From: Spirosoma fluviale
Lineage (GTDB): Bacteria > Bacteroidota > Bacteroidia > Cytophagales > Spirosomataceae
Length of the DNA: 64,000 bases
Assembly: GCA_945906795.1 (NCBI GenBank)
Contig: CAMDRO010000003.1
Coordinates: 1 to 64,000 of the forward strand
Reading direction: 5' to 3'
The notes beneath the pieces are model-generated. The model was not told the DNA's origin. It did no database searches and saw only the letters and a list, made by a program, of their open reading frames with translations. The translations under genes were made by a program, and so were the position numbers. Every line of letters begins with the position of its first letter. Position 1 is the first letter of the stretch. Below are positions 1 to 64,000 of the stretch, piece by piece.

Positions 1-2
1 CA

Positions 3-89
3 GTTCTACAAGCCATCAAAACCTACAATGAACTAAGGCCACATTTAGCCTTAAAAATGAAAAAACCAGTTGAATTATATGCAGCTTAA
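3..89 (+). CDS. IS3-family transposase OrfB, C-terminal fragment (partial)
   Basis: The frame from base 3 reads into YNELRPHLALKMKKPVELY and ends at a TAA. This matches the conserved tail of the rve integrase core in IS3/IS150-type OrfB proteins, where YN..RPH..L....P.E.Y is the hallmark. The DDE catalytic residues lie upstream, outside the window. Known family role: cut-and-copy transposition through a circular intermediate. Only the tail is visible, so it is unknown whether the element is active. Family assignment is fairly secure; the subgroup is not. Confidence 0.75.
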   Translation, partial: VLQAIKTYNELRPHLALKMKKPVELYAA

Positions 90-124
90 ATATATATTTA
101 CAAATAATTATTAATCAACCCAAC

Positions 125-144
125 TGTCAACCTATTTCAGGACA
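125..144. repeat. Probable right terminal inverted repeat of the IS
   Basis: TGTCAACCTATTTCAGGACA lies 35 bp after the transposase stop. It begins TG and ends CA, as IS3-family termini do. The matching left repeat would be its reverse complement, outside this window. Position and end bases support the call; it cannot be verified here. Confidence 0.5.
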
Positions 145-165
145 AGACAACCTAATTTCAGTTAC

Positions 166-1578
166 CTAATTTGGGCTAACCCTAAAAACCATTCCAGGAT
201 TCTCAACACCAATGTACAAGAAACCATCTGATCCTAATTTCACATTTCGTAATCGGCCTACATTGAGTAAAATTTTCTCTTGCATAACCACTTTGTTGTC
301 TTTAATCACACAACGATTTAGGTAATTGAAACGCAAAGAACCAATCATCAAATTACCCTTCCATGCTGGATATTTGTCAGTGTTCATGAAGGTCAAACCA
401 GATGGAGCGATCGACGGAACAAAATAAGATACAGGTTGCTCCATGCCTTCTTTTTTCGAGATGTTGGTGATGGGTTTTCCATCATAATTGATTCCGTAGG
501 AGATGACGGGCCAACCGTAATTGCGTCCCGCTTGGATGATATTGATTTCATCTCCTCCACGTGGGCCATGTTCTGTTTCCCAGATATCTCCTGTCCATGG
601 ATTGGTCGTTAGCCCTTGAGGATTTCTTTGGCCATACGAATAAATACTTGGATGGAATTTAGCTGGATCTTTGCCAACAAACGGATTATCTTTTGGTACC
701 GTTCCATCATCATGTAGGCGGTGAATTTTTCCATTATCATTATCCGTTTCTTGTGGAAACACCTTTTCCATGCCTCTTTCTCCCACGGAGAAAAACATAA
801 ATCCTTTTTTGTCAAAAGTAATTCTCGAACCAAAATGATGGAATGTTTTGGTATATGGAAGTGACTCAAAAAGTTCTTGCGACTCCACCCACATGTTGTT
901 TTTGATTTTTCCTCGAACAATTCCTGTAGAGGTAAGTGTTGTCGAACCATCCATTTTAAATTTGGAATAAGACATGTAGACCCAACCATTTTCCGCAAAT
1001 TTTGGATGCAAAGCAATATCTAAAAGACCCCCTTGGCCTTTAGCCATCACAGCAGGTATGCCAGTAATTTCTGTTTTATTTCTTTTTTGATCGACCAAAT
1101 ACAATTTGCCTTTTCGGTCAGTGATCAAATAATCTTTGTTTGGCAATTGGGCAAATCCCCATGGACTTTCTAAACCAGTAGCGATGGTATCCAATTTAAT
1201 GGTGATGCCTTCAGACACAAAAGTATTTGATTTAGGCTTGTTTTCGAATTTATATTGCTCCACTCCCGCTAGATTTTCGATAATTAAATCAGCTAATTTA
1301 TCAATGTCTTTAGGTGATAATATGCCTTTCCAAGTAGGCATTCCCATATCATTATATCCATTCGTGATACTGGCCAATAATTCTGGTTTTGTTTTTCCAT
1401 GTTTCCAAACACGATCCACAAATGCTTCTACTTTCTCGCCATGGCAAGAAGCACAATATTGCGTGTAAGTCTTTTCAGTAGGCTCGTCTAAAATAGCTTT
1501 TTTAGGAGCGTTATTTAATGACATGATGGATAGAGTGGCTGTGGCGATAAGGCCAACAAACATTATTTTTTTGTACAT
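166..1578 (-). CDS. PQQ-dependent sugar (aldose) dehydrogenase with N-terminal cytochrome c domain
   Basis: 470 aa, taking the ATG at 1578; an in-frame TTG at 1599 would add seven residues ahead of the signal peptide. A hydrophobic export segment (about residues 3-25) is followed by a small cytochrome c domain with heme motif CASCH at 42-46 and a likely axial Met near 80. The rest is a six-bladed GSDH/YliI-type propeller, shown by GLESPWGF, GGLLDIALHP, RNPQGLT and ETEHGPRGGDEIN. Known family role: periplasmic oxidation of aldoses with PQQ. The fused heme suggests electrons leave directly to a respiratory cytochrome. It is transcribed away from the Kelch gene. Substrate is unknown. Confidence 0.88.
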   Translation of the reverse strand: MYKKIMFVGLIATATLSIMSLNNAPKKAILDEPTEKTYTQYCASCHGEKVEAFVDRVWKHGKTKPELLASITNGYNDMGMPTWKGILSPKDIDKLADLIIENLAGVEQYKFENKPKSNTFVSEGITIKLDTIATGLESPWGFAQLPNKDYLITDRKGKLYLVDQKRNKTEITGIPAVMAKGQGGLLDIALHPKFAENGWVYMSYSKFKMDGSTTLTSTGIVRGKIKNNMWVESQELFESLPYTKTFHHFGSRITFDKKGFMFFSVGERGMEKVFPQETDNDNGKIHRLHDDGTVPKDNPFVGKDPAKFHPSIYSYGQRNPQGLTTNPWTGDIWETEHGPRGGDEINIIQAGRNYGWPVISYGINYDGKPITNISKKEGMEQPVSYFVPSIAPSGLTFMNTDKYPAWKGNLMIGSLRFNYLNRCVIKDNKVVMQEKILLNVGRLRNVKLGSDGFLYIGVENPGMVFRVSPN

Positions 1579-1660
1579 GTTCGGTTTTATATAATTCAAG
1601 TACTAAGCTAAAAATTATTTTTCATTTTTAATAACTTAAGTTCAGGTCAAAGGTTTCTAA

Positions 1661-1668
1661 TAATTTTG
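1661..1668 (+). promoter_or_regulatory. Candidate TAnnTTTG promoter box for the Kelch gene
   Basis: TAATTTTG matches the Bacteroidota -7 consensus TAnnTTTG and lies 30 bp before the ATG at 1699, in the divergent intergenic region. No convincing -33 TTG box was found at the usual distance, so this is a motif match only. Confidence 0.4.
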
Positions 1669-1698
1669 TATTTTAGCTATTCAATTTAACCTAAACCT

Positions 1699-2673
1699 AT
1701 GAAAAAATTAATGGTAATGGTCTACGGACTAGTGATCTCTTTAACTTCTTTTTCGCAAATTCCTACAGGATCTTGGAAAGTTCTAGAACCTTCAAACACC
1801 GCTTTGAAGCGACATGAAAGTGGATTTGTTGAATGTGACGGCCAATTTTATGCTTTGGGTGGTCGGGGAAAAAAGGCGATTGAAGCCTATAATCCGAAGA
1901 CAAATACCTGGGAAAATTTGGGGGATACGCCCATCGAATTTCACCATTTCCAGGCCTTAAGTTTCCAACATGAAATTTATGTTATTTGTGCCTTCACGGG
2001 TGGATATCCCCATGAAAAGCCGATTGAAAATATGTTGATTTTTAATCCCAAAACAAAAACATGGCGTGAAGGTGCCAAGATTCCTATGGATAGGTTACGA
2101 GGCTCCGCTGGAATTTTTGCCTACAAAAATAAAATATATGCCGTTTGTGGAATAAAGGATGGACACTATGATGGCCATGTGAGTTGGTTTGATGTTTTTG
2201 ACCCTAAAACTAATACGTGGTCCCAATTGCCTGATGCTCCTCGATCAAGAGACCATGTGCAAGCTGCTATGTTGGGCGATAAATTGTATATGGTCGGTGG
2301 GCGTAATTCCCATGCAGCGATTGGAAAAGTGTTGGAAAAAACAATTTCTGAAGTAGATGTATATGATTTCAAAATGGGTACTTGGACTACTTTGCCTAAT
2401 GGCCTTCCTACCCTCAGGGCTGGAACTTGTACCTTGACTAAATATCCTTATGTCATTGTGCTGCAGGGAGAAAGTACTAAACAAGTTCCTGCGCATGCAG
2501 AAGTGGAGGCGCTCGATGTGAGAACGAATGAGTGGGTGAAATTCCCTTCTCTATTACAAGGGCGGCATGGTACTTCGACTATTTTATACAAAAACAAAAT
2601 GTACATCATGGCCGGGAGTGCAAACCGTGGAGGAGGACCTGAAATTAACACGATGGAATTTTTAGAATGGTAA
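1699..2673 (+). CDS. Secreted Kelch-repeat beta-propeller protein
   Basis: 324 aa with a signal peptide (MKKLMVMVYGLVISLTSFSQ) and about five or six Kelch blades, seen as repeated GG pairs and spaced W/Y residues such as YALGGRGKKAIEAYNPKTN, YDFKMGTWTTLP and MYIMAGSANRGGG. The C-terminal EFLEW may close the propeller. No catalytic residues are recognisable. Kelch propellers of this size can bind glycans or act enzymatically (galactose-oxidase-like or sialate-mutarotase-like), but the copper ligands of galactose oxidase were not seen. It sits 65 bp upstream of the PSCyt1/DUF1553 block in the same direction and may be its first gene. Fold confidence is high; function is unknown. Confidence 0.8.
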   Translation: MKKLMVMVYGLVISLTSFSQIPTGSWKVLEPSNTALKRHESGFVECDGQFYALGGRGKKAIEAYNPKTNTWENLGDTPIEFHHFQALSFQHEIYVICAFTGGYPHEKPIENMLIFNPKTKTWREGAKIPMDRLRGSAGIFAYKNKIYAVCGIKDGHYDGHVSWFDVFDPKTNTWSQLPDAPRSRDHVQAAMLGDKLYMVGGRNSHAAIGKVLEKTISEVDVYDFKMGTWTTLPNGLPTLRAGTCTLTKYPYVIVLQGESTKQVPAHAEVEALDVRTNEWVKFPSLLQGRHGTSTILYKNKMYIMAGSANRGGGPEINTMEFLEW

Positions 2674-2738
2674 TTTTTAAAGAAAAAATTAAATCGTATA
2701 TTTCGTTTTAAAATCCTTTAGGATCTCCAAACTTCATT

Positions 2739-5051
2739 ATGAAAATTTTTAAAATCATCATCCCCTTTGCCCTATTGGCTATCAGCATATACGCTGGATG
2801 GAGTTGTTCCAATGCCCAAGGTTCGGATACATCCATGCCCGATGTGGTTGATTATAATTTTCACATACGTCCGATTCTTTCTGACCGATGCTTCAAATGC
2901 CATGGGCCGGATGCCAATAAACGCCAAGCAAATTTACGTTTGGACACCAAGGAGGGTGCTTATGCGGCTTTTAAGGATAATGCAAAGGCACATGCGATTG
3001 TTCCTGGAGACCCTTCTGCATCGGATGCTTTTCAGCGTTTAATTACGAAAGATACTTCGCTACGGATGCCTAGCATGAAATCCAATTTGGTTTTAACCCA
3101 GCATGAGATTGATTTAATTGAGAAGTGGATTGAGCAAGGAGCTGTGTACAAGCCACATTGGTCTTTTATGAAACCTGTAAAACTTGAATTGCCAAAAGCG
3201 GATGAGGCGTGGGTGCGAAACGATATTGATTATTTCGTGTATGCCAAAATGAAGGAAAAGGGTTTAAGCCCTTCAAAAGAAACGGATAAAGAACGACTTT
3301 TAAAAAGGGTTAGTCTTGACTTGACCGGTTTGCCGCCTACACTTGAAATGCAGGATCGTTTTTTAAATGATACTGATCCTAAGGCATATGAAAAAATCGT
3401 TAATGAGTTGATGGCCAACAAGCATTTTGGGGAGAAAATGGCAGCGCCATGGTTGGATGTAGCCCGTTATGCAGATTCCCACGGATATCAAGATGATGGC
3501 TTACGGACGATGTGGCCTTGGCGCGATTGGGTGATTCACGCGTTTAATTCCAATTATTCGTACAAGAAATTCGTGACTTGGCAGTTGGCAGGGGATTTAA
3601 TTCCGGGGGCCAACAAAGAAATGTTATTGGCCACGGGGTTCAATCGGAATCATAAGATTACGCAGGAAGGAGGAGTGATTGACGAGGAGTATCGGGTGGA
3701 GTACATCAATGACCGGACAAGTACTTTTGGGAAATCTTTTTTGGCATTAACTTTTGAATGTTCCAAGTGCCATGATCATAAATACGATCCCATTTCTCAA
3801 AAAGATTATTACAGTACCTACGCATTTTTTAACCAGGTGCCTGAAAAAGGCTTATTTGGTACTATTGATGCTTCTTTTGCTGATCCACCGAATATGCGCA
3901 TCACTTCTAAAGATGTCAATAGCTTGTTGAAATTCATCAATAAGCGAGATACATTTGCGGTCGATGTGATGGTGATGAAGGACTCTGCTAATATCCGCAA
4001 AACGCATATATTAAGTCGGGGCAACTACGATATGCCTACGTTCGAAGTGGGAGTAGGGATTCCGAAAAGTATTCTGCCCTATTCGACGGCTAAATATGGT
4101 CAAAACAGGTTAGGATTAGTGCGCTGGATGTTTGACGATGCCAATCCTTTAACATCGCGCGTGTTTGTGAATCGGATTTGGGCTCAGTTTTTTGGTCGGG
4201 GAATTGTCAAAACCTTAGGTGATTTTGGGATGCAAGGCGAGTTGCCTACTCATCCGGAGTTGTTGGATTGGTTGGCCGCCGATTTCAAAGCGCATCATTG
4301 GAACATGAAGCGATTGGTGAAGCAAATCGTCATGTCTGCCACCTATCAGCAGTCTTCCGACGTCCCTTCGGCGGCATTAAAGTCGGACCCTGAAAATATT
4401 TATTTATCGCATGCCCCAAGACTAAGATTTCCAGCTGAAAATGTGCGAGATCTTGTTTTGGCATCAGCAGATATTTTAAATCCGGAAATTGGCGGGCCTA
4501 GTGTTAAGCCTTATCAGCCAAAAGGATTATGGGAAATGGCTACTTCTGGTCGAGGATCATTAATGACTTATATACAAGACCATAATCAAGATTTGTATCG
4601 AAGAGGCATGTACGTTTTTATAAAAAGAACGGTTCCTCCTCCGTCTATGTTGATTTTTGACGCTAGTAATCGGGATCAGTGTGAGGTCCAAAGAGGAAGG
4701 ACAAATACGCCTTTGCAAGCTTTGGTCATGATGAATGATCCCCATGTGATGGAGAGCTCGAGGGTTTTAGCTAGTCATTTGTCGGCGGAGAAGGGTAGTT
4801 TAAATGTGGTCTTATCGAAAGCCTTTAGGAAAATTATTTGTAGAAAACCGAGTGAAAAGGAGTTGGTTATTTTAAAGCGATATTTTGAAAACGAACAGGC
4901 TTCATTTAAAAAGAATCCAATTAAAATTGAAAAGTTGATGAAGATTGGAGAATATAAAAAAGATCCGGGAGCGATTCGTTTTTATACGGCGGCATTGATG
5001 CAGACGATCCAACTAATTTATAATATGGAAGAGGCTTTAATTCGAGTTTAA
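2739..5051 (+). CDS. PSCyt1-DUF1549-DUF1553 secreted cytochrome protein (planctomycete type)
   Basis: 770 aa. An export segment comes first, with a Cys near residue 23 that could be lipidated. Then a planctomycete cytochrome c (PSCyt1) domain with CFKCH at 51-55, DUF1549 at about 160-360 (ERLLKRVSLDLTGLPPT) and DUF1553 at about 460-730 (NPLTSRVFVNRIWAQFFG). A second CxxCH (CSKCHDHKYDP) starts at residue 341, so two hemes are possible. This architecture is abundant in Planctomycetes and occurs in polysaccharide-degrading Bacteroidota. Its reaction is not established; a redox step on secreted substrates is inferred. It is the first of four tightly spaced genes (gaps of 10, 11 and 24 bp), with the DUF1501 partner next. 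Confidence 0.9.
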   Translation: MKIFKIIIPFALLAISIYAGWSCSNAQGSDTSMPDVVDYNFHIRPILSDRCFKCHGPDANKRQANLRLDTKEGAYAAFKDNAKAHAIVPGDPSASDAFQRLITKDTSLRMPSMKSNLVLTQHEIDLIEKWIEQGAVYKPHWSFMKPVKLELPKADEAWVRNDIDYFVYAKMKEKGLSPSKETDKERLLKRVSLDLTGLPPTLEMQDRFLNDTDPKAYEKIVNELMANKHFGEKMAAPWLDVARYADSHGYQDDGLRTMWPWRDWVIHAFNSNYSYKKFVTWQLAGDLIPGANKEMLLATGFNRNHKITQEGGVIDEEYRVEYINDRTSTFGKSFLALTFECSKCHDHKYDPISQKDYYSTYAFFNQVPEKGLFGTIDASFADPPNMRITSKDVNSLLKFINKRDTFAVDVMVMKDSANIRKTHILSRGNYDMPTFEVGVGIPKSILPYSTAKYGQNRLGLVRWMFDDANPLTSRVFVNRIWAQFFGRGIVKTLGDFGMQGELPTHPELLDWLAADFKAHHWNMKRLVKQIVMSATYQQSSDVPSAALKSDPENIYLSHAPRLRFPAENVRDLVLASADILNPEIGGPSVKPYQPKGLWEMATSGRGSLMTYIQDHNQDLYRRGMYVFIKRTVPPPSMLIFDASNRDQCEVQRGRTNTPLQALVMMNDPHVMESSRVLASHLSAEKGSLNVVLSKAFRKIICRKPSEKELVILKRYFENEQASFKKNPIKIEKLMKIGEYKKDPGAIRFYTAALMQTIQLIYNMEEALIRV

Positions 5052-5061
5052 TAAAGACACG

Positions 5062-6513
5062 ATGGAAAATGAATTTTTAAATAGTAGGTTAAATGTTACG
5101 CGGAGGCACTTTTTCGGACAGGCAGCTGCGGGAATTGGTGGTTTAGCCTTAGGTTCGTTAATGGTTCCTGACTTATGGAAAGGGGATTCTGCGGCTAATT
5201 CGATGCCCTTGGGAATGGCACATTTTGCGCCCAAAGCCAAACGAGTTATCTATTTATGCCAAAACGGTGCCCCTTCACAGTTGGAGAGCTTCGATTACAA
5301 ACCCACATTAATCACTCGTTCAGGCGAGGATTTACCGGCTTCTATTCGAGGAAATCAGCGATTAACGGGGATGACGGCAAGCCAAGATAAGTTTCCGTTA
5401 ATGGGCTCATTTTATGGATTCAAACAATATGGAAAATCTGGGGCTTGGATTAGTGACATCTTTCCCAATATTGCTAACATCGCGGATGATTTGTGTATCG
5501 TTCGAACGATGAATACGGATGCGATTAATCACGATCCCGCTTTGACTTTTTTACAGACGGGGGCGCAAGTGGGGAATAGGCCAAGTATGGGTGCTTGGAT
5601 GTCGTATGGATTAGGTAGTGAGAATAAAAACTTGCCTGCTTTTTGTGTATTATTATCGAGAGGGAGGGGAAATGGGCAGGGGGTATATTCCAAATTATGG
5701 ACGAATGGATTTTTAGATTCTTTACATCAAGGAGTGGTGTTTAGTAGTTCTGATGACCCTATATTGTATTTGAATGACTCGGATGGAATTGATAAAAATG
5801 CGCGTAGGAGAATGCTCGATGAACTGGCGGAGTTGAATCATTTGGGATTTGATGAAAATAAAGATCCTGAGGTGGAGGCAAAAGTCCAACAATATGAAAT
5901 GGCTTATCGCATGCAAACCGCTGTTCCTGAGTTGACGGATTTATCCAAAGAACCCGATCACATCATCAAAATGTATGGCCCAGATTGTTTAGTTCCAGGA
6001 ACCTATGCCGCTAATGCTTTATTGGCCAGGAAGTTATCTGAATCGGGAGTTCGTTTTGTTCAATTATACCATCAAGGCTGGGATTCCCATGGAAATTTAC
6101 CCAAAGAAATGGCCATGCAGGCACAAGATGTGGACAGGTCATCTGCTGCTTTAATTACAGATTTAAAACAAAGAGGTTTATTGGACGAGACCTTAGTGAT
6201 ATGGGGAGGCGAATTTGGCCGAACCAATTATTGCCAAGGAACATTTAAGGTGGATAATTATGGCCGAGATCATCATCCTCGTGCCTACAGTATTTTTATG
6301 GCCGGGGGTGGCGTAAAGCCGGGAATTGTGTATGGTGAAACAGATGAATTTGGTTATAATGTGGTGAAAGATCCTGTACATATTCATGATTTTCATGCCA
6401 CGGTTCAGCATCTAATGGGAATTAATCATGAGCAATTGACCTTTAAGCATTTAGGCAGAAGATATCGCTTGACTGATATTGCCGGTAAAGTTCTTCCTGG
6501 TTTGTTGGCCTAA
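5062..6513 (+). CDS. DUF1501 protein, Tat-exported sulfatase-fold partner
   Basis: 483 aa. Twin arginines at residues 14-15 (TRRHFFGQAAAGIGGLALG) mark a Tat signal, implying export folded, perhaps with bound metal. The body matches DUF1501, a family with an alkaline-phosphatase/sulfatase-like fold; GWDSHGNLPKEM, WGGEFGRTNY and GRDHHPRAYSIFMAGGGVK are its typical conserved stretches. DUF1501 genes are habitually paired with DUF1553 genes in Planctomycetes, exactly as here (10 bp after it). Enzymatic activity has not been established for most members, and the usual sulfatase CxPxR nucleophile motif is absent. A second, unlinked DUF1501 gene lies at the right end of the window. Confidence 0.9.
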   Translation: MENEFLNSRLNVTRRHFFGQAAAGIGGLALGSLMVPDLWKGDSAANSMPLGMAHFAPKAKRVIYLCQNGAPSQLESFDYKPTLITRSGEDLPASIRGNQRLTGMTASQDKFPLMGSFYGFKQYGKSGAWISDIFPNIANIADDLCIVRTMNTDAINHDPALTFLQTGAQVGNRPSMGAWMSYGLGSENKNLPAFCVLLSRGRGNGQGVYSKLWTNGFLDSLHQGVVFSSSDDPILYLNDSDGIDKNARRRMLDELAELNHLGFDENKDPEVEAKVQQYEMAYRMQTAVPELTDLSKEPDHIIKMYGPDCLVPGTYAANALLARKLSESGVRFVQLYHQGWDSHGNLPKEMAMQAQDVDRSSAALITDLKQRGLLDETLVIWGGEFGRTNYCQGTFKVDNYGRDHHPRAYSIFMAGGGVKPGIVYGETDEFGYNVVKDPVHIHDFHATVQHLMGINHEQLTFKHLGRRYRLTDIAGKVLPGLLA

Positions 6514-6524
6514 TTTTTATACCC

Positions 6525-8714
6525 ATGAATAAATTTTTTAGACTTAGCACGAGCCTCCTTATTTTTTTACAGGGTTTGATTTTAGTGCTCGTTTTGTTTA
6601 CAGACAAAATCCATATTCCTTTGGTATTTTTGGGTCGTTTGCATCCTTTGGTATTGCATGTGCCGATTGGCTTTGGGGTCTTTTTAGTGCTGATTTTTGT
6701 GCTCAAAAAGTGGATTGACTCGCAGGCTTTTCAGGAAATTTTCAGATTTCTATTGTACTTGACTTCTATTTTTTCTGCAATGACAGCGATCTTCGGCATG
6801 TTTTTGTCTTCGGAGGGGGGATATGATTTGGAGCAAATCACTTTTCATCAGTGGGCAGGCTTGGGGGTCAATTGGCTTTATGTCCTACTACTTTTTGCCT
6901 ATGAAAAAGGCTATTTAGAAGGTCGGAATCTGTTTTATGGTGTGCTCGTTGGTTTAGCTAGTTTTTTGTTGGCCGGACACGGCGGTGCAGATTTAACTCA
7001 TGGAGAGGATTATTTATGGGCAACAATTGAGGACGGTGCTGTTCTGTTGACCGATGAATCTGTGGTGTTTGAGGCGGTAATCCAACCGATTTTAAAGCAA
7101 AAGTGTGAGGTATGTCATAATGATCAAAAGACCAAAGGGGCATTGAACATGAGTTCGATTGCTAAATTAGTAAAGGGTGGAAAAAATGGAGCTATTTGGA
7201 AGGCTGGGGATCCATTAAATAGTCATTTTATACAGCGGGCTAAATTACCTATCGATAACAAAAAGCATATGCCACCGAAAGGGAAGGCTCAGTTGAGTCC
7301 TGATGAAGTGCTAATATTAACTGCTTGGGTCCAAGAGGGGGCTTCAGTGTCTAAAAAGCTTGTTGCTTTTGGGGCAAATTCCAAGCTTATTTCGTTAGCT
7401 AAAAAATTGCAAAATACGGCGCAGGCTTTATTGATTCCTGTTAAAGTGTATGATTTCTCAGCGTCCTCAGAGTCTAATTTAAAGGCGGCTAATACTCCTT
7501 TTTGTTCCGTTTATCCTTTGTCGAGTGATGCTCCGGCTTTGCAGGCAGATTTTTATGTGAGCAAAAAATATGATCGAAAGACCTTAGAAAATTTAGCTAA
7601 GGTGTCGGTACAATTAGTTGGCTTGAATCTTTCTAAAATGCCTATTAAAGATGGGGATATTAGTTTGATTACGAAATTTCCAAATTTGGAAAAATTGATT
7701 TTGAATTTTACTGAAATCTCAGGCAAGACCTTAGGTGAATTATCAGTTTGTAAACAGTTGACATCTTTGGCTTTATCGGGCACGAAAGTAAACAAGGAGA
7801 TTTTGGTCAATCTTTTAGGCAAAATTCCTTCGCTAAAGGAAGTGTTTGTTTGGAATACGGGGGTGGGTCTAGACCAAATAACTGGTATTCAAGCACAGTT
7901 TCCAAAGGTTAAAATCCAGGCGGGTTATGTGCCTAAAGATGAGCAATTACAGATTAATCCACCCATCTTAGTGAGTGAGAATTTTATTTTAAAGCCTAAT
8001 GAAGATTTTGTTTTTAAACATACGCTAAAAGATGTAACCTTTCATTATACCCTAAATGATTCTACTCCGGATAGCTTAGGAGCTTTAGTTTCGAGGGGTC
8101 CGCTGAAAATAGAAAAATACTCAAAGGTGAAGGTGATGGCAACGAAACCGGGTTGGTTGGCTAGTCGTGTCTTAGAATATAAAGTATATAAATCAGCCTT
8201 TATTCCTGATTCGATTTATTTACTCAGTAAGCCTGATTTTAAATATCCTGCGAAGGGGGGCTATAGTTTAAAGGATTTTGTTCAAGGATTCAGGGAGACG
8301 GGTCGGCGAAGTGAATTACCAGATTATACTTGGTTAGGGTTTTTTGACAGCGATTTAGAAGCTTTATTTGAGTTTAAAAAGCCCATTTCGCCTAAGGGTA
8401 TTACTTTTTCATATTTGAGAAAAACGGATTCGGATGTGTTTCCACCAGTAAGTATTGAAGTGTTGGCAGGAAACAGTCCGAATGCATTAACCCGCGTAGC
8501 TCTTGTGAAACCGGAGAAGCCAGAAAAGAGAAATGGCTATACTCAAATGGGGCAGGATATACCTCTTAAACCAAGTATGTATAAATATTATAAAATAAAA
8601 GCACTATCACTTAGACGTTTGCCTAAATATCTACTTAAAGATGATAAAAAAGAGGAGGTGGTTAATAAGGGGAAGCCTGCTTGGCTTCGTGTGGATGAAA
8701 TATTATTTTATTAA
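6525..8714 (+). CDS. Membrane-anchored PSCyt1 cytochrome with LRR-like and chitobiase-like regions
   Basis: 729 aa. The first ~155 residues hold about five hydrophobic helices (for example RLHPLVLHVPIGFGVFLVLI), resembling the DUF2231 membrane domain. Next is a PSCyt1 domain with heme motif CEVCH at 194-198. Around 370-470 are leucine-rich, repeat-like strands (FPNLEKLILNFTEISG). A chitobiase/hexosaminidase C-terminal-like beta domain follows at about 480-575, and a discoidin-like region ends the protein. It lies 11 bp after DUF1501. Inference: it anchors the exported cytochrome/DUF1501 system and passes electrons to the inner membrane. Domain borders are approximate; the helix count was read by eye. 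Confidence 0.82.
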   Translation: MNKFFRLSTSLLIFLQGLILVLVLFTDKIHIPLVFLGRLHPLVLHVPIGFGVFLVLIFVLKKWIDSQAFQEIFRFLLYLTSIFSAMTAIFGMFLSSEGGYDLEQITFHQWAGLGVNWLYVLLLFAYEKGYLEGRNLFYGVLVGLASFLLAGHGGADLTHGEDYLWATIEDGAVLLTDESVVFEAVIQPILKQKCEVCHNDQKTKGALNMSSIAKLVKGGKNGAIWKAGDPLNSHFIQRAKLPIDNKKHMPPKGKAQLSPDEVLILTAWVQEGASVSKKLVAFGANSKLISLAKKLQNTAQALLIPVKVYDFSASSESNLKAANTPFCSVYPLSSDAPALQADFYVSKKYDRKTLENLAKVSVQLVGLNLSKMPIKDGDISLITKFPNLEKLILNFTEISGKTLGELSVCKQLTSLALSGTKVNKEILVNLLGKIPSLKEVFVWNTGVGLDQITGIQAQFPKVKIQAGYVPKDEQLQINPPILVSENFILKPNEDFVFKHTLKDVTFHYTLNDSTPDSLGALVSRGPLKIEKYSKVKVMATKPGWLASRVLEYKVYKSAFIPDSIYLLSKPDFKYPAKGGYSLKDFVQGFRETGRRSELPDYTWLGFFDSDLEALFEFKKPISPKGITFSYLRKTDSDVFPPVSIEVLAGNSPNALTRVALVKPEKPEKRNGYTQMGQDIPLKPSMYKYYKIKALSLRRLPKYLLKDDKKEEVVNKGKPAWLRVDEILFY

Positions 8715-8738
8715 TTAAGGAAAATAAACAAATTAAAT

Positions 8739-10361
8739 ATGAAAAGATTCGTAAAATTTCAGGCGATCGCTTGTCTTGTGATGTTAGCATGTTCCCCTAT
8801 TTTTATCGTTTTAGGGCAAAAGAAAAAAGTAGTTGATCCTGTCGAGCAAATGAAAACGAAGGTTTTAACTCTTGTTCAGGCCAAAGAAAAAAATGTCCAA
8901 GAGATGGTCGACATGGTTTTCAGTTTTGGAGAATTGGGATTTCAGGAATTTGAGACCTCCGAATACCTCACAGGCATTTTGGAAAAAAATGGCTTTAAAG
9001 TAGAGAAAGGTACATCAGGAATTCCTACTGCATGGATGGCCACATGGGGTTCTGGTTCACCGGTTATTGCGCTGGGTTCTGATATTGACTGCATTCCCAA
9101 GGCCTCTCAAAAACCTGGTGTAGCTTTTCGTGCGCCTATGATTGAAGGTGCTCCTGGACATGGGGAGGGACATAATTCTGGCCAAGCGGTGATTATTTAT
9201 GCGGCTATAGCTGCCAAACAAATCATGGAGGAAAATAATATGCAAGGTACTTTGGTGATATGGCCTGGGGTAGCCGAGGAATTAGTTGCTAGCAAGGCTT
9301 GGTACATTCGGGATGGCTTTTTCAAGAAAGTCGACGCTTGTATTTTTACGCATGTGAGTAGTGATTTTTCATCCAATTATGGGGATAATGGGATGAATGG
9401 TTTGGTGAGTGTGCAGTTTGATTTCGAGGGAGATGCGGCTCATGCGGCCGGTGCTCCTTGGCGTGGGAAGTCGGCGCTGGATGCCGTGGAGTTAATGGAT
9501 ATCGGTTGGAATTTCAAGCGCGAGCATCTTAAACCTACGCAAAGATCTCATTACGTAATTCCTGATGGCGGGGACCAACCGAATGTTGTTCCTTCCAAAG
9601 CAAATGTTTGGTATTATTTTAGAGAGCGGACGTATGAAGATATATTGAAAAACTTCAAATCTGGAATAAAAATTGCCGAGGGTGCTGCGATGATGACAGA
9701 CACCAAAATGTCTTATAAACTTTTAGGCACTGCTTGGCCTGGTCACTTCAATAAGCCCATTGCCGAGGCGATGTATAAAAACATTCAGCGGGTGGGAATG
9801 CCCAAATGGTCGGAGGATGATGAAACCTTAGCCTTGGCTGTACAAAAATTATTAGAGGCCCCTGCCAAAGATAGTTATGGCAAACCCATTCTTGGGATGA
9901 AAAAATCGATTGACACATTAAAAGGATCTGTAGAGTTTTCTTGGGGTGGAGGTTCGGATGATATCGCGGATATTTCATGGAATGTACCTACGGTAGTTCT
10001 TCGATATCCCGCTAACATTCATGGTACCAAAGGACACCATTGGGGTGATGCGATCGCGATGGCTACACCTATTGCCCATAAAGGAACTTTGGCAGGTGCG
10101 AAAGTGACGGCTTTGACCTTGATTGATATACTATACAATAAAAAAATCATCGAGGATGCGAAGACTTATTTTACTCAAGTGCAAACGAAGGATCAAAAAT
10201 ACATTCCCTTCATCTCGGAGAAAGACCCCGTACCGATTCATCTAAACAAAGAAATCATGGACCAATTCCGGGATCGTATGAAACCATTGTATTATGATCC
10301 CTCTAAATATGGAACTTATTTAGAGCAATTGGGAATTAAATATCCAACGCTATCAAAATAA
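8739..10361 (+). CDS. Secreted M20 metallopeptidase-family amidohydrolase (AbgB-like)
   Basis: 540 aa with a cleavable or lipid-type signal (ACLVMLACS, Cys near 18). Typical M20 zinc-site stretches are present: GSDIDCIP, GAPGHGEGHNSGQA, PGVAEELVASKA and FTHVSSDFS, plus the lid/dimerisation domain (DFEGDAAHAAGAPWRGKSA). Overall it resembles the p-aminobenzoyl-glutamate hydrolase subunit B / aminoacylase group, which cleaves amide bonds. It lies 24 bp after the membrane cytochrome and is probably the last gene of that operon. An export signal on an AbgB-like enzyme suggests an extracytoplasmic amide substrate, perhaps an N-acyl amino acid or acylated sugar. The substrate is unknown. Confidence 0.85.
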   Translation: MKRFVKFQAIACLVMLACSPIFIVLGQKKKVVDPVEQMKTKVLTLVQAKEKNVQEMVDMVFSFGELGFQEFETSEYLTGILEKNGFKVEKGTSGIPTAWMATWGSGSPVIALGSDIDCIPKASQKPGVAFRAPMIEGAPGHGEGHNSGQAVIIYAAIAAKQIMEENNMQGTLVIWPGVAEELVASKAWYIRDGFFKKVDACIFTHVSSDFSSNYGDNGMNGLVSVQFDFEGDAAHAAGAPWRGKSALDAVELMDIGWNFKREHLKPTQRSHYVIPDGGDQPNVVPSKANVWYYFRERTYEDILKNFKSGIKIAEGAAMMTDTKMSYKLLGTAWPGHFNKPIAEAMYKNIQRVGMPKWSEDDETLALAVQKLLEAPAKDSYGKPILGMKKSIDTLKGSVEFSWGGGSDDIADISWNVPTVVLRYPANIHGTKGHHWGDAIAMATPIAHKGTLAGAKVTALTLIDILYNKKIIEDAKTYFTQVQTKDQKYIPFISEKDPVPIHLNKEIMDQFRDRMKPLYYDPSKYGTYLEQLGIKYPTLSK

Positions 10362-10426
10362 TACGTTCGTTGAGGTATAGTTTTGAGTCTTTATAGATAT
10401 ACGGAATTTTAAAATAGCAAACCTCG

Positions 10427-10455
10427 GTTAAACCCTAAAAAATATAGGGTTTAAC
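10427..10455. terminator. 11-bp inverted repeat across the epimerase stop codon
   Basis: GTTAAACCCTA (10427-10437) pairs perfectly with TAGGGTTTAAC (10445-10455) around an 8-base A-rich loop, between two convergent genes. The stem covers the minus-strand stop codon at 10435-10437. Neither strand has a strong T-tract, so it may be a bidirectional transcript-end hairpin rather than a classical terminator. Confidence 0.45.
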
Positions 10456-11316
10456 TTGGGCTAAAAATTCCGGAACGATTATTTTAGGATCGTCCTTTCT
10501 AAGCGTTTCAATGGGGATATATCCTCGATAAGTTGATTCTTTGATGATTTCAAAAGTCTTTTTCAAGTCAATGGGTATTTCGGTTTTGCCTGAAAAAACG
10601 GTCTCTTTTAATTGCCAATTGATGGCATAAGGAATCGCTTTTTTGATTTCTGAATAGACCTCCTTATCGCGAAAACTTCCCACGTCTAAAATGAGCCCAC
10701 ACCAAGGGCTGTTGACCCGCTGAATAATATCAATCACTTGATCAGCCGTTTTGATAAAATCATGGTGATTTTGTAGGCCAATGATCACCCCTTTTTTTGC
10801 CGCGTATTCGGTGCATTCTTTGAGTGAATCGACTACCCAATTGGAAATTTGTGGCCAGGAATATCCAGCTAATTCACTTTTCCCAGCGAATACTCGGAGC
10901 ACCGGCGCCCCTAATTTTGCGGTGGCATCCACCCAGTTTTTAACTAGCTGGATTTCTCGGTCTCTGGCTGATTTGTCGGCAAAAACAAAATCATTCCGAC
11001 AACCTGTCCCGCTTAATTCTAGGCCAATTTGATGACATTTTCTTTTTAATTTAAATAAATATTCATCGGTAGGAACGATAGGGTAGCCGGGTAAATAGTA
11101 GGCGGTTAAATCCAATCCTTCAAATCCATGTTCGGCACAAAAATCCATCATATCCTCTACAGTCATCTTTCCTGCCATTAAAGGAGCATTGAAGGAATAA
11201 GCGTTTAAACTGGTTTTTAATCTTTTGGATGGGATTTTTATGGGTGTCTTTGCCGACGATATATTTGTCAACAGTGGACTTGCTACTAAATAGCTAAGGA
11301 CATTTCTTCTTTTCAT
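10435..11316 (-). CDS. Xylose-isomerase-like TIM-barrel sugar epimerase/isomerase, exported
   Basis: 293 aa. The N-terminus KRRNVLSYLVASPLLTNISS looks like a Tat-type or plain export signal. The body is the AP-endonuclease-2/xylose-isomerase TIM barrel: HGFEGLDLTAYYLPGYP early, GLQNHHDFIKT in the middle, LILDVGSFRD as the metal-ligand strand, and YIPIETLRKDD near the end. Known relatives include exported 3-keto-sugar epimerases and isomerases found with DUF1080 genes. It faces the M20 gene tail to tail. Inference: it works outside the cytoplasm on a keto or oxidised sugar produced by the dehydrogenases in this region. The exact reaction cannot be told from sequence. Confidence 0.78.
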   Translation of the reverse strand: MKRRNVLSYLVASPLLTNISSAKTPIKIPSKRLKTSLNAYSFNAPLMAGKMTVEDMMDFCAEHGFEGLDLTAYYLPGYPIVPTDEYLFKLKRKCHQIGLELSGTGCRNDFVFADKSARDREIQLVKNWVDATAKLGAPVLRVFAGKSELAGYSWPQISNWVVDSLKECTEYAAKKGVIIGLQNHHDFIKTADQVIDIIQRVNSPWCGLILDVGSFRDKEVYSEIKKAIPYAINWQLKETVFSGKTEIPIDLKKTFEIIKESTYRGYIPIETLRKDDPKIIVPEFLAQVKPYIF

Positions 11317-11490
11317 AGGTGTAGATTAAGCAATTAAATGTAAGAAAAATGAGTTAAAAATTTCACCTTATATTTAAATTATTTGTTTAGTGCTAGGTTA
11401 TCTTCTTACAAACTTGGTGGGATAAAAACGTACCCATATTAAATTTCAAGTGCTTTGTTTCTTCATGCATTAATTGTGGATTTAATAATT

Positions 11491-11525
11491 TATTTTTGAC
11501 ATCTCATTCTGAAATAAAATGAGAT
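11491..11525 (+). promoter_or_regulatory. Candidate promoter box and 5' UTR hairpin
   Basis: TATTTTTG at 11491-11498 matches TAnnTTTG and lies 41 bp before the hydrolase ATG. It is followed at once by an 8-bp stem, ATCTCATT (11501-11508) with AATGAGAT (11518-11525), which would sit at the very 5' end of the transcript or overlap the start site. The hairpin could be an operator or an mRNA-protecting structure. Confidence 0.4.
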
Positions 11526-11538
11526 TAAATAATTTAAA

Positions 11539-12489
11539 ATGAATCAAGTGTTAAAATTTGTCGGATATTTCTTGGCTGTTTTTTTGGTCGGAATCGTTGT
11601 TTTGCTGGCCGTATTCTTTGAGTCAGATGTCCCTTTAGCCGAATTAAAACCTAAATACAGCACGGCACAATCACAATATGTTCCTGTGTTGGGCATGCAA
11701 GTTCACGTTCGTGACGAAGGCCCAAAAACGGATACTATTCCTTTAGTTCTGTTACATGGAATGTCCTCATCCTTACATACGTGGAATGAAGTGGTTCATT
11801 CGGTGGCTGGTCGGCGACGTACCATTTCTGTCGATTTACCCGGTTTTGGCATGACGGGACCCAATCCCAAAAACCAATATAATTTTGTTTTTTACAATGA
11901 GTTTATTGATTCCCTTTGTGCTAAATTAGGAGTCCATAAATTTACCTTGGTTGGCAATTCAATGGGAGGAGCTATTGCTTGGAATTATGACATTACTCAT
12001 TCAGGTAGGCTGGATAAACTGATTTTGATCGATGCGGCAGGTTACCCTAAAACCAAGGAGAAGGGTAGTTTAGGATTCTTGATTGCGTCAACACCCGTCA
12101 TCAATAATTTACTGTTGTATTTTACGCCAAAAGTATTGGTTAGAAAGAGTTTAGAAACCATTTATTTCGATCAAAATTTAATAACAGATGCTCAGGTGGA
12201 ACGTTTTCATGATATAGTTGTCCGAGAAGGCAACCGAGCTGCGGCGCTTGAGATTTTTAAAGGCAGTTTTGGTAAGCCATTGGGAAAGACGAGTCAAGTG
12301 AAAACACCTACGTTGATTTTATGGGGGGAATTTGATCACGTGATTGACGTGGGAAATGCCGACCGATTTAATCAAGACATTCAAGGAAGTAAGCAGGTGG
12401 TTTTTTCTAAGGTAGGGCATGTTCCCATGGAAGAAGTGCCAGATAAAGTCGCGGATGAATTACTGAAATTTGTGGGTAAGATTAAATAA
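11539..12489 (+). CDS. Membrane-anchored alpha/beta hydrolase
   Basis: 316 aa. One N-terminal hydrophobic helix (about residues 6-26) anchors or exports the protein. The alpha/beta-hydrolase core shows the oxyanion stretch LLHGMSSSLHTW, nucleophile elbow VGNSMGGA, acid loop LWGEFDHVIDV and catalytic His in KVGHVPMEEVP, so the triad is complete. Such enzymes hydrolyse esters, lactones or similar bonds. It is a single gene with its own candidate promoter and a possible 5' hairpin. Substrate unknown; a role in hydrolysing lactones made by the sugar dehydrogenases nearby is conceivable but not shown. Confidence 0.85.
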   Translation: MNQVLKFVGYFLAVFLVGIVVLLAVFFESDVPLAELKPKYSTAQSQYVPVLGMQVHVRDEGPKTDTIPLVLLHGMSSSLHTWNEVVHSVAGRRRTISVDLPGFGMTGPNPKNQYNFVFYNEFIDSLCAKLGVHKFTLVGNSMGGAIAWNYDITHSGRLDKLILIDAAGYPKTKEKGSLGFLIASTPVINNLLLYFTPKVLVRKSLETIYFDQNLITDAQVERFHDIVVREGNRAAALEIFKGSFGKPLGKTSQVKTPTLILWGEFDHVIDVGNADRFNQDIQGSKQVVFSKVGHVPMEEVPDKVADELLKFVGKIK

Positions 12490-12531
12490 TTCTTTTTTTT
12501 GCAGGATTTAATTTTTGGTAGGACCTACTAT

Positions 12532-12612
12532 TTATTTACTTTTGGGAGGCTGGTAAATCCCCTTTTTTTCGAATTCTTGAAGGGTTTCTGCCAACTTGAA
12601 TTTGTTCACTTG
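12532..12612 (-). pseudogene. Possible degraded C-terminal coding remnant
   Basis: In the 244-bp gap after the hydrolase, the minus strand reads about 26 open codons that look protein-like and proline/lysine-ended (LAETLQEFEKKGIYQPPKSK) and stop with TAA. The frame is closed upstream by TGA and has no start. No family was recognised. It may be the tail of a gene that has otherwise decayed, or chance. Confidence 0.2.
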
Positions 12613-12733
12613 TTCAGTAAATCAACATCATATTTAGATCTTTCGCAGTCGAAATAATATTATTTTATCGATTCAGGTGGTTATTTTTTTCATTTTTTAA
12701 TACCTATATAAATTGAAATTGTAATTTTGAAAA

Positions 12734-14161
12734 ATGCGAAACGTACTTCATTTAAATAATCTATTCATAATACTCTTAGTTTTGTCCTTGAAGCTTCATG
12801 CTCACGAAGGAGGACATTATTCTCAAGGAGAAATATTGAAAGTTTGGCATTTTAAAAATGGCCAAAGTATATCTGGTAATTTCCTATATGCAACAAAAAA
12901 TGAAATTATTTTAGAACAAAAGGAGGGCAGTTTAGTCAAAATACCTATCGTCATTTTGGCGAAAAATGATCTAAAATTGGCCCGATTCAAAATAAAAAAA
13001 TATGCTGAGATTCATCAGCAATACACCCAAAGAAATATCATAAATAATCAAGTTCCATTTTTTGAAATGATTGATATTAGGTTTTTTGGTTATTTTCTAG
13101 TGACCATCTTGATCCTATTGTGGCTCAGCAAAAGACTAAAAAATCAAGCCTATTTTCAGCCATTACAAAGGGTAGCTCTGTATAGCTTTTGCTTAGGACT
13201 ATTTATTTTGGCTTGTAAGTCCTCTTCAGATATTACGCCTGCAGGAACGACCATTGCAATTACGGGCGGGACGACAACGACACCCAGTACTTCGATCAGT
13301 AAAACCAGTACTTCATTTATCGATTCTGCGTTTACTCCCTATAAATCGGCTAATTTGGCCATCAAATGGGATGATACGTATTTTTATGTATCCTCGAATG
13401 GAATTCCAACGCATAATATGATGGTTGGGATCACAAGTTGGCAGCAACAAGTTCCCATTGCCCAGCCATACACGGGAACAAATCATTGGTCTATTCCATT
13501 AGCCCCTGTTTATGCCGCCTCCCCTGTGAGTACAAAAACAAATTTCATGAAAGGGGCGGTTGCATTGGCGGTCAATGGAGTTCCCATTTTTAATGCCTTA
13601 AACAACCGAGGCGAAGATTCATTTTTGATTGGAGAATTAGATCAGTGGGGTGGCCATTGTGGCAAAGGCGATGACTATCATTACCATGCAGCACCTTTAC
13701 ATTTGTCAGCGACTTCGGGATTAAAACCCATTGCTTTTGCATTAGACGGTTTTGCCGTTTATGGGGCAAAAGAACCCGATGGCACCATAATGAAAACACT
13801 CGATGAATCTCATGGGCATGTAGGATCAAATACTGTGTATCATTATCATGGAACTGCCGATTATCCTTATGTAGTAGGTTCGATGAAAGGAAAGGTAACT
13901 TTGGATCCTGCCACCACTGCGCCTGAAAATCAAATTATTCCTCAAGCGTTTACGAATCCTTTAAGACCTGCTTTAACTCCGTTGAACGGGGCGTCGATTA
14001 CCGCTTTTTCCGCACCCACGGCTTCTAGTTATTTGTTGACTTATAAGATAGGTGCCAAAACAGGAACCGTTCAATATAGTTGGACTAACGCCAATCTGTT
14101 TGCGTTCGTTTTTACGGATGTCGATGGAAAGCAAACGAATGCTACTTACCAAAGAAAATAA
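12734..14161 (+). CDS. SHD1-like domain fused to a YHYH lipoprotein
   Basis: 475 aa. Signal peptide (1-23), then an SHD1-like small beta domain at about 36-85 (VWHFKNGQSISGNF, VKIPIVILAKNDL), a transmembrane helix near 116-132, and a second hydrophobic stretch ending in LFILACKSSSD (Cys161). That stretch looks exactly like the start of a lipoprotein, followed by a T/S-rich linker. The C-terminal half is a YHYH domain with YHYH at 315-318 and again at 369-372. The histidine motifs suggest metal binding; the YHYH reaction is unknown. The protein looks like two formerly separate genes joined in frame. A TAATTTTG box at 12722 is too close to the ATG to be a convincing promoter. Confidence 0.8.
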   Translation: MRNVLHLNNLFIILLVLSLKLHAHEGGHYSQGEILKVWHFKNGQSISGNFLYATKNEIILEQKEGSLVKIPIVILAKNDLKLARFKIKKYAEIHQQYTQRNIINNQVPFFEMIDIRFFGYFLVTILILLWLSKRLKNQAYFQPLQRVALYSFCLGLFILACKSSSDITPAGTTIAITGGTTTTPSTSISKTSTSFIDSAFTPYKSANLAIKWDDTYFYVSSNGIPTHNMMVGITSWQQQVPIAQPYTGTNHWSIPLAPVYAASPVSTKTNFMKGAVALAVNGVPIFNALNNRGEDSFLIGELDQWGGHCGKGDDYHYHAAPLHLSATSGLKPIAFALDGFAVYGAKEPDGTIMKTLDESHGHVGSNTVYHYHGTADYPYVVGSMKGKVTLDPATTAPENQIIPQAFTNPLRPALTPLNGASITAFSAPTASSYLLTYKIGAKTGTVQYSWTNANLFAFVFTDVDGKQTNATYQRK

Positions 14162-14428
14162 TATCAATATGATTCATCGCCTAAAAGAAAATTATTTCAT
14201 TTGACTAATGGATACAGCTTATGCCACCAATAGCAGAATGATTTCGTTGACTTGAGGGTAACCAAATGTTCAGGCATTTTTTGATATTAAGGTCTACGGT
14301 TATTTGTTTTTGAGCCAGACCATTAAATTACCCAATAGTGTTCTGCTACATCTTATGGTTCATTAAAATATTGAGTGGCAATAATGGACATCCATTTTTT
14401 AATTACCTTTGGGTTGAAAAAATATCCT

Positions 14429-15355
14429 ATGAATCACTTGCGCCTATCTCTCGTATTTTGTGCCTTTTTTACTTCATTGTTGGCCTTGGGCCAACAAAAG
14501 AAATTCACTTTTGTCGCCTTTGGTGACATGCCCTATCGGGTTCCGAATGATTACCCAAAATTTGAGCGAGTAATCAAAACGTTAAATCAGGAAAAACTGG
14601 ATTTCATCGTACATGTAGGGGATTTCAAATCAGGTTCAAGTCTTTGTTCAACCGAATATTTTGAGCGCATGCATGCCTATTTTGAGACTTTTGATCCCCC
14701 GCTGATTTATACTCCAGGTGATAATGAATGGACGGATTGCAACCGCAAAGCGGCTGGCGAATACGATCCAAATGAAAGGCTGGAGGTGCTCAGAAAAATG
14801 TTTTATGGATCCGATAAAAGTTTTGGGAAGAAGAAAATCAATTTAGTATCTCAAGCAAAATCTTCTGGTTTTGGGAAGTATGTAGAGAATAATTTGTGGA
14901 CTTATGGCGGACTTCAGTTTGCGACCATACATTTAGTGGGGTCCAATAATAATTTCAAAGACTCCGGCGACAACCAAGAATTTATCGACCGTGAAAAGGC
15001 GAATTTAGCTTGGCTTGAACAAGTATTTTTAGCCGCAAAAGACAAAAAAGGACTCATGCTTTTTACCCAAGCTGATATGTTTTATAAAGATCAGAAACCC
15101 AGCAAAGGATTTGAAAAAGTGGTCAATAAGATAAGTGAGTTGACTCAGAAATATGGCAAGCAAGTGTTTTTAGTCAATGGCGATTCCCATCGTTTCATCA
15201 CGGATAAGCCTATTTTGATCAATGATCAAAAAGCTACTTTAATGAACTTTACTCGTGTTCAGGTTTTTGGCGATGCTGAAATGGCGGCGATTAAAATCAC
15301 CTATGATCCAAAATCTACTACGCTTTTCCAGGTGGAACAGATGTTGATTGATTAA
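14429..15355 (+). CDS. Secreted calcineurin-like metallophosphoesterase
   Basis: 308 aa from the ATG at 14429, which gives a clean signal peptide (MNHLRLSLVFCAFFTSLLA); an in-frame start 54 bp upstream would put extra charged residues ahead of it. Metallophosphatase metal-site motifs are present in order: AFGDMPY, VHVGDFKSG, PGDNEWTDC and NGDSH near residue 250. Known role: dinuclear-metal phosphoester hydrolysis. Related secreted proteins are common in Bacteroidota but substrates are mostly unknown. Its stop overlaps the stop of the convergent esterase by 4 bp. The 267 bp before it holds no recognisable gene. Confidence 0.83.
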   Translation: MNHLRLSLVFCAFFTSLLALGQQKKFTFVAFGDMPYRVPNDYPKFERVIKTLNQEKLDFIVHVGDFKSGSSLCSTEYFERMHAYFETFDPPLIYTPGDNEWTDCNRKAAGEYDPNERLEVLRKMFYGSDKSFGKKKINLVSQAKSSGFGKYVENNLWTYGGLQFATIHLVGSNNNFKDSGDNQEFIDREKANLAWLEQVFLAAKDKKGLMLFTQADMFYKDQKPSKGFEKVVNKISELTQKYGKQVFLVNGDSHRFITDKPILINDQKATLMNFTRVQVFGDAEMAAIKITYDPKSTTLFQVEQMLID

Positions 15356-16224
15356 CGAATAGGATAAACTTTCTCAAGCCAGGTAGCTGTTTTAATAAAA
15401 ACGTCAGCAAGACTTTTTTTCATTTCATGGGTCTCGTTGGGATATAAATTCAATTCAGTTTTAATCCCCAATTGGCGCAGCTTTTCATGTAGGTTTTTAG
15501 CCTGGTGCACATCCACCAATTCATCATTTTCCCCATGAAAAATAACCGTGGGCACTCCTGTTTTTTTGCTTAAATTGAATAGTGGACTGGAGGTTTTTGC
15601 AATGTCTGCTTTGGCATCAGGATTCCCCAGAAAATAACTAATGGTAGCATCGGCAATACCTTGTCGGCCGCGAATGATCGTATCGGATAAGTCCGTCGGC
15701 CCTACAATATCCACCACCGTTTTGGTCATTTTTTGCGAATCGTTTGCGTAGGCATACATGAGCGCGAGATGGGCTCCTGCACTGGCGCCGATTAAAGCAA
15801 AAGATTTTTTCTTATAACCCAGACTATCTGCTTTATTGGAAATGTATTGTAATGCTTGGCTTACATCGACCATTTGAGTCGGGTATTTATTAGCCCCGGC
15901 TTTGACAAAACGGTAATTGATGGAAGCCATGGCATATCCTTTTTGGCCTACTAACAAATCAATTAATGGTTTTGGTAATTGGTGTTTCCCGCCTTTAGAC
16001 CAAAATCCCCCATGAATAAATACGACCATAGGTGTTTTTGCTCCATGCTTTTTAGGCAGGTAAATATCTAATTCATTGCGATGGTCAGGGGCATTTCCAT
16101 AGACCAAATTGGCAATAGTTTGAAAATTAATGGAATCGGTAAGGACATATTCACTTCTTGCGATGGCCGAAAAGCCTAACGTTTGAAAACAAATGAAAAT
16201 CCAGAAGCAATTAATTTTACGCAT
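15352..16224 (-). CDS. Secreted alpha/beta hydrolase, BD-FAE-like carbohydrate esterase
   Basis: 290 aa with a signal peptide (about 1-22). The sequence LDIYLPKKHGAKTPMVVFIH and the HGGFW oxyanion motif match the BD-FAE/acetyl-xylan-esterase-like group. The nucleophile elbow is GASAGAH, the acid loop FHGENDELVDVHQA and the catalytic His lies in NETHEMKK. Such enzymes remove acetyl or feruloyl groups from polysaccharides. It lies downstream of the DUF1080 gene on the same strand, separated by a good terminator, so cotranscription may be limited. The link with glycan degradation is inferred from family and context. Confidence 0.84.
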   Translation of the reverse strand: MRKINCFWIFICFQTLGFSAIARSEYVLTDSINFQTIANLVYGNAPDHRNELDIYLPKKHGAKTPMVVFIHGGFWSKGGKHQLPKPLIDLLVGQKGYAMASINYRFVKAGANKYPTQMVDVSQALQYISNKADSLGYKKKSFALIGASAGAHLALMYAYANDSQKMTKTVVDIVGPTDLSDTIIRGRQGIADATISYFLGNPDAKADIAKTSSPLFNLSKKTGVPTVIFHGENDELVDVHQAKNLHEKLRQLGIKTELNLYPNETHEMKKSLADVFIKTATWLEKVYPIR

Positions 16225-16232
16225 ATTAGGTT

Positions 16233-16259
16233 AAAAAAATAGGGCGAAATATGCCCTAT
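16233..16259 (-). terminator. Rho-independent terminator after the DUF1080 gene
   Basis: On the minus strand a 7-bp stem (ATAGGGC with GCCCTAT, 16239-16259) is followed by a run of seven T. It begins 7 bp beyond the DUF1080 stop codon and just before the esterase start, so it should end or attenuate transcription between the two. Confidence 0.7.
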
Positions 16260-16266
16260 GAAGTTT

Positions 16267-17205
16267 TTATTTAGCTGGAGTTAAGATAATGTTGCGGTAT
16301 TCCACAGGTCCATGATCCCCTTGAATCATGATGGGCCCTAGTTCAGATTCATTGCTATCCATGGCTCCCCCTGTGATGCCCGGAATTTCTTGCTTGTAAA
16401 TAATTTGCTTGCCATTGCCGACCAAAGTGACTAATCGGCCTACCAGCGTAATATCAAATGTTTGCCATTCACCCGGCTCTTTTGCCACCATTTCTAAGGG
16501 GGCAATAAACCCATAAATAGCGCCTAAATAATCTTTTAGTGGGGGCATTCCTTTGCTGTCAGAAACTTGAACTTCATAACGTCCTCTTAAATATACCCCG
16601 CTATTACTTTCTTTGGGATATCTGAATTCAACGTGCAATTTAAAGTCATTATAGGTATTTTTTGTGCGAATATTAGCCCCTGATTTTGGACTTTTTAAGG
16701 CCCCATCTTCCACAATCCATTGGTTTTTCTTGGTTCCTAATGTCTCCCAGCCCGTTAAATCTTTTCCATTAAAAAGTGTAATGGGTTTATCCCAAACGGG
16801 TTCTTTTTCGCGCCATAATTTAGGAGCTCTTACCGCAACCCAAGTTAAATTTTCTCCTTTAGAAGTGATCATGGTACCTGATAATTTTCCATTTTCAAGG
16901 GTACCATCTACTTGTAAATCTTGGTCTGAATCATCCCACTGTGGAGGGATACGGAAAGATAATTTTCCATCTTTGAAATTTATTTTGGAAACGGGTCTTG
17001 CGCTTCCGCCATCGGCTACAAAAGAACCTGTTAAAGTTCTGATGCCGGAGTGATTTACCTCGAGCCAAGATGGGAGCTTTTTATCTCCTTTGGTAACAGT
17101 AATATCCCAGCGACCCTCAAGACTTTCATCTCCTGTAGATTTAGCTGTTGATGTCATATTTGACATGACTAGAAAACTTAAAAATAAGGCAATTGTATTT
17201 TTCAT
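16267..17205 (-). CDS. Secreted DUF1080 (3-keto-disaccharide hydrolase-like) protein
   Basis: 312 aa. Signal peptide, then an N-terminal beta domain (about 25-130) containing GRWDITVTKGDKKLPSWLEV, then DUF1080 (about 140-312) with LFNGKDLTGWETLG, HVEFRYPKESNSGVYLRGR and GPVEYRNIILTPAK. DUF1080 has a concanavalin-like jelly-roll fold; characterised members hydrolyse 3-keto-glycosides. Here it sits among sugar dehydrogenases, an epimerase and glycosidases, which fits a 3-keto pathway. A shorter DUF1080 paralogue occurs at 53033. The first domain is unusual relative to that shorter protein and may bind substrate. Confidence 0.85.
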   Translation of the reverse strand: MKNTIALFLSFLVMSNMTSTAKSTGDESLEGRWDITVTKGDKKLPSWLEVNHSGIRTLTGSFVADGGSARPVSKINFKDGKLSFRIPPQWDDSDQDLQVDGTLENGKLSGTMITSKGENLTWVAVRAPKLWREKEPVWDKPITLFNGKDLTGWETLGTKKNQWIVEDGALKSPKSGANIRTKNTYNDFKLHVEFRYPKESNSGVYLRGRYEVQVSDSKGMPPLKDYLGAIYGFIAPLEMVAKEPGEWQTFDITLVGRLVTLVGNGKQIIYKQEIPGITGGAMDSNESELGPIMIQGDHGPVEYRNIILTPAK

Positions 17206-17426
17206 AGCTGTTTATTTTGAACCTCAAATTAATCAAAATTTCAAGGTAAATCAAAAGCTAAATTTACCGAATTCGAAAAAAACCATGAAAGGTCAGTACA
17301 TGGTAGACCTAAAATTGTCTGATTTAAATTTGTTCCTCCCAAAAAGAAAATTTAGTTTTATAAGATATTAGCTTACCTAAACCTAAAACAATTAGCTTTC
17401 ACATAGGCTCGATTACCTCAAATTCT

Positions 17427-18692
17427 ATGAAAAACTCACAATGGAAAATCGTTTTATTGGGCCTTGTGCTCTTCAGTTCTTTCAGTTTTATTTCTTTTCG
17501 TTGGAATGCGAATCCTACAAAGAAGGTCGCTGAATCCACAGATATTAAAGTTCCAGCAGGTTTCGTAGTCCAAGTTTTGGCATCAGATTTGGGACCAACT
17601 AGGCACATGACGATTTCGAAAAATGGAGATATCTATGCTAAATTGTCAAAATTAAAAGAGGGTAAAGGCATTTATTTGTTGCGTGATACCAATAAAGATG
17701 GGGTCATCGACGAGACTAAACTTTTCGGAAACTATACGGGAACAGGTATTGTGATCAATAAAGGGTTTTTATATGCTTCGTCAAACAAAGGCATTTATCG
17801 CTATAAGTTGAATGCAAATGAGGAGGTAATTGATATGGATAACCCTGAAAACATCGTGAATGGTTTACTAGATCATGGCCGCGATAATGCGAAACCTTTC
17901 TCTTTTGACAATAAATCTAATTTGTACGTTTCGATCGGTTCATACAATGATGCTTGCCGAATTCAAGGAACTGGGACAGGAATGGTTCCATGCTCTATTT
18001 TAGATTCAGCAGGTGGAATTTGGAAATTTAATGCAGATAAATTAAATCAAGGATTTAAAGACGGTACGCGTTATGCGACGGGAATTAAAAATGCGGTAGG
18101 GACTTTTTGGAATGCAAAAACCAATTCTTTATTTATAACAGCGCATGGTCGCGGTCAATTTCATGATTTTTATCCTCAATTTTATACGCCTAAGCAAAGC
18201 CAAGAAATGCCTGCAGAGGCTATTTATGAATTGCATGATGGGGACGATGCGGGTTGGCCTTATATCTATTATGACCAATTTCAAAACAAAAAAATTCAAG
18301 CTCCTGAGTATGGAGGGGATGGTAAAAAAGTAGGTGGCGTAAAGGCAATCGATCCAAGTGTGACTTTTCCAGCTCATATGGGACCTAATGACTTACTTTT
18401 CTATTCGGGAAAAATGTTTCCAGCAAAATACAGAAATGGTGCATTTGTAGCCTTCCATGGTCAATCGGCTGAATTGAAAAAAGGGTATTTAGTTGCTTTT
18501 GTTCCGTTTGTAAATAATAAGCCGAGTGGCAAATGGGAGATTTTTGCAGATAATTTTGCAGGCATCGATTTAGTTAAACCTTCTGGTCCTATCCAACATC
18601 GTCCATGTGGATTAGCTCAAGGGCCTGACGGTGCTCTCTATGTTTGTGATGATTTAAATGGGTCTATCTACCGCATTGCCTATAAAAAATAA
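17427..18692 (+). CDS. Sorbosone dehydrogenase-like quinoprotein propeller
   Basis: 421 aa with a signal peptide (about 1-27). The propeller carries typical L-sorbosone/glucose dehydrogenase strings: VPAGFVVQVLASDLGPTRHM, GRDNAKPFSFDNKSNLYVSI, ATGIKNAVG and GLAQGPDGALYVCDDLNGSI. No CxxCH heme motif is present, unlike the large homologues at 26443 and 29409, so a separate electron acceptor would be needed. It is followed 21 bp later by GH31, suggesting coexpression and action on sugars released by that enzyme. Cofactor (PQQ) is inferred from family. Confidence 0.83.
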   Translation: MKNSQWKIVLLGLVLFSSFSFISFRWNANPTKKVAESTDIKVPAGFVVQVLASDLGPTRHMTISKNGDIYAKLSKLKEGKGIYLLRDTNKDGVIDETKLFGNYTGTGIVINKGFLYASSNKGIYRYKLNANEEVIDMDNPENIVNGLLDHGRDNAKPFSFDNKSNLYVSIGSYNDACRIQGTGTGMVPCSILDSAGGIWKFNADKLNQGFKDGTRYATGIKNAVGTFWNAKTNSLFITAHGRGQFHDFYPQFYTPKQSQEMPAEAIYELHDGDDAGWPYIYYDQFQNKKIQAPEYGGDGKKVGGVKAIDPSVTFPAHMGPNDLLFYSGKMFPAKYRNGAFVAFHGQSAELKKGYLVAFVPFVNNKPSGKWEIFADNFAGIDLVKPSGPIQHRPCGLAQGPDGALYVCDDLNGSIYRIAYKK

Positions 18693-18713
18693 ATAGGTCT
18701 AAATTTCTTGGCT

Positions 18714-20849
18714 ATGAGGATTCTTCATCTTGCTTTCACTTTTTTAGTGTCTGTCACTTTAATGTACGCACAAGTCCCTGTCGTATGGACGGAAAGTTAT
18801 CCAGGCATTTGGAAAGCGGAAGTTGGCAAGCCTCAAAAGCATAGTTTATTGAAAGCAGCTGGGGGCAAGGCTAATGTAGCCGCACTCCAACTTTTACCTA
18901 AAACCCAATTTCCATTAGATAAAGGAGCGATCGAAGTTAAGGTCATTCAAGGCAAGACTTACTTGAAATTTCCACTCCAAAAAGAAGAGCAAATTTTTGG
19001 TTTAGGTTTAAATTTTCAAACGGTCAATCAGCGCGGTCGGATTTTAAATCTTCATATGGATCACTTTGGTGGCAAGGATAATGGTCGAACCCACGCGCCT
19101 GTACCATTTTATGTGTCTACCAAAGGCTACGGAGTTTTGATTGACGCGGCTCAATACATCACCATTTATGCGGGAACCGGCGTTCGAGTGGATTCTAAAA
19201 ATCCTCCTGAATTGCAGGATCGAAATACTAATAAAAAATGGGATGCGCAGCCCTACTCAGATGCGGTTGAAATATTAGTTCCAGCCTCTGGGACTACGCT
19301 GTATGTTTTTGCTGGACCGACGACCATGCAGGTGGTACAGCGCTATAATCTACTGAGTGGCGGGGGATATTTGCCGCCTAAATGGGGGCTAGGGTTCACC
19401 CAACGAGTTCCTACCCTTTATTCACAGGAGGATATTTTAAAGGAAGTAAGCAGTTTTGAGGAGCATGATTTTCCATTGGATTTTATTGGCGTCGAACCAG
19501 GCTGGCATAGCATGTCCTATCCTTGCACTTTTGAATGGGACCCAACGAGATTCCCTAATCCTAAATTGTTTTTGGACCAGTTGGCTGCCAAAGGGGTTTC
19601 TGCAAACCTATGGCTAAATCCTTATGTTTCTCCTAAATCTTCTTTGTACCCTTTGGTCAAAAACCTAACTGGATCACATACGGTTTGGAATGGCTTAGTG
19701 CCCGATTTTACCCTGGCAAAAATACGCCAATTATATAAAGACCATTTCAAGAAAAATCATTTGGATATTGGAGTTGGCGGGTATAAAATTGACGAAGTGG
19801 ATGGCTACGACAACTGGGTTTGGCCGGATGTTGCGACATTCCCATCGGGGACTAGTGCCGAACAGATGAGGCAAATGTATGGGTCGATGGTTCAGAAAAT
19901 GACGGCCGATTGGTACAAGGAAATCAACAAACGAACCTATGGGTTAGTGCGCGCCTCGAATGCCGGAGGAAGTCATTTGCCCTACGTGATTTATAACGAT
20001 TATTACAACCATAAGGATTTTATTACCGCTTTAGTGAATAGTAGTTTTGTTGGCGTACTGTGGACCCCTGAAGTTCGTGCCTCAAAAACGGCTGAAGAGT
20101 GGATTAGAAGAATGCAATCGGCTTGTTTTTCTCCAATGGCCATGATTAACGCATGGGCCGATGGCACCAAACCTTGGACTTTTCCTGAGGTGGCTGATGC
20201 GGTCAAAGATGTGGCTAATTTACGGATGCAATTGCTTCCTTATTTGTATACGACTTTTGCGGCATACCATAGAGAAGGAAAACCTCCTTTTAGAGCCATG
20301 CAACTTTTGGATGGTTTTGTCTCCCAAAATGTGCAGGAGCGGGGGCAATTTGACGCAACGCAGAATCCATACCAAATGGCCATTCGAAAAGATATTAAGG
20401 ATCAATATATGATGGGCGACGCAATGTTAGTGGCTCCGATGTTCGCCGGAGAGAAAACCAGGAGTGTTATTTTGCCAAAAGGCAAATGGTATGATTTTTA
20501 TACAGGAGCATTTGTGGGCGAAAATCAAATCATTCAGATCGAACCTTCGTTGGAAAAAATTCCTTTGTTTGTTCGTGATGGAGGCATTATTCCGATGGTT
20601 CCTGTACACCGACAAGCACCCAAAATAGGTCAAAAATGGCCGCTTGAAATGCGACATTATGGTCGGTCAACGGGCGAGTTTACGCTGTATGACGATGATG
20701 GAAAATCTTTCGATTATGAAAAAGGCGTGTTTTCTCTGACGCATTTTTCAGTTCAAAAAGATACTCAAGGGATGTTGGTCGGCAGCCAACCTTCTCAAGC
20801 CCCCATGGGGTATTTAAAAGAAGTTAAATGGGTATTCATGACCCACTAA
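18714..20849 (+). CDS. Glycoside hydrolase family 31 (alpha-glucosidase/alpha-xylosidase type)
   Basis: 711 aa from the ATG at 18714; the TTG two codons upstream is less likely. Signal peptide (about 1-19), then an N-terminal beta-sandwich and the GH31 barrel. The nucleophile is likely Asp360 in GGYKIDEVDG and the acid/base Asp429 in YNDYYNHKDF, about 69 residues apart, as in GH31. Other family marks are QVPTLYSQ-type substrate loops and PLFVRDGGIIPM near the C-terminal beta domain. Known activities include alpha-glucosidase, alpha-xylosidase and alpha-galactosidase; the specificity is not readable here. It is secreted, probably to the periplasm. Confidence 0.88.
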   Translation: MRILHLAFTFLVSVTLMYAQVPVVWTESYPGIWKAEVGKPQKHSLLKAAGGKANVAALQLLPKTQFPLDKGAIEVKVIQGKTYLKFPLQKEEQIFGLGLNFQTVNQRGRILNLHMDHFGGKDNGRTHAPVPFYVSTKGYGVLIDAAQYITIYAGTGVRVDSKNPPELQDRNTNKKWDAQPYSDAVEILVPASGTTLYVFAGPTTMQVVQRYNLLSGGGYLPPKWGLGFTQRVPTLYSQEDILKEVSSFEEHDFPLDFIGVEPGWHSMSYPCTFEWDPTRFPNPKLFLDQLAAKGVSANLWLNPYVSPKSSLYPLVKNLTGSHTVWNGLVPDFTLAKIRQLYKDHFKKNHLDIGVGGYKIDEVDGYDNWVWPDVATFPSGTSAEQMRQMYGSMVQKMTADWYKEINKRTYGLVRASNAGGSHLPYVIYNDYYNHKDFITALVNSSFVGVLWTPEVRASKTAEEWIRRMQSACFSPMAMINAWADGTKPWTFPEVADAVKDVANLRMQLLPYLYTTFAAYHREGKPPFRAMQLLDGFVSQNVQERGQFDATQNPYQMAIRKDIKDQYMMGDAMLVAPMFAGEKTRSVILPKGKWYDFYTGAFVGENQIIQIEPSLEKIPLFVRDGGIIPMVPVHRQAPKIGQKWPLEMRHYGRSTGEFTLYDDDGKSFDYEKGVFSLTHFSVQKDTQGMLVGSQPSQAPMGYLKEVKWVFMTH

Positions 20850-20994
20850 TTAATTTTTTAGCCCAATGTTTTTCTAGGGATTTGATAAAAAATTATTCAC
20901 GGGGTAGTTTTAACATATAAAGATTATTTATTCTCAAAATTTGAATATTGTTAATTTATATTTAACTCACATCCTCTTATAAAACCTAAATACC

Positions 20995-22086
20995 ATGAAA
21001 TACATATTAACTATTTTGATCAGTGCTACTTTTGCTTTTCAAGGCATAGCCCAAAAAACCAAATTAAATCGCTATTTGTATGTTGCCGCGCCCGGAATAC
21101 GTGATTATTTAGGTTATGGCGGACATGGGATTTTGGTTTTTGATATGGATCATGGACATCGATTTGTGAAAAAAATAAAAACGCAAGGCTTACATCCCAA
21201 TGGAAAACCTTCCAATGTAAAGGGTGTTGCAGTCAGTATTCCATTAAATAGTATTTATGTTAGTACTTTGGAGTCACTTCAACGCATTGACCTGTCGACA
21301 GAAAAAGTGATTTGGGAACGTCAGTTTGTCGGTGGTTGCGACCGTATGTCTATTTCTCCCGATGGGAAAACGATGTATTTACCTTCTTTGGAGAAAAATT
21401 TCTGGAATGTGGTCGATTGCGAAACTGGGAATATCATCAAAAAAATAGATGGGTTTAAGCGGGCACATAATACCGTTTATGGCTCCTCAGGAAATTCAGT
21501 CTATATGGGTGACATAGGAAACCCGTGGTTGTATGTTTCGGATACAAAAACGCATCAGGTACGTTTAAAAGTTGGCCCCTTTTTAGGCTATGTACGTCCA
21601 TTCACCGTAAATCATGATGAATCTTTAGGTTTTGTGACGGTCGACAGCTTGTTAGGTTTTGAAGTGGGGGATTTAAAAACGGGCAAGAAGCTTGCTAGTT
21701 TAGTGGTGGAGGGTTGGAATAAAGGGCCTGTACGCCGACATGGAAACCCGAGTCATGGCATTGGCTTGACTCCAGACGAAAAGGAAATTTGGTTATGTGA
21801 TGGGTTTAATATGCGCTTGCATGTGTTTTCGGCGGTTGCGCCATACCAACAATTAACCACTATCCCAATGAAAGATATGCCGGGTTGGATTACGTTTAGT
21901 TTAGACGGAAAATTTGCTTATCCTTCTAGTGGCGAGGTGGTTGACGTGCGGACGCGAAAAGTTTTGTTAAACTTAGAGGACGAATTTCACAATGCAGTTT
22001 CTAGTGAAAAAGTCGTTGAAATTCAGTTTGAAAAGGGGAGGGCGGTTAGAGCTGGGGACCAATTTGGCGTGGGCCGAAAAAAGTAA
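20995..22086 (+). CDS. Secreted YncE-like beta-propeller protein
   Basis: 363 aa with a signal peptide (MKYILTILISATFAFQGIAQ). The body is a seven-bladed YncE/cytochrome-cd1-like propeller: DRMSISPDGKTMYLPSLE, GNSVYMGDIGNPWLYVSD and GLTPDEKEIWLCDGFN are repeated blade signatures. It has no heme motif and no recognised catalytic centre. Related proteins bind ligands or act as quinoprotein-like scaffolds. It is transcribed alone and faces GH39, sharing a strong bidirectional terminator. Fold is well supported; function is not known. Confidence 0.75.
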   Translation: MKYILTILISATFAFQGIAQKTKLNRYLYVAAPGIRDYLGYGGHGILVFDMDHGHRFVKKIKTQGLHPNGKPSNVKGVAVSIPLNSIYVSTLESLQRIDLSTEKVIWERQFVGGCDRMSISPDGKTMYLPSLEKNFWNVVDCETGNIIKKIDGFKRAHNTVYGSSGNSVYMGDIGNPWLYVSDTKTHQVRLKVGPFLGYVRPFTVNHDESLGFVTVDSLLGFEVGDLKTGKKLASLVVEGWNKGPVRRHGNPSHGIGLTPDEKEIWLCDGFNMRLHVFSAVAPYQQLTTIPMKDMPGWITFSLDGKFAYPSSGEVVDVRTRKVLLNLEDEFHNAVSSEKVVEIQFEKGRAVRAGDQFGVGRKK

Positions 22087-22131
22087 AATAACCCTAGGTA
22101 GAAATAAATGCTTTTCTTCCTAGGGTTATTT
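22086..22131. terminator. Bidirectional terminator between convergent genes
   Basis: A perfect 13-bp stem, AAATAACCCTAGG (22086-22098) with CCTAGGGTTATTT (22119-22131), sits between the YncE-like gene and GH39. The A/T-rich flanks provide short U-tracts in both directions. Confidence 0.75.
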
Positions 22132-22142
22132 ATGTGAAATTT

Positions 22143-23810
22143 TTACCAGGTTAATTGGAACAGGTCGACGGCCTGTCGGGGCAATTCAATTTTTAGTTTT
22201 AATTCACCTTTGGATATTGTTAATTTTTGGGGCGGATTCACCATGGCCAGTTGGCCAGCTTTTTCAAGCGCTGAAATTTGTTCAGCAGAAGGTTCCTTAG
22301 GTGACCCCATTTTTTTCCAAACTTCATAGCTATTGCTATGTAAATCATCGATTCTGTAATGCGATAATTTAGCGGAGCTTGATTTAATCCCTGAAATTTC
22401 AAGAGAAACTTGCGTGGATTCTCCCTTTTTATCGACATCGTGGTAGTTCCAAACCATGACAGATGCAGTATTTTTATTTTTGGTGGCAAGCGTTCCGATA
22501 TCCGTTTTTGATCCTCTAAAGCTCGAGTCTAAGGCCATTTGAAGTGAATAGGCATGATCTGATTTTGACTCTACAAAATCCCCTTGCATCTTTCCAAACA
22601 TTCTAAATACATTTAAAACGGGTTTGTCTACGCCATTGGTCGCTAAATCCCTGAAACCATAAAACCAGGGTTGGTTTTCAAATTCAAAGGCCCATGTGAC
22701 GGCGCCCATTAAATTGGAATTGTATTTTTGGGCCAATTCATATTTACGGGCAAATGTGGCCGCCGTATAGCTGGAATACATAGTTCCATTTCGGTAGGCA
22801 TTTTGTGGACTTGTGGCCATGCCGCAAGCTGCGCAACCTTCAGGATCGGATTCACCGATGACGATGGGTAAATTTTTTAATTGGGGATAGGCACTGATCA
22901 CCTTTAAATTATCTTCTATGTTTTTGAGCTGGGCCCTGGCGCTCATCACCACTTTTCCTTGTTCTAATTTTGGGGATCCTTTGGCATGAAACAAAATTAA
23001 ATCTAAAGGCGAGCCTATTTTTTTCGTCACATAATTGGTGTCAAATAAGCAGTGTTTAAAAAACGCATCTTGGAATTTCATTCCCCCTCCCGTGATATCG
23101 GTTCCGCCAATTTTAGCGGTGGGCAATGCCCTTTTTACCGCATCTGCTGAATAATCATAGAGTTTAAAAAATTCTGCTTGCGTTCCTTTCCAATAGGCAG
23201 AATTGGGTTCATTCCAAACTTCCCAATACCAGCTTTCCACTTCTTTTTGACCATATCGAGCCACACTATGTTTGACCCATTGAAAAATTAATTCACCCCA
23301 TTTTTTATAGTCTTTTGGGGGATAGGCCCAGCCCGTGTAAATATCATTGTAGTTGTCGCCCGGTTTCCAATAGTGTTTATAGGGTACAGGGTGGGTGGAA
23401 AGTGCTTCCGGCATAAAGCCTATTTGGGCCAAAGGTTTTATCCCTCTTTGTACATAGGTGTCGAAAATCTTGTCGATAATGGTCCAGTCGTAAATGGGAT
23501 TTCCTTGCGCATCTTCTGTGTAGGCATTGGTAGAACCCCATTTTAAACTTGCGACGCCATCGCCGGTGACTAACAAGCTATGCGCTCTGACATAAACAGG
23601 AACTGGGCTAAGGGCTGAAATTTCACTCAACAGTTTTTTGCCATCTTTCATGTAGGTGTAATTTGGCTCATCATAGCCAAACCAAGCATAAATGGGCTTC
23701 ATTTTTTCCTGGGTTTTCGAAAGGTCAACGGTGATTTTTGCTTGGTCTTGTGATTGCCCAAAAGCATCTAGGGACAGAATTATAATACATGCAAGAAATA
23801 AATTTTTCAT
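22143..23810 (-). CDS. Glycoside hydrolase family 39-like (beta-xylosidase-type) enzyme
   Basis: 555 aa with a signal peptide ending about residue 18. The clan GH-A TIM barrel shows the acid/base Glu201 in EVWNEPNSAYW and the nucleophile Glu320 in VIGESDPEG, the spacing expected for GH39. A C-terminal beta domain (about 430-555) follows, again as in GH39. Known activities are beta-xylosidase and alpha-L-iduronidase, with other specificities in newer subfamilies. It is secreted and monocistronic. Together with GH31 and the sulfatases it argues for breakdown of a complex heteropolysaccharide. Specificity is not determined. Confidence 0.84.
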   Translation of the reverse strand: MKNLFLACIIILSLDAFGQSQDQAKITVDLSKTQEKMKPIYAWFGYDEPNYTYMKDGKKLLSEISALSPVPVYVRAHSLLVTGDGVASLKWGSTNAYTEDAQGNPIYDWTIIDKIFDTYVQRGIKPLAQIGFMPEALSTHPVPYKHYWKPGDNYNDIYTGWAYPPKDYKKWGELIFQWVKHSVARYGQKEVESWYWEVWNEPNSAYWKGTQAEFFKLYDYSADAVKRALPTAKIGGTDITGGGMKFQDAFFKHCLFDTNYVTKKIGSPLDLILFHAKGSPKLEQGKVVMSARAQLKNIEDNLKVISAYPQLKNLPIVIGESDPEGCAACGMATSPQNAYRNGTMYSSYTAATFARKYELAQKYNSNLMGAVTWAFEFENQPWFYGFRDLATNGVDKPVLNVFRMFGKMQGDFVESKSDHAYSLQMALDSSFRGSKTDIGTLATKNKNTASVMVWNYHDVDKKGESTQVSLEISGIKSSSAKLSHYRIDDLHSNSYEVWKKMGSPKEPSAEQISALEKAGQLAMVNPPQKLTISKGELKLKIELPRQAVDLFQLTW

Positions 23811-23883
23811 AGACTAGGTTTAGATGACAAAAATATCCTTTTTAAGATAGAATATTCCATATAATTTTGATAAATTGTTTAGG

Positions 23884-24921
23884 ATGAAGTATTCAATTTA
23901 CCTATTTGCGATTCTTTTTTTAACTATTTCGCTCAGCGTACATGCCCAACAAAGGTTTTCGGTCGCGGGAAGAATTATCGAAAACAATTTAGATGGGGCG
24001 GCTATTCCCTTTGCCCATGTGTATTTAAATGGTACGTCGTTTGGTACGCAGGCAGATGTGAATGGCCGATTTGTACTAAAAAACATCCCCAAAGGCATTT
24101 ATAAATTCTCTATTTCAATGGTCGGGTTTAAGACATCGATGAAGTTGACAAGCATCGAATCTGACCTAAAAAATATGGTTGAACGATTAGATGAAAATGT
24201 GTTGGATTTGATGGAAGTTCGGGTGAAGGGTCAAAAAGATAAGGTGTGGAATAAATCGATCCGAGATTTTGAAAATGAATTTTTAGGTCGGGATATTTCA
24301 AGGAGCGAGGTTCAAATTTTAAATCGAGAGGTCATTGATGTCGATTTTGATAAACAGAAAAAGGTCTTGACGGCGAAGGCAGAACAGCCCTTGATGATTG
24401 AAAATCGCAATTTGGGTTATTTATATCGAGGCTTTTTGGTTGAGTTTCAAAAAGGAATTAATCGAATGAGTTTTAAGGCTAGTGGTTATTTTGAACCATT
24501 AAAGCCTAGTTCACCTAAACAACAGACACGCTGGGAATCTAATCGGAAAGATGTTTTTCAGGGATCCATCAAACATTTTTTATGGGCACTTTACAGAGAT
24601 AAGTTGACTGAAGAAGGGTTTTCTGCCTATTATTACAAGGACCGTAAGTACATGGGAGTTGTGCCTGAATTTAAGGCGGTTGATGTAGTTAGGCCCACCA
24701 GTGATTCGACTATTTTTTTGTTGGAATTGAAAGGCATGTTGTCGGTTGATTACAATTATAATTTTAGGCAAAGTTCCAAAGTCATGCCAGTTGCACAGAT
24801 TTTTTTCAATCAATATGGGGAATTGATTGATCCCTACTCGGTAGAATTATATGGAAAAATGTCGGAAAATAGAATGGGTAAAGAATTGCCTTCGGATTAT
24901 ATCTATGTTCCTAAGGATTGA
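23884..24921 (+). CDS. CarboxypepD_reg-like domain protein, probably outer-membrane associated
   Basis: 345 aa from the ATG at 23884, which begins a clean signal peptide (MKYSIYLFAILFLTISLSV); the upstream TTG only adds three residues. After it comes a carboxypeptidase regulatory-like beta domain (about 25-110) with FAHVYLNGTSFGTQADVNGR, the kind found at the front of TonB receptors. No barrel or plug follows; the rest is a mixed beta region with no recognised family. It occurs as a free-standing protein in many Bacteroidota and its role is unknown. Confidence 0.7.
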   Translation: MKYSIYLFAILFLTISLSVHAQQRFSVAGRIIENNLDGAAIPFAHVYLNGTSFGTQADVNGRFVLKNIPKGIYKFSISMVGFKTSMKLTSIESDLKNMVERLDENVLDLMEVRVKGQKDKVWNKSIRDFENEFLGRDISRSEVQILNREVIDVDFDKQKKVLTAKAEQPLMIENRNLGYLYRGFLVEFQKGINRMSFKASGYFEPLKPSSPKQQTRWESNRKDVFQGSIKHFLWALYRDKLTEEGFSAYYYKDRKYMGVVPEFKAVDVVRPTSDSTIFLLELKGMLSVDYNYNFRQSSKVMPVAQIFFNQYGELIDPYSVELYGKMSENRMGKELPSDYIYVPKD

Positions 24922-25004
24922 ATTTGAAAGTTCAGTTCCGAATGCATTTGTATTTGACTTGACGTATGTGCCAAGCGCACAAAAATTGTCGGAAGAGAAG
25001 TATG

Positions 25005-26243
25005 TTAGTTTTCTCCCACATTTTTTCCGGCTATATAACCTGTGGTCCAGGCCGACTGGAAATTGAATCCTCCCGTAATTCCATCGATGTCCATGACTTC
25101 ACCTGCGAAAAATAATCCAGGATGAATTTTACTTTGCATGGTGTTGACATCGATCTCATGTAAATCTACTCCTCCAGCAGTGACAAATTCTTCCTTAAAC
25201 GTTGTTTTTCCTTGGACTATATAGCGGTCGTTCAATAAGGTATTTACGAGTTTATGGGTATTTTTTACCCCTAAATCATTCCACCTGGTCGCTGGATTAA
25301 TTTCATTTTTGGCTAATAAAAACAACCAAAGTCGATTAGGTATCTCAAAGGGATTTAGATTGCTAATCATTTTAGAGCCGTGAATATTAATGGCTTTAAC
25401 TAAGCTTTCACGTAGCGTGTTTTCTTTGGTTTCATTAAGCCAATTGACTAAAATACTGAATTCGTAATTTGATTCAGCCAGTATGCGTGCTCCCCAGGCC
25501 GATAATTGTAAGATTGCCGGACCACTCATGCCCCAATGGGTAATGAGCAGGGGTCCTTTACCTAGTAATTTTTGGCCTTCTATTCGAACGACCGCTTGCT
25601 CGACCACGATACCCATCAGATCACGAATGGGTTCTTGAGGCATGTTGAAAGTAAATAAAGAGGGTACGGGAGGGATTATGGTGTGATTTAAATCGGCAAG
25701 CCAAGAAAATCCTGTCATTTTCGGTTGCCCGCCAATAGTAACAATTACTCGGTCTACTTTTTCAGTCACTTCTTTACAGGCAATTTCAAAACCATTATTT
25801 ACCCGAATTATTTTATCTATGGCGCGCAAGGTCCACAATTCAACACCTAATGTTTTTGCTTCTTTCCAAAGACAATCAATGATACTTTGGGACTCATTGG
25901 ATACCGGAAAAACACAAAGATCTGGATAGGTTTTCAAAGGAATACCTCTGTTTTCAAACCAATCCATCGTGGCTTTTGTATCAAATTGTTCAAAAGCTTT
26001 TCGCATGAATTTTTCCCCTCTGGGATATTTTTCGGATAATAATCGATGGTTTGATAATGCGTTTGTGACATTACAACGACCACCCCCAGAGATCTTTACT
26101 TTTCCTAAAAACTTAGAAGTTTTCTCAAAGACCCGAACATGTGCTTGTGGAAAGTGTTTTTTTGCCGAAATGGCGGCAAAAAATCCGGCAGCTCCTCCTC
26201 CTAAAATGACTATTTCCAATGTGTATTTGCTAATGTTTGGCAA
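25005..26243 (-). CDS. HI0933/BaiN-type flavoprotein (NAD(P)/FAD-dependent oxidoreductase)
   Basis: 412 aa. The Rossmann motif GGGAAG lies at 15-20, the family signature KVKISGGGRCNVTN at about 47-60, and the C-terminal FAD-contact stretch GLFFAGEVMDIDGITGGFN near the end. These define the HI0933-like flavoproteins (COG2081); one member, BaiN, acts in bile-acid dehydroxylation, but most are uncharacterised. The start is a TTG at 26243; there is no ATG before the FAD motif and a TGA closes the frame upstream, so TTG (or the TTG eight codons later) must be used. Cytoplasmic, and a housekeeping-type gene amid secreted proteins. Confidence 0.85.
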   Translation of the reverse strand: MPNISKYTLEIVILGGGAAGFFAAISAKKHFPQAHVRVFEKTSKFLGKVKISGGGRCNVTNALSNHRLLSEKYPRGEKFMRKAFEQFDTKATMDWFENRGIPLKTYPDLCVFPVSNESQSIIDCLWKEAKTLGVELWTLRAIDKIIRVNNGFEIACKEVTEKVDRVIVTIGGQPKMTGFSWLADLNHTIIPPVPSLFTFNMPQEPIRDLMGIVVEQAVVRIEGQKLLGKGPLLITHWGMSGPAILQLSAWGARILAESNYEFSILVNWLNETKENTLRESLVKAINIHGSKMISNLNPFEIPNRLWLFLLAKNEINPATRWNDLGVKNTHKLVNTLLNDRYIVQGKTTFKEEFVTAGGVDLHEIDVNTMQSKIHPGLFFAGEVMDIDGITGGFNFQSAWTTGYIAGKNVGEN

Positions 26244-26294
26244 AAATCAAGAACAATTAGGGTAAATGAAATTATTTAAGGAATTAAATTTTAT

Positions 26295-26423
26295 TTATTT
26301 CCCCACGTAGAATGAATTTTGGATTGAATCAGCAACCTTGAATTTTAATTTAAGGTCTATCTGCGCGATGACATTAAAAGCGTTAAAGCTAAAAAATAAA
26401 GAAAAGAGCATGTGTTTTTTCAT
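26295..26423 (-). CDS. Possible 42-aa secreted peptide or gene remnant
   Basis: A 42-codon frame starts with a convincing signal peptide (MKKHMLFSLFFSFNAFNVIA, then QIDLKLKF) and stops after about 20 further residues. The mature part resembles the first strands of larger Bacteroidota secreted proteins, so it may be a truncated remnant. It lies downstream of the 926-aa dehydrogenase on the same strand with 19 bp between them, and could be cotranscribed. No homologue could be checked. Confidence 0.3.
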   Translation of the reverse strand: MKKHMLFSLFFSFNAFNVIAQIDLKLKFKVADSIQNSFYVGK

Positions 26424-26442
26424 GGAATTCAACGCTATTTTT

Positions 26443-29223
26443 TTATTGAATACCAAAAACCTTCATTTGCTTGACCATCCATGGAATATCATCTCCTGAA
26501 GCACTAGCAGCCTCTTCCAAAACAATACGCATGTACTTTGTTTTGGTATTAGCAAAAGCAATTTGATTATTTCCCTCCGTGCCCGAAATATGTGTTTTGG
26601 CCACTTGCCAAGTTTGTCCATCCAATGAGGTTTCAATCGTAAATTTTCTTGGATGTGTAGAAACGGCAGGATTAGGTACATTGGGAACCGGCTTGTATCC
26701 ACGAGGAGTCATGCTTTGTGCATTAAATTGCAACTCAGATAACATGATTTCCTTCGGGAATTTTACTTCATACCACATGCCTTTGGCTTGCTTTTCACCG
26801 GTAGACCAACCTTCATACGTGAAAGCCGTTTTAGGAGATCCCTTACTTCCAATTCGGTTATTGCTGATATGACTGGCTTTTACTTCCCAATTATCTTGTA
26901 CCCCTAATTCCTGTGGAATGATCGAAAATAAAGGATCAAATTTATACAGTCCACTTTGCTTCTTTGTTCTCGAACGAACTTCGGCAACTTGTTGGGCTGT
27001 CACGAAAGATGCCTCATTCGACATTCCAGTACGGATATAGGATAATACATCGGAAATCCATTCATCCGATTGTTCCTTCATCGGTGCCATCATTCCGCCA
27101 GAAAAAGTCTTCTTTTGAATAGGTCCTTCCAAGCCATGCAACAAAACTTGAATGGCATAAGTTGGATGACCCTGCAAGCGCAATGACCCCGCTAAAGCTG
27201 GAGCAAAAAACTTACCATTGCCCTCCGGTTTTCCTTGGCCATTATTGCCATGACATTGAGAACAAAGCTCGCTGAAAACCAATTCTCCTCGCTCTAATAT
27301 CGCTTTTTGCTCCTTACTGAATTCAGCTACTGGAGCCGCATTTCGCATTTTTATAGGCGTTATAATTTGTGTGGCTACTAGTTTCACTCCTTCAGCTGGA
27401 TGGGTACTCATCGCCGTTTTCAATGAATTATCCAGGTCGGGCAATTGGAGAACTTTTCCACTTAACATCGCCTGAATACATACATCAGTATTTGAATCTT
27501 TTAACAATGTTTGATACACGATGCCAAGGGATTTGTCACCTGCTTTGTATAAAGTCTCCCCCGCGCGCATGGCATGAATACGAATGCGAGGATTAGAATC
27601 TTTACTTAAGTTTTGAACCAAATCAGCTTTTAAAATACCTAAACCTTCTAAAGTCCACAAGGCATGAACCCGAGCCAATTCATTTTTTGAATTTTTAGCT
27701 AGCGTGATTAAAGCAGGACCAACAGTTACATCTTTTCGTAAAACGATTAATTGTTGGGCCATGTCTCTCCACCAACCATTTGGATGTGATAAATGTCCAA
27801 CTAGCGTGCTACTAGATTCATTTAACATGTTCGGTTGTTTTTTATCTCGCTCTAGGCCTTCATAAGTTAATCGCCAAATACGGCCAAATCCCGTGACTTT
27901 TGCCATTTGGAATTGGTCAATTTTAGTTCTTAAATAAGAACCTTTGGCAGTCCAGTTTCCTTCTTGGATGATTCCGTGGTACATATCCACAATATACATC
28001 GTCCCATCTGGAGCGGTGGCCATATCGATCGGACGGAAAAGTGGGTCTTTGGAACGAATAAATTCAGATTCATTTTTTTGATAGACATTACTTAACACAG
28101 TCAAGCCCTCTTTATTTTCAGGATTTATTTGGCGTACAATTCTAGCCACAGGTTCACCATAGAACAACTGACCTTTTAATGCATCAGGTAAACGATGGCC
28201 CCTAAAAATATCATTTCCAGCGGAACCCGTTACTCGGTTTAATGAACCATCCGGTTGTTTTACTTGGGTCATTCCACCTTGCACATCCGCTAAATGCATC
28301 GCCTCGCCATAAGGGATATAGAATCCTTTTTCAAATTGATTAGGAACCTCGAAATTTCCATAGTGAATTGGAAATTGGAAGTAAGATGGTACCCCACTGG
28401 CACCACCTTGAAACCACATTTTACCATCATTATCTTGGGTAGCACCCCACTGAGCCCGGTTATAGCCCGTCTTCTCCCGAATAATTCCACCCGGAGTTTC
28501 CCGTATTCTAAATGAGTTTACCGTACTGTAAAGCCAGTTGTCCATGCCATAATATAGGAAGGCTTGTTGGTGCTCCACATTCCCCGATCGTCCATATTTC
28601 GTGGAAAACAATTCTTTTTTATCAGCCTTCCCATCTCCATTGGTATCCGTGTATTTGTACACATTATCTGTATCTGATTCCATCGTCAAAATACAGTTCT
28701 TGCCATAAGGAAGCACAAAACGAGGGAAAATTAAGTGGTCGATGAAGATCGTTCCGCTCTCATAAATACCGTCGTTGTTCTTATCTTCCCAACGAGAAAT
28801 TCGGTTGATTGGATCTAATTCATTTTTAGAATCGGCATCGATCATGTAAGACCTAAGTTCCAACACATACATGGCACCATTTCCGTCAAACGTTATTTCG
28901 GCAGGATTTTCAATGGCCGGTTCTGTTAAGATGGGAGTCAATTTGTAGCCTGGAGGTAATAATAACATTTTTGCCTCTTCCTCCGGAGAAAGTGATTTAA
29001 CTGGATTTTTAGGGCTTATATCTATGCCTTTCCAAACTTCATCGTTGGGGTCAATGCCCTCTGGCAACGTCACTTTAATTAGGGTATCTAATTTAGCTAT
29101 GGTTGATATGGCTTTTGAAATAGTTTGAATAGGCTTGATGCCCGGTATAAATGAACTAATTCCTAGCGTAGTAATGGCAAAAATAAGGAGTGTTTTAACT
29201 CTCGTCGTAGACTTGATTTTCAT
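26443..29223 (-). CDS. PVC-type quinoprotein dehydrogenase with HEAT repeats, cytochrome c and discoidin-like tail
   Basis: 926 aa. An export or anchor helix (about 9-26) leads into a sorbosone-dehydrogenase-like propeller (about 80-450; TFDGNGAMYVLELRSYM, MATAPDGTMYIVDMYHG). HEAT-like helices follow (about 480-620), then a cytochrome c domain with CSQCH at 654-658 and GMMAPMKEQSDEW as a likely axial-Met region. The last ~140 residues look like a discoidin/F5-8 domain. This is the membrane-bound dehydrogenase architecture typical of Planctomycetes/Verrucomicrobia (PVC type). Inferred role: exported sugar or alcohol oxidation with direct heme electron exit. It lies downstream of the 883-aa paralogue, which has its own terminator. 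Confidence 0.87.
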   Translation of the reverse strand: MKIKSTTRVKTLLIFAITTLGISSFIPGIKPIQTISKAISTIAKLDTLIKVTLPEGIDPNDEVWKGIDISPKNPVKSLSPEEEAKMLLLPPGYKLTPILTEPAIENPAEITFDGNGAMYVLELRSYMIDADSKNELDPINRISRWEDKNNDGIYESGTIFIDHLIFPRFVLPYGKNCILTMESDTDNVYKYTDTNGDGKADKKELFSTKYGRSGNVEHQQAFLYYGMDNWLYSTVNSFRIRETPGGIIREKTGYNRAQWGATQDNDGKMWFQGGASGVPSYFQFPIHYGNFEVPNQFEKGFYIPYGEAMHLADVQGGMTQVKQPDGSLNRVTGSAGNDIFRGHRLPDALKGQLFYGEPVARIVRQINPENKEGLTVLSNVYQKNESEFIRSKDPLFRPIDMATAPDGTMYIVDMYHGIIQEGNWTAKGSYLRTKIDQFQMAKVTGFGRIWRLTYEGLERDKKQPNMLNESSSTLVGHLSHPNGWWRDMAQQLIVLRKDVTVGPALITLAKNSKNELARVHALWTLEGLGILKADLVQNLSKDSNPRIRIHAMRAGETLYKAGDKSLGIVYQTLLKDSNTDVCIQAMLSGKVLQLPDLDNSLKTAMSTHPAEGVKLVATQIITPIKMRNAAPVAEFSKEQKAILERGELVFSELCSQCHGNNGQGKPEGNGKFFAPALAGSLRLQGHPTYAIQVLLHGLEGPIQKKTFSGGMMAPMKEQSDEWISDVLSYIRTGMSNEASFVTAQQVAEVRSRTKKQSGLYKFDPLFSIIPQELGVQDNWEVKASHISNNRIGSKGSPKTAFTYEGWSTGEKQAKGMWYEVKFPKEIMLSELQFNAQSMTPRGYKPVPNVPNPAVSTHPRKFTIETSLDGQTWQVAKTHISGTEGNNQIAFANTKTKYMRIVLEEAASASGDDIPWMVKQMKVFGIQ

Positions 29224-29352
29224 TCGTTAAAAATAGGTTTGTGTTAAGCTTTATTATAGCCAAATATCTTAAAAATAAATGAATTTTCTAAAAACAACTC
29301 AGTGAAAGATTTTTCAATAATGGATTTGGGATTTTAACTTTCTGAGATACAT

Positions 29353-29380
29353 AAAAAAAGATCCGACAATGCCGGATCTT
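29353..29380 (-). terminator. Rho-independent terminator after the 883-aa dehydrogenase
   Basis: On the minus strand an 8-bp stem (AAGATCCG with CGGATCTT, 29358-29380) with a 7-base loop is followed by seven T. It begins 28 bp after the stop at 29409 and separates the two large dehydrogenase genes. Confidence 0.78.
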
Positions 29381-29408
29381 CCTTATTTTTAAAGCAATGA
29401 TCAAATCA

Positions 29409-32060
29409 TTATTTCTTTTGCTCAGATAAAAAAGTAATCAAGGAAGCAAATTCATCATAGGATAATTCATTCGCTAAGCCTGTTGGCATCATCGAGTTTT
29501 CCATTTCTTTTCTGCTTGAAATATCTGCCGTTTTAATCGTAGTGGTTTGCCCCGTAATATCTCTTAAAATCAGCCTTTCTGCTGACTCAGAGGTGACAAA
29601 TCCCATATATTCTCTCTTGTTTTTTGTCGTAATTAATACCGTTGCAAACCCTTGTGAGATCGATGCATTTGGTTTTAAAATAGACTCAGCGATTTGCTCT
29701 CTGTTCATGATGGCACCTATCTGTCCCATGTAAGGGCCTTTTGGCATATCTCCAGGTTTTAAACTATGGCAAACCACGCAACCTTGTTTGGTAAATAAAG
29801 CTCTACCCGCACCTGAATTACCTGGCATTTTGACCATCGCCAACATGATATCCTCGATGGACGTATTTCCAATTTGCCCTTTTTTGCTACGAATAGCTTC
29901 CAAATCTACTTTTACCTCTTCTTTAGCCAACATATTTTGAGCTGCACCGGCTATCTCAGCGATTTCCATTTGATGCTTTTCATTTAAATCAGATAAAACC
30001 AATTTTTCAGCATCCGATGATTTATTCCAAAGTGCCAAGAAGAAATCCTTTATTTCTGGACTTGATTCCCAGTCAGCCGTCTTGTAGTAGGGGCCGTGTC
30101 CATTCGGCTTGGTCGACCACCAATACTGACCTTCATAGAAATTCTCTTTCTTATACAAACGAGCAACCGTTTCTAAAATCTGCGATTTTAATTTTGGTTG
30201 TGTAGACTTTTTGTACGTAGCCAAAAGTGCCTTTACTACAGCTGGATCATGCATAGCACGCATAGCCCACAAAGCTATCGTTGAGTTTTTAGTAGCCAAA
30301 GCTGTGATGCTTTCTTTCTTGGCATCTAAACTTCTTAGCGCTTGAACCGCCACATGAGAAAGTATGATTCCAGAATTGGGTGTTGCGTGCGGCCCTTCTT
30401 TATCTTTTGGAGGTGCCACAAATGAGCTAGGAACTTGCACTTGCAACAAAGCTGGAATCGCTTCTTTGCGACCTAATCTGCCTAAACCAATCGCTGAAGC
30501 AACCTGAACTCGAGGAGATGGATCTTTTAACCCATTCAAATATGGAGCCAATGGAATTAATTTACTTTTAGTTTTTCGATCTGCCATCGCTCTTAACGCA
30601 AATTCTCTGACACTTTTATCTGCAACTAAAGTCGCAAGTTTAGCCACTCCCTTTTGATCAGCTGCTTGAGCATAGGTGAAAATTCCTGTCGCTCTCGTAT
30701 ATAATGGCAGCGATTTGTCAGCCGCTAATTTCCAAGATATGGATGCAGCATCCTTTGCACTTCTGCCCAATAGTTCTTGTTGGGCCGTAATTCTTGCCAC
30801 CGCACTGTTGGATTTCAATAGATCCGTTAGCTCTGCCAACGAAGATTTTTTGACGTCAGGGAATGCTTTATACGTCCAGCCTTTGGGTACTGCTTTAATG
30901 ACAAATCCTTTCGTCGGACTTCCTGAAAAACCTGCTCCATCCCAAGCTGCAAGGTATAATTGGCCCGAGCCATCCACATCTAAATCGGAAATTTGGGCCA
31001 ATTTAATAAAGGTCTCATCCTTTTGAGTGAAACTGGCTCCATCAGGTGTCACACGATGTATGTACAACATGCTATTTCCCCAATCGGCCATCATCGGTAC
31101 TTGGTTGTATTTTGCTGGCCAAGTTGGCTCATCCATAAACAAGGAACCTGTGCCTGAACCCCCACCTACATCCACTAAACCAGGAAGGATTTCTTCCGTA
31201 AAGTGCTTAAATAATAAGGGATAGCCATATTCACCCGATTGAATCTGATGACTAAAGCGAATGTTCCAACCCGCTCCGTCATTGGTATTATCCCTTGTAT
31301 AAATGTTCATGTAGGCGTCAATGGCCACATCGTAAATATTTCTAGTTCCGTGTGTGTAGACTTCCATTTCAGTGCCATCTGGCCTGACGCGAACAATTCC
31401 ACCACCCAACATAGTCAATTTTTTTCCTGAACGGTCTATCGCATCGTGGAAACCAAAGTCGCCCACCGCGATGTAAATCCAACCATCGATACCCAAACGA
31501 ATTCCATTCGTTGAATGATCAGTACCTCTACTTTGAAGGAATTTAACAGAACTTATATGCTCAATTAAAGGAGAAGATGGTCCGTCAGCAACTCCATCAT
31601 TGTCCTTGTCCTCAAAAACGACTAAATCCATACCAGCCGCTTTTCCCGTTTCTGGGGAGAAAACCGTATGTAAAACATATACTTTATTACCCAAAGAAAT
31701 AATTCCACGTGGATTGTCGACCATCGCAAATTGGGTGCTCACATCTACTTTTCCATCATGGTCTTTGTCGATAAGTTTTAAGATATATCCTTTTTTTGGA
31801 GTCTTACCCAGAGACCCAATTTTGTCCACGCCTACAAATACCTCGCCAGTGGCGGCAACGGCCAAACAAGCAGGGGATGGAGTGAGGTCGCCACTTGTAA
31901 AATTTTTGACTTGCAACTCCCCAGGCCAAAACCCGGCATTACGTAATGTGTCAATTTTGACTAGGGTACTTGCACTATTTTGCTTGGAAGAGGAATCGAA
32001 AAAATGAATTCCAAAAAAGAAAAGTATCCCATAAATTAGGGCGAAGCTAATTTTCAACAT
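29409..32060 (-). CDS. PVC-type quinoprotein dehydrogenase with HEAT repeats and C-terminal cytochrome c
   Basis: 883 aa. Signal or anchor helix at 1-19, a propeller with AVAATGEVFVGVDKIGSLG, GIDGWIYIAVGDFGFHDAI and GSGQLYLAAWDGAGF, then alpha-helical HEAT-like repeats (about 400-640; SPRVQVASAIGLGRLGRKEA). A C-terminal cytochrome c domain has CVVCH at 761-765 and KGPYMGQIG before an axial-ligand-like region. It lacks the discoidin tail of its neighbour, which suggests a division of substrates or location. It is divergent from the gene remnant at 32273. The oxidised substrate is unknown; sugars are inferred from the propeller family. Confidence 0.88.
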   Translation of the reverse strand: MLKISFALIYGILFFFGIHFFDSSSKQNSASTLVKIDTLRNAGFWPGELQVKNFTSGDLTPSPACLAVAATGEVFVGVDKIGSLGKTPKKGYILKLIDKDHDGKVDVSTQFAMVDNPRGIISLGNKVYVLHTVFSPETGKAAGMDLVVFEDKDNDGVADGPSSPLIEHISSVKFLQSRGTDHSTNGIRLGIDGWIYIAVGDFGFHDAIDRSGKKLTMLGGGIVRVRPDGTEMEVYTHGTRNIYDVAIDAYMNIYTRDNTNDGAGWNIRFSHQIQSGEYGYPLLFKHFTEEILPGLVDVGGGSGTGSLFMDEPTWPAKYNQVPMMADWGNSMLYIHRVTPDGASFTQKDETFIKLAQISDLDVDGSGQLYLAAWDGAGFSGSPTKGFVIKAVPKGWTYKAFPDVKKSSLAELTDLLKSNSAVARITAQQELLGRSAKDAASISWKLAADKSLPLYTRATGIFTYAQAADQKGVAKLATLVADKSVREFALRAMADRKTKSKLIPLAPYLNGLKDPSPRVQVASAIGLGRLGRKEAIPALLQVQVPSSFVAPPKDKEGPHATPNSGIILSHVAVQALRSLDAKKESITALATKNSTIALWAMRAMHDPAVVKALLATYKKSTQPKLKSQILETVARLYKKENFYEGQYWWSTKPNGHGPYYKTADWESSPEIKDFFLALWNKSSDAEKLVLSDLNEKHQMEIAEIAGAAQNMLAKEEVKVDLEAIRSKKGQIGNTSIEDIMLAMVKMPGNSGAGRALFTKQGCVVCHSLKPGDMPKGPYMGQIGAIMNREQIAESILKPNASISQGFATVLITTKNKREYMGFVTSESAERLILRDITGQTTTIKTADISSRKEMENSMMPTGLANELSYDEFASLITFLSEQKK

Positions 32061-32081
32061 GTTATGATAGGTTTAAATGTC

Positions 32082-32099
32082 TGTGGCCTTAAAACCACA
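32082..32099. promoter_or_regulatory. Imperfect 18-bp palindrome upstream of the 883-aa dehydrogenase
   Basis: TGTGGCCTTAAAACCACA has matching half-sites TGTGG..TTAA..CCACA with only the two YY/RR steps unmatched. It lies 22 bp upstream of the ATG at 32060, where a repressor could block initiation. No regulator gene is nearby. Confidence 0.3.
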
Positions 32100-32272
32100 T
32101 GGCAATATATCATTTGAAATTAAATTTTCAATCCTTTAAAACATTTCTAATTGATTTTATTTTTTTATTTTGCCTTCTAATTCCAATTTAACTACATCAT
32201 TTAACCCATTCATTGCATGCGCGACTCTTCGAATCATTGTATTTTGAATTCACTTATTAAATCTAACCTACA

Positions 32273-32458
32273 ATGAACCCAAAAATTCAAAAGTTCATTT
32301 GTATTGTTTTTATAGTAGCCAATACATTAATGCTTCTTGGAAAAAAAGAGGGTCAGCCAGAGGTTAAGCTGCAGGTTAATTGGTCTCAGTACTTATCTAA
32401 ACATGATTTAGTCTGGAATAAAATTCCCAAAGATTATTTTGAAGGTGATTTTAATTAA
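32273..32458 (+). pseudogene. Truncated N-terminus of a DUF5703-like glycosidase
   Basis: 61 codons. A signal peptide is followed by LQVNWSQYLSKHDLVWNKIP and DYFEGDFN, then a TAA. The WxxYLxxHDLVWxKxPxxYxEGxF pattern is how I recall DUF5703/GH95-like glycosidases beginning, normally continuing GNG... for several hundred residues. Here the frame stops exactly where that should continue, and the following 80 bp do not resume it. It is therefore best read as a remnant left by deletion or nonsense mutation. The family call is from memory of the motif and was not searched. It could also be a short secreted peptide. Confidence 0.5.
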
Positions 32459-32546
32459 GATAATTAACGAGCAACAAGGAAACATGGAACGCTTGGGGTG
32501 AAGGAAAATGATAAAAAACAGGATGAAATAAGCGATTGAATTGGCC

Positions 32547-33488
32547 ATGATTTTGATGTGTTGGAGTTGCCAGAAAACAGAAGTATCCACTACGACTTCG
32601 ACAGGTACCTCGGTCACCCCGACAAAAACCTATTCGGGTACAGGTTCGATTACGCAGGGTTTAGGTATGACAGTTGTCGGCAGTTTGTACACATGCTCAG
32701 GAGGAAGAGTCTCTGCTGTGGGAAATATACTATCATCAGATTCTAAATCATGGGTTTTGCCAGCTGAAAACAGTTTCAGTACGGCTAATAAACTTCCCGA
32801 TTTATTCAATGAGTGTAATGCTAAATCTCCTACATCAATTGCCCAGGTGGATACCGCTAAAATTCCAACCACCATTATAGACTCAGATGGGGAGACTATT
32901 ACTGGGTTTATTTATGGAGATAATTATTTTGAACTTTATGTGAATGGGAAGTTGGTGGGTGTTGACGCAGTCCCTTTCACACCTTTCAACTCAGCCTTTA
33001 TAAAATTTAAAGCCAAACGTCCCATTAAATATGCCATCAAGCTAGTTGATTGGGAAGAAAATTTAGGCATAGGGACAGAGTTGAATGGGGGCGATACCAA
33101 TCACCCTGGCGATGGTGGGTTTATTGCAAAATTTAGTGACGGCACTGTGACTAATGCTAGCTGGAAAGCTCAAACCTTTTATATAGCTCCTTTAGCCTCG
33201 GTCGATTGTGTTACTGAAACAGGAACTTCCCGAAATTCCTCGGGTTGCCCAACGACCTCTTCCGCAGGGTTAAAATCTTATGCTTTGCATTGGAGCTTTC
33301 CATCGAATTGGTACGCTACTGATTTTGATTTTGCTACTTGGCCTTCCGCTAGTTTATTTACAGAAAGTGCGGTAGGTCCTAAAAATGCATATACAAATTT
33401 TAGCCCTCAGTTTTCGGGAGCTTTCTTTATTTGGTCCAGTAATTTGATTTTAGATAATTTGGTTTTACTTCGATTTACTGGAAAATGA
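32547..33488 (+). CDS. Secreted lipoprotein-like protein of unknown function, start region damaged
   Basis: 313 aa from the ATG at 32547 (a TTG lies two codons upstream). The N-terminus MILMCWSCQK is too short for a normal lipoprotein signal. Reading further back in frame from ATG 32508 gives MIKNRMK, a TAA at 32529-32531, then AIELAMILMCWSC, so a complete lipoprotein signal seems interrupted by one stop codon. The mature protein has a T/S-rich linker, GDNYFELYVNGKLVGVD (a galactose-binding-like strand pattern) and two Cys pairs. No family was recognised; its style resembles the YHYH lipoprotein half at 12734. Possibly a pseudogene, or still translated from the internal start without export. 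Confidence 0.6.
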   Translation: MILMCWSCQKTEVSTTTSTGTSVTPTKTYSGTGSITQGLGMTVVGSLYTCSGGRVSAVGNILSSDSKSWVLPAENSFSTANKLPDLFNECNAKSPTSIAQVDTAKIPTTIIDSDGETITGFIYGDNYFELYVNGKLVGVDAVPFTPFNSAFIKFKAKRPIKYAIKLVDWEENLGIGTELNGGDTNHPGDGGFIAKFSDGTVTNASWKAQTFYIAPLASVDCVTETGTSRNSSGCPTTSSAGLKSYALHWSFPSNWYATDFDFATWPSASLFTESAVGPKNAYTNFSPQFSGAFFIWSSNLILDNLVLLRFTGK

Positions 33489-33505
33489 TAAAATGGATTT
33501 TGAAA

Positions 33506-33513
33506 TAATTTTG
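33506..33513 (+). promoter_or_regulatory. Candidate TAnnTTTG promoter box for the synthetase gene
   Basis: TAATTTTG lies 84 bp before the ATG at 33598, giving an A/T-rich leader of roughly 80 nt. No firm -33 element was seen. Confidence 0.35.
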
Positions 33514-33597
33514 TAGTTTTAAATCAATTTAAAAACTAAATCATTCTATTTGACTTCCCTATTTATTTTATATTTTTAAAACTCTAAACATATACTC

Positions 33598-36500
33598 ATG
33601 CTCTTAAAGAGTATAAGCTTTCCTAATCAAGAGTCTTCTTTGTTTGCGAATGAATCTCTCATTGATATTTTCTTAAAAACGGTTCAAAATTATCCGCAAA
33701 AAACAGCGCTTGTTTTTGGAGATCGTATCTGTACCTACCAAGAATTGGATTCAAAAAGCAATGGGTTAGCTCAAAGTTTATTGGCATTAAATATAGGTAA
33801 GGGGGATATTTTAGGTGTTTATCTGCCTAGGGGGATTGAATTACATGTGGTCATTTTAGGCATATTAAAAGCGGGTGCGGCTTACATTCCTTTTGATATA
33901 GATACTCCCAAAGAGCGAATAGAATCAGTGCTCTTAGATTTTCATTTAAGTTATTGTGTTACTCATGAGATTTTGAATGAAAAGCTGCAGACTATTTCAG
34001 TAACTGAGACCGATCTAAGTCCAAAATCTGCCATTAATCATGCTCAAGCTGATTCATTAGCCTATATTATTTTCACTTCAGGAAGCACCGGTAAGCCTAA
34101 GGGAATTCCGATCAAACATCATCAAATTGCGCATTTACTCCAATCAGAAAATAGTCAAATTCAGGTAAAGCCCATTGACATTATTTACCAAGGTTTTTCT
34201 GTTTCATTCGACATGTGGTTTGAAGAAACTTGGATAGCTTATTTGGCAGGTGCAACGCTCATCATCGCAGATTCTAAAATTTCAAAATCGGTTGATGTTT
34301 TACATGAGTTTCTTAACAAACATCAAGTAACTATTTTACATGCAGTTCCTAGCTTGTTGGCCATGTTAGATGTTCATATTCCAAGCCTTCGATTGGTCAA
34401 CTCAGGTGGCGAAGCTTGTAATAAAAATATTTTGGACAAATGGGCCGCTAGAAATTTGATATTTTTAAACAGTTATGGGCCAACGGAGACTACGGTAACT
34501 TCTTCATTAATCCAATTAAAGATAGGGGATGAAATTTCCATCGGGAAGCCTTTGCCTAATTTTAGCCTGGCGATTGTCAACGAATCTCTGGAGTTAATGG
34601 ATGTTGGTGAGGAAGGAGAATTAGTGATTAGTGGTCCATGTGTCAGTGAGGGGTATTTTCAAAGGCCCGACTTAAGTGAAAAAGTATTTTTGAATAAGCC
34701 GGCTGGATTGTCTGAGATGTTTGGAGATCGAATCTATTTATCTGGAGATGTCGGAAGGATGAATTCGGAAGGCAATTTCTTTGTGACTGGTCGGAAAGAC
34801 GATCAGGTTAAATGGCGGGGCTATCGAATTGAATTAGGTGAAATTGAAGCTCATTTGAATGCGATCGAGGTAGTCCAACAAGCCGTTGTGGTATTAAAAA
34901 GGGTTCAATCGTTGGATCAATTGGTCGCCTATGTTATTTTAAAGAAGGAGTATGAATGCGATGAGAAAGTAATTAGAAACGAGTTGAATAAGGAATTGCC
35001 CAATTACATGATTCCTTCATTGTTCATTGAGATTAAAGAATTTCAGCACCTTGCCAGTGGGAAAGTGGACAAGAAAAAATTACCCGAACCTAGTATCATT
35101 CCTGCCATTTCTTCCGCCTCGGATTCCAGCAGGGATCAGTCCATTATTGGGATTTTGACCGAGCTTTTCCCTGGATCTACGGTCAATTTGAAAGATGATT
35201 TTTTCACCGATTTAGGAGGATATTCTATGTTGGCAGCCCAATTTGTATCCGAAGTTCGGAAGTTGGCAGGCTTGGAACAAATCTCCATCATGGATGTGTA
35301 TGAACATCGACCTTTAGAAAATTTAGTTTCACATTGGGAATCAAAAAAAGAATCTGTCCATCCATTTGAAGCTTTTCAAAAAACAAATTCGCTCACCTAT
35401 TTTGCTTGTTGGGCCGCACAAAGTATTTCCTTATTTTTTATTTTTGGGCTTGTGGCCGCTCAAATATTTTTACCATTTCTTGGTTACTATTTCGCTATTG
35501 AGCAAATGGAAAGTCATTGGATCCCACTTTTAATGGCTGTTTTTATTTATTGTACGGTCGTACCCATATCTAGTGGTATTATTTGGTTGATCAAAAAGCT
35601 TTTTATCGGAAAATTTGAAGCCGGGGATTATCCACTTTGGGGATTGGTATTTTTTAAATGGTGGCTTCAGAAAAGATTAGTTTCCTTATTGCCCAAAGAA
35701 CTATTTAGTAATACGCCATTTTATGCCCATTTTTTACGTTGGTTTGGGGTAAAGGTTTCAGGCGATACACAGCTAAGTAATTTTGACATTGGGATTGAAG
35801 ATTTAGTCAGTATTGGAAAAAATGTGACCATCAGTTCAAATGTTGTCCTGAATAATGCTTGGGTTGAGAATGGCCGATTGAAATTAAGAAATATTAGTAT
35901 TGCTGATCACGCATATATAGGAACTAGTTCGGTCATTTCGGGTGATTGCCAAATAGCGGAACGAGGTGAGATTAAGGATTTATCCCTTTTGCCTTTAGGC
36001 CAAAACATTGAGAAAAATGAAATTTGGGCTGGCAGTCCGGCACAAAATTTAGGTGTAAAGCCTCAAGAAGAAAACGTTCATTATGTCTCAAAAAAGAAAA
36101 AAATCGAGTATCAATTTATTTTCTTGGCCTTGATATTTGCTTTCCCAATTTTGGTTTTATTGCCCTTGGCACCCTCGATTATAAGCCTTTATTATTTGGA
36201 TAATGAGGCAGATTGGTATTCTTTTTATTATTTGTTTAAGACGCCTATTTTCTCCTTCATGTATATTCTGCTCTTTATTTTCGAGCTTGTTTGTTTGACG
36301 CGAATATTTAAAAAAAATATCCTTCCGGGTCGCTATTCTATTTATAGTAAAACCTATGTAATCAAGTGGTTTTTGGATGCCTTATTTAGTTTATCTTTAA
36401 ACGTGATTAAACCCATTTTTGCTACCGTATTTATTTCTTGGATTTACAAAGCTTTGGGCGCTAAGGTGGGGAAAAATACTGAAATATCTACGGCAACCAA

Positions 36501-37497
36501 CGTGTCGCATTCACTTTTTGAAATAGGGGATGAATGTTTTATTGCAGATGATGTGGTGATCGGCGAGTCCGAAGTTAGAAATCAAATGCTTTATTTAAAT
36601 AAAACAAGTATTGGAAATCGAAGTTTTGTAGGCAATAGTGCGCTCATTCCACAAGGATATTCCTTAGGGGATGGGATGTTGATTGGTGTGATTTCGGTAC
36701 CTCCGACGCTGGACCAACTGCAAGATGAACCTTACGTTGATTGGTTTGGAAGTCCGGCAAAAGGCTTGCCCAACAGAGAAAAAAGAGATATCTATCCTCC
36801 TGAATTGACTTATCGGCCGCACTGGACTCGAAAAATGAGCCGAGGTATTGTTGAATTTATTCGCCTATTAATTCCTCAATCAATCATTTTGAGTGTCAGT
36901 ATTCTATTCATTGCCTTAACAGATGACCTAATCAAATTGCAAAAGTGGCATGAAGTATTTTTATATTTTCCATTTTATTATTTGGGTTTGGTGGCATTAC
37001 CTGTTTTCTTATTCAATCTTTTGTTAAAATGGGTTTTTATTGGCCGCTATAAAAAGGCTGAATATCCGATGTGGACTTGGCAGGTTTGGCGAACTGAAGC
37101 TATAACATCCATGTATGAATCACTGACCGTTCCTTTTCTTTTTGAATACATCAAAGGCACACCTTTTTTACCTCTCTTTTTTAGGTTAATGGGTGTCAAA
37201 ATGGGTGAAAGGGTTTATATGGATTCGACCGATATCACCGAATTTGACTTGGTGTCAATTGGAGATTATTGCGCCATTAATTTGGATGGTGGGCCTCAGA
37301 CACATTTATTTGAAGATCGAGTGATGAAAATGGGAGCCGTTCGTATAGGAGCATATTCCAATATTGGAGCTCGGAGTGTTATTTTATATGATACAGAAAT
37401 TGAAGAAAATTGTCACATTAGTGCCTTATCTTTGGTGATGAAAGGTGAGAAATTACCTTCAAAAACTTTTTGGTCAGGCATTCCCATTAAAAATTAA
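33598..37497 (+). CDS. Pls/PosA-type single-module NRPS: adenylation, carrier, six-TM, three tandem C-terminal domains
   Basis: 1299 aa. The adenylation domain (1-~500) has core motifs IIFTSGSTGKPKG (about 156-168), NSYGPTETTV (~292), YLSGDVG (~381), GRKDDQVKWRGYRIELGE (~399) and the A10 lysine in SGKVDKKKL (~487). A carrier domain follows with its phosphopantetheine serine at 543 (LGGYSML). From ~600 there are three repeats of a TM pair plus a soluble left-handed-beta-helix-like domain (about 725-810, 980-1050, 1210-1295). This A-T-TM2-C1-TM2-C2-TM2-C3 plan is that of epsilon-poly-lysine synthetase and its relatives. Inferred role: amide-bond formation with one amino acid, perhaps a homo-oligomer. 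The product is unknown. An outer-membrane barrel follows at 3 bp. Confidence 0.85.
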   Translation: MLLKSISFPNQESSLFANESLIDIFLKTVQNYPQKTALVFGDRICTYQELDSKSNGLAQSLLALNIGKGDILGVYLPRGIELHVVILGILKAGAAYIPFDIDTPKERIESVLLDFHLSYCVTHEILNEKLQTISVTETDLSPKSAINHAQADSLAYIIFTSGSTGKPKGIPIKHHQIAHLLQSENSQIQVKPIDIIYQGFSVSFDMWFEETWIAYLAGATLIIADSKISKSVDVLHEFLNKHQVTILHAVPSLLAMLDVHIPSLRLVNSGGEACNKNILDKWAARNLIFLNSYGPTETTVTSSLIQLKIGDEISIGKPLPNFSLAIVNESLELMDVGEEGELVISGPCVSEGYFQRPDLSEKVFLNKPAGLSEMFGDRIYLSGDVGRMNSEGNFFVTGRKDDQVKWRGYRIELGEIEAHLNAIEVVQQAVVVLKRVQSLDQLVAYVILKKEYECDEKVIRNELNKELPNYMIPSLFIEIKEFQHLASGKVDKKKLPEPSIIPAISSASDSSRDQSIIGILTELFPGSTVNLKDDFFTDLGGYSMLAAQFVSEVRKLAGLEQISIMDVYEHRPLENLVSHWESKKESVHPFEAFQKTNSLTYFACWAAQSISLFFIFGLVAAQIFLPFLGYYFAIEQMESHWIPLLMAVFIYCTVVPISSGIIWLIKKLFIGKFEAGDYPLWGLVFFKWWLQKRLVSLLPKELFSNTPFYAHFLRWFGVKVSGDTQLSNFDIGIEDLVSIGKNVTISSNVVLNNAWVENGRLKLRNISIADHAYIGTSSVISGDCQIAERGEIKDLSLLPLGQNIEKNEIWAGSPAQNLGVKPQEENVHYVSKKKKIEYQFIFLALIFAFPILVLLPLAPSIISLYYLDNEADWYSFYYLFKTPIFSFMYILLFIFELVCLTRIFKKNILPGRYSIYSKTYVIKWFLDALFSLSLNVIKPIFATVFISWIYKALGAKVGKNTEISTATNVSHSLFEIGDECFIADDVVIGESEVRNQMLYLNKTSIGNRSFVGNSALIPQGYSLGDGMLIGVISVPPTLDQLQDEPYVDWFGSPAKGLPNREKRDIYPPELTYRPHWTRKMSRGIVEFIRLLIPQSIILSVSILFIALTDDLIKLQKWHEVFLYFPFYYLGLVALPVFLFNLLLKWVFIGRYKKAEYPMWTWQVWRTEAITSMYESLTVPFLFEYIKGTPFLPLFFRLMGVKMGERVYMDSTDITEFDLVSIGDYCAINLDGGPQTHLFEDRVMKMGAVRIGAYSNIGARSVILYDTEIEENCHISALSLVMKGEKLPSKTFWSGIPIKN

Positions 37498-37500
37498 TTG

Positions 37501-38433
37501 ATGATGAAACGATATGTTGTTCTTAGTATTTTTTTGTTCAGTAGTTTATTTAGTTTTTCGCAAATCTCTTTGCTTGATTCAACGGAAACCCGCCCTTATG
37601 CTTTTACGGCAGGAATGAACTATATAAGTAATTATGTCTACAATGGGCGATCGGATTCACTGAAAGCGCCCTATTTTATTCCCTCTTTGACCTTTCGGCA
37701 TGAAAATGGATTATCATTGAGCGCTGATTTATATATATTAAACAATGGAGTTTCCAATGGCTTTGATTTTTTGGAACTAAATGGATCCTATAATTTTAAT
37801 ATTTATAAAAACCTTTCCGGAGGTGTAAATGGAACTAAATATATCATTAATGAAAGCTCGGAGTCTTTTTTCGGAAGTTTAAGCTATATTTTAGGGGGAT
37901 TTTTAAATCAAGATTTTGGGTTTTGTGAACTAAATGTGGGGTTCGATGCATTGAATGGAACAGGAAATACGGACATACGATTAAGCCCTGGAATTGAGAG
38001 AACCTGGGAGTGGGGCAATGAGGATAAAAGATTTAAAATTAACCCAAGTTTATATGCGATTTATAGTACGTTAAATTATTTTGAAGGATTTACGGAAATA
38101 AAAAATACCAATGCAAGGGCGCGTCAAAAAGGGAGAGGTCCTTCCTCAGTAAACCAACCAGTCATTGTTAGCAACACCGTTGTTAGAAATCCAGGGCTCA
38201 CTTTTATGACCTACGAACTTTCACTTCCTTTTAGCTTTGAGACAAAAAAAATGGGAATAAGTTTTATTCCTACTTTTGCTATGCCTAAAAACCCCATATA
38301 TACCGACGAAACCACCACGGTAACCTTCCCTAATAAAGCGTCCAAAACGACTACCATTGACGATACGTATTATTCAGAATTACATTTGTCCAATGTTTTT
38401 TATGGTCAGCTAAACCTGTACTTTAAATTTTAA
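37501..38433 (+). CDS. Outer-membrane beta-barrel protein linked to the synthetase
   Basis: 310 aa from ATG 37501 (ATG 37504 is equally possible). Signal peptide ending near FSFSQ, then alternating aromatic/polar strands (FTAGMNYISNYVYNGRSDS, LSLSADLYILNNGVSNGF, INPSLYAIYSTLNYF) and a terminal FYGQLNLYFKF, where a final Phe is the standard barrel signal for BAM. It starts 3 bp after the NRPS stop, so the two are almost certainly cotranscribed and perhaps translationally coupled. Possible roles are export of the synthetase product or a passive porin. I do not recognise the family by name. Confidence 0.75.
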   Translation: MMKRYVVLSIFLFSSLFSFSQISLLDSTETRPYAFTAGMNYISNYVYNGRSDSLKAPYFIPSLTFRHENGLSLSADLYILNNGVSNGFDFLELNGSYNFNIYKNLSGGVNGTKYIINESSESFFGSLSYILGGFLNQDFGFCELNVGFDALNGTGNTDIRLSPGIERTWEWGNEDKRFKINPSLYAIYSTLNYFEGFTEIKNTNARARQKGRGPSSVNQPVIVSNTVVRNPGLTFMTYELSLPFSFETKKMGISFIPTFAMPKNPIYTDETTTVTFPNKASKTTTIDDTYYSELHLSNVFYGQLNLYFKF

Positions 38434-38435
38434 AA

Positions 38436-39350
38436 ATGAAAATACTAAGCCTATTCTGTTGCTTATTTTTCGTTGGGTTTGCTTTTACTAGTCCACTGGT
38501 TTTGGCCCAAAATGCTTTCCCTTCTGAATTAGTGAATTTTAAGGCCTATGCTGAAAACCCGATTTTTACAGGAACGAATATAGATACCTGGGATAAGCAA
38601 ATCAGGGAGCGTGGATTTATTTTAAAAGAAGGGCCAAATTACCATGTATGGTTTACGGGTTATTCGCCTGCTTCTCCCACCAAGTTTTTAGGCTATGCCA
38701 CGTCAAAAGATGGGATTCATTGGGAGCGTTTTTCGAAGGAAACGATTCACGCGAGCCAATGGGTAGAAGACATGTGTGTGGTCAAATCGGGTAAAACCTA
38801 TTACATGTTTGCTGAAGGGGAGGGCGATATTGCACATATGTTGGTTTCAAAAGACCGTGTTCATTGGCAAGAAAAAGGAAATTTAGACATTCGAAATGTG
38901 GATGGAAGTCCGATTCGAAAGGGAGCTTATGGTACGCCTACTGTAATTAAAGCAAATGGAGTGTGGAACTTGTTTTATGAACGAGATGATTTGGGAATTT
39001 GGTTAGCCACTTCGAAAGACCTAAAATCATGGACCAATGTTCAGGATGAGCCCGTGATTAAAATGGGTCCTGAAACCTATGACCTTTTTGCCGTGGCCAT
39101 GAACCAAGTGATTCGTTATAAGGGTCTTTATTATGGATATTACCATGCTTCTGCCTTTAAAGATTGGCATGAATGGTCAACTAATATTGCAGTTTCTCCC
39201 GATTTAATTCATTGGAAAAAATATGAAAAGAATCCGATCATGGGCAATAATCAATCCAGTGGCATTGTATTGAAAGATGGGAAAGGCTTCCGACTGTATA
39301 CCATGCACAGAAAGGTGAATTTGTATTTTTCAGAAGGCGCCTCAAAATAA
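38436..39350 (+). CDS. Secreted five-bladed beta-propeller glycoside hydrolase (GH43/GH117-like clan)
   Basis: 304 aa with a signal peptide (about 1-25). Repeated blade strings YHVWFTGYSP, LGYATSKDGIHWERFSK, YYMFAEGEGDIAHMLVSKD and WLATSKDLKSWTN are typical of five-bladed propeller hydrolases. Acidic candidates are the E in GRDxxFAE-like positions and the D of ENPIFTGTNIDTWD, but the catalytic trio cannot be fixed by eye. It is 2 bp after the barrel gene, so the same transcript covers synthetase, barrel and hydrolase. Candidate substrates are L-sugar or anhydro-sugar glycosides, in line with the dehydrogenases downstream. Family number is not certain. Confidence 0.72.
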   Translation: MKILSLFCCLFFVGFAFTSPLVLAQNAFPSELVNFKAYAENPIFTGTNIDTWDKQIRERGFILKEGPNYHVWFTGYSPASPTKFLGYATSKDGIHWERFSKETIHASQWVEDMCVVKSGKTYYMFAEGEGDIAHMLVSKDRVHWQEKGNLDIRNVDGSPIRKGAYGTPTVIKANGVWNLFYERDDLGIWLATSKDLKSWTNVQDEPVIKMGPETYDLFAVAMNQVIRYKGLYYGYYHASAFKDWHEWSTNIAVSPDLIHWKKYEKNPIMGNNQSSGIVLKDGKGFRLYTMHRKVNLYFSEGASK

Positions 39351-39359
39351 AAAAATCAA

Positions 39360-39367
39360 TATCTTTG
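39360..39367 (+). promoter_or_regulatory. Candidate TAnnTTTG promoter box for the L-sugar cluster
   Basis: TATCTTTG lies 32 bp before the aldo/keto reductase ATG, in the only sizeable gap (48 bp) between the hydrolase and the dehydrogenase cluster. It suggests a separate promoter there. Motif match only. Confidence 0.45.
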
Positions 39368-39398
39368 TTTAAAACCTATTTAATCTCTTTTTAAAAAC

Positions 39399-40340
39399 AT
39401 GGAATACCGCAAATTAGGTAAGACTAATGAGCTCATCTCCGTTTTAGGATATGGAGCATCCCCCCTTGGAAATGTGTTTGATGTTGTAGATGAGCAAGAA
39501 GGGAAGCATGCGGTTCACTTTGCCATCGATCATGGGGTTAATTTTTTTGATGTTTCTCCCTTTTATGGCATCACCCTAGCAGAAACTCGCTTAGGAAAAG
39601 CCTTGCAGGGGAAGCGAAAAGATGTTTTTTTAGCGACTAAATGTGGACGTTATGATTTACGCGAATTTGATTTTTCGGCCAAGCGAATCATGGCGAGTAT
39701 CGATGAATCACTCCAACGCTTGCAGACCGATTATGTGGATTTATTCCAATTGCATGACATTGAATTTGTGACTAAGGAGCAAATATTAAATGAGGCGATG
39801 CCGGCGATTGAAAAAATTAAAGCTTCTGGAAAGGCTAGATTTATTGGGATTACAGGTTTGCCTGTGCGTTATTTGGCAGAAATTGCACGCCAAGTGGAAC
39901 TAGATACCGTCCTTTCTTGGGCTCATTATAATTTGCTTCAAGATGAAATAAATGATGAATTAGTTCCTCTGTCCAAGGAAAAAGGCTTTGGTTTAATGAA
40001 TGCCGCTCCACTGATGCAAAGGATTTTATCGGATGCGGCTTTGCCTGAGTGGCATAATGCCCCAAAGGAGATGTTGGCGATCCAACCTGCCTTATTGGAA
40101 ATTTGTCAAAAATATGGGGTGCGTTTAAGTGATGTGGCGATGCGATACGCGATGGATCATCCCGATATTGCTACCACGATTGTGGGCATGTGCCGTTTGA
40201 CATCCATCCAACGAAATATAGCTTCTTTGGATTTTAAAATTCCTCATGGAATTTTAGATGAGTTGGCCTCAGTAATTGCCCCGGTTAAAAATGTCATGTG
40301 GTTCGAAGGTCGGCCAGAAAATAACATCCCTCGTCCATAA
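39399..40340 (+). CDS. Aldo/keto reductase, L-galactose/L-fucose 1-dehydrogenase type
   Basis: 313 aa, cytoplasmic. The AKR fold is shown by GASPLGNVFDV, NFFDVSPFYG (tetrad Asp and Tyr), ATKCGRYD (Lys) and DLFQLHDIEF (His), with the NAD(P) site in GITGLPVRYL and VGMCRLTSIQRN. The combination of ASPLG, ATKCGRY, HDIEF and FIGITGLP closely mirrors plant-type L-galactose dehydrogenase and bacterial L-fucose dehydrogenase rather than generic AKRs. Expected reaction: oxidation of L-galactose or L-fucose at C1 to the lactone with NAD(P)+. It opens a run of four cytoplasmic sugar genes. The two substrates are isosteric at C1-C5, so sequence alone does not separate them. Confidence 0.83.
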   Translation: MEYRKLGKTNELISVLGYGASPLGNVFDVVDEQEGKHAVHFAIDHGVNFFDVSPFYGITLAETRLGKALQGKRKDVFLATKCGRYDLREFDFSAKRIMASIDESLQRLQTDYVDLFQLHDIEFVTKEQILNEAMPAIEKIKASGKARFIGITGLPVRYLAEIARQVELDTVLSWAHYNLLQDEINDELVPLSKEKGFGLMNAAPLMQRILSDAALPEWHNAPKEMLAIQPALLEICQKYGVRLSDVAMRYAMDHPDIATTIVGMCRLTSIQRNIASLDFKIPHGILDELASVIAPVKNVMWFEGRPENNIPRP

Positions 40341-40345
40341 ATACT

Positions 40346-41362
40346 ATGAGAGCATTATTTCTAACGGCCATTGGCCAAACCGAGATTCGTGACATTGAGA
40401 AACCTAGCATAGGACCTGAAGAGGTTTTGTTGAAAATAGGTATGGTTGGTTTTTGTGGAGGGGATTTAAACGGGTTCAAAGGACTTTTTGAATTGCAAGA
40501 ATACCCAAATGTGTTGGGTCACGAAGTGGGTGGGACGATTGAGGAGCTTGGGAGCCAGGTGCCTGAATCCTTTAAATTGGGCAATAAGGTTACCGTGTAT
40601 CCATATTTGAATTGTGGAAAATGTATTTCGTGTCGCAAGGGTCGTAGGAATGCATGCCAAGATAATAAAACGATGGGTGTTCGTCGGCCTGGTGCGATGA
40701 CCCGATACATCGCGATTCATTGGCAAGATTTATTTACATCTGAGAAACTTAGCCTAAAAGAATTAGCCTTGGTAGAGCCATTGACCGTGGGCTTTCATGC
40801 CGCCGCTCGGGGCCGAGTGAGCAGTCAAGATCGGGTTGCGGTAATTGGTTGTGGCATAGTGGGAATGGGTGCAATCGCTTCTGCCGTAAATCGGGGGGCG
40901 GAGGTTATTGCCATCGATATCGATGATTCCAAAATGGACATTGCCAAAAAGATTGGCGTCGCACACACCATTAATACAAGTCGGGAAGATTTGCATGAGG
41001 CATTGATGCGGATCACGGATGGAGATGGGCCTGATGTGATTATTGAGGCGGTAGGAAATGCAATAACGTATCGGGCTGCGGTGGATGAAGTGGCGTATAC
41101 AGGCCGAGTAGTTTGCATTGGGTACGCCAAATCTGCGGTAGAATTTAATACCGGTATTTTTGTTCGTAAGGAAATAGAAATTTTAGGCTCGCGGAATTGC
41201 ACGGATGAATTTCCGGAGGTGATTGCCTATTTAGAGGCGGGTAAATTCCCTGTCGATGAGGTTATTTCAAAAGTAGTTTCATTGGATGATGCCGGTGCTG
41301 CCTTGGCGGATTGGGCTGCCAATGCGAAGGGCATTACGAAAATTATGGTTGATTTTGACTGA
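40346..41362 (+). CDS. Zinc-dependent medium-chain dehydrogenase, sugar-acid/alcohol type
   Basis: 338 aa. Catalytic zinc ligands are in GFCGGDLNG and GHEVGG; the structural zinc site has four Cys in CGKCISCRKGRRNAC. The Rossmann motif VIGCGIVGMGAIA and the acidic AIDIDDSK point to NAD(H). It resembles L-galactonate/L-idonate/threonine dehydrogenases. Five bp after the aldo/keto reductase, it could oxidise the sugar acid produced there (for example L-galactonate to a keto acid) or a ketose/polyol. The missing lactonase and dehydratase are not in this window. Family is secure; substrate is inferred. Confidence 0.85.
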   Translation: MRALFLTAIGQTEIRDIEKPSIGPEEVLLKIGMVGFCGGDLNGFKGLFELQEYPNVLGHEVGGTIEELGSQVPESFKLGNKVTVYPYLNCGKCISCRKGRRNACQDNKTMGVRRPGAMTRYIAIHWQDLFTSEKLSLKELALVEPLTVGFHAAARGRVSSQDRVAVIGCGIVGMGAIASAVNRGAEVIAIDIDDSKMDIAKKIGVAHTINTSREDLHEALMRITDGDGPDVIIEAVGNAITYRAAVDEVAYTGRVVCIGYAKSAVEFNTGIFVRKEIEILGSRNCTDEFPEVIAYLEAGKFPVDEVISKVVSLDDAGAALADWAANAKGITKIMVDFD

Positions 41363-41369
41363 TAAAAAT

Positions 41370-42188
41370 ATGATAAAATCCTGTGCGACGATTGCCTTAG
41401 TTCCTGAAATTACTTCGGGCCCATGGATTTATTGGCATGATTTAGAGCGGAGTTTGGCGCATGCTTCTTCTTTGGGATTTGATGCGGTGGAATTATTTAC
41501 TGCTTCTGCTGAAGTTTTAGATGTGTCAGAGACCCAATTACTTTTAGAAAAATACAAATTGCAATTGGCTGCCGTAGGAACGGGAGCTGGCAAGGTGATT
41601 CATGGATTAACCCTAACGGATCCTGATCCAAACGTACGGAAAAAAGCCATTGAATTTATTGAGTCGATGATCAAATTGGGAGCGGCTTTTGGGGCGCCAG
41701 CGATCATTGGGTCGATGCAAGGAAATGTGGTGACAGGGGTAGATCGGGAAGAGGCGTTAAATTGGTTGGCCGATGGATTAATTTATTTAGGTAAGCATGC
41801 CGCATCATTAGGGGTGAAATTAATTTATGAGCCTCTAAATAGGTATGAAACTAATTTAATCAATACGCTGGGTGATGGAGTTGAATTTTTGAAATCACGT
41901 CAAATTCAGCATGTGGGTTTATTGGCCGATTTGTTTCACATGAATATCGAGGAGGCGGATATGGCTGCGAGCATTAAGTCCTCGGGCGAATATGTCATTC
42001 ATGTACATTTTGCGGATAGCAATAGACGCCCGGCGGGAAATGGGCATTCAGATTTCAGTGAAGTGGCTAACGTTTTAAAAGAAATAAATTACAAGGGTTA
42101 TGTATCTGCGGAGGCCTTTGCTTGGCCTAATTCGCAGTCGGCAGCGACCCAAACCATAAAAACATTTAATCAGTATTTTAATCAATAA
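41370..42188 (+). CDS. TIM-barrel sugar isomerase, ketose 3-epimerase-like
   Basis: 272 aa from ATG 41370, 7 bp after the dehydrogenase; the in-frame upstream start would overlap that gene by 77 bp and has no family support. Metal ligands typical of D-tagatose/D-psicose 3-epimerases are present: Glu in IYEPLNRYETN, Asp in LLADLFHMNIEE, His in HVHFADSNRRPAGNGH and Glu in YVSAEAFAWP. Expected activity is epimerisation at C3 of a ketose, or isomerisation, with Mn or Co. No signal peptide, unlike the barrel at 10435. Part of the L-sugar cluster; exact substrate unknown. Confidence 0.82.
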   Translation: MIKSCATIALVPEITSGPWIYWHDLERSLAHASSLGFDAVELFTASAEVLDVSETQLLLEKYKLQLAAVGTGAGKVIHGLTLTDPDPNVRKKAIEFIESMIKLGAAFGAPAIIGSMQGNVVTGVDREEALNWLADGLIYLGKHAASLGVKLIYEPLNRYETNLINTLGDGVEFLKSRQIQHVGLLADLFHMNIEEADMAASIKSSGEYVIHVHFADSNRRPAGNGHSDFSEVANVLKEINYKGYVSAEAFAWPNSQSAATQTIKTFNQYFNQ

Positions 42189-42191
42189 TGT

Positions 42192-42527
42192 ATGCAGCGA
42201 TTTTGTTTGGCTTTAGATCTAGTCGATGATTCAGAATTAATTAAAGAATATGAGCATTATCATGCCAAGGGCAATGCTTGGCCCGAGGTAAGCCAACATG
42301 ATATCGATGCGGGGGTTTTAAATATAGAAATATTTAGAACGGGGAATCGCATGTTCATGATATTGGAAACAGTGGATGAGTTTACTTTTGAAAAGAAATC
42401 TGCTTTTGATGCGACAAATCCAAAGATTGCCGCATGGGAGGAATTAATGTGGAAATTTCAAAAACCATTGCCTTGGGCAAAAAATGGAGAAAAGTGGATT
42501 TTAATGGATCGTATTTTTAAATCATAA
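42192..42527 (+). CDS. L-rhamnose mutarotase family protein (RhaM-like)
   Basis: 111 aa, the usual size for the dimeric ferredoxin-like RhaM/COG3254 family. The conserved His and Trp-Pro-Glu lie in EHYHAKGNAWPEVSQ, and NIEIFRTGNRMFMI is the core beta hairpin. Members interconvert alpha and beta anomers of L-rhamnose; relatives in L-fucose clusters do the same for L-fucose. Placed 3 bp after the epimerase and in a cluster with an anomer-specific C1 dehydrogenase, it likely supplies the correct anomer to that enzyme. The name rhaM is not assigned because the substrate may be L-fucose or L-galactose. Confidence 0.86.
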   Translation: MQRFCLALDLVDDSELIKEYEHYHAKGNAWPEVSQHDIDAGVLNIEIFRTGNRMFMILETVDEFTFEKKSAFDATNPKIAAWEELMWKFQKPLPWAKNGEKWILMDRIFKS

Positions 42528-42543
42528 ATTAAAACAAGTTAAG

Positions 42544-43555
42544 ATGAAATTATTCTGCTTTTGGTTGTGTTTGATTGGTAGTTGGGGTGTTTGCGCTCAG
42601 AAATTGCCTTCCGAATTTATTTTCCAAAAAGCACCATTTGCATCCAGTCATGCGTCTACGATTGTAGAAACCCCCAAGGGATTAGTTTCTGCTTTTTTTT
42701 GCAGGCAGCGATGAAGGAAATAAAGATGTGGGTATTTGGTTGAGTCGAAATATTCAAGATCGTTGGTCTCCACCAGTCCAAGTGGCGGATGGGATTCAAA
42801 ATAAAAAAGTTCGGTATCCTTGTTGGAATCCTGTTCTATTCCAAATGCCACAAAGCGAATTGTTATTATTTTATAAAATGGGTCCAAAGCCATCTCAATG
42901 GTGGGGAATGCTGAAGCGTTCAAAAGACGCGGGGCTAACTTGGTCTGCCGCGGAGAAATTACCCAAAGGGATCTTGGGTCCGGTCAAAAACAAACCACTC
43001 TTATTAGCTGATGGTACCCTTTTATGCCCTAGTAGTTCGGAGGATTCTGGGGATAAATTGCATTTTGAAATGACAAAAGATGGTGGCAGGACTTGGAAAA
43101 AAACGAAAGCCTTAAATGATGGCAAAAGTTTCTCAGCGATTCAGCCTAGCGTAATTTTTCTTAAAGATGGTCGCATGAAATTACTGTGCCGAAGCAATAC
43201 GGGATTTATCATGGAGGCCTATTCCCTAGACCAAGGAAATACGTGGACCTTCTTACAAAAAACGAATTTAAAAAATCCGAATTCTGGTAGTGATGCCATT
43301 ACCTTGAAAAATGGATTACATGTGTTGGTGCATAATCCACTAGGCAACAGGCCCAAAGAAACGGAAGGGGAGCGCGAAATATTAGCCGTTTCCACGTCAA
43401 AAGATGGAACACATTGGACTAAAGTGGGCGAATTAGAAAATACACCCTTGAAAGAATTCTCCAATCCAGCCATTATTCAAACGCGGGATGGCCACATTCA
43501 CATCACCTACACTTGGAAGCGTGAGAAAATCAAACATGCTGTTTTGAAATTTTAA
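42544..43555 (+). pseudogene. Sialidase-like BNR-repeat hydrolase with a frameshift in a T8 run
   Basis: Translation from ATG 42544 gives a signal peptide and a good start (SHASTIVETPKGLVSAFF). It then hits eight T at 42693-42700, after which the frame closes at TGA 42712. One base fewer would read on as AGSDEGNKDVGIWLSRNIQD into the long frame to TAA 43555, restoring a ~336-residue protein. Asp boxes SKDAGLTWS, MTKDGGRTW and SKDGTHWTK mark a six-bladed sialidase/BNR propeller. It is 16 bp after the mutarotase. Explanations are a real inactivating mutation, phase-variable slippage, transcriptional slippage that rescues the frame, or an assembly error. Confidence 0.8.
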
Positions 43556-43625
43556 AACCTTTTTGTTTTTCGGCAGTTTAAAATTCACTGTTATTAATTT
43601 AATATTAAAATAATAATTTGGCAAT

Positions 43626-43643
43626 ATTAATACTAGTATTAAT
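43626..43643. promoter_or_regulatory. Perfect 18-bp palindrome upstream of SusC (candidate operator)
   Basis: ATTAATACTAGTATTAAT is its own reverse complement. It lies 10 bp upstream of the candidate -7 box and 57 bp upstream of the susC-like ATG, a position suited to a repressor or activator site. Such palindromes occur by chance in A/T-rich DNA, but 18 perfect bases at this spot are notable. Confidence 0.5.
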
Positions 43644-43653
43644 CAAAATCTTT

Positions 43654-43661
43654 TATTTTTG
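43654..43661 (+). promoter_or_regulatory. Candidate TAnnTTTG promoter box for the SusCD operon
   Basis: TATTTTTG fits TAnnTTTG and sits 39 bp before the ATG at 43701. A TTTG at 43617-43620 is too far upstream to be the -33 box, so the palindrome between them may substitute for an activator site. Confidence 0.5.
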
Positions 43662-43700
43662 TTTTTTTACAATTATTCATTAATAATTAAAATTCAATTT

Positions 43701-46700
43701 ATGAGGAAAACATTACTTTTATTGATGATTCTTTCGGTTGCTGCATTGAGTCCATTGTACGCCCAAGAAAGACAGGTTACTGGAAAAGTAACCAATGATG
43801 CGGGTGAGGCATTAGTTGGAGTAACTATCTCGGTCAAAGGAACGAACAGAGGCACCAATTCAGATGCGAATGGTTCGTTCAAAATTAATGCGGGACCTAC
43901 AAATTCTTTGATTGTGACCTATGTAGGGTATGTAAACCAAGAGATTTTGGTTGGTAGCAAGTCAGTGATTAATGTCCAATTAGTAGCGGCCAATGAAACT
44001 TTAGAAGAGGTGGTCGTGACTACATTTGGTACCGCCAAAAAGTCTTCTTTTACGGGTTCTTCTGCCAAGATTAGTGCGGAGAAATTAGCCGTTAGGCCTA
44101 TTACTAACATAGGCCAAGCCTTAGAAGGGATTGCTCCAGGGGTTACAACTACCTCGACATCGGGCCAACCAGGATCTTCTCCTGATGTTCGTATTCGTGG
44201 TTTTGGTTCTATTTCGTCATCCAATGCACCTTTGTATGTGGTGGATGGGGTACCTTTTTCTGCAAGTATTGCTAATTTAAATAATGACGATATTGAGACG
44301 ATCACAGTTTTAAAGGATGCGGCATCAACGGCTCTTTATGGAGCTCGAGCAGCGAATGGAGTGGTGATGGTGACGACCAAGAAAGGGACTAAAGGAAAGA
44401 ACTCGATCAATATTAAATACACCAAAGGATTTAATACCAGGGCGATGCCAGAGTATGATCGCGTAGGGCCTGCGGATTATTATCCTTTAATGTGGGAATC
44501 CAATCGAAACAATTTGGCTTATCGTGCTGCCAATCCGGTGGCCATCGCTACGGCCAATACCACAGCATCTGCTGGTTTAGGCGCCATTCTTGGTACAGGC
44601 TATAACGTATATGATGTACCGTTTGCTTCTTTAGTTGGAACCGATGGAAAATTAAATCCGGCGGCCAAATTAATCTACAATCCAGATGATTTAAATTGGG
44701 AGAAGGCCATTATGCGCCAAGGAGTTCGTGATGAGGTGAGTGCCAATTTCTCTGGATCCAATGGCAAGTCTGATTATTTCTTTTCTGTTTCTTATTTGAA
44801 CGATAAGGGATATCAGAACAAGTCGGACTATGATCGTTTTACGGCTCGTTTAAATGTTAATAACCAATTGAATGCTTGGTTAAAGGTAGGAACTAATATG
44901 ACTACCACGATGACTACTTCAAACCAGTCGACAGCTGATGGCGGAAATACTTTTGTCAATCCTTTCTTCTTCACTCGAGGGATGGCGCCAATTTATCCAG
45001 TGTATGCCTATAAGCCTGAATCACCAGGGACTTTTTTGAAGTTGGAAAATGGGAAAACTAGGTATGACTACGGAAACTTGAGTGCTTTGGGTTTGTCAAA
45101 TCGTCCTCAATATGGGGGTCGTCACGTGGTTGCGGAGACAGAATTGAATGAAAATTTCTTTAGAAGAAACCTTTTTGGGGGTCGTAGTTTTGCTGAAATC
45201 ACCTTTTTGAAAGATTTCAAATTCACGAATACGATTGGTTTGGATATTACCAATGCCAATACCGTTATTTTTGGAAATCCTGAAATTGGGGATGGTGCAC
45301 CCGCAGGCCGAGCACAAAATGAATTTGAGAATATAACCAATTATAATTTATCGCAATTGTTGAATTATAGCCATTCATTCGGCAAGCACAATGCGGATGC
45401 TTTAGTGGGTCATGAGAATTATAATTTAGTGAGTAATAATTTGGCCGGTTCTCGAAGCCAGCAAATTTTAGATGGTAATTATGAGTTGATCAATTTTACG
45501 ACGACTACTAATTTAACTTCTCAGTATGATTTGCGCCGAGTGGAAGGTTTTTTCTCCCGCGTGAATTATGATTATGATTCAAAATACTTTGTGTCGTTTT
45601 CAGCCCGTCGGGATGGATCCTCTAAATTCTATCAGGATAGGCGTTGGGGGACTTTTTATTCTATATCCGCTGCTTGGCGTTTAGACCAAGAAGATTTCAT
45701 GAAGGAGTTGACTTTCATCGATAACATGAAATTAAGAGGTTCTTATGGTCAAACAGGTAATGATGGTGGAATTAGTAATTATGCATGGCAACCACTTTAT
45801 GCTTTAGGTTGGAATAATGCGACTGAACCTGGTATCTTACAATCAAGTTTAGGTAGCAGAACTTTAGAATGGGAAACAAATACATCTTTTGATGTGGCCT
45901 TAGAATTTGGATTATTTAAAAACCGCATCAATGGAACTATCGAATATTTTGATCGTCAATCGACCAATTTGATTTTTGCGGTTCCTTTGCCATTATCGGT
46001 TGGTATTACTACTGAAACCAGAAACATTGGTTCCATGTTCAACAGAGGATTTGAGATTCAGTTAAGTGGTGATGTGGTAAAAACCAAAGACTTCGTTTGG
46101 AACATTGATGTAAATGCAACCAAATTGGAAAATAAAATCACCAAAATGCCGGCTCAAAGTAAGGAAATCATCGATGGAACTAAAAAGTTAAAAGAAGGTA
46201 GTTCTTTATATGATTATTGGTTACGTGAGTACAAAGGTGTGAACCCTGAAAATGGAGTGGCTGAGTATCGTGCCGTTTCGTATGTAGCTTCAAATTCAAG
46301 AATTACGGCTACTGGTGATACGTTAACCAACAACATTGCGAATGCAAGATTTTGGTATAATGGAACATCCATTCCTGATTTAACAGGTTCAGTAACTAAT
46401 TCAATCCGTTACAAAGGATTTACCTTGTCGGCTTTGTTGGTATACCAATTAGGCGGCAAAATTTATGATGCAGCCTATGCGGGCTTAATGGGTGCGGGAT
46501 ATCACAATGCAAAACATGTGGACATCTTGAATCGTTGGGTTAATCCGGGAGATAAAACCAATGTACCTAGAATGGACAATGGTCGAACGGCTGATTTTGA
46601 TGCCGCATCAGATCGTTGGTTGATTGATGGTAGTTACATGAATGTTCGTTCTGTGACCTTATCATACAATTTACCAAAAACCTTGGCTCGTAAATTAAAA

Positions 46701-46853
46701 ATGGATAATGCCCAAGTGTATTTAAGTGGTGAAAATTTCATTATGCTTTCAAAAAGAAGTGGAATGAATGTTCAACAAAATTTTGGAGGTACGACAAGTA
46801 ATGTCTATTCTCCAGCTAAATCTCTGGTTATTGGTCTTTCATTCTCTTTATAA
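43701..46853 (+). CDS. SusC/RagA-family TonB-linked outer-membrane transporter
   Basis: 1050 aa from ATG 43701 (MRKTLLLLMILSVAALSPLY is a clean signal; the frame extends 14 codons upstream from a TTG only). A CarboxypepD_reg domain (about 22-105; QVTGKVTNDAGEALVGVTIS) is followed by the plug (LYVVDGVPFSA, VLKDAASTALYGARAANGVV) and a 22-strand barrel. Length is normal for SusC. No N-terminal STN signalling domain, so no direct anti-sigma link. It imports glycan or peptide oligomers with the SusD lid protein encoded 11 bp later. The cargo is unknown. Confidence 0.93.
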   Translation: MRKTLLLLMILSVAALSPLYAQERQVTGKVTNDAGEALVGVTISVKGTNRGTNSDANGSFKINAGPTNSLIVTYVGYVNQEILVGSKSVINVQLVAANETLEEVVVTTFGTAKKSSFTGSSAKISAEKLAVRPITNIGQALEGIAPGVTTTSTSGQPGSSPDVRIRGFGSISSSNAPLYVVDGVPFSASIANLNNDDIETITVLKDAASTALYGARAANGVVMVTTKKGTKGKNSINIKYTKGFNTRAMPEYDRVGPADYYPLMWESNRNNLAYRAANPVAIATANTTASAGLGAILGTGYNVYDVPFASLVGTDGKLNPAAKLIYNPDDLNWEKAIMRQGVRDEVSANFSGSNGKSDYFFSVSYLNDKGYQNKSDYDRFTARLNVNNQLNAWLKVGTNMTTTMTTSNQSTADGGNTFVNPFFFTRGMAPIYPVYAYKPESPGTFLKLENGKTRYDYGNLSALGLSNRPQYGGRHVVAETELNENFFRRNLFGGRSFAEITFLKDFKFTNTIGLDITNANTVIFGNPEIGDGAPAGRAQNEFENITNYNLSQLLNYSHSFGKHNADALVGHENYNLVSNNLAGSRSQQILDGNYELINFTTTTNLTSQYDLRRVEGFFSRVNYDYDSKYFVSFSARRDGSSKFYQDRRWGTFYSISAAWRLDQEDFMKELTFIDNMKLRGSYGQTGNDGGISNYAWQPLYALGWNNATEPGILQSSLGSRTLEWETNTSFDVALEFGLFKNRINGTIEYFDRQSTNLIFAVPLPLSVGITTETRNIGSMFNRGFEIQLSGDVVKTKDFVWNIDVNATKLENKITKMPAQSKEIIDGTKKLKEGSSLYDYWLREYKGVNPENGVAEYRAVSYVASNSRITATGDTLTNNIANARFWYNGTSIPDLTGSVTNSIRYKGFTLSALLVYQLGGKIYDAAYAGLMGAGYHNAKHVDILNRWVNPGDKTNVPRMDNGRTADFDAASDRWLIDGSYMNVRSVTLSYNLPKTLARKLKMDNAQVYLSGENFIMLSKRSGMNVQQNFGGTTSNVYSPAKSLVIGLSFSL

Positions 46854-46864
46854 TTTTTAGAATC

Positions 46865-48346
46865 ATGAAAAATAAAATATTAATACTCTTAGCTTTTGTT
46901 TTCAGCATGATCTCTTTTTCATGCGAAACAGTTTATTTGGATGCTAGCCCGACGGCAAGTATCGATGCGGGCGCTGCGTATTCTACTACTAAGAATGCAG
47001 CTGCGGCGATTAATGGTATCTATCGCTCATTTGTTGTCCGTTACTTAGGTTCACAAGGTCATTCTGGACATCCTGCGATGATGATTATTTTGGACCATTT
47101 AGGGGATGACATGGTTCTTGGAACGACAGCCGCTTCTTGGCATGTGGGGGAAACTCGTTGGACCGCCCACCGTTCTGACGTCAATGTATTATCTCAATTT
47201 CCTTATGAGATGTATTATCGATTTATTGGTAATGCCAACATTGGAATTGCGAATATCGATAAGGCCGTGGGACCTCAATCAGATAAAAATACCTTGAAAG
47301 GAGAGGCCTTGGCATTGCGTGCTTTTAGTTATTTCAACTTAGTTCAGATATATGGCAAGCGTTATGATGCTGCTGCAAAGCCTAATGCACAATTAGGAAT
47401 TCCTTTAGTATTAGAGCCAACGACCGAAGGAAAAGCAAGAAATACGGTTGAGGAAGTTTATACGCAAATCAATAAGGATTTAGACGCTGCTGCGGCTTTA
47501 TTGACCTCTGCTCAGGCAAACAAATCACACATCAATCTTAATGTGGTGAAAGGTTTGCAAGCTAGAGTTGCTTTGGTTCAGCAAAACTGGGCTAATGCAG
47601 CCAAATATGCGGCTGAGGCGCGTGCGGGTTATATGCCTATGACAGCTGCTCAATATGCGGATGGCTTCCAAGACATTGCCAATTCAGAATGGATGTGGGG
47701 ATTTGATCACTTAGAAGATCAAACAGAATATTTTGGTGCATACCATTCATATATTTCTTGTAATTATAACTCTACGGTGATACGTACCTATCCTAAAGCT
47801 ATAAATAGCTTGTTGTACAATCAAATTTCGCCAAGTGATGTTCGTGCCAAAATGTGGGTAAGAACGCCGACGGCAGCGAATACAATTGTTCCTCCAGGTG
47901 GCGTGCGTGTGCCATTTTTAAATCAAAAGTTCCGTTTGCCAGGTGTTCCATCTACGTCTGCCATGGGTGATGTGCCCTACATGCGTGCCGCAGAAATGTA
48001 TTTGATAGAATCGGAAGCCAAAGTTCGTTTAGGAGATAATGCAGGTGCGGCTACTGTGTTAAGTTCACTTATTAAGATCAGGGACGCTAATTATGTAACT
48101 TCGACCAAAACGGGTACGGCCTTATTAGATGAAATTTTACTTCATCGTCGTATCGAATTATGGGGTGAGGGTCACCGTTTCTTAGATTTGAAGCGTATGA
48201 ATGCACCTTTGAATCGGAATGGAGCTAATCACATTGCTTCCGTGGTTTTATTGTATGACGTGGCGCCTGGTGATGTGCGCTGGGAATTCTTAATCCCTCG
48301 TCGTGAGATCAATGCTAATACAGCGATTGTTCAAAACCCGCTTTAA
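46865..48346 (+). CDS. SusD/RagB-family surface lipoprotein
   Basis: 493 aa. Lipoprotein signal with Cys20 (MISFSCETV). The TPR-rich alpha fold of SusD is recognisable in LKGEALALRAFSYFNLVQIY, NTVEEVYTQINKDLDAAAA and DEILLHRRIELWGEGHRFLD, the most conserved SusD signatures. It acts as the ligand-binding lid on the SusC barrel. It starts 11 bp after SusC and is followed by a strong terminator, so SusC-SusD is a two-gene operon. No surface glycosidase is directly attached to it, which makes the cargo hard to predict. Confidence 0.92.
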   Translation: MKNKILILLAFVFSMISFSCETVYLDASPTASIDAGAAYSTTKNAAAAINGIYRSFVVRYLGSQGHSGHPAMMIILDHLGDDMVLGTTAASWHVGETRWTAHRSDVNVLSQFPYEMYYRFIGNANIGIANIDKAVGPQSDKNTLKGEALALRAFSYFNLVQIYGKRYDAAAKPNAQLGIPLVLEPTTEGKARNTVEEVYTQINKDLDAAAALLTSAQANKSHINLNVVKGLQARVALVQQNWANAAKYAAEARAGYMPMTAAQYADGFQDIANSEWMWGFDHLEDQTEYFGAYHSYISCNYNSTVIRTYPKAINSLLYNQISPSDVRAKMWVRTPTAANTIVPPGGVRVPFLNQKFRLPGVPSTSAMGDVPYMRAAEMYLIESEAKVRLGDNAGAATVLSSLIKIRDANYVTSTKTGTALLDEILLHRRIELWGEGHRFLDLKRMNAPLNRNGANHIASVVLLYDVAPGDVRWEFLIPRREINANTAIVQNPL

Positions 48347-48362
48347 ATTTTAATTTTAATGG

Positions 48363-48395
48363 AAAAGGTGGCTAATTTATTAGCCACCTTTTTTT
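48363..48395 (+). terminator. Rho-independent terminator after SusD
   Basis: A perfect 9-bp stem (GGTGGCTAA with TTAGCCACC, 48367-48388, loop TTTA), extended by A/T pairs, is followed by seven T. It begins 17 bp after the SusD stop and lies within what would otherwise be the extended N-terminus of the next reading frame, which helps set that gene's start at 48425. Confidence 0.88.
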
Positions 48396-48424
48396 ATATT
48401 GTCGCATCCTATAAATCTATCAAA

Positions 48425-50830
48425 ATGAAGACATTTTTAAACACCATTTTATTATTCATTTTTGTCTTAGGTGCAGCTTCTGCCCAAGATGCGATTGAAT
48501 ACCAAAAACCACCCCAAGCAATAGCGGATTTGTTATTGGCAAAACCCACTCCTAGCATTCGGATCGACAGCAAAGCGGAATGGATGCTTTTGAGTGAGCG
48601 GAATTCGTATCCGACGGTGGAAGAGTTAGGCCAACCAGAAAACCGAATCGCAGGTTTGCGATTAAATCCTAATAATTTTTCTCAAAGTCGGCAATTATTT
48701 ATCAATAGCCTTTCTTTGAAAAATTTAAAATCAAATCAAAGTTTCTCGATTACAGGACTACCTAAAAATCCGTTGATATCAAGTATTTCATGGAGCCCAA
48801 CAGAGAAAAAAATTGCCTTTCTTCAAACGGAATCTGATCGCGTTGATCTATACCTGATTGATTTAGCAACTAAAAAAGCTTCCAAAATCAATCTAAAACC
48901 GTTGAATAATATAATGGGGAATGCATATTTATGGGTGGATGATCAAACCATTTTGTACAAATCCATCATTCATGCTGCTAGCGGGGCACCTAAAAAACCG
49001 ATTACACCGAAGGGGCCTACAATCCAACAAAACATCGGGAAGGCCGCTCCAAGACCTACGTATCAGGACTTAATTAAATCGCCTTATGATGAGCAGTTGT
49101 TTGAGTATTATGCACAAGCTCAATTGATTTTATCTAAAAATGGCCAAGAAAAGGCGATTGGCAAGTCGGAAATATTCATTGCTTTATCTTTTTCTCCCGA
49201 TAAAAATTATGTATTAACAAGGACGATTAAAAAGCCTTTTTCTTATGTTGTTCCGGCTTATGGATTTCCTACGACCGTTGGCATTATGGATATGTCGGGG
49301 AAGGCAATCAAGATATTAGCCGATCTTCCATCCACTGAAAATGTGCCTTCTGGATACGATAATACCCAAAATGTTCCAAGGGACTTTGAATGGCGGGACG
49401 ACGAAGCTTCCACAGTCGTTTGGGCCATGCCTTTAGACAGTGGTTTGATTAAGAAATCGGTTGAGTTTCATGATGCGGTTTACAGTCTTTCCGCTCCATT
49501 TACAGGGGAAGCCAAGGAATTGTTTAAGACGAAATCAAGATTTTCAGGAACCATTTGGGGAGATGTTAATTTAGCGCTGATCACTGAAGTTTCTCGCGCA
49601 AAACAAAGCTCTCGAGTGAGTCGGTATAGTTCCATGACTAAAAGTGTTGAGCTTTTATACGAACGCAACTTCACGGATGCGTATAATAGTCCTGGAATGC
49701 CAGTCTATCGTAAGAATAATTATGGCCGATTGGTTATTCAGACAACGGATAATGGAAGTAAAATATTGATGAATAATCCTGTGGGTTCATCTGCCAAAGG
49801 AGATTTGCCCTTTTTGTCTAAGTTTGATTTGAATACGAAAAAAAATGAAATCATTTGGCGATCAACGGAAGGAAGTTTTGAATTAGTTGAAGATGTCATT
49901 GATGCCGATAAATTAATCATTGTAACACGTAAAGAATCTCAAAAAGAAGTTCCTAATTATTACATCAAACACCTGATCACGAAGCAGGCTGACCAATTAA
50001 TCACTAATTTTGTCAATCCATATCCAGGCCTAGCAGGTATTTCAAAGGAGAAAATAAAATATAAGCGAGCGGATGGAGTCGATTTAACGGGTGATTTATA
50101 TTTGCCGAAAGGCTATAATAAGGAAAAGGATGGTCCATTGCCTGTCTTGATTTGGGCCTATCCACGTGAATTTAATTCGGCTGCTGATGCGGCACAAATT
50201 CGCGGAAGCAAGGATCGATTTACTACCTTAAGTTGGGCTTCCCCCATCTATTACGTCACTCAAGGTTTTGCCATTTTAGATAATGCGGAAATGCCTATTG
50301 TGGCTACAGGTGGTGAAAAAAAACCGAATGATAATTTTGTGGAGCAATTAAAGTTGAATGCAGAGGCGGCAATCAATTATTTGTCAGAATTGGGAGTTGG
50401 AGATCGCAAACGAATGGCGGTAGGAGGCCATAGTTATGGGGCTTTTATGACGGCCAATTTACTGGCACATACGGATTTGTTTAAAGCTGGAATCGCTCGA
50501 AGTGGAGCTTATAACCGCAGTTTAACCCCTTTTGGTTTTCAAAATGAGGATCGCACCTATTGGCAAGCACCCAAATTGTATTTTGAAATGAGTCCATTTA
50601 GCTATGCGGACAAAATCAAGGAGCCTATTTTATTAATTCATGGTGAGGCTGATGATAATACGGGTACTTATCCGATCAATAGTGAGCGCTTATATGCAGC
50701 CATCAAAGGCAATGGGGGAACTACTCGTTTTGTTTTCTTACCTTATGAAGCGCATAGTTACCGAGGCAAAGAAAATTTATTACACATGCTATGGGAGCAA
50801 AATAACTGGTTGCAAAAGTTTGTGAAATAA
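48425..50830 (+). CDS. Secreted S9-family serine peptidase (prolyl oligopeptidase-like)
   Basis: 801 aa from ATG 48425, the start of a signal peptide (MKTFLNTILLFIFVLG). The frame runs 66 bp further upstream, but only through the SusD terminator. An N-terminal beta-propeller (about 60-550) precedes an alpha/beta hydrolase domain with nucleophile Ser670 (GGHSYGAF), Asp743/744 (HGEADDNTG) and His777 (YEAHSY), a complete triad. It resembles the S9 glutamyl/dipeptidyl peptidases common in Bacteroidota. Its place after SusCD could mean peptide use, but the terminator argues for separate expression. Substrate preference is not determined. Confidence 0.87.
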   Translation: MKTFLNTILLFIFVLGAASAQDAIEYQKPPQAIADLLLAKPTPSIRIDSKAEWMLLSERNSYPTVEELGQPENRIAGLRLNPNNFSQSRQLFINSLSLKNLKSNQSFSITGLPKNPLISSISWSPTEKKIAFLQTESDRVDLYLIDLATKKASKINLKPLNNIMGNAYLWVDDQTILYKSIIHAASGAPKKPITPKGPTIQQNIGKAAPRPTYQDLIKSPYDEQLFEYYAQAQLILSKNGQEKAIGKSEIFIALSFSPDKNYVLTRTIKKPFSYVVPAYGFPTTVGIMDMSGKAIKILADLPSTENVPSGYDNTQNVPRDFEWRDDEASTVVWAMPLDSGLIKKSVEFHDAVYSLSAPFTGEAKELFKTKSRFSGTIWGDVNLALITEVSRAKQSSRVSRYSSMTKSVELLYERNFTDAYNSPGMPVYRKNNYGRLVIQTTDNGSKILMNNPVGSSAKGDLPFLSKFDLNTKKNEIIWRSTEGSFELVEDVIDADKLIIVTRKESQKEVPNYYIKHLITKQADQLITNFVNPYPGLAGISKEKIKYKRADGVDLTGDLYLPKGYNKEKDGPLPVLIWAYPREFNSAADAAQIRGSKDRFTTLSWASPIYYVTQGFAILDNAEMPIVATGGEKKPNDNFVEQLKLNAEAAINYLSELGVGDRKRMAVGGHSYGAFMTANLLAHTDLFKAGIARSGAYNRSLTPFGFQNEDRTYWQAPKLYFEMSPFSYADKIKEPILLIHGEADDNTGTYPINSERLYAAIKGNGGTTRFVFLPYEAHSYRGKENLLHMLWEQNNWLQKFVK

Positions 50831-50841
50831 AGGAATCTTTT

Positions 50842-50884
50842 TCAATCTTCTCGGTTCTCATTTCATGAAAATCGAGAAGATTGA
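50842..50884 (+). terminator. Hairpin terminator after the S9 peptidase
   Basis: CAATCTTCTCG (50843-50853) pairs with CGAGAAGATTG (50873-50883), an 11-bp stem around a 19-base loop that itself contains a small palindrome, followed by ATTTTATTA. The weak T-tract makes it a modest terminator for the peptidase, facing the convergent ATPase gene. Confidence 0.6.
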
Positions 50885-50960
50885 TTTTATTATCCGATAT
50901 GCAAGAATATTTTCAAATTAGAATTTTATTGAAATTTTGCGAATTTTTCCCTGTGCTTAT

Positions 50961-52163
50961 TTACTCAGGGAACTCCCATTTCCAAAATGGAACGCATTTT
51001 ATTGTTTTGTCTAATATCAATATATCATCCTCTTGATTCGCTGTTACAATCGTAGAGCTACTTAATTCGATGGACTCCATCGCTTCTTTGAGGCCATTTA
51101 TTTCTCTTTTATTATTTTCAGCGCTTAGTTCCCAACATACTTGGACCGCATGATAAGTCCCTTTCCACTGATAAATAAAATCGGTTTCTCCTTTATTTTT
51201 AAAATACCAAACTGATTTTGTTTTTCTTCTTATTTCTAAAAATACCATATTTTCTAATATTCGACCATAATCTTCATGCATTTGTGTCGAATTTTGCAGA
51301 GCTAAAACATGATCAATGACATATATTTTTTTTTCATTGACTTGTTGTTTCTTGTAGCTAAAATCAAATCGCTGCACTGGAAAAAGAAGGTAACTGTCTT
51401 CTAAAAAGCGGACAAAATTGGTGACCGTATTAACCGATTTTATTTCATAGTTTTTGGCCAATTTGTTAAATGTAAACGGTCTAGCCATATTATTAATTAA
51501 ATGTAGCGCAATGATGGTTAGTTCCTGTACATTTCTAATCCCGTTTCTAACAGCAATGTCCCTATAAACAATATCTTTAAATAGCTCTTGATGATATTTT
51601 TTAGTTTCATGCGCTATAAATTCAGGGAATCCACCAATAGCCATGTAAGCCTTAAATGATATCTCGCTTGTTGTCAGTTTTTTATAAGAACAAAACTCAC
51701 GATATGAAAAGGGAAAAACCTCATGACTGATATGTCGGCCTGTTAATAAAGTCCCCAGCTCTTTGCTTAATAATTTAGCATTTGAACCCGTGATAGCAAA
51801 ATGCAATTTTCTTTCTAAGCCTTGGCGAATGTACTTTTCCCAATGATCAATATTCTGAATTTCGTCAAATTGAAATTGATTTACTTTTGGCCAAATTTTC
51901 TCAATGGTGTAAAAATCATTCACCGTAAATTCAATAAACCTAGGATCATCAAAATGGACATAGCCAATCTTATTCCCCGATTTTTTCGAGATTAATTGTT
52001 TTAATATGGTGCTTTTGCCTGATCTGCGCACCCCCGTTAAAATGACGGCAAAGGGCAAATCAATTTGAATTTCCTTTTCTATTTCCCTCGCAATGTTGGA
52101 GGGGTCCGATTTAAAATATTTGTGTTGATCCAATAAAAGATCTTTTATTATGGGCCGCAGCAT
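50961..52163 (-). CDS. AAA_14 / DUF4143 ATPase
   Basis: 400 aa. Walker A GVRRSGKST at 44-52, Walker B FQFDE ending at Glu101, sensor-like AITGSNAKLLSKELGT, arginine-containing GRHISHEVFPFSYREF, then the DUF4143 C-terminal half. That half ends in a nuclease-like stretch (ETDFIYQWKGTYHAVQVCW) resembling the fold fused in this family. The family (archaeal-type ATPase, COG1373) is widespread, patchily distributed and functionally unknown. A 23-bp-period repeat lies just upstream of its start. It neighbours a toxin-antitoxin pair, so this stretch looks accessory. No transfer genes are seen. Confidence 0.88.
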   Translation of the reverse strand: MLRPIIKDLLLDQHKYFKSDPSNIAREIEKEIQIDLPFAVILTGVRRSGKSTILKQLISKKSGNKIGYVHFDDPRFIEFTVNDFYTIEKIWPKVNQFQFDEIQNIDHWEKYIRQGLERKLHFAITGSNAKLLSKELGTLLTGRHISHEVFPFSYREFCSYKKLTTSEISFKAYMAIGGFPEFIAHETKKYHQELFKDIVYRDIAVRNGIRNVQELTIIALHLINNMARPFTFNKLAKNYEIKSVNTVTNFVRFLEDSYLLFPVQRFDFSYKKQQVNEKKIYVIDHVLALQNSTQMHEDYGRILENMVFLEIRRKTKSVWYFKNKGETDFIYQWKGTYHAVQVCWELSAENNKREINGLKEAMESIELSSSTIVTANQEDDILILDKTIKCVPFWKWEFPE

Positions 52164-52183
52164 AAATAATAGTTTATTTTACA

Positions 52184-52275
52184 AATATACAATAATTTAT
52201 ATTATTAATATACAACAGTATATTTTATTAATATACAATAATTTATATTACTAATATACACTATTAGATTAAATT
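52184..52275. repeat. 23-bp-period tandem repeat (iteron-like) upstream of the ATPase
   Basis: AATATACA recurs four times at exactly 23-bp spacing (52184, 52207, 52230, 52253). Copies one and three are identical over 21 bp; the second shares its end as well, and the fourth decays after the octamer. The array starts 21 bp upstream of the ATPase ATG, so it covers its promoter and leader. It could be a regulator-binding array or a copy-number-variable switch. Confidence 0.75.
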
Positions 52276-52322
52276 ATAAAACCTTAATGTGAGGATGCCT
52301 TATTGCTTAGGAATAACCTGTT

Positions 52323-52661
52323 TTACGATAGGTCCAATACAATTTTCAAATTGGACTTCAACTGGGATATTTGTGATTTAGTCAGCGAGCCTATTTTCTG
52401 CATCAATCTCATGTTGTCAATGGCTCGAATTTGGTCCACAAGAATATCACTTAATTGATCTAAGGTTTCTATGTTAATGTGCACTCTTAGAATCTTGGCA
52501 TCTAAATTTATTTGCGATGTGATCGGACAAATTAAAGTAGACCCATGTGAGGCATTCATTAAATTAGTTTGAATCACAACGACTGGTCTTGTTTTGCCAG
52601 GTTCTGTTCCCCGGCTTGGACTTAAATTAGCCAGCCAAATGTCGTATTGATTAATCTTCAT
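52323..52661 (-). CDS. MazF/PemK-type toxin
   Basis: 112 aa. YDIWLANLSPSRGTEPGKTR, PVVVIQTN and TLICPITSQI are the conserved PemK/MazF core; the first Arg-rich loop and the Ser/Thr of the active site are present. Known role: sequence-specific endoribonuclease that arrests growth. Its start overlaps the antitoxin stop by 11 bp, the standard arrangement with the antitoxin first. Length is normal, so it looks functional. The cleavage site is unknown. Confidence 0.9.
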   Translation of the reverse strand: MKINQYDIWLANLSPSRGTEPGKTRPVVVIQTNLMNASHGSTLICPITSQINLDAKILRVHINIETLDQLSDILVDQIRAIDNMRLMQKIGSLTKSQISQLKSNLKIVLDLS

Positions 52662-52881
52662 CTCTCAATAACTCGAACTCTTTCAATATTTCCAAAGAAT
52701 TTTCGCTGACCAATTTTGATTCTTGAGTGAGTTGATTTTTTAATAGGCGCCGCTTTTGATAGGTATTGTACAAATTTACCGCTTCATTGATGTATCTATT
52801 TCTAGCTATTTTTAAATGACTAGTGATTTCTTCTGCCTCTGCGTAAATAGGATCGTCTAGTTTTAAGGATAGTGTTTTCAT
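52651..52881 (-). CDS. Antitoxin of the MazF-like toxin (ribbon-helix-helix type)
   Basis: 76 aa from ATG 52881; an in-frame TTG five codons earlier is less likely. The first 45 residues have the beta-helix-helix pattern of ribbon-helix-helix proteins (MKTLSLKLDDPIYAEAEEIT, then IARNRYINEAVNLY), and the charged tail (ILKEFELLRDED) would wrap the toxin. It overlaps the toxin gene by 11 bp, implying translational coupling. A 14-bp palindrome upstream may be its operator. The antitoxin family name is not certain. Confidence 0.85.
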   Translation of the reverse strand: MKTLSLKLDDPIYAEAEEITSHLKIARNRYINEAVNLYNTYQKRRLLKNQLTQESKLVSENSLEILKEFELLRDED

Positions 52882-52908
52882 CTCATTTTTTTTCAAAGGT
52901 ATGCATTA

Positions 52909-52922
52909 AAAGTATATACTTT
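52909..52922. promoter_or_regulatory. 14-bp palindrome, candidate antitoxin operator
   Basis: AAAGTATATACTTT is a perfect palindrome 27 bp upstream of the antitoxin ATG, where autoregulation by an RHH antitoxin is expected. It also lies in the divergent region shared with the DUF1080 gene at 53033. Short A/T palindromes arise easily by chance. Confidence 0.4.
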
Positions 52923-53032
52923 CTCATTAAGTTCATTTTATTTATAACATTTTCTTATTTTAATTGGTTAATTTCAAAAAAATATCTCTTTTGAGAGATT
53001 TACAGAAACCTTTAATTAAACCAATCATTGCT

Positions 53033-53629
53033 ATGAAAAATTTACTTATTGTTGCCATTTTATTCTTGAGTTTCCACCACACTTCTCAGGCAAAAGAGCC
53101 TAAATTAAAAAAGATTTTTACGGGTAAAAACTTCGATGGTTGGAAATTACCAGAGGATCTTTCTTGTTGGCGTGCTGAAAAAGGAATTCTATATGTGCGC
53201 AATAATGCGGCAAGAAAGGGAAGTAATTTATGGACCGAGAAGAGTTATACCAATTTCATTTTTCAGGCTGATTATCTCCTAGGCGACGGCGTGGTTGATT
53301 CGGGTGTTTGGATGCGTTCCGAAAATGATCAAATCCAAATAGGCATTTCAGGTTCATTAAAGCGTGACTTAACAGGTTCTCCATACATTCCAAAACTTAG
53401 ATATCCCGTCGAAGCAAAAGGAATTCTGGAATTAGTCAAGCCGACTGATTGGAACACGATGAAAATTAAAATGGAAGGCAAAACCTATACTGTTTGGTTA
53501 AATGGCGTGGAAGTGATGACCTATACTTCTGAAACTATTCCGGCTTCAGGACCTGTAGGCCTTCAATTACACCCTGGAAACACCATGTCGATTCAATACC
53601 GCAACATCCGTTTGGCTGAGTTGCCTTAA
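53033..53629 (+). CDS. Secreted DUF1080 (3-keto-disaccharide hydrolase-like) protein, short form
   Basis: 198 aa from ATG 53033, which begins a signal peptide (MKNLLIVAILFLSFHHTSQA); the frame runs upstream for 23 codons without a good signal. The rest is a single DUF1080 jelly-roll: IFTGKNFDGWKLP, FQADYLLGDGVVDSGVWMRS and a terminal IQYRNIRLAELP. It lacks the N-terminal beta domain of the paralogue at 16267. The convergent TonB receptor ends 3 bp beyond its stop. It may process 3-keto sugars made by the window's dehydrogenases; that link is inferred. Confidence 0.83.
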   Translation: MKNLLIVAILFLSFHHTSQAKEPKLKKIFTGKNFDGWKLPEDLSCWRAEKGILYVRNNAARKGSNLWTEKSYTNFIFQADYLLGDGVVDSGVWMRSENDQIQIGISGSLKRDLTGSPYIPKLRYPVEAKGILELVKPTDWNTMKIKMEGKTYTVWLNGVEVMTYTSETIPASGPVGLQLHPGNTMSIQYRNIRLAELP

Positions 53630-53632
53630 CGA

Positions 53633-56047
53633 TTAAAAATCTTTTTCGCCGTAATCTGTTTTGGTTGATTTGACTTTTTGGCCACGGTCATTGATTCTAA
53701 ATCCTAGACTAATCTGAAAGACGCGATCCCATTTTCGATAGTCAGTACTGCTATAAAAATCTTTTGTTTGGGTTTGAATAGTTTGAATATTGGTGTTGAA
53801 AACATTTTGTACTTGGAAAGTCAAATTTCCTGTGTTTTTCCAAAGGGTATATTTCAAGCTTGCATTGGATAATAATAATTCGGAGTCCATTCCTTGCGTC
53901 GTCACTGATTTAGATAGGTAATTGACATCCCACGCAAAACGAAGTCTTGGCGAAATATCGATCACCGTATTTCCATTGAAATTATAGTTGAAGCTATTTT
54001 GTGTGGTCTCAATTCCGTTGAATTTTCCTTGGACATCAAACTGATATAAATTTCCAGATAGGTAAATTTTCCAATTTTTTGTCGCTTTTATTTCAGTTGT
54101 AAATTCCATCCCCGTGGATTGAGCATTGCCGGCATTGGTATAGGTTCTTCCTAAAATGGTCCTAGAATAAATCTCATTCACCCTGAAAACTTTATCTCTT
54201 AAAAAATTCACATACGCGGTGGCTGTGAAAGAAACATCTTGGAAGGATTTACTAATTCCCGCCTCAAATACATTCGCTATTTCGGGCAATAAATTAGGAT
54301 CGCCTGTTTCAATCGTTTCAGCATGCCGGTGGTTTTTAAATGGGGACATTGATTTAGTGGTAGGCCTGTCTATTCTACGGCTGTAAGCGATCCGAAATGA
54401 GTGTGTTTCTGATAACTTCCAAAGTCCTTGAAAAGAAGGAAACAAATACAATTGCTGGAGTGCGTAGGTTTTATTAGGCTCTGCTTGATGAGTCAAAGCT
54501 CGATCCATGTACTCCGCGCGTAGCCCCATCGCATAAGTAAATGATTTTTTCACCCCATTAAATTGTAGGTAAGGAGCATGAATTTTTTGAGTTAATTTCA
54601 TTTGATCGCTAAAGTTAGGATCGGACTTCCATTGTTGGCTTGCCGGATTAAGCCGTTCAAATAAGAAATTGCCATCATGTTGGATTTGACGTATGTGATA
54701 GCCTATTTCTAATTTTGTATTGTTTGACAATGGAAGTGAATAATCTATTTGAAACCTTAAGGCAGTCAGTGGACTTTTTTCTGTAGACCTTTCCCAAAGC
54801 AATAATTTGTTTGTTCCTTCATAGTTGTCATAATTATTTAAAGGCCCTCCTAATTCTGAAAATTCATACAAAGCTAAAAAACTCAATTTGCTTTTATTTG
54901 AATAACTGTGGAAGTAGTCGGCTGTGAAGGTTTGAAATTTACCCGATCGAATAAATAAATTTTGATTGAAAAATTCTCTAAAAGGAGTCTTGAACGAATT
55001 TGAAAATAAGGATAAAGTATTTCCTATTTGTAGATAATCTTGGTAGTGCAGATTCGCCATTCGGTCGGTTTGTTTTTCCCCCACATACGCTGACCAGTTA
55101 AAGACATCACTGGTATTTGGGGTGAAACTTCCTCCAGCCTTTAAAGAATATTGGAAATCTTTATAATCCCTGATGCCCGTGGAGGGCATATACGTTAGGG
55201 TGTCTTTCAGGATAGTTCTAATTTCTCCTACGCGAAAGCCTTCAATATCAAAGCGCCTATAATCCGCTGCAGCAAAAATATTCCATTTTTTTTCTGCTAA
55301 AGTCCACAGGAGATCGCCTCCCCACCTGAGTGGATTTGTTCCTCCATTCATGATATTTCCAGACCAAGAAGTTCCTATTTTACTATCTTTTTTGGTGATG
55401 ATATTGATCATTCCCGCTTTTCCATCTGCATCGTATTTGGCCGATGGCGTAGTTAATACTTCCACACTTTCAATTAAATTGGACGGAATTTGAGCTAAAA
55501 TATCAGCGGGATTTCGACTAGACGGTTTGCCATCGACCAATAAAATAAATCCAGAACTCCCTCTTAATGTTACATTGCCCTCTGTATTGACTGTCACCGA
55601 GGGAAGTCTTTGAATTAAATCAAGCCCCGTTCCATTGGCAGAATTTTGAAATTGACGCGTATTGAAAATTTGTTTATCTATTTGAATGTCACTCACTGAC
55701 CGCTCCCCTTGGACAAATACTTCGTTTAAAACTGTATTTTCAGGTTTCAGATTGATCGTTAAAAACGAACTTTTCCCTACTATTGATTCATTATATGTTC
55801 GATAACCTAAGGCCTGAACTTTGACGAAAGATATATTGGCCGGGATATTTTTAAAGCTGAATTGACCCAGAGAGTCGCTTAAAGTTCCCTGATAAACGGT
55901 CGAATCTTTTTTCCAAAGGCTAACATTAGCAAATGGCAAAGCTTTAGCCGTTCGCTCATTTTTTATAAGCCCTATAAACATTTGGGCTTGTCCAAAAACA
56001 GGTAGGCCAATGAATAAGATGATCGTTGTAAATAGGTAAGTTTTCAC
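53633..56047 (-). CDS. TonB-dependent outer-membrane receptor
   Basis: 804 aa from a GTG start at 56047, beginning a signal peptide (MKTYLFTTIILFIGLPVFG). Domains in order are CarboxypepD_reg (about 22-105; ERTAKALPFANVSLWK), plug (about 120-215; LIESVEVLTTPSAKYDADGK) and an outer-membrane barrel of the OMP_b-brl_3 type (about 380-790). It has no SusD partner and no sigma/anti-sigma genes, so it is likely a siderophore-, oligosaccharide- or peptide-type importer of unknown ligand. It is divergent from GH16, sharing a 65-bp intergenic region. Confidence 0.88.
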   Translation of the reverse strand: MKTYLFTTIILFIGLPVFGQAQMFIGLIKNERTAKALPFANVSLWKKDSTVYQGTLSDSLGQFSFKNIPANISFVKVQALGYRTYNESIVGKSSFLTINLKPENTVLNEVFVQGERSVSDIQIDKQIFNTRQFQNSANGTGLDLIQRLPSVTVNTEGNVTLRGSSGFILLVDGKPSSRNPADILAQIPSNLIESVEVLTTPSAKYDADGKAGMINIITKKDSKIGTSWSGNIMNGGTNPLRWGGDLLWTLAEKKWNIFAAADYRRFDIEGFRVGEIRTILKDTLTYMPSTGIRDYKDFQYSLKAGGSFTPNTSDVFNWSAYVGEKQTDRMANLHYQDYLQIGNTLSLFSNSFKTPFREFFNQNLFIRSGKFQTFTADYFHSYSNKSKLSFLALYEFSELGGPLNNYDNYEGTNKLLLWERSTEKSPLTALRFQIDYSLPLSNNTKLEIGYHIRQIQHDGNFLFERLNPASQQWKSDPNFSDQMKLTQKIHAPYLQFNGVKKSFTYAMGLRAEYMDRALTHQAEPNKTYALQQLYLFPSFQGLWKLSETHSFRIAYSRRIDRPTTKSMSPFKNHRHAETIETGDPNLLPEIANVFEAGISKSFQDVSFTATAYVNFLRDKVFRVNEIYSRTILGRTYTNAGNAQSTGMEFTTEIKATKNWKIYLSGNLYQFDVQGKFNGIETTQNSFNYNFNGNTVIDISPRLRFAWDVNYLSKSVTTQGMDSELLLSNASLKYTLWKNTGNLTFQVQNVFNTNIQTIQTQTKDFYSSTDYRKWDRVFQISLGFRINDRGQKVKSTKTDYGEKDF

Positions 56048-56112
56048 TTACCAAAAATAGCTATTATATTAGAACATATTAATATCATATGGTTAACAAT
56101 CGTACTTTCAAA

Positions 56113-56901
56113 ATGGTCAATAAAAAATGGAGTCTGTTTTTAATTTTTAGTATCGCATTTTTTCCTTTTGTATTTGCGCAAAGACCCGCTCAGGGGCCTA
56201 TGTCGACCGATAAATTCAATCCCATCAATCATGGGTATTCGTTGGTTTGGGAAGATGAATTTAACGGAAGCCAATTAGACACGTTGAAATGGAAACCCCG
56301 AGGTTTAGGAAAGCGTGCCCTTGGCTATGTTTCTACTGAGGCGATTCAAGTCAAAGATGGACTTTTAAATTTATATGCCTTGAAAAGAAACGATTCCATT
56401 CTCATCAGTGCGGTCGGAACGCAGGGAAAATTCATGCCCCAATACGGCTATTTTGAGTGCAAGGCAAAGCTCCAAAATTCTCCTGGCGTTTGGGGTGCTT
56501 TTTGGTTGCAATCCCCGCAATTGGCCGGCGGTACTGACCCTAAAATATATGGAGCTGAGGTAGATATTATGGAGTTTTTTAAAAAACTAGGGACCGATAT
56601 CGTTTCTCATAATGTGCATTGGGGACCTTATGGGGCGGGCCAACAAACTACCCGAGGAATGCAAAGTTACCTAAAGGGGGTTAGTTCAGGTTTCCATACT
56701 TTTGGTTTATTATGGACCCCTGAAACCTATTCTTTTTACATCGATGGACTTAAGTTTTATGAAGTTTCCGCGGGGGTTTCTCAAATTCCCGAATACCTGA
56801 TTTTAAGTATGGAGATTCCTAGCGTCTTGGCCGATATAAGCAAAACGGTTTTTCCTGATGTTTTTTCTGTGGATTATGTGAAGGTGTATCAGAAAAAATA
56901 A
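56113..56901 (+). CDS. Glycoside hydrolase family 16 endo-beta-glucanase/galactanase-type enzyme
   Basis: 262 aa from ATG 56113, giving a compact signal peptide (MVNKKWSLFLIFSIAFF); ATG 56089 would add eight residues. The GH16 catalytic signature is present as GAEVDIMEFF: nucleophile Glu149, Asp151 and acid/base Glu154. LVWEDEFNGSQLDTLKW and MPQYGYFECKAKLQ are standard GH16 flanks. Known activities include laminarinase, lichenase, agarase, porphyranase and carrageenase; the loops that decide were not resolved. It begins the run leading into two sulfatases, which favours a sulfated galactan or a laminarin-like target. Confidence 0.87.
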   Translation: MVNKKWSLFLIFSIAFFPFVFAQRPAQGPMSTDKFNPINHGYSLVWEDEFNGSQLDTLKWKPRGLGKRALGYVSTEAIQVKDGLLNLYALKRNDSILISAVGTQGKFMPQYGYFECKAKLQNSPGVWGAFWLQSPQLAGGTDPKIYGAEVDIMEFFKKLGTDIVSHNVHWGPYGAGQQTTRGMQSYLKGVSSGFHTFGLLWTPETYSFYIDGLKFYEVSAGVSQIPEYLILSMEIPSVLADISKTVFPDVFSVDYVKVYQKK

Positions 56902-56952
56902 TGATTAGGTTAAATTATGTATTAAAATAGCATTCTTCATTCAACTTTATTT

Positions 56953-58722
56953 ATGAAAAATTTCATTGAAAAAGTAATTCTGTTTTTAATATTAAGCACT
57001 TTTTTTGTAGCTAATGGACAAAAAAACAAGAAGCCCAATATCATTATTATTTTAAGCGATGATCAAGGTTGGGGTGACCTGGGCTTTAATGGAAATTTAA
57101 CAGTAGCCACACCATCGATAGATAAATTGGCCAAAAATGGCATATCCTTTCAGTATTTCTATGTAAGTCCAGTTTGCTCTCCTACACGCGCTGAATTTTT
57201 GACAGGTCGCTACCACGTTCGCGGAGGTGTATCAAGTACCTCTACAGGTCGTGTGAGATTAGATTTAGATGAGACAACCATCGCACAAATTTTTAAAAAA
57301 GCAGGTTATTCAACTGCCGCCTATGGAAAATGGCATAATGGAGGCCAAGCGCCTTATCATCCTAATTCCAGAGGATTTGATGATTTTTATGGATTTTGTT
57401 CAGGGCATTGGGGCAATTATTTTAATCCCATTCTTGAACATAATGGTGAAATTACCAGAGGTAATGGATTTATTACGGATGACCTGACCAACCATGCGAT
57501 TGATTTTATAGGCCAACATGCTAAATCACCCTTTTTTCTATACTTACCATTGAATACCCCTCATAGTCCCATGCAAGTGCCGGAGAGATATTGGGCTAAA
57601 TATAAAAATATTCAATTGACTCAAAAAGGATCAATAGCTTCAAAAGAAAATGTTTTACATACTAAAGCAGCTCTGGCTTTATCAGAAAATATCGATTGGA
57701 ATGTAGGTCGATTGATGAAGCGATTGGATCAATTAAAATTGACCAAAAATACCATCGTTATTTATTTTTCGGACAACGGACCCAACGGGCATCGCTGGAA
57801 TGGCGGAATGAAAGGAATTAAAGGTACTACGGATGAAGGTGGAGTTAGGTCTCCTTTGATCATGCAATGGCCTGGAAAATTAAAAGGAGGTACCCAAATT
57901 AAAACGATTGCCAGTGTTATGGATTTATTGCCGACTTTGGCCGACTTGGCCAATATTCCTTTGGATTCAAAAAAGTCATTGGATGGAAAAAGTCTTAAGC
58001 CTTTTTTATTGGGCCAACAAGATTCCTATGATGCTGATCGTATAATTGTTAATTATTGGAATAATCAAACAAGTGTTCGCTCACAAAATTTTAGATTATC
58101 TGCTGATGGCGCCTTATATAATTTGGAAGTTGATTATAACCAAACCAAAAATGTGGCGAATAACTTTCCCTCCGAATATCAGAAACTTTTAACGGTAAAA
58201 AAGAATTGGGAATTAGAGGTATTATCGGAACTTCCAAAAGAAGATACTAGGCCTTTGATCATTGGCCATCCCGATATAAAATTAACTCAGCTTCCCGTAA
58301 GTGAGGGTTTGGGTCATGGAAATATTAAGCGTTCAAATCAATTTCCCAACGATAGCCACTTGACAAACTGGTTAACCAAAGAAGATTTTATTAGTTGGGA
58401 CGTAGCTCTCGAAAAAGAAGGCAATTTTAAAATTGATGTGTATTATTCTTGCTCCAAAGACAACATAGGTACGGAATTATCTGTCAGTTTTGGTGAAAAT
58501 TCTGTAAAAAATGTAGTAAAAAAAGAAAATAATGTACCTCTAATCGGGATGGAACATGATACTGTGCCAAGAGATGAATCTTATATCAAAGATTTTATAT
58601 CTTTGAATTTAGGAACCATTCATTTGAAACCAGGAAAGGGAACGCTTACATTAATGAGCCAAAATTTGCTCAAAGCCAATGACCTTGACATAAAATTAGT
58701 CACGCTACGACGTATAAATTAA
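56953..58722 (+). CDS. Secreted type I sulfatase with extra C-terminal domain
   Basis: 589 aa, signal peptide about 1-22. Calcium-site Asp36-Asp37 lie in ILSDDQGW and the formylglycine motif is C75-S-P-T-R (SPVCSPTRAEFLTGR). The sulfatase core ends about residue 420; a C-terminal beta region (about 455-589; SVSFGENSVKNVVKKENN) looks carbohydrate-binding, like the small protein at 60247. It needs a formylglycine-generating or anSME-type maturase encoded elsewhere. It lies 51 bp after GH16 and 10 bp before the second sulfatase. Sulfate ester position unknown. Confidence 0.9.
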   Translation: MKNFIEKVILFLILSTFFVANGQKNKKPNIIIILSDDQGWGDLGFNGNLTVATPSIDKLAKNGISFQYFYVSPVCSPTRAEFLTGRYHVRGGVSSTSTGRVRLDLDETTIAQIFKKAGYSTAAYGKWHNGGQAPYHPNSRGFDDFYGFCSGHWGNYFNPILEHNGEITRGNGFITDDLTNHAIDFIGQHAKSPFFLYLPLNTPHSPMQVPERYWAKYKNIQLTQKGSIASKENVLHTKAALALSENIDWNVGRLMKRLDQLKLTKNTIVIYFSDNGPNGHRWNGGMKGIKGTTDEGGVRSPLIMQWPGKLKGGTQIKTIASVMDLLPTLADLANIPLDSKKSLDGKSLKPFLLGQQDSYDADRIIVNYWNNQTSVRSQNFRLSADGALYNLEVDYNQTKNVANNFPSEYQKLLTVKKNWELEVLSELPKEDTRPLIIGHPDIKLTQLPVSEGLGHGNIKRSNQFPNDSHLTNWLTKEDFISWDVALEKEGNFKIDVYYSCSKDNIGTELSVSFGENSVKNVVKKENNVPLIGMEHDTVPRDESYIKDFISLNLGTIHLKPGKGTLTLMSQNLLKANDLDIKLVTLRRIN

Positions 58723-58732
58723 ACCAAACGCA

Positions 58733-60244
58733 ATGAAAAATTTACTCACATTATTTTTGTACATAAGCACCTTTAATGCAATCAGCCAGAAACCCAATAT
58801 CATTTTTATTTTTTCTGATGACCATACTTCACAGGCCATCAGTGCTTATGGAAGTAAAATAGCCAAAACGCCTAACATTGATCGCATTGCCAATACCGGT
58901 GCCATTTTGTACAATAATGTGGTGACCAATTCCATTTGTGGGCCTAGTCGGGCTACCTTATTAACCGGAAAATTCAGTCACATGAACGGCTATAAGGTGA
59001 ATGAAAAAGTCTTTAACATAGACCAAGCGGTTTTTCCAGAGGCCTTACAAAAAAAAGGATACCAAACGGCTTGGGTTGGAAAAATGCATTTAGGTGCTCT
59101 TCCGCATGGCTTTGATTTTTTAAATGTGTTGCCTGGTCAAGGCTTCTATTACAATCCGGATTTCATTAATAAAAACAATGAAAAGATTCAATACGAAGGC
59201 TATGTGTCAAATTTAATTACGAAATTTTCAAAGGAGTGGCTTGAGCAAAGAGATCAAACAAAACCCTTTTTTATGGTGGTCGGCCACAAGGCCACGCACC
59301 GGGAATGGTTCCCCGATATGCAGGATTTAGGTTCCTATGATGATGTCAATTTCCCAATTCCTGGTAATTTTTATGACAACTATGAAGGCCGGCCTGCTGC
59401 ACGTGACCAAGATATGACCGTCGACAAAACGATGGTATTGGGTCAGGATTTGAAGGTAAATGCCAACTATAATAACCCGACTTACAAGCGTTTTACGCCT
59501 GCTCAAAAAGCTGCTTTTTATGACTATTATCAAAATAAAGTTACCAAGGAATTTGAGGAAAAGCATTTGACAGGAAAAGCATTGGTGGAATGGAAATTCC
59601 AACGATATATGCGTGATTATTTGTCAACAGCCCGTTCGTTGGATCGTAATATTGGCGAGCTTTTGGATTATTTAGACCAAACAGGTTTGTCAAAAAATAC
59701 CGTGGTTATTTACGCTTCTGATCAAGGTTTTTATCTGGGAGAACACGGTTGGTTCGATAAGCGTTTCATCTACGAAGAGTCCTTAAAAACTCCTTTTGTG
59801 ATCAAATACCCTGGAAAGATTAAGCCTGGGACTAAAGTCCAACAAGTTGTTTCGAATGTCGATTGGGCTCCTACTGTTTTAGATATTGCAGGGGTAAAGC
59901 CAACGGAAGGAATGCAAGGAAAATCGTTTTATCCTTTGCTCGAAAATCCAAACAAATCATGGGACAATAAATCCTATTATCACTATTATGAATACCCTCA
60001 ACCACATCGTGTGGCTCCACATTTTGGCTTACGTACAGATCAATACACCTTAGCAAAATTTTATGGACCTCAAGATTCATGGGAATTATATGACATCAAA
60101 AAGGATCCTAAAAACATGAAGAATTTATATGGCGACAAAGCTTACGCAGGAGTTATCAAGAAATTGAAGTCGGAGCTCAAGGCAAAAATGATTGAATATA
60201 AGGATACTGACGCTTTAGAATTGTTTAATAAAGACGATAAATAA
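58733..60244 (+). CDS. Secreted type I sulfatase
   Basis: 503 aa, signal peptide about 1-19. Asp29-Asp30 (FIFSDDHTSQ) bind calcium and the maturation motif is C69-G-P-S-R (SICGPSRATLLTGK), so the catalytic Cys is present. VVIYASDQGFYLGEHGWFDK is the conserved C-terminal active-site strand. It differs clearly from its neighbour, suggesting two sulfate positions on one glycan. It is 10 bp after the first sulfatase and 2 bp before the small carbohydrate-binding-like gene; all three are likely one transcript. Confidence 0.91.
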   Translation: MKNLLTLFLYISTFNAISQKPNIIFIFSDDHTSQAISAYGSKIAKTPNIDRIANTGAILYNNVVTNSICGPSRATLLTGKFSHMNGYKVNEKVFNIDQAVFPEALQKKGYQTAWVGKMHLGALPHGFDFLNVLPGQGFYYNPDFINKNNEKIQYEGYVSNLITKFSKEWLEQRDQTKPFFMVVGHKATHREWFPDMQDLGSYDDVNFPIPGNFYDNYEGRPAARDQDMTVDKTMVLGQDLKVNANYNNPTYKRFTPAQKAAFYDYYQNKVTKEFEEKHLTGKALVEWKFQRYMRDYLSTARSLDRNIGELLDYLDQTGLSKNTVVIYASDQGFYLGEHGWFDKRFIYEESLKTPFVIKYPGKIKPGTKVQQVVSNVDWAPTVLDIAGVKPTEGMQGKSFYPLLENPNKSWDNKSYYHYYEYPQPHRVAPHFGLRTDQYTLAKFYGPQDSWELYDIKKDPKNMKNLYGDKAYAGVIKKLKSELKAKMIEYKDTDALELFNKDDK

Positions 60245-60246
60245 GG

Positions 60247-60738
60247 ATGAAGACTGGACTATTATTGATATTGTTCAACGGACTTTTCTTTGGAATAATG
60301 GCTAATGCAGCTCCTCAGCCAAGCCTAGTTCGAGTGGAAAAAAATGGTACCTTGAGGCTCAGTGCTGAAAAAGGGAAGGCTGTTGGCCCCGAAATAAAAT
60401 ACATGCCCGAGTGGCGAGCTTATGGCTGGTTTACGGCAGCAGACCGAGTAGAGTGGCAGGTTCAGATTCCTGAAACGGGTATATATGAAGTAAATATCGA
60501 GTATTCAGTGGATAATTTAGAAGCGGGTAAGCAATTTATTTTGTTTAGTTCTTCGTCAAATTTGAAAGGAAAGGTGGCCCGGAGCGGTTCTTGGGAGACG
60601 TATAAATTAGCAAAGGTGGGGACGATTAAATTAAACAAAGGAGTACAAAAAATCACCTTTAAGTCTAAAACGAAATTTGCCAAAGGAGCTATTTTGGATT
60701 TAAGGGAGGTCCGATTAAGCCAGGCTGTTAAAAATTAA
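60247..60738 (+). CDS. Small secreted carbohydrate-binding-like protein of the sulfatase operon
   Basis: 163 aa. Signal peptide (about 1-21; the ATG at 60247 is 2 bp after the second sulfatase stop), then a single jelly-roll: WFTAADRVEWQVQIPETGIY, VNIEYSVDNLEAG, KLNKGVQKITFKSK. This alternation of DxVxW...PxxGxYxVxxxYS is typical of CBM6/35-like modules, often found as sulfatase tails. Here it is free-standing. Inferred role: binding the sulfated substrate or assisting the sulfatase. No catalytic residues seen. Confidence 0.7.
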   Translation: MKTGLLLILFNGLFFGIMANAAPQPSLVRVEKNGTLRLSAEKGKAVGPEIKYMPEWRAYGWFTAADRVEWQVQIPETGIYEVNIEYSVDNLEAGKQFILFSSSSNLKGKVARSGSWETYKLAKVGTIKLNKGVQKITFKSKTKFAKGAILDLREVRLSQAVKN

Positions 60739-60828
60739 ATGGCCTTCATATAATAAAAATTTTGAGCAGACCATTTTTTTTACTTCCTTTCCACTTCAAT
60801 TGTTTTTTAATTTTAAATAGATACGACC

Positions 60829-60939
60829 ATGGCCAAAGGGATGAATTCAAAAAAATCCGAAAAGAAGGAGGCAACTAAAACTCCTAAGGAAAAGAAAGAG
60901 GAAAAAAGAGACAAAAAAAGTAAGTCTAATTACCAATAA
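60829..60939 (+). CDS. 36-aa lysine-rich small protein
   Basis: ATG 60829 opens a 36-codon frame, MAKGMNSKKSEKKEATKTPK onward, with about 17 Lys among 36 residues and no hydrophobic part. The MAKG.NSKK pattern recalls tiny basic proteins seen in many Bacteroidota, of unknown function, perhaps RNA- or ribosome-associated. It is followed directly by a strong terminator overlapping its stop codon, which supports it being a real gene. Recognition is from memory, not searched. Confidence 0.65.
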   Translation: MAKGMNSKKSEKKEATKTPKEKKEEKRDKKSKSNYQ

Positions 60940-60961
60940 GCCCTTTTTGGGCTTATTTTTT
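60935..60961 (+). terminator. Rho-independent terminator after the lysine-rich small gene
   Basis: AATAAGCCC (60935-60943) pairs with GGGCTTATT (60949-60957) around a T5 loop, followed by a T run to 60961. The stem begins in the last codon of the 36-aa frame, so that frame ends inside the terminator. Confidence 0.85.
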
Positions 60962-60987
60962 AACAGTTCTAAAAAACATTAAAAAAT

Positions 60988-61164
60988 ATGCCCGCTCGAA
61001 AATACTTAGCGTTGGCTTTGATGATTGGCATGCTGCTCGGTTACGGTTGGCAGTCCATTGTAACTTCAATTGTACTAAGGGGTATTTATTTAATGGTCAA
61101 AAAAATGGTACATTTTTTCCAATGGATGCTTGAAAAAGCAAAGAAAATAATTGGTTTTAATTGA
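60988..61164 (+). CDS. Possible 58-aa membrane protein
   Basis: ATG 60988 opens 58 codons, MPARKYLALALMIGMLLGYG then WQSIVTSIVLRGIYLMVKKM and an amphipathic Lys-rich end. One or two membrane helices are likely. It overlaps the convergent lipoprotein gene by 8 bp. It follows the lysine-rich gene by 48 bp, after a terminator, so it would need its own promoter. Plausible but not proven; no family recognised. Confidence 0.45.
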   Translation: MPARKYLALALMIGMLLGYGWQSIVTSIVLRGIYLMVKKMVHFFQWMLEKAKKIIGFN

Positions 61165-61867
61165 CTCTAAAGCTATACGGAATCGTATAGGAGCTTAAAA
61201 TCCCATCACTGGTTTTTACAGACCAATAATAGACAGAGCCCGATTTTACAGTTACCCAAAGATTAGAACTGGCTGTGGCGCTCGGTGCGACTTGCCTGCT
61301 CAAAACTTTGGCCTGATCGGTGTCTATATAAATTTCATAGCTTAATACCTTGGAGTCTGGATCTGCTCCAGACCAAACAAGATTAACTTTTCCTGCATTC
61401 GCTGCTACACTTGCGCCACTGACTGGAGCTATGATCAAAGCTGGAAAAGGGGCAAAGGTAGAAGCCCCATCTCCGGCTAGGTAAAATTTCCAAACTTCAC
61501 TACTTGCGGTCTCTTTGGATTTGTTGGATTTGGAGATGACTTGCCAACGGTACGGTGTGCCTTTAAAAAGGGTTACGGTCGCTTTATTTTCACTGTTTAC
61601 TGATTTAGTCGTATTGGTTAATGTGTTTAGGTTGGTGATGACCAAATCGTACACATCTGTATCCTTCGCCGTGGACCAAGTAAAAGATACATCAGAAGTT
61701 AGACTTGATATATTAGCACCTTCATAACAAACTGTGTTATTGGCCGGTAAAGTAAGTGCGGCGGCTGTCGGCGGAGGCACAACTACTGCTGCCGGCGTGA
61801 TCGTTTCACTACCTTTTGAGCAGGCAAATATCAATAAGCTGATCCATAAAATCCCTAGATATTTCAT
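61157..61867 (-). CDS. Secreted lipoprotein with fibronectin-III-like repeats
   Basis: 236 aa. Lipobox ISLLIFACSKG (Cys16). Two beta-sandwich modules follow (about 45-130 and 145-236), with VSFTWSTAKDTDVYDLVITN and VNLVWSGADPDSKVLSYEIY matching FN3/BACON-like strands, and SVYYWSVKTSDG at the end. Its ATG overlaps the DUF1501-T9SS gene's stop in ATGA, so the two are translationally coupled. It is probably a surface accessory binding protein for that partner; no enzyme function is visible. Confidence 0.78.
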   Translation of the reverse strand: MKYLGILWISLLIFACSKGSETITPAAVVVPPPTAAALTLPANNTVCYEGANISSLTSDVSFTWSTAKDTDVYDLVITNLNTLTNTTKSVNSENKATVTLFKGTPYRWQVISKSNKSKETASSEVWKFYLAGDGASTFAPFPALIIAPVSGASVAANAGKVNLVWSGADPDSKVLSYEIYIDTDQAKVLSRQVAPSATASSNLWVTVKSGSVYYWSVKTSDGILSSYTIPYSFRVN

Positions 61868-63963
61868 AGCTTAATTATTTTTAGCGTTTGATCCACGGTT
61901 TCCCCTTGGACCCGAATTAAATAAAGACCCGCAATAAATTCACTTACATCTAAGGCGACCAACCTAGATGATGGAACCGTGTGATTTTGGTTAGATACAT
62001 CTAAGCCTGCAGCATTGACAATGGAAATGGCAACTTTTTGGTCTATTCCATGCACATGCAATGAAACAGGTCCAGTTGTTGGATTTGGAAATACAGTGAC
62101 CGACTCTGAAACAAAAAACTCCTTGACATAAATGCCTTGGCAATTTAAATCGGTACTCACTTGTAACTTCACTAAGCCGGCGGGTAAGGCAGTAGACCAA
62201 TTGGCCTCCGTCACTTTAAAGCTAGCCTCATTTATTTGTACTAGGTAATTAGTGGCGCCGCCCAATTGGATACTCATTGATTTATTCCCCGCGTCGATGG
62301 TCGATTGCACGACCAACGGTGCCGGCTCAGTTATTTTTATATCAAAAGCTTGTTGAAAATTCTTGATATTTTCCACCGTAAAGACCATATTGTATTCACC
62401 TAAAACCAAACCATTCAACACGCTATTGGCCACTCCTTTGGGCATACTAACCTGTTTTTCGTATTTGTTAGGTCCTTTGACGGTTAATGAATAGGAATAG
62501 TTGGTATTCAAAACTGAAACCTTGATGGCTCCATTGTTGGCGCCGATACAGGTAGAAGCCACTACCTCCAATTTGAAATTATTAGTTGGCAAGGTAAAAA
62601 TTTCACAGCCATTGACATCTACCAAAGCGCCTATTGGCGTATCGTTACATTTATCTAAGACATCGGGTACGCCATCTTCATCTGAGTCGATGTAGGCCGA
62701 CTGGATAATGGGAACTTGCTCGAAGTCTTTAAATAAAATATCTTTTGTAAACGATTTGGTACCTCCCATCCATTGGTTCATGACTGAGGCATAAATTTGA
62801 CGGAAATCGTATTGCATGTCCATCTCGTAGGAATATTTCGTGTTGTCAGGAATGATTGGGTTTTTGCCAACCACCTTTGGATCCACTTTATTACCAAACA
62901 AAATAACAGGCGAAACGGTACCGTGATCTGTTCCGTTGGTTCCATTGGAATGTACCGTTCTACCAAATTCCGACACACACATGCCTAAGACACGATCTGA
63001 TTTCCCCATTTGGTCCAGGCTCTTCATGAATGCAACCACAGCCTCATCTATTTCTTTCAAAAGGGCGGCATGAGCTCCTTGAGTTTTATCTGTGGTGTCT
63101 ACTTGTGCACTGTGTGTATCAAAACCGCCAATTTGAACTTTGTAAATTCTAGTTTGTAAGCCCCCTGAAATAAGTCGGCTGACGATTTTTAATTGGTCCG
63201 CCAAATTACTTCTTGGAAACGCATATTCAGTTCCTTTTTTAAATTGCTCCTTCAACACCTTTCCATAAGCATTTGACTGCTTGGCCATGAGCTGCAAATA
63301 TTTCAATTTCTCACCGATGGGTGTCGAAGGGTAATTATTGTCAAACTCATTAATGATCTCATAAAACGATTCTGGATTTGAGGCCACTACGCTGGTAAAA
63401 GATTTTTTTCCAGTAAACATTAAGGAAGAATTCCAACCAATTTCCATGGACAATGGATGAGGGAATAGTTCAGTAGGGTAGGCTTCCGGGAAATTCGGGT
63501 GCTTGGCTTCTAAGTAACGGGCGGCCCAACCGCTATTTTCGTATTTCAAGGCATCTGAGGCTGAATCCCAAATGTCCATCGACCTAAAATGCGAATAACT
63601 TGGTTGGGGATAGGCCACCGACTGCACAATTTTTAAACGGTTCTCCTTGTACAAGGATTGAAATCCTTTCAGCGAAGGATGAAGCCCTAATTCGGTACCT
63701 TCCAAAGGTAATATTTTGTTGTCCGGCAACATCACTGTCGATCGAATACTATTCAATTTGGACAACATATTCAACGGAATAACAGTATTTAACCCATCAT
63801 TACCTCCACTTAAAACGATGATTACAAGGATGTTACCTTCGGCAACTGTTTGAGCTAATTCGGATTGTGACCCAAAACCTAGTGATTCGTAGGGAATAGA
63901 AGAAAACAATGCAGGCAAGGCTGCCGCATGTGTCATTTGATGTATAAATTTTCTTCTATCCAT
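61864..63963 (-). CDS. DUF1501 protein with TSP3 calcium repeat and type IX secretion tail
   Basis: 699 aa. N-terminus MDRRKFIHQMTHAAALPALF has an Arg pair compatible with Tat-like export. DUF1501 covers about 1-400 (VIVLSGGNDGLNTVIPLNML, GGFDTHSAQVDT, VSEFGRTVHSNG). A thrombospondin type 3-like calcium repeat is at about 420-445 (DSDEDGVPDVLDKCND). An SprB-type beta domain follows, and the T9SS type A sorting domain ends the protein (VFPNPTTGPVSLHVHG ... GLYLIRVQG). It should be displayed on the outer surface. The apparent end of an upstream gene lies one base before its start; a DUF1800 partner is usual for this architecture. Confidence 0.9.
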   Translation of the reverse strand: MDRRKFIHQMTHAAALPALFSSIPYESLGFGSQSELAQTVAEGNILVIIVLSGGNDGLNTVIPLNMLSKLNSIRSTVMLPDNKILPLEGTELGLHPSLKGFQSLYKENRLKIVQSVAYPQPSYSHFRSMDIWDSASDALKYENSGWAARYLEAKHPNFPEAYPTELFPHPLSMEIGWNSSLMFTGKKSFTSVVASNPESFYEIINEFDNNYPSTPIGEKLKYLQLMAKQSNAYGKVLKEQFKKGTEYAFPRSNLADQLKIVSRLISGGLQTRIYKVQIGGFDTHSAQVDTTDKTQGAHAALLKEIDEAVVAFMKSLDQMGKSDRVLGMCVSEFGRTVHSNGTNGTDHGTVSPVILFGNKVDPKVVGKNPIIPDNTKYSYEMDMQYDFRQIYASVMNQWMGGTKSFTKDILFKDFEQVPIIQSAYIDSDEDGVPDVLDKCNDTPIGALVDVNGCEIFTLPTNNFKLEVVASTCIGANNGAIKVSVLNTNYSYSLTVKGPNKYEKQVSMPKGVANSVLNGLVLGEYNMVFTVENIKNFQQAFDIKITEPAPLVVQSTIDAGNKSMSIQLGGATNYLVQINEASFKVTEANWSTALPAGLVKLQVSTDLNCQGIYVKEFFVSESVTVFPNPTTGPVSLHVHGIDQKVAISIVNAAGLDVSNQNHTVPSSRLVALDVSEFIAGLYLIRVQGETVDQTLKIIKL

Positions 63964-63964
63964 A

Positions 63965-64000
63965 TTAAAACAAGTGGATTTCTCCCATTTGGAATAAGGC
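63965..64000 (-). CDS. C-terminal end of an upstream gene, possibly DUF1800
   Basis: Reading in from the right edge, the minus strand ends ALFQMGEIHLF followed by TAA, one base before the DUF1501 ATG. Such tight spacing and an ending like ..QMxExxLF fit the C-terminus of DUF1800 proteins, the habitual partner of DUF1501-T9SS genes. Only 11 residues are visible, so this is a weak identification. Confidence 0.45.
   Translation of the reverse strand, partial: ALFQMGEIHLF

Follow-up and report, generated by a model that had tools for sequence, protein, structure and literature searches.

By which route do homo-polyamino acids leave Gram-negative cells? We found no description of it in the literature; Gram-positive producers with the ε-poly-L-lysine synthetase Pls have no outer membrane at all. 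A 64,000-nt stretch at the start of contig CAMDRO010000003.1 of Spirosoma fluviale, probably a freshwater bacterium (assembly GCA_945906795.1; hereafter the window), brings this question to a single locus, where a synthetase gene of the Pls/PosA type is followed by a gene for a predicted outer-membrane β-barrel. The synthetase type is already known; the adjoining, conserved barrel is the variation. With moderate confidence, we favor the reading that the two genes are co-transcribed, that the PosA-type synthetase, probably using ornithine, makes a short cationic homopolymer, and that the barrel is the outer-membrane exit of this polymer.

The synthetase, the barrel, and their linkage

The features of the locus are collected in Table 1. 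Judged from its sequence, the long open reading frame is well supported as a full-length Pls/PosA synthetase, in agreement with the initial annotation: the model TIGR02353 ("Pls/PosA family non-ribosomal peptide synthetase") covers residues 607–1297 with 581.6 bits—the curated cut-off being 423.1—and the single A-T module, which keeps its core motifs and its carrier serine, is joined to six predicted transmembrane helices arranged as three pairs. In Pfam, AMP-binding (239.4 bits), AMP-binding_C (28.9 bits, cut-off 24.5), and Hexapep (40.6 bits, cut-off 27) lie above their thresholds, PP-binding lies just below (19.8 bits, cut-off 20.8), and LbH_EIF2B also stays below (44.4 bits, cut-off 54). 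The A3 motif (TSGSTGKPKG), S543, and K489 were read by alignment; S543, located in DLGGYS, is unchanged across all rows of a 10-row alignment, which together with an intact, PosA-like pocket bears out the earlier claim of an intact A domain and carrier serine. The six membrane helices proposed at the outset reappear by Kyte–Doolittle hydropathy only, as pairs at about residues 605–634/639–666, 835–867/879–905, and 1084–1114/1120–1150, with an additional peak at 928–947 beside the second pair and one at 71–89, inside the A domain, that barely exceeds the threshold.

Table 1. Features of the synthetase–barrel locus (window positions)
Feature	Position	Strand	Basis
Possible accessory gene, 315-aa lipoprotein-like, family unknown (lipobox judged by eye)	32541–33488	+	Homologue directly behind barrel in L042, L043
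Pls/PosA-type synthetase, A-T-(TM2-C)x3, 1299 aa, single ORF	33598–37497	+	TIGR02353, Pfam, alignment with relatives
A domain, about residues 27–499	33676–35094	+	AMP-binding 27–354, AMP-binding_C 415–489
Carrier (T) domain, residues 525–579; phosphopantetheine S543 at 35224–35226	35170–35334	+	PP-binding 19.8 bits, S543 invariant
Membrane-bound C region, residues 607–1297; three helix pairs alternating with hexapeptide-repeat domains	35416–37488	+	TIGR02353, hydropathy, Hexapep 1248–1278
Predicted outer-membrane β-barrel, 310 aa from first ATG (ORF open from TTG 37498)	37501–38433	+	Models, fold matches, linkage

Behind the synthetase stop, an in-frame TTG follows immediately and the first ATG of the barrel gene lies at 37501; the previously given spacing of 3 bp is hence correct for the ATG start. 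The barrel sequence ends in ...LYFKF and thus, as had been noted, in Phe. AlphaFold2 models reach pLDDT values of 62.1 and 73.6 (pTM 0.65 for the 73.6 model) and predict an N-terminal helix at residues 2–18, then β-strands from 33 to 309; the signal peptide was judged by eye. The best fold match is KdgM (4pr7; Z 16.4, 168 residues aligned), and FapF (5o65–5o68) and NalP (both Z 15.9) as well as NanC (2wjq; Z 14.9, 184 residues aligned) are also matched; among the 50 matches listed, barrel folds have Z values from 10.7 to 16.4. Foldseek TM-scores are low (0.20–0.45). KdgM and NanC are 12-stranded uptake porins for acidic oligosaccharides, and FapF is a secretion pore for functional amyloid whose gene is encoded together with the export substrate; sequence identity to the window barrel is 10–11% for the former two—a likeness in fold only—and about 9% for the latter. 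The fold match does not discriminate between import and export.

No named family was assigned to the barrel, as none exceeds its cut-off in Pfam, NCBIfam, or PHROGs (the Pfam scan covered six barrels); that a family is missing from the lists of structural matches carries no weight. For Gcw_chp (PF09694), the window barrel scores 15.3 bits (E 0.02) against a gathering score of 24 bits, and any match appears in only two of six barrel members (best E 0.0088). Net charge was likewise discarded as a sign of a cation pore, as it does not distinguish linked barrels from unlinked ones.

Across Bacteroidota, 17 loci have a readable downstream side, and at 8 of them the synthetase is followed, either immediately or one gene further on, by a barrel of this family: at all six readable loci of the window's own family and at both loci found in a second one. 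Since it recurs at 8/17 loci in two families, the pairing is beyond chance. The two second-family synthetases are mutually divergent, with 45.5% and 35.0% identity to that of the window and with ornithine- and lysine-type pockets. Barrel identities are 42–90% within the window's family and 19–20% for the second-family barrels, whose common ancestry with the former was confirmed by separately built profiles and hhalign. At the remaining nine loci no family barrel was found near the synthetase, so that a barrel in every synthetase locus is rejected; conservation beside the synthetase, on which the initial annotation had staked the pairing, is constant in the two families but does not extend to the other families sampled.

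These counts leave out two genomes that are uninformative on the downstream gene because of contig ends: G105 (L047), whose contig ends within the synthetase, and G1080 (L122), whose contig begins at the synthetase end. Also left out were G940, with TIGR02353 matches below the cut-off, and G099 (L053), with a stand-alone A domain only; L046 was counted for linkage and, being a fragment without an A domain, not for pockets or the synthetase tree. The barrel tree leaves out L086, though this locus was inspected. When a profile of 11 barrels was run against 14 whole genomes, distant members were found elsewhere than at the synthetase in G458, G949, G1100, and G1080, and none in G353, G216, G294, G590, G1169, G876, G171, or the 88% complete assembly of G105. 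Seven plasmid loci from other phyla, inspected among the 33 matching plasmid records, also lack a barrel of this family. Barrels of the same broad family also occur without a synthetase, beside other neighbors.

A putative exit for the predicted polymer

In the favored reading, the cytosolic A domain would activate a basic diamino acid, of which L-ornithine is the likeliest, and load it onto the carrier serine. The three-fold, membrane-embedded C region would then form side-chain isopeptide bonds, giving a short cationic homopolymer like that of PosA, and this polymer would cross the outer membrane via the barrel encoded directly behind the synthetase. Spacing and strand suggest that both genes are co-transcribed, and from the linkage we infer the export role of the barrel. 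No gene explaining how the polymer crosses the inner membrane was found at the locus.

The earlier view of a synthetase with its own outer-membrane partner stands with regard to the synthetase, the barrel, and their linkage, but not as a general rule in Bacteroidota. A dedicated pore is not needed in general, as 9/17 loci do without one and posA of Acinetobacter baumannii is described as a single-gene operon (PMC10522769).

The barrel might instead serve another task linked to the polymer—protection of the producer's outer membrane, uptake of ornithine or breakdown products, or anchoring of the polymer at the surface—which we regard as possible, though less than probable. The linkage is compatible with any joint function, nine readable loci manage without a barrel, and the top fold matches, which lie within about 1.5 Z of each other, comprise both uptake porins (KdgM, NanC) and a secretion pore (FapF). 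On the other side, the gene of a dedicated exit channel would be expected right next to the synthetase gene, as seen in two families, even if this does not separate these readings. As a co-conserved gene, the putative pore makes the question of polymer exit testable by single-gene deletion.

Known pores provide partial parallels to the proposed exit channel. FapF exports polypeptides, whereas the cargo proposed here is a nonribosomal polymer. PgaA-type barrels, which export partly de-acetylated polysaccharide, resemble the proposed system in that polymer synthesis is combined with a dedicated pore and differ from it in the polysaccharide nature of their product; 4y25 ("Bacterial polysaccharide outer membrane secretin"), which we take to be PgaA, is a weak Foldseek match to the window barrel (E 4.3e-5, TM 0.30).

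Predicted monomer, product, and wider role of the barrel family

PosA, the δ-poly-L-ornithine synthetase of A. baumannii (PMC10522769), shares the A-T-(TM2-C)x3 plan with the window synthetase at about 37% overall identity; the two differ in that the window gene is followed by a barrel gene. By alignment to PosA, the pocket consists of D205, M206, E209, H248, N268, G270, S292, V300, T301, and K489. Its code D-M-E-H-N-G-S-V-T-K is identical to that of PosA (D-M-E-H-N-G-T-V-S-K) at 8 of 10 positions, the differences being T304 to S and S313 to T in PosA numbering; hereby, the PosA positions D217, M218, E221, H260, N280, T304, V312, and S313 read D, M, E, H, N, S, V, and T. According to PMC10522769, from which the residue roles are taken, position 2 is the main length selector, with Met in PosA, Ala in Pls, and Phe in the PDAP/PDAB synthetases. 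The window synthetase, which shares TIGR02353 with Pls, carries the Met of PosA here, and L-ornithine is the likeliest predicted monomer. The PosA (ornithine) pocket type was found in 15 of the 17 Bacteroidota A domains read, a count without L046 and without L047, whose A domain was not read.

A product other than poly-ornithine appears unlikely, whether the enzyme would build its homopolymer from a different diamino acid or a basic amino acid outside the standard set, or would pass an amino acid on to another molecule. Such a product could draw on the two T/S swaps, as Ala at either of these positions alters the efficiency of PosA (PMC10522769), and on the modest arginine activity of one CHPA homologue. 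Against it speak the agreement with PosA at the D, M, E, H, N, G, and V positions, including the Met selector, and a TIGR02353 score far over the cut-off. For the amino-acid-decorated product suggested initially, there was no pointer. Poly-ornithine is retained as the predicted product, and the find places ornithine-type synthetases—as judged by their pockets—in Bacteroidota. PMC10522769 names actinobacterial, proteobacterial, fungal, cyanobacterial, archaeal, and other homologues, while its main text does not contain the string "Bacteroid-". A δ-poly-ornithine 12-mer inhibited yeasts in the same work.

A far-reaching and doubtful extension is that the barrel family comprises Bacteroidota exit pores recruited repeatedly by different inner-membrane machines for positively charged polymers. 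The recruiters would be synthetases for poly-ornithine (PosA type) and poly-lysine (Pls type), an operon in G128 with two ATP-grasp ligases and an amino-acid permease that most closely resembles basic-amino-acid/polyamine antiporters, and a glycosyltransferase/deacetylase/GH18 protein in G005, which might make a de-acetylated glycan. Two genomes weaken the case for the barrel as a general marker of cationic-polymer operons: in G1263 (E 1e-75) and G1267 (E 5e-71), its neighbors are a small protein on one side and a very large one on the other, and no polymer gene was recognised by eye. The case is weakened further by six barrels of the order that are more distant; a DUF6799 protein was found beside one of them, the one neighborhood scanned, and the neighbors of the others are mostly unscanned genes.

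Flanking genes

A GH43/GH130-like gene begins 2 bp behind the barrel, and beyond it, in the same orientation, come aldo-keto reductase, IolM-like, IolO-like, and mutarotase genes. The glycan-degradation setting noted initially is thus real in the window and partly in its nearest relatives, L045 (first two genes) and L046 (first gene), both cut by contig ends, but it is not conserved: none of these genes lies near the pair in L042, L043, and L044. The glycan genes are therefore rejected as part of the system, and it is very unlikely that the pair belongs to a surrounding glycan-use operon, for example with the synthetase decorating or sensing a glycan product, even though the synthetase of L048, which has no barrel, is flanked by GH43 genes as well.

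An accidental adjacency of synthetase and barrel, for which the nine barrel-less loci could be cited, is hardly credible and largely refuted by the linkage at eight loci in two families with barrel identities from 19–20% to 90%, by outer flanks that differ in L042, L043, and L044, and by the rarity of the barrel, which occurs in 11/200 genomes of the window's family at E 0.001 (six of the seven strong matches being synthetase-linked) and in 5/87 of the second family at 1e-10.

The lipoprotein-like gene, which ends 109 bp before the synthetase and whose product has no Pfam match at 0.01, is a possible accessory gene. Its family occurs in 18 of the 200 genomes of the window's family, a set that does not include G113 (L044), and in 15 of the 18 there is no close match to the synthetase; an obligatory third member is hence rejected. 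Three genomes of another genus carry it in a row of genes together with homologues of sulfatase-like or YHYH proteins. Scans of the region for promoters, terminators, and repeats gave nothing beyond chance or useful, and its base composition is within the range of the 64-kb window.

The synthetase and its predicted substrate

The synthetase (Table) is assigned to its family by residues 607–1297, which match the model "Pls/PosA family non-ribosomal peptide synthetase" with 581.6 bits against a cut-off of 423.1. AMP-binding, AMP-binding_C and Hexapep are matched above the Pfam cut-off, PP-binding slightly below it. Hydropathy places the membrane segments in three pairs, and the carrier serine S543 is the same residue in all 10 rows of the alignment. 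The window lies on one contig of a 2.63 Mb genome with a completeness of 94.7%—genomes of this genus range from 1.5 to 3.2 Mb—and elsewhere in this genome the synthetase is matched at two places only, with 28% identity and in the adenylation (A) part.

Coordinates of the features discussed
Feature	Sequence	Position	Strand	Length	Remarks
YHYH protein	window	12734–14161
Lipoprotein-like protein	window	32541–33488		315 aa	no Pfam match
Pls/PosA-type synthetase	window	33598–37497	+	1299 aa	TIGR02353 match
Barrel protein	window	37501–38433	+	310 aa	signal-peptide-like start, final residue F
GH43/GH130-like, aldo-keto reductase, IolM-like, IolO-like, L-rhamnose mutarotase-like and BNR genes	window	38436–43555
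TonB-receptor/SusD-like pair	window	43659–48346			after the BNR-containing run
Synthetase tail and barrel	L046 (G162:C311)	884–3472		862 codons	single open frame
Barrel and same-strand run	L067 (G128:C46)	1375–7738
Related barrel and 1117-aa protein	L071 (G005:C34)	4255–8534
Synthetase	L121 (G1137)	7824–11816

The pocket was read from an alignment to the PosA-type protein encoded in the A. baumannii plasmid record CP040041, whose numbering agrees with that in the PosA paper (PMC10522769) at eight pocket positions (D217, M218, E221, H260, N280, T304, V312, and S313). In this alignment, the window synthetase carries D M E H N G S V T K and PosA, a delta-poly-L-ornithine synthetase, D M E H N G T V S K; the two differ by T to S and S to T, at the two supporting residues. 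According to the same paper, activity of PosA is undetectable in D217A and E221A, efficiency drops 33-fold in T304A and 183-fold in S313A, and M218A increases the use of lysine. Judged from the sequence, L-ornithine is the best prediction for the substrate. The ornithine-type pocket D M E H N G S (V/I) (T/S) K is found in 15 of the 17 Bacteroidota A domains read, while the remaining two (L052 and L129) bear D A E S I G T V I K—sharing alanine at pocket position 2 with the epsilon-poly-L-lysine synthetase Pls as described in PMC10522769.

Two motifs vary among these enzymes. The carrier motif of L121, whose pocket is ornithine-type, reads EIGGDS versus DLGG(H/Y)S in most others, and the last motif of the condensation-type (C) region, QTHLFEDR in most other synthetases, is QAHSLEEG in L091 and L093 (Shinella and Aureimonas plasmids, annotated Pls/PosA). 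The position of the PPTase gene differs as well. The sole match to the 4'-phosphopantetheinyl transferase (PPTase) family found in the source genome, within an open frame of 211 codons, lies on a different contig. A PPTase gene is near the synthetase in several other loci (L049, L050, L051, L117–L120, L129, and the plasmid loci L088, L090, L091, and L093); these neighbors were called by Pfam, similarity or annotation, depending on the locus.

The predicted outer-membrane barrel

The stop codon of the synthetase (37495–37497) is directly followed, in frame, by TTG ATG ATG. No domain library searched assigns the downstream protein to a family above cut-off; the nearest one, Gcw_chp, stays below threshold. 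AlphaFold2 modeling yielded a pLDDT of 62.1 and a pTM of 0.55 from six alignment rows, and 73.6 and 0.65 from 11 rows, with a layout of one helix (2–18) and strands from 33 to 309, about 12 to 16 in number. In VIA-align, the model matches KdgM with a Z of 16.4 (168 residues aligned, rmsd 2.7), FapF and NalP with 15.9 each, and NanC with 14.9—rows within a Z difference of 1 count as tied—and Foldseek gives E-values of about 1e-5 at TM-scores of 0.20 to 0.45. Model and fold matches together support the prediction of an outer-membrane barrel, and these matches would fit import as well as export.

Linkage of synthetase and barrel

At E 1e-30, 76 of 200 Spirosomataceae genomes match the synthetase. 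Among the matches listed, seven genomes reach at least 56% identity (G000, G177, G141, G132, and G113, plus fragments in G162 and G105); the others listed show 29 to 37% identity in the A and carrier (T) parts only, as ordinary NRPS do. Within the genus, the synthetase occurs in five of 38 genomes. The barrel lies directly behind the synthetase in all six readable loci of the family: the window, L046 (90% barrel identity to the window), L045 (85%), L042 (54%), L043 (53%), and L044 (42%). Both genes are on the same strand; the gap from the stop codon to the ATG of the barrel measures 3 bp in the window and in L045, 4 bp in L042, 8 bp in L043, and 17 bp in L044. In L046, the intervening stop is missing, which is either a natural fusion or an assembly error. 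The G105 contig stops within the synthetase; this assembly, 88% complete, yielded no barrel. The next two genes of the window recur in L045, and the first of them also in L046; the outer flanks of L042, L043, and L044 differ, except that in L042 and L043 a homologue of the upstream lipoprotein-like gene sits behind the barrel. The barrel profile matched 11 of the 200 genomes, with strong hits (E of 1e-99 or below) in seven. Six of these seven hits are synthetase-linked barrels, themselves part of the query profile; the seventh, G128, is outside the profile and has no synthetase among the matches listed.

Beyond the family, TIGR02353 is rare: it is matched in six of 395 genomes of a phylum sample and in 12 of 395 of a class sample (11 above cut-off), samples which overlap and both include the window's genome. 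Surroundings were read for five loci of the former and another six of the latter, to which the family of G1137 added one. In that second family, the synthetase occurs in two of 87 genomes, with a barrel behind both: 4 bp behind it in L121, and separated from it by an overlapping PPTase gene in L129 (G1216). The two enzymes are divergent: they share 45.5 and 35.0% identity with the window's synthetase, and their pockets are ornithine- and lysine-type, respectively. Behind the L121 barrel lie porZ and then, by eye, a recO-like gene. A profile of three barrels matched five of the 87 genomes; G1137 and G1216, both in the profile, scored best, followed by G1263 (E 1e-75), G1267 (5e-71), and G1207 (1e-12), all lacking the synthetase.

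Homology between the barrels of the two families was checked with separately built profiles. That of the seven family barrels alone found the L121 barrel at E 2e-7, but L129 was not among its hits at E 1; a profile of L121, L129, and L071 found the window barrel at 1.7e-11; and hhalign aligned the L121 barrel to the family profile over 118 columns (probability 88.7%, E 2.6e-6).

Altogether, the reading covered 19 synthetase loci from Bacteroidota. The downstream side is visible in 17 of them, and in eight of these 17 a barrel of this family adjoins the synthetase or lies one gene away. The other nine (L048–L052 and L117–L120) contain no member of the window's barrel family in stop-to-stop frames of at least 100 codons of the stretches read (1219 frames from 43 sources were searched); several of them have a PPTase nearby instead. 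A Pls/PosA match is present in 33 plasmid records, of which seven were inspected (six Proteobacteria, one Streptomyces). They hold no barrel-family member and no annotated outer-membrane protein among their listed genes, in PLSDB gene tables that are incomplete; in four of them a PPTase gene lies no more than two genes from the synthetase, and in the A. baumannii locus a hypothetical protein follows after 460 bp.

Origin, possible function and neighboring genes

Synthetase-linked barrels do not group into a single clade in the tree of 21 barrels, where the starred branches demand at least two label changes; barrel-bearing loci likewise demand at least two in the synthetase tree (24 rows). Hence, either the two genes came together repeatedly, or partners have been lost or exchanged; independent events are few. 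Building on what is shown—the family and pocket of the synthetase, its intact landmarks, the predicted barrel and the linkage—the A domain would load L-ornithine, the C region might form delta-isopeptide bonds as PosA does, and the polymer might exit through the barrel. The PosA paper reports products of 7 to 12 units with delta-isopeptide bonds in vitro and models the C region as a single domain of approximate three-fold symmetry (PMC10522769).

Related barrels have other partners. In G128, the barrel heads a run beginning with an amino-acid permease—nearest to basic-amino-acid/polyamine antiporter models of NCBIfam, below cut-off. Next come a protein with a SET domain, two ATP-grasp proteins, of which one carries SET as well, and an ABC membrane protein. 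In G005, a related barrel directly precedes a 1117-aa protein in which GT2, polysaccharide deacetylase and GH18 domains are combined. This protein resembles a synthase for a de-acetylated glycan. That positively charged products are the common theme of these neighbors seems unlikely to us, and it is weakened since no polymer gene was recognized beside the G1263 and G1267 barrels and more distant family members have other neighbors.

A search for "poly-L-lysine synthetase" with "outer membrane" found no paper, which is weak evidence of absence given that few subscription papers are covered. Within the same coverage, only PMC10522769 was pertinent in the Pls/PosA and homo-polyamino-acid literature; apart from it, papers on poly-lysine and on Bacteroidetes NRPS were judged by their listing. 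The text of a Bacteroidetes natural-product mining paper (PMC9248904) contains none of the six terms sought, and that of a coryneform Pls survey (PMC8117764) lacks the words gram-negative, transporter, export and bacteroid.

As for the neighboring genes, the IolM-like and IolO-like ones both score below NCBIfam cut-offs. In L123 (G171:C62), two upstream DUF7133/cytochrome c genes and the lipoprotein-like gene are 93 to 96% identical to those of the window, and the contig stops shortly after the latter, at the expected place of the synthetase. Members of the lipoprotein-like family occur in 18 of the 200 Spirosomataceae genomes, and some of these genomes have them close to homologues of the window's YHYH protein.
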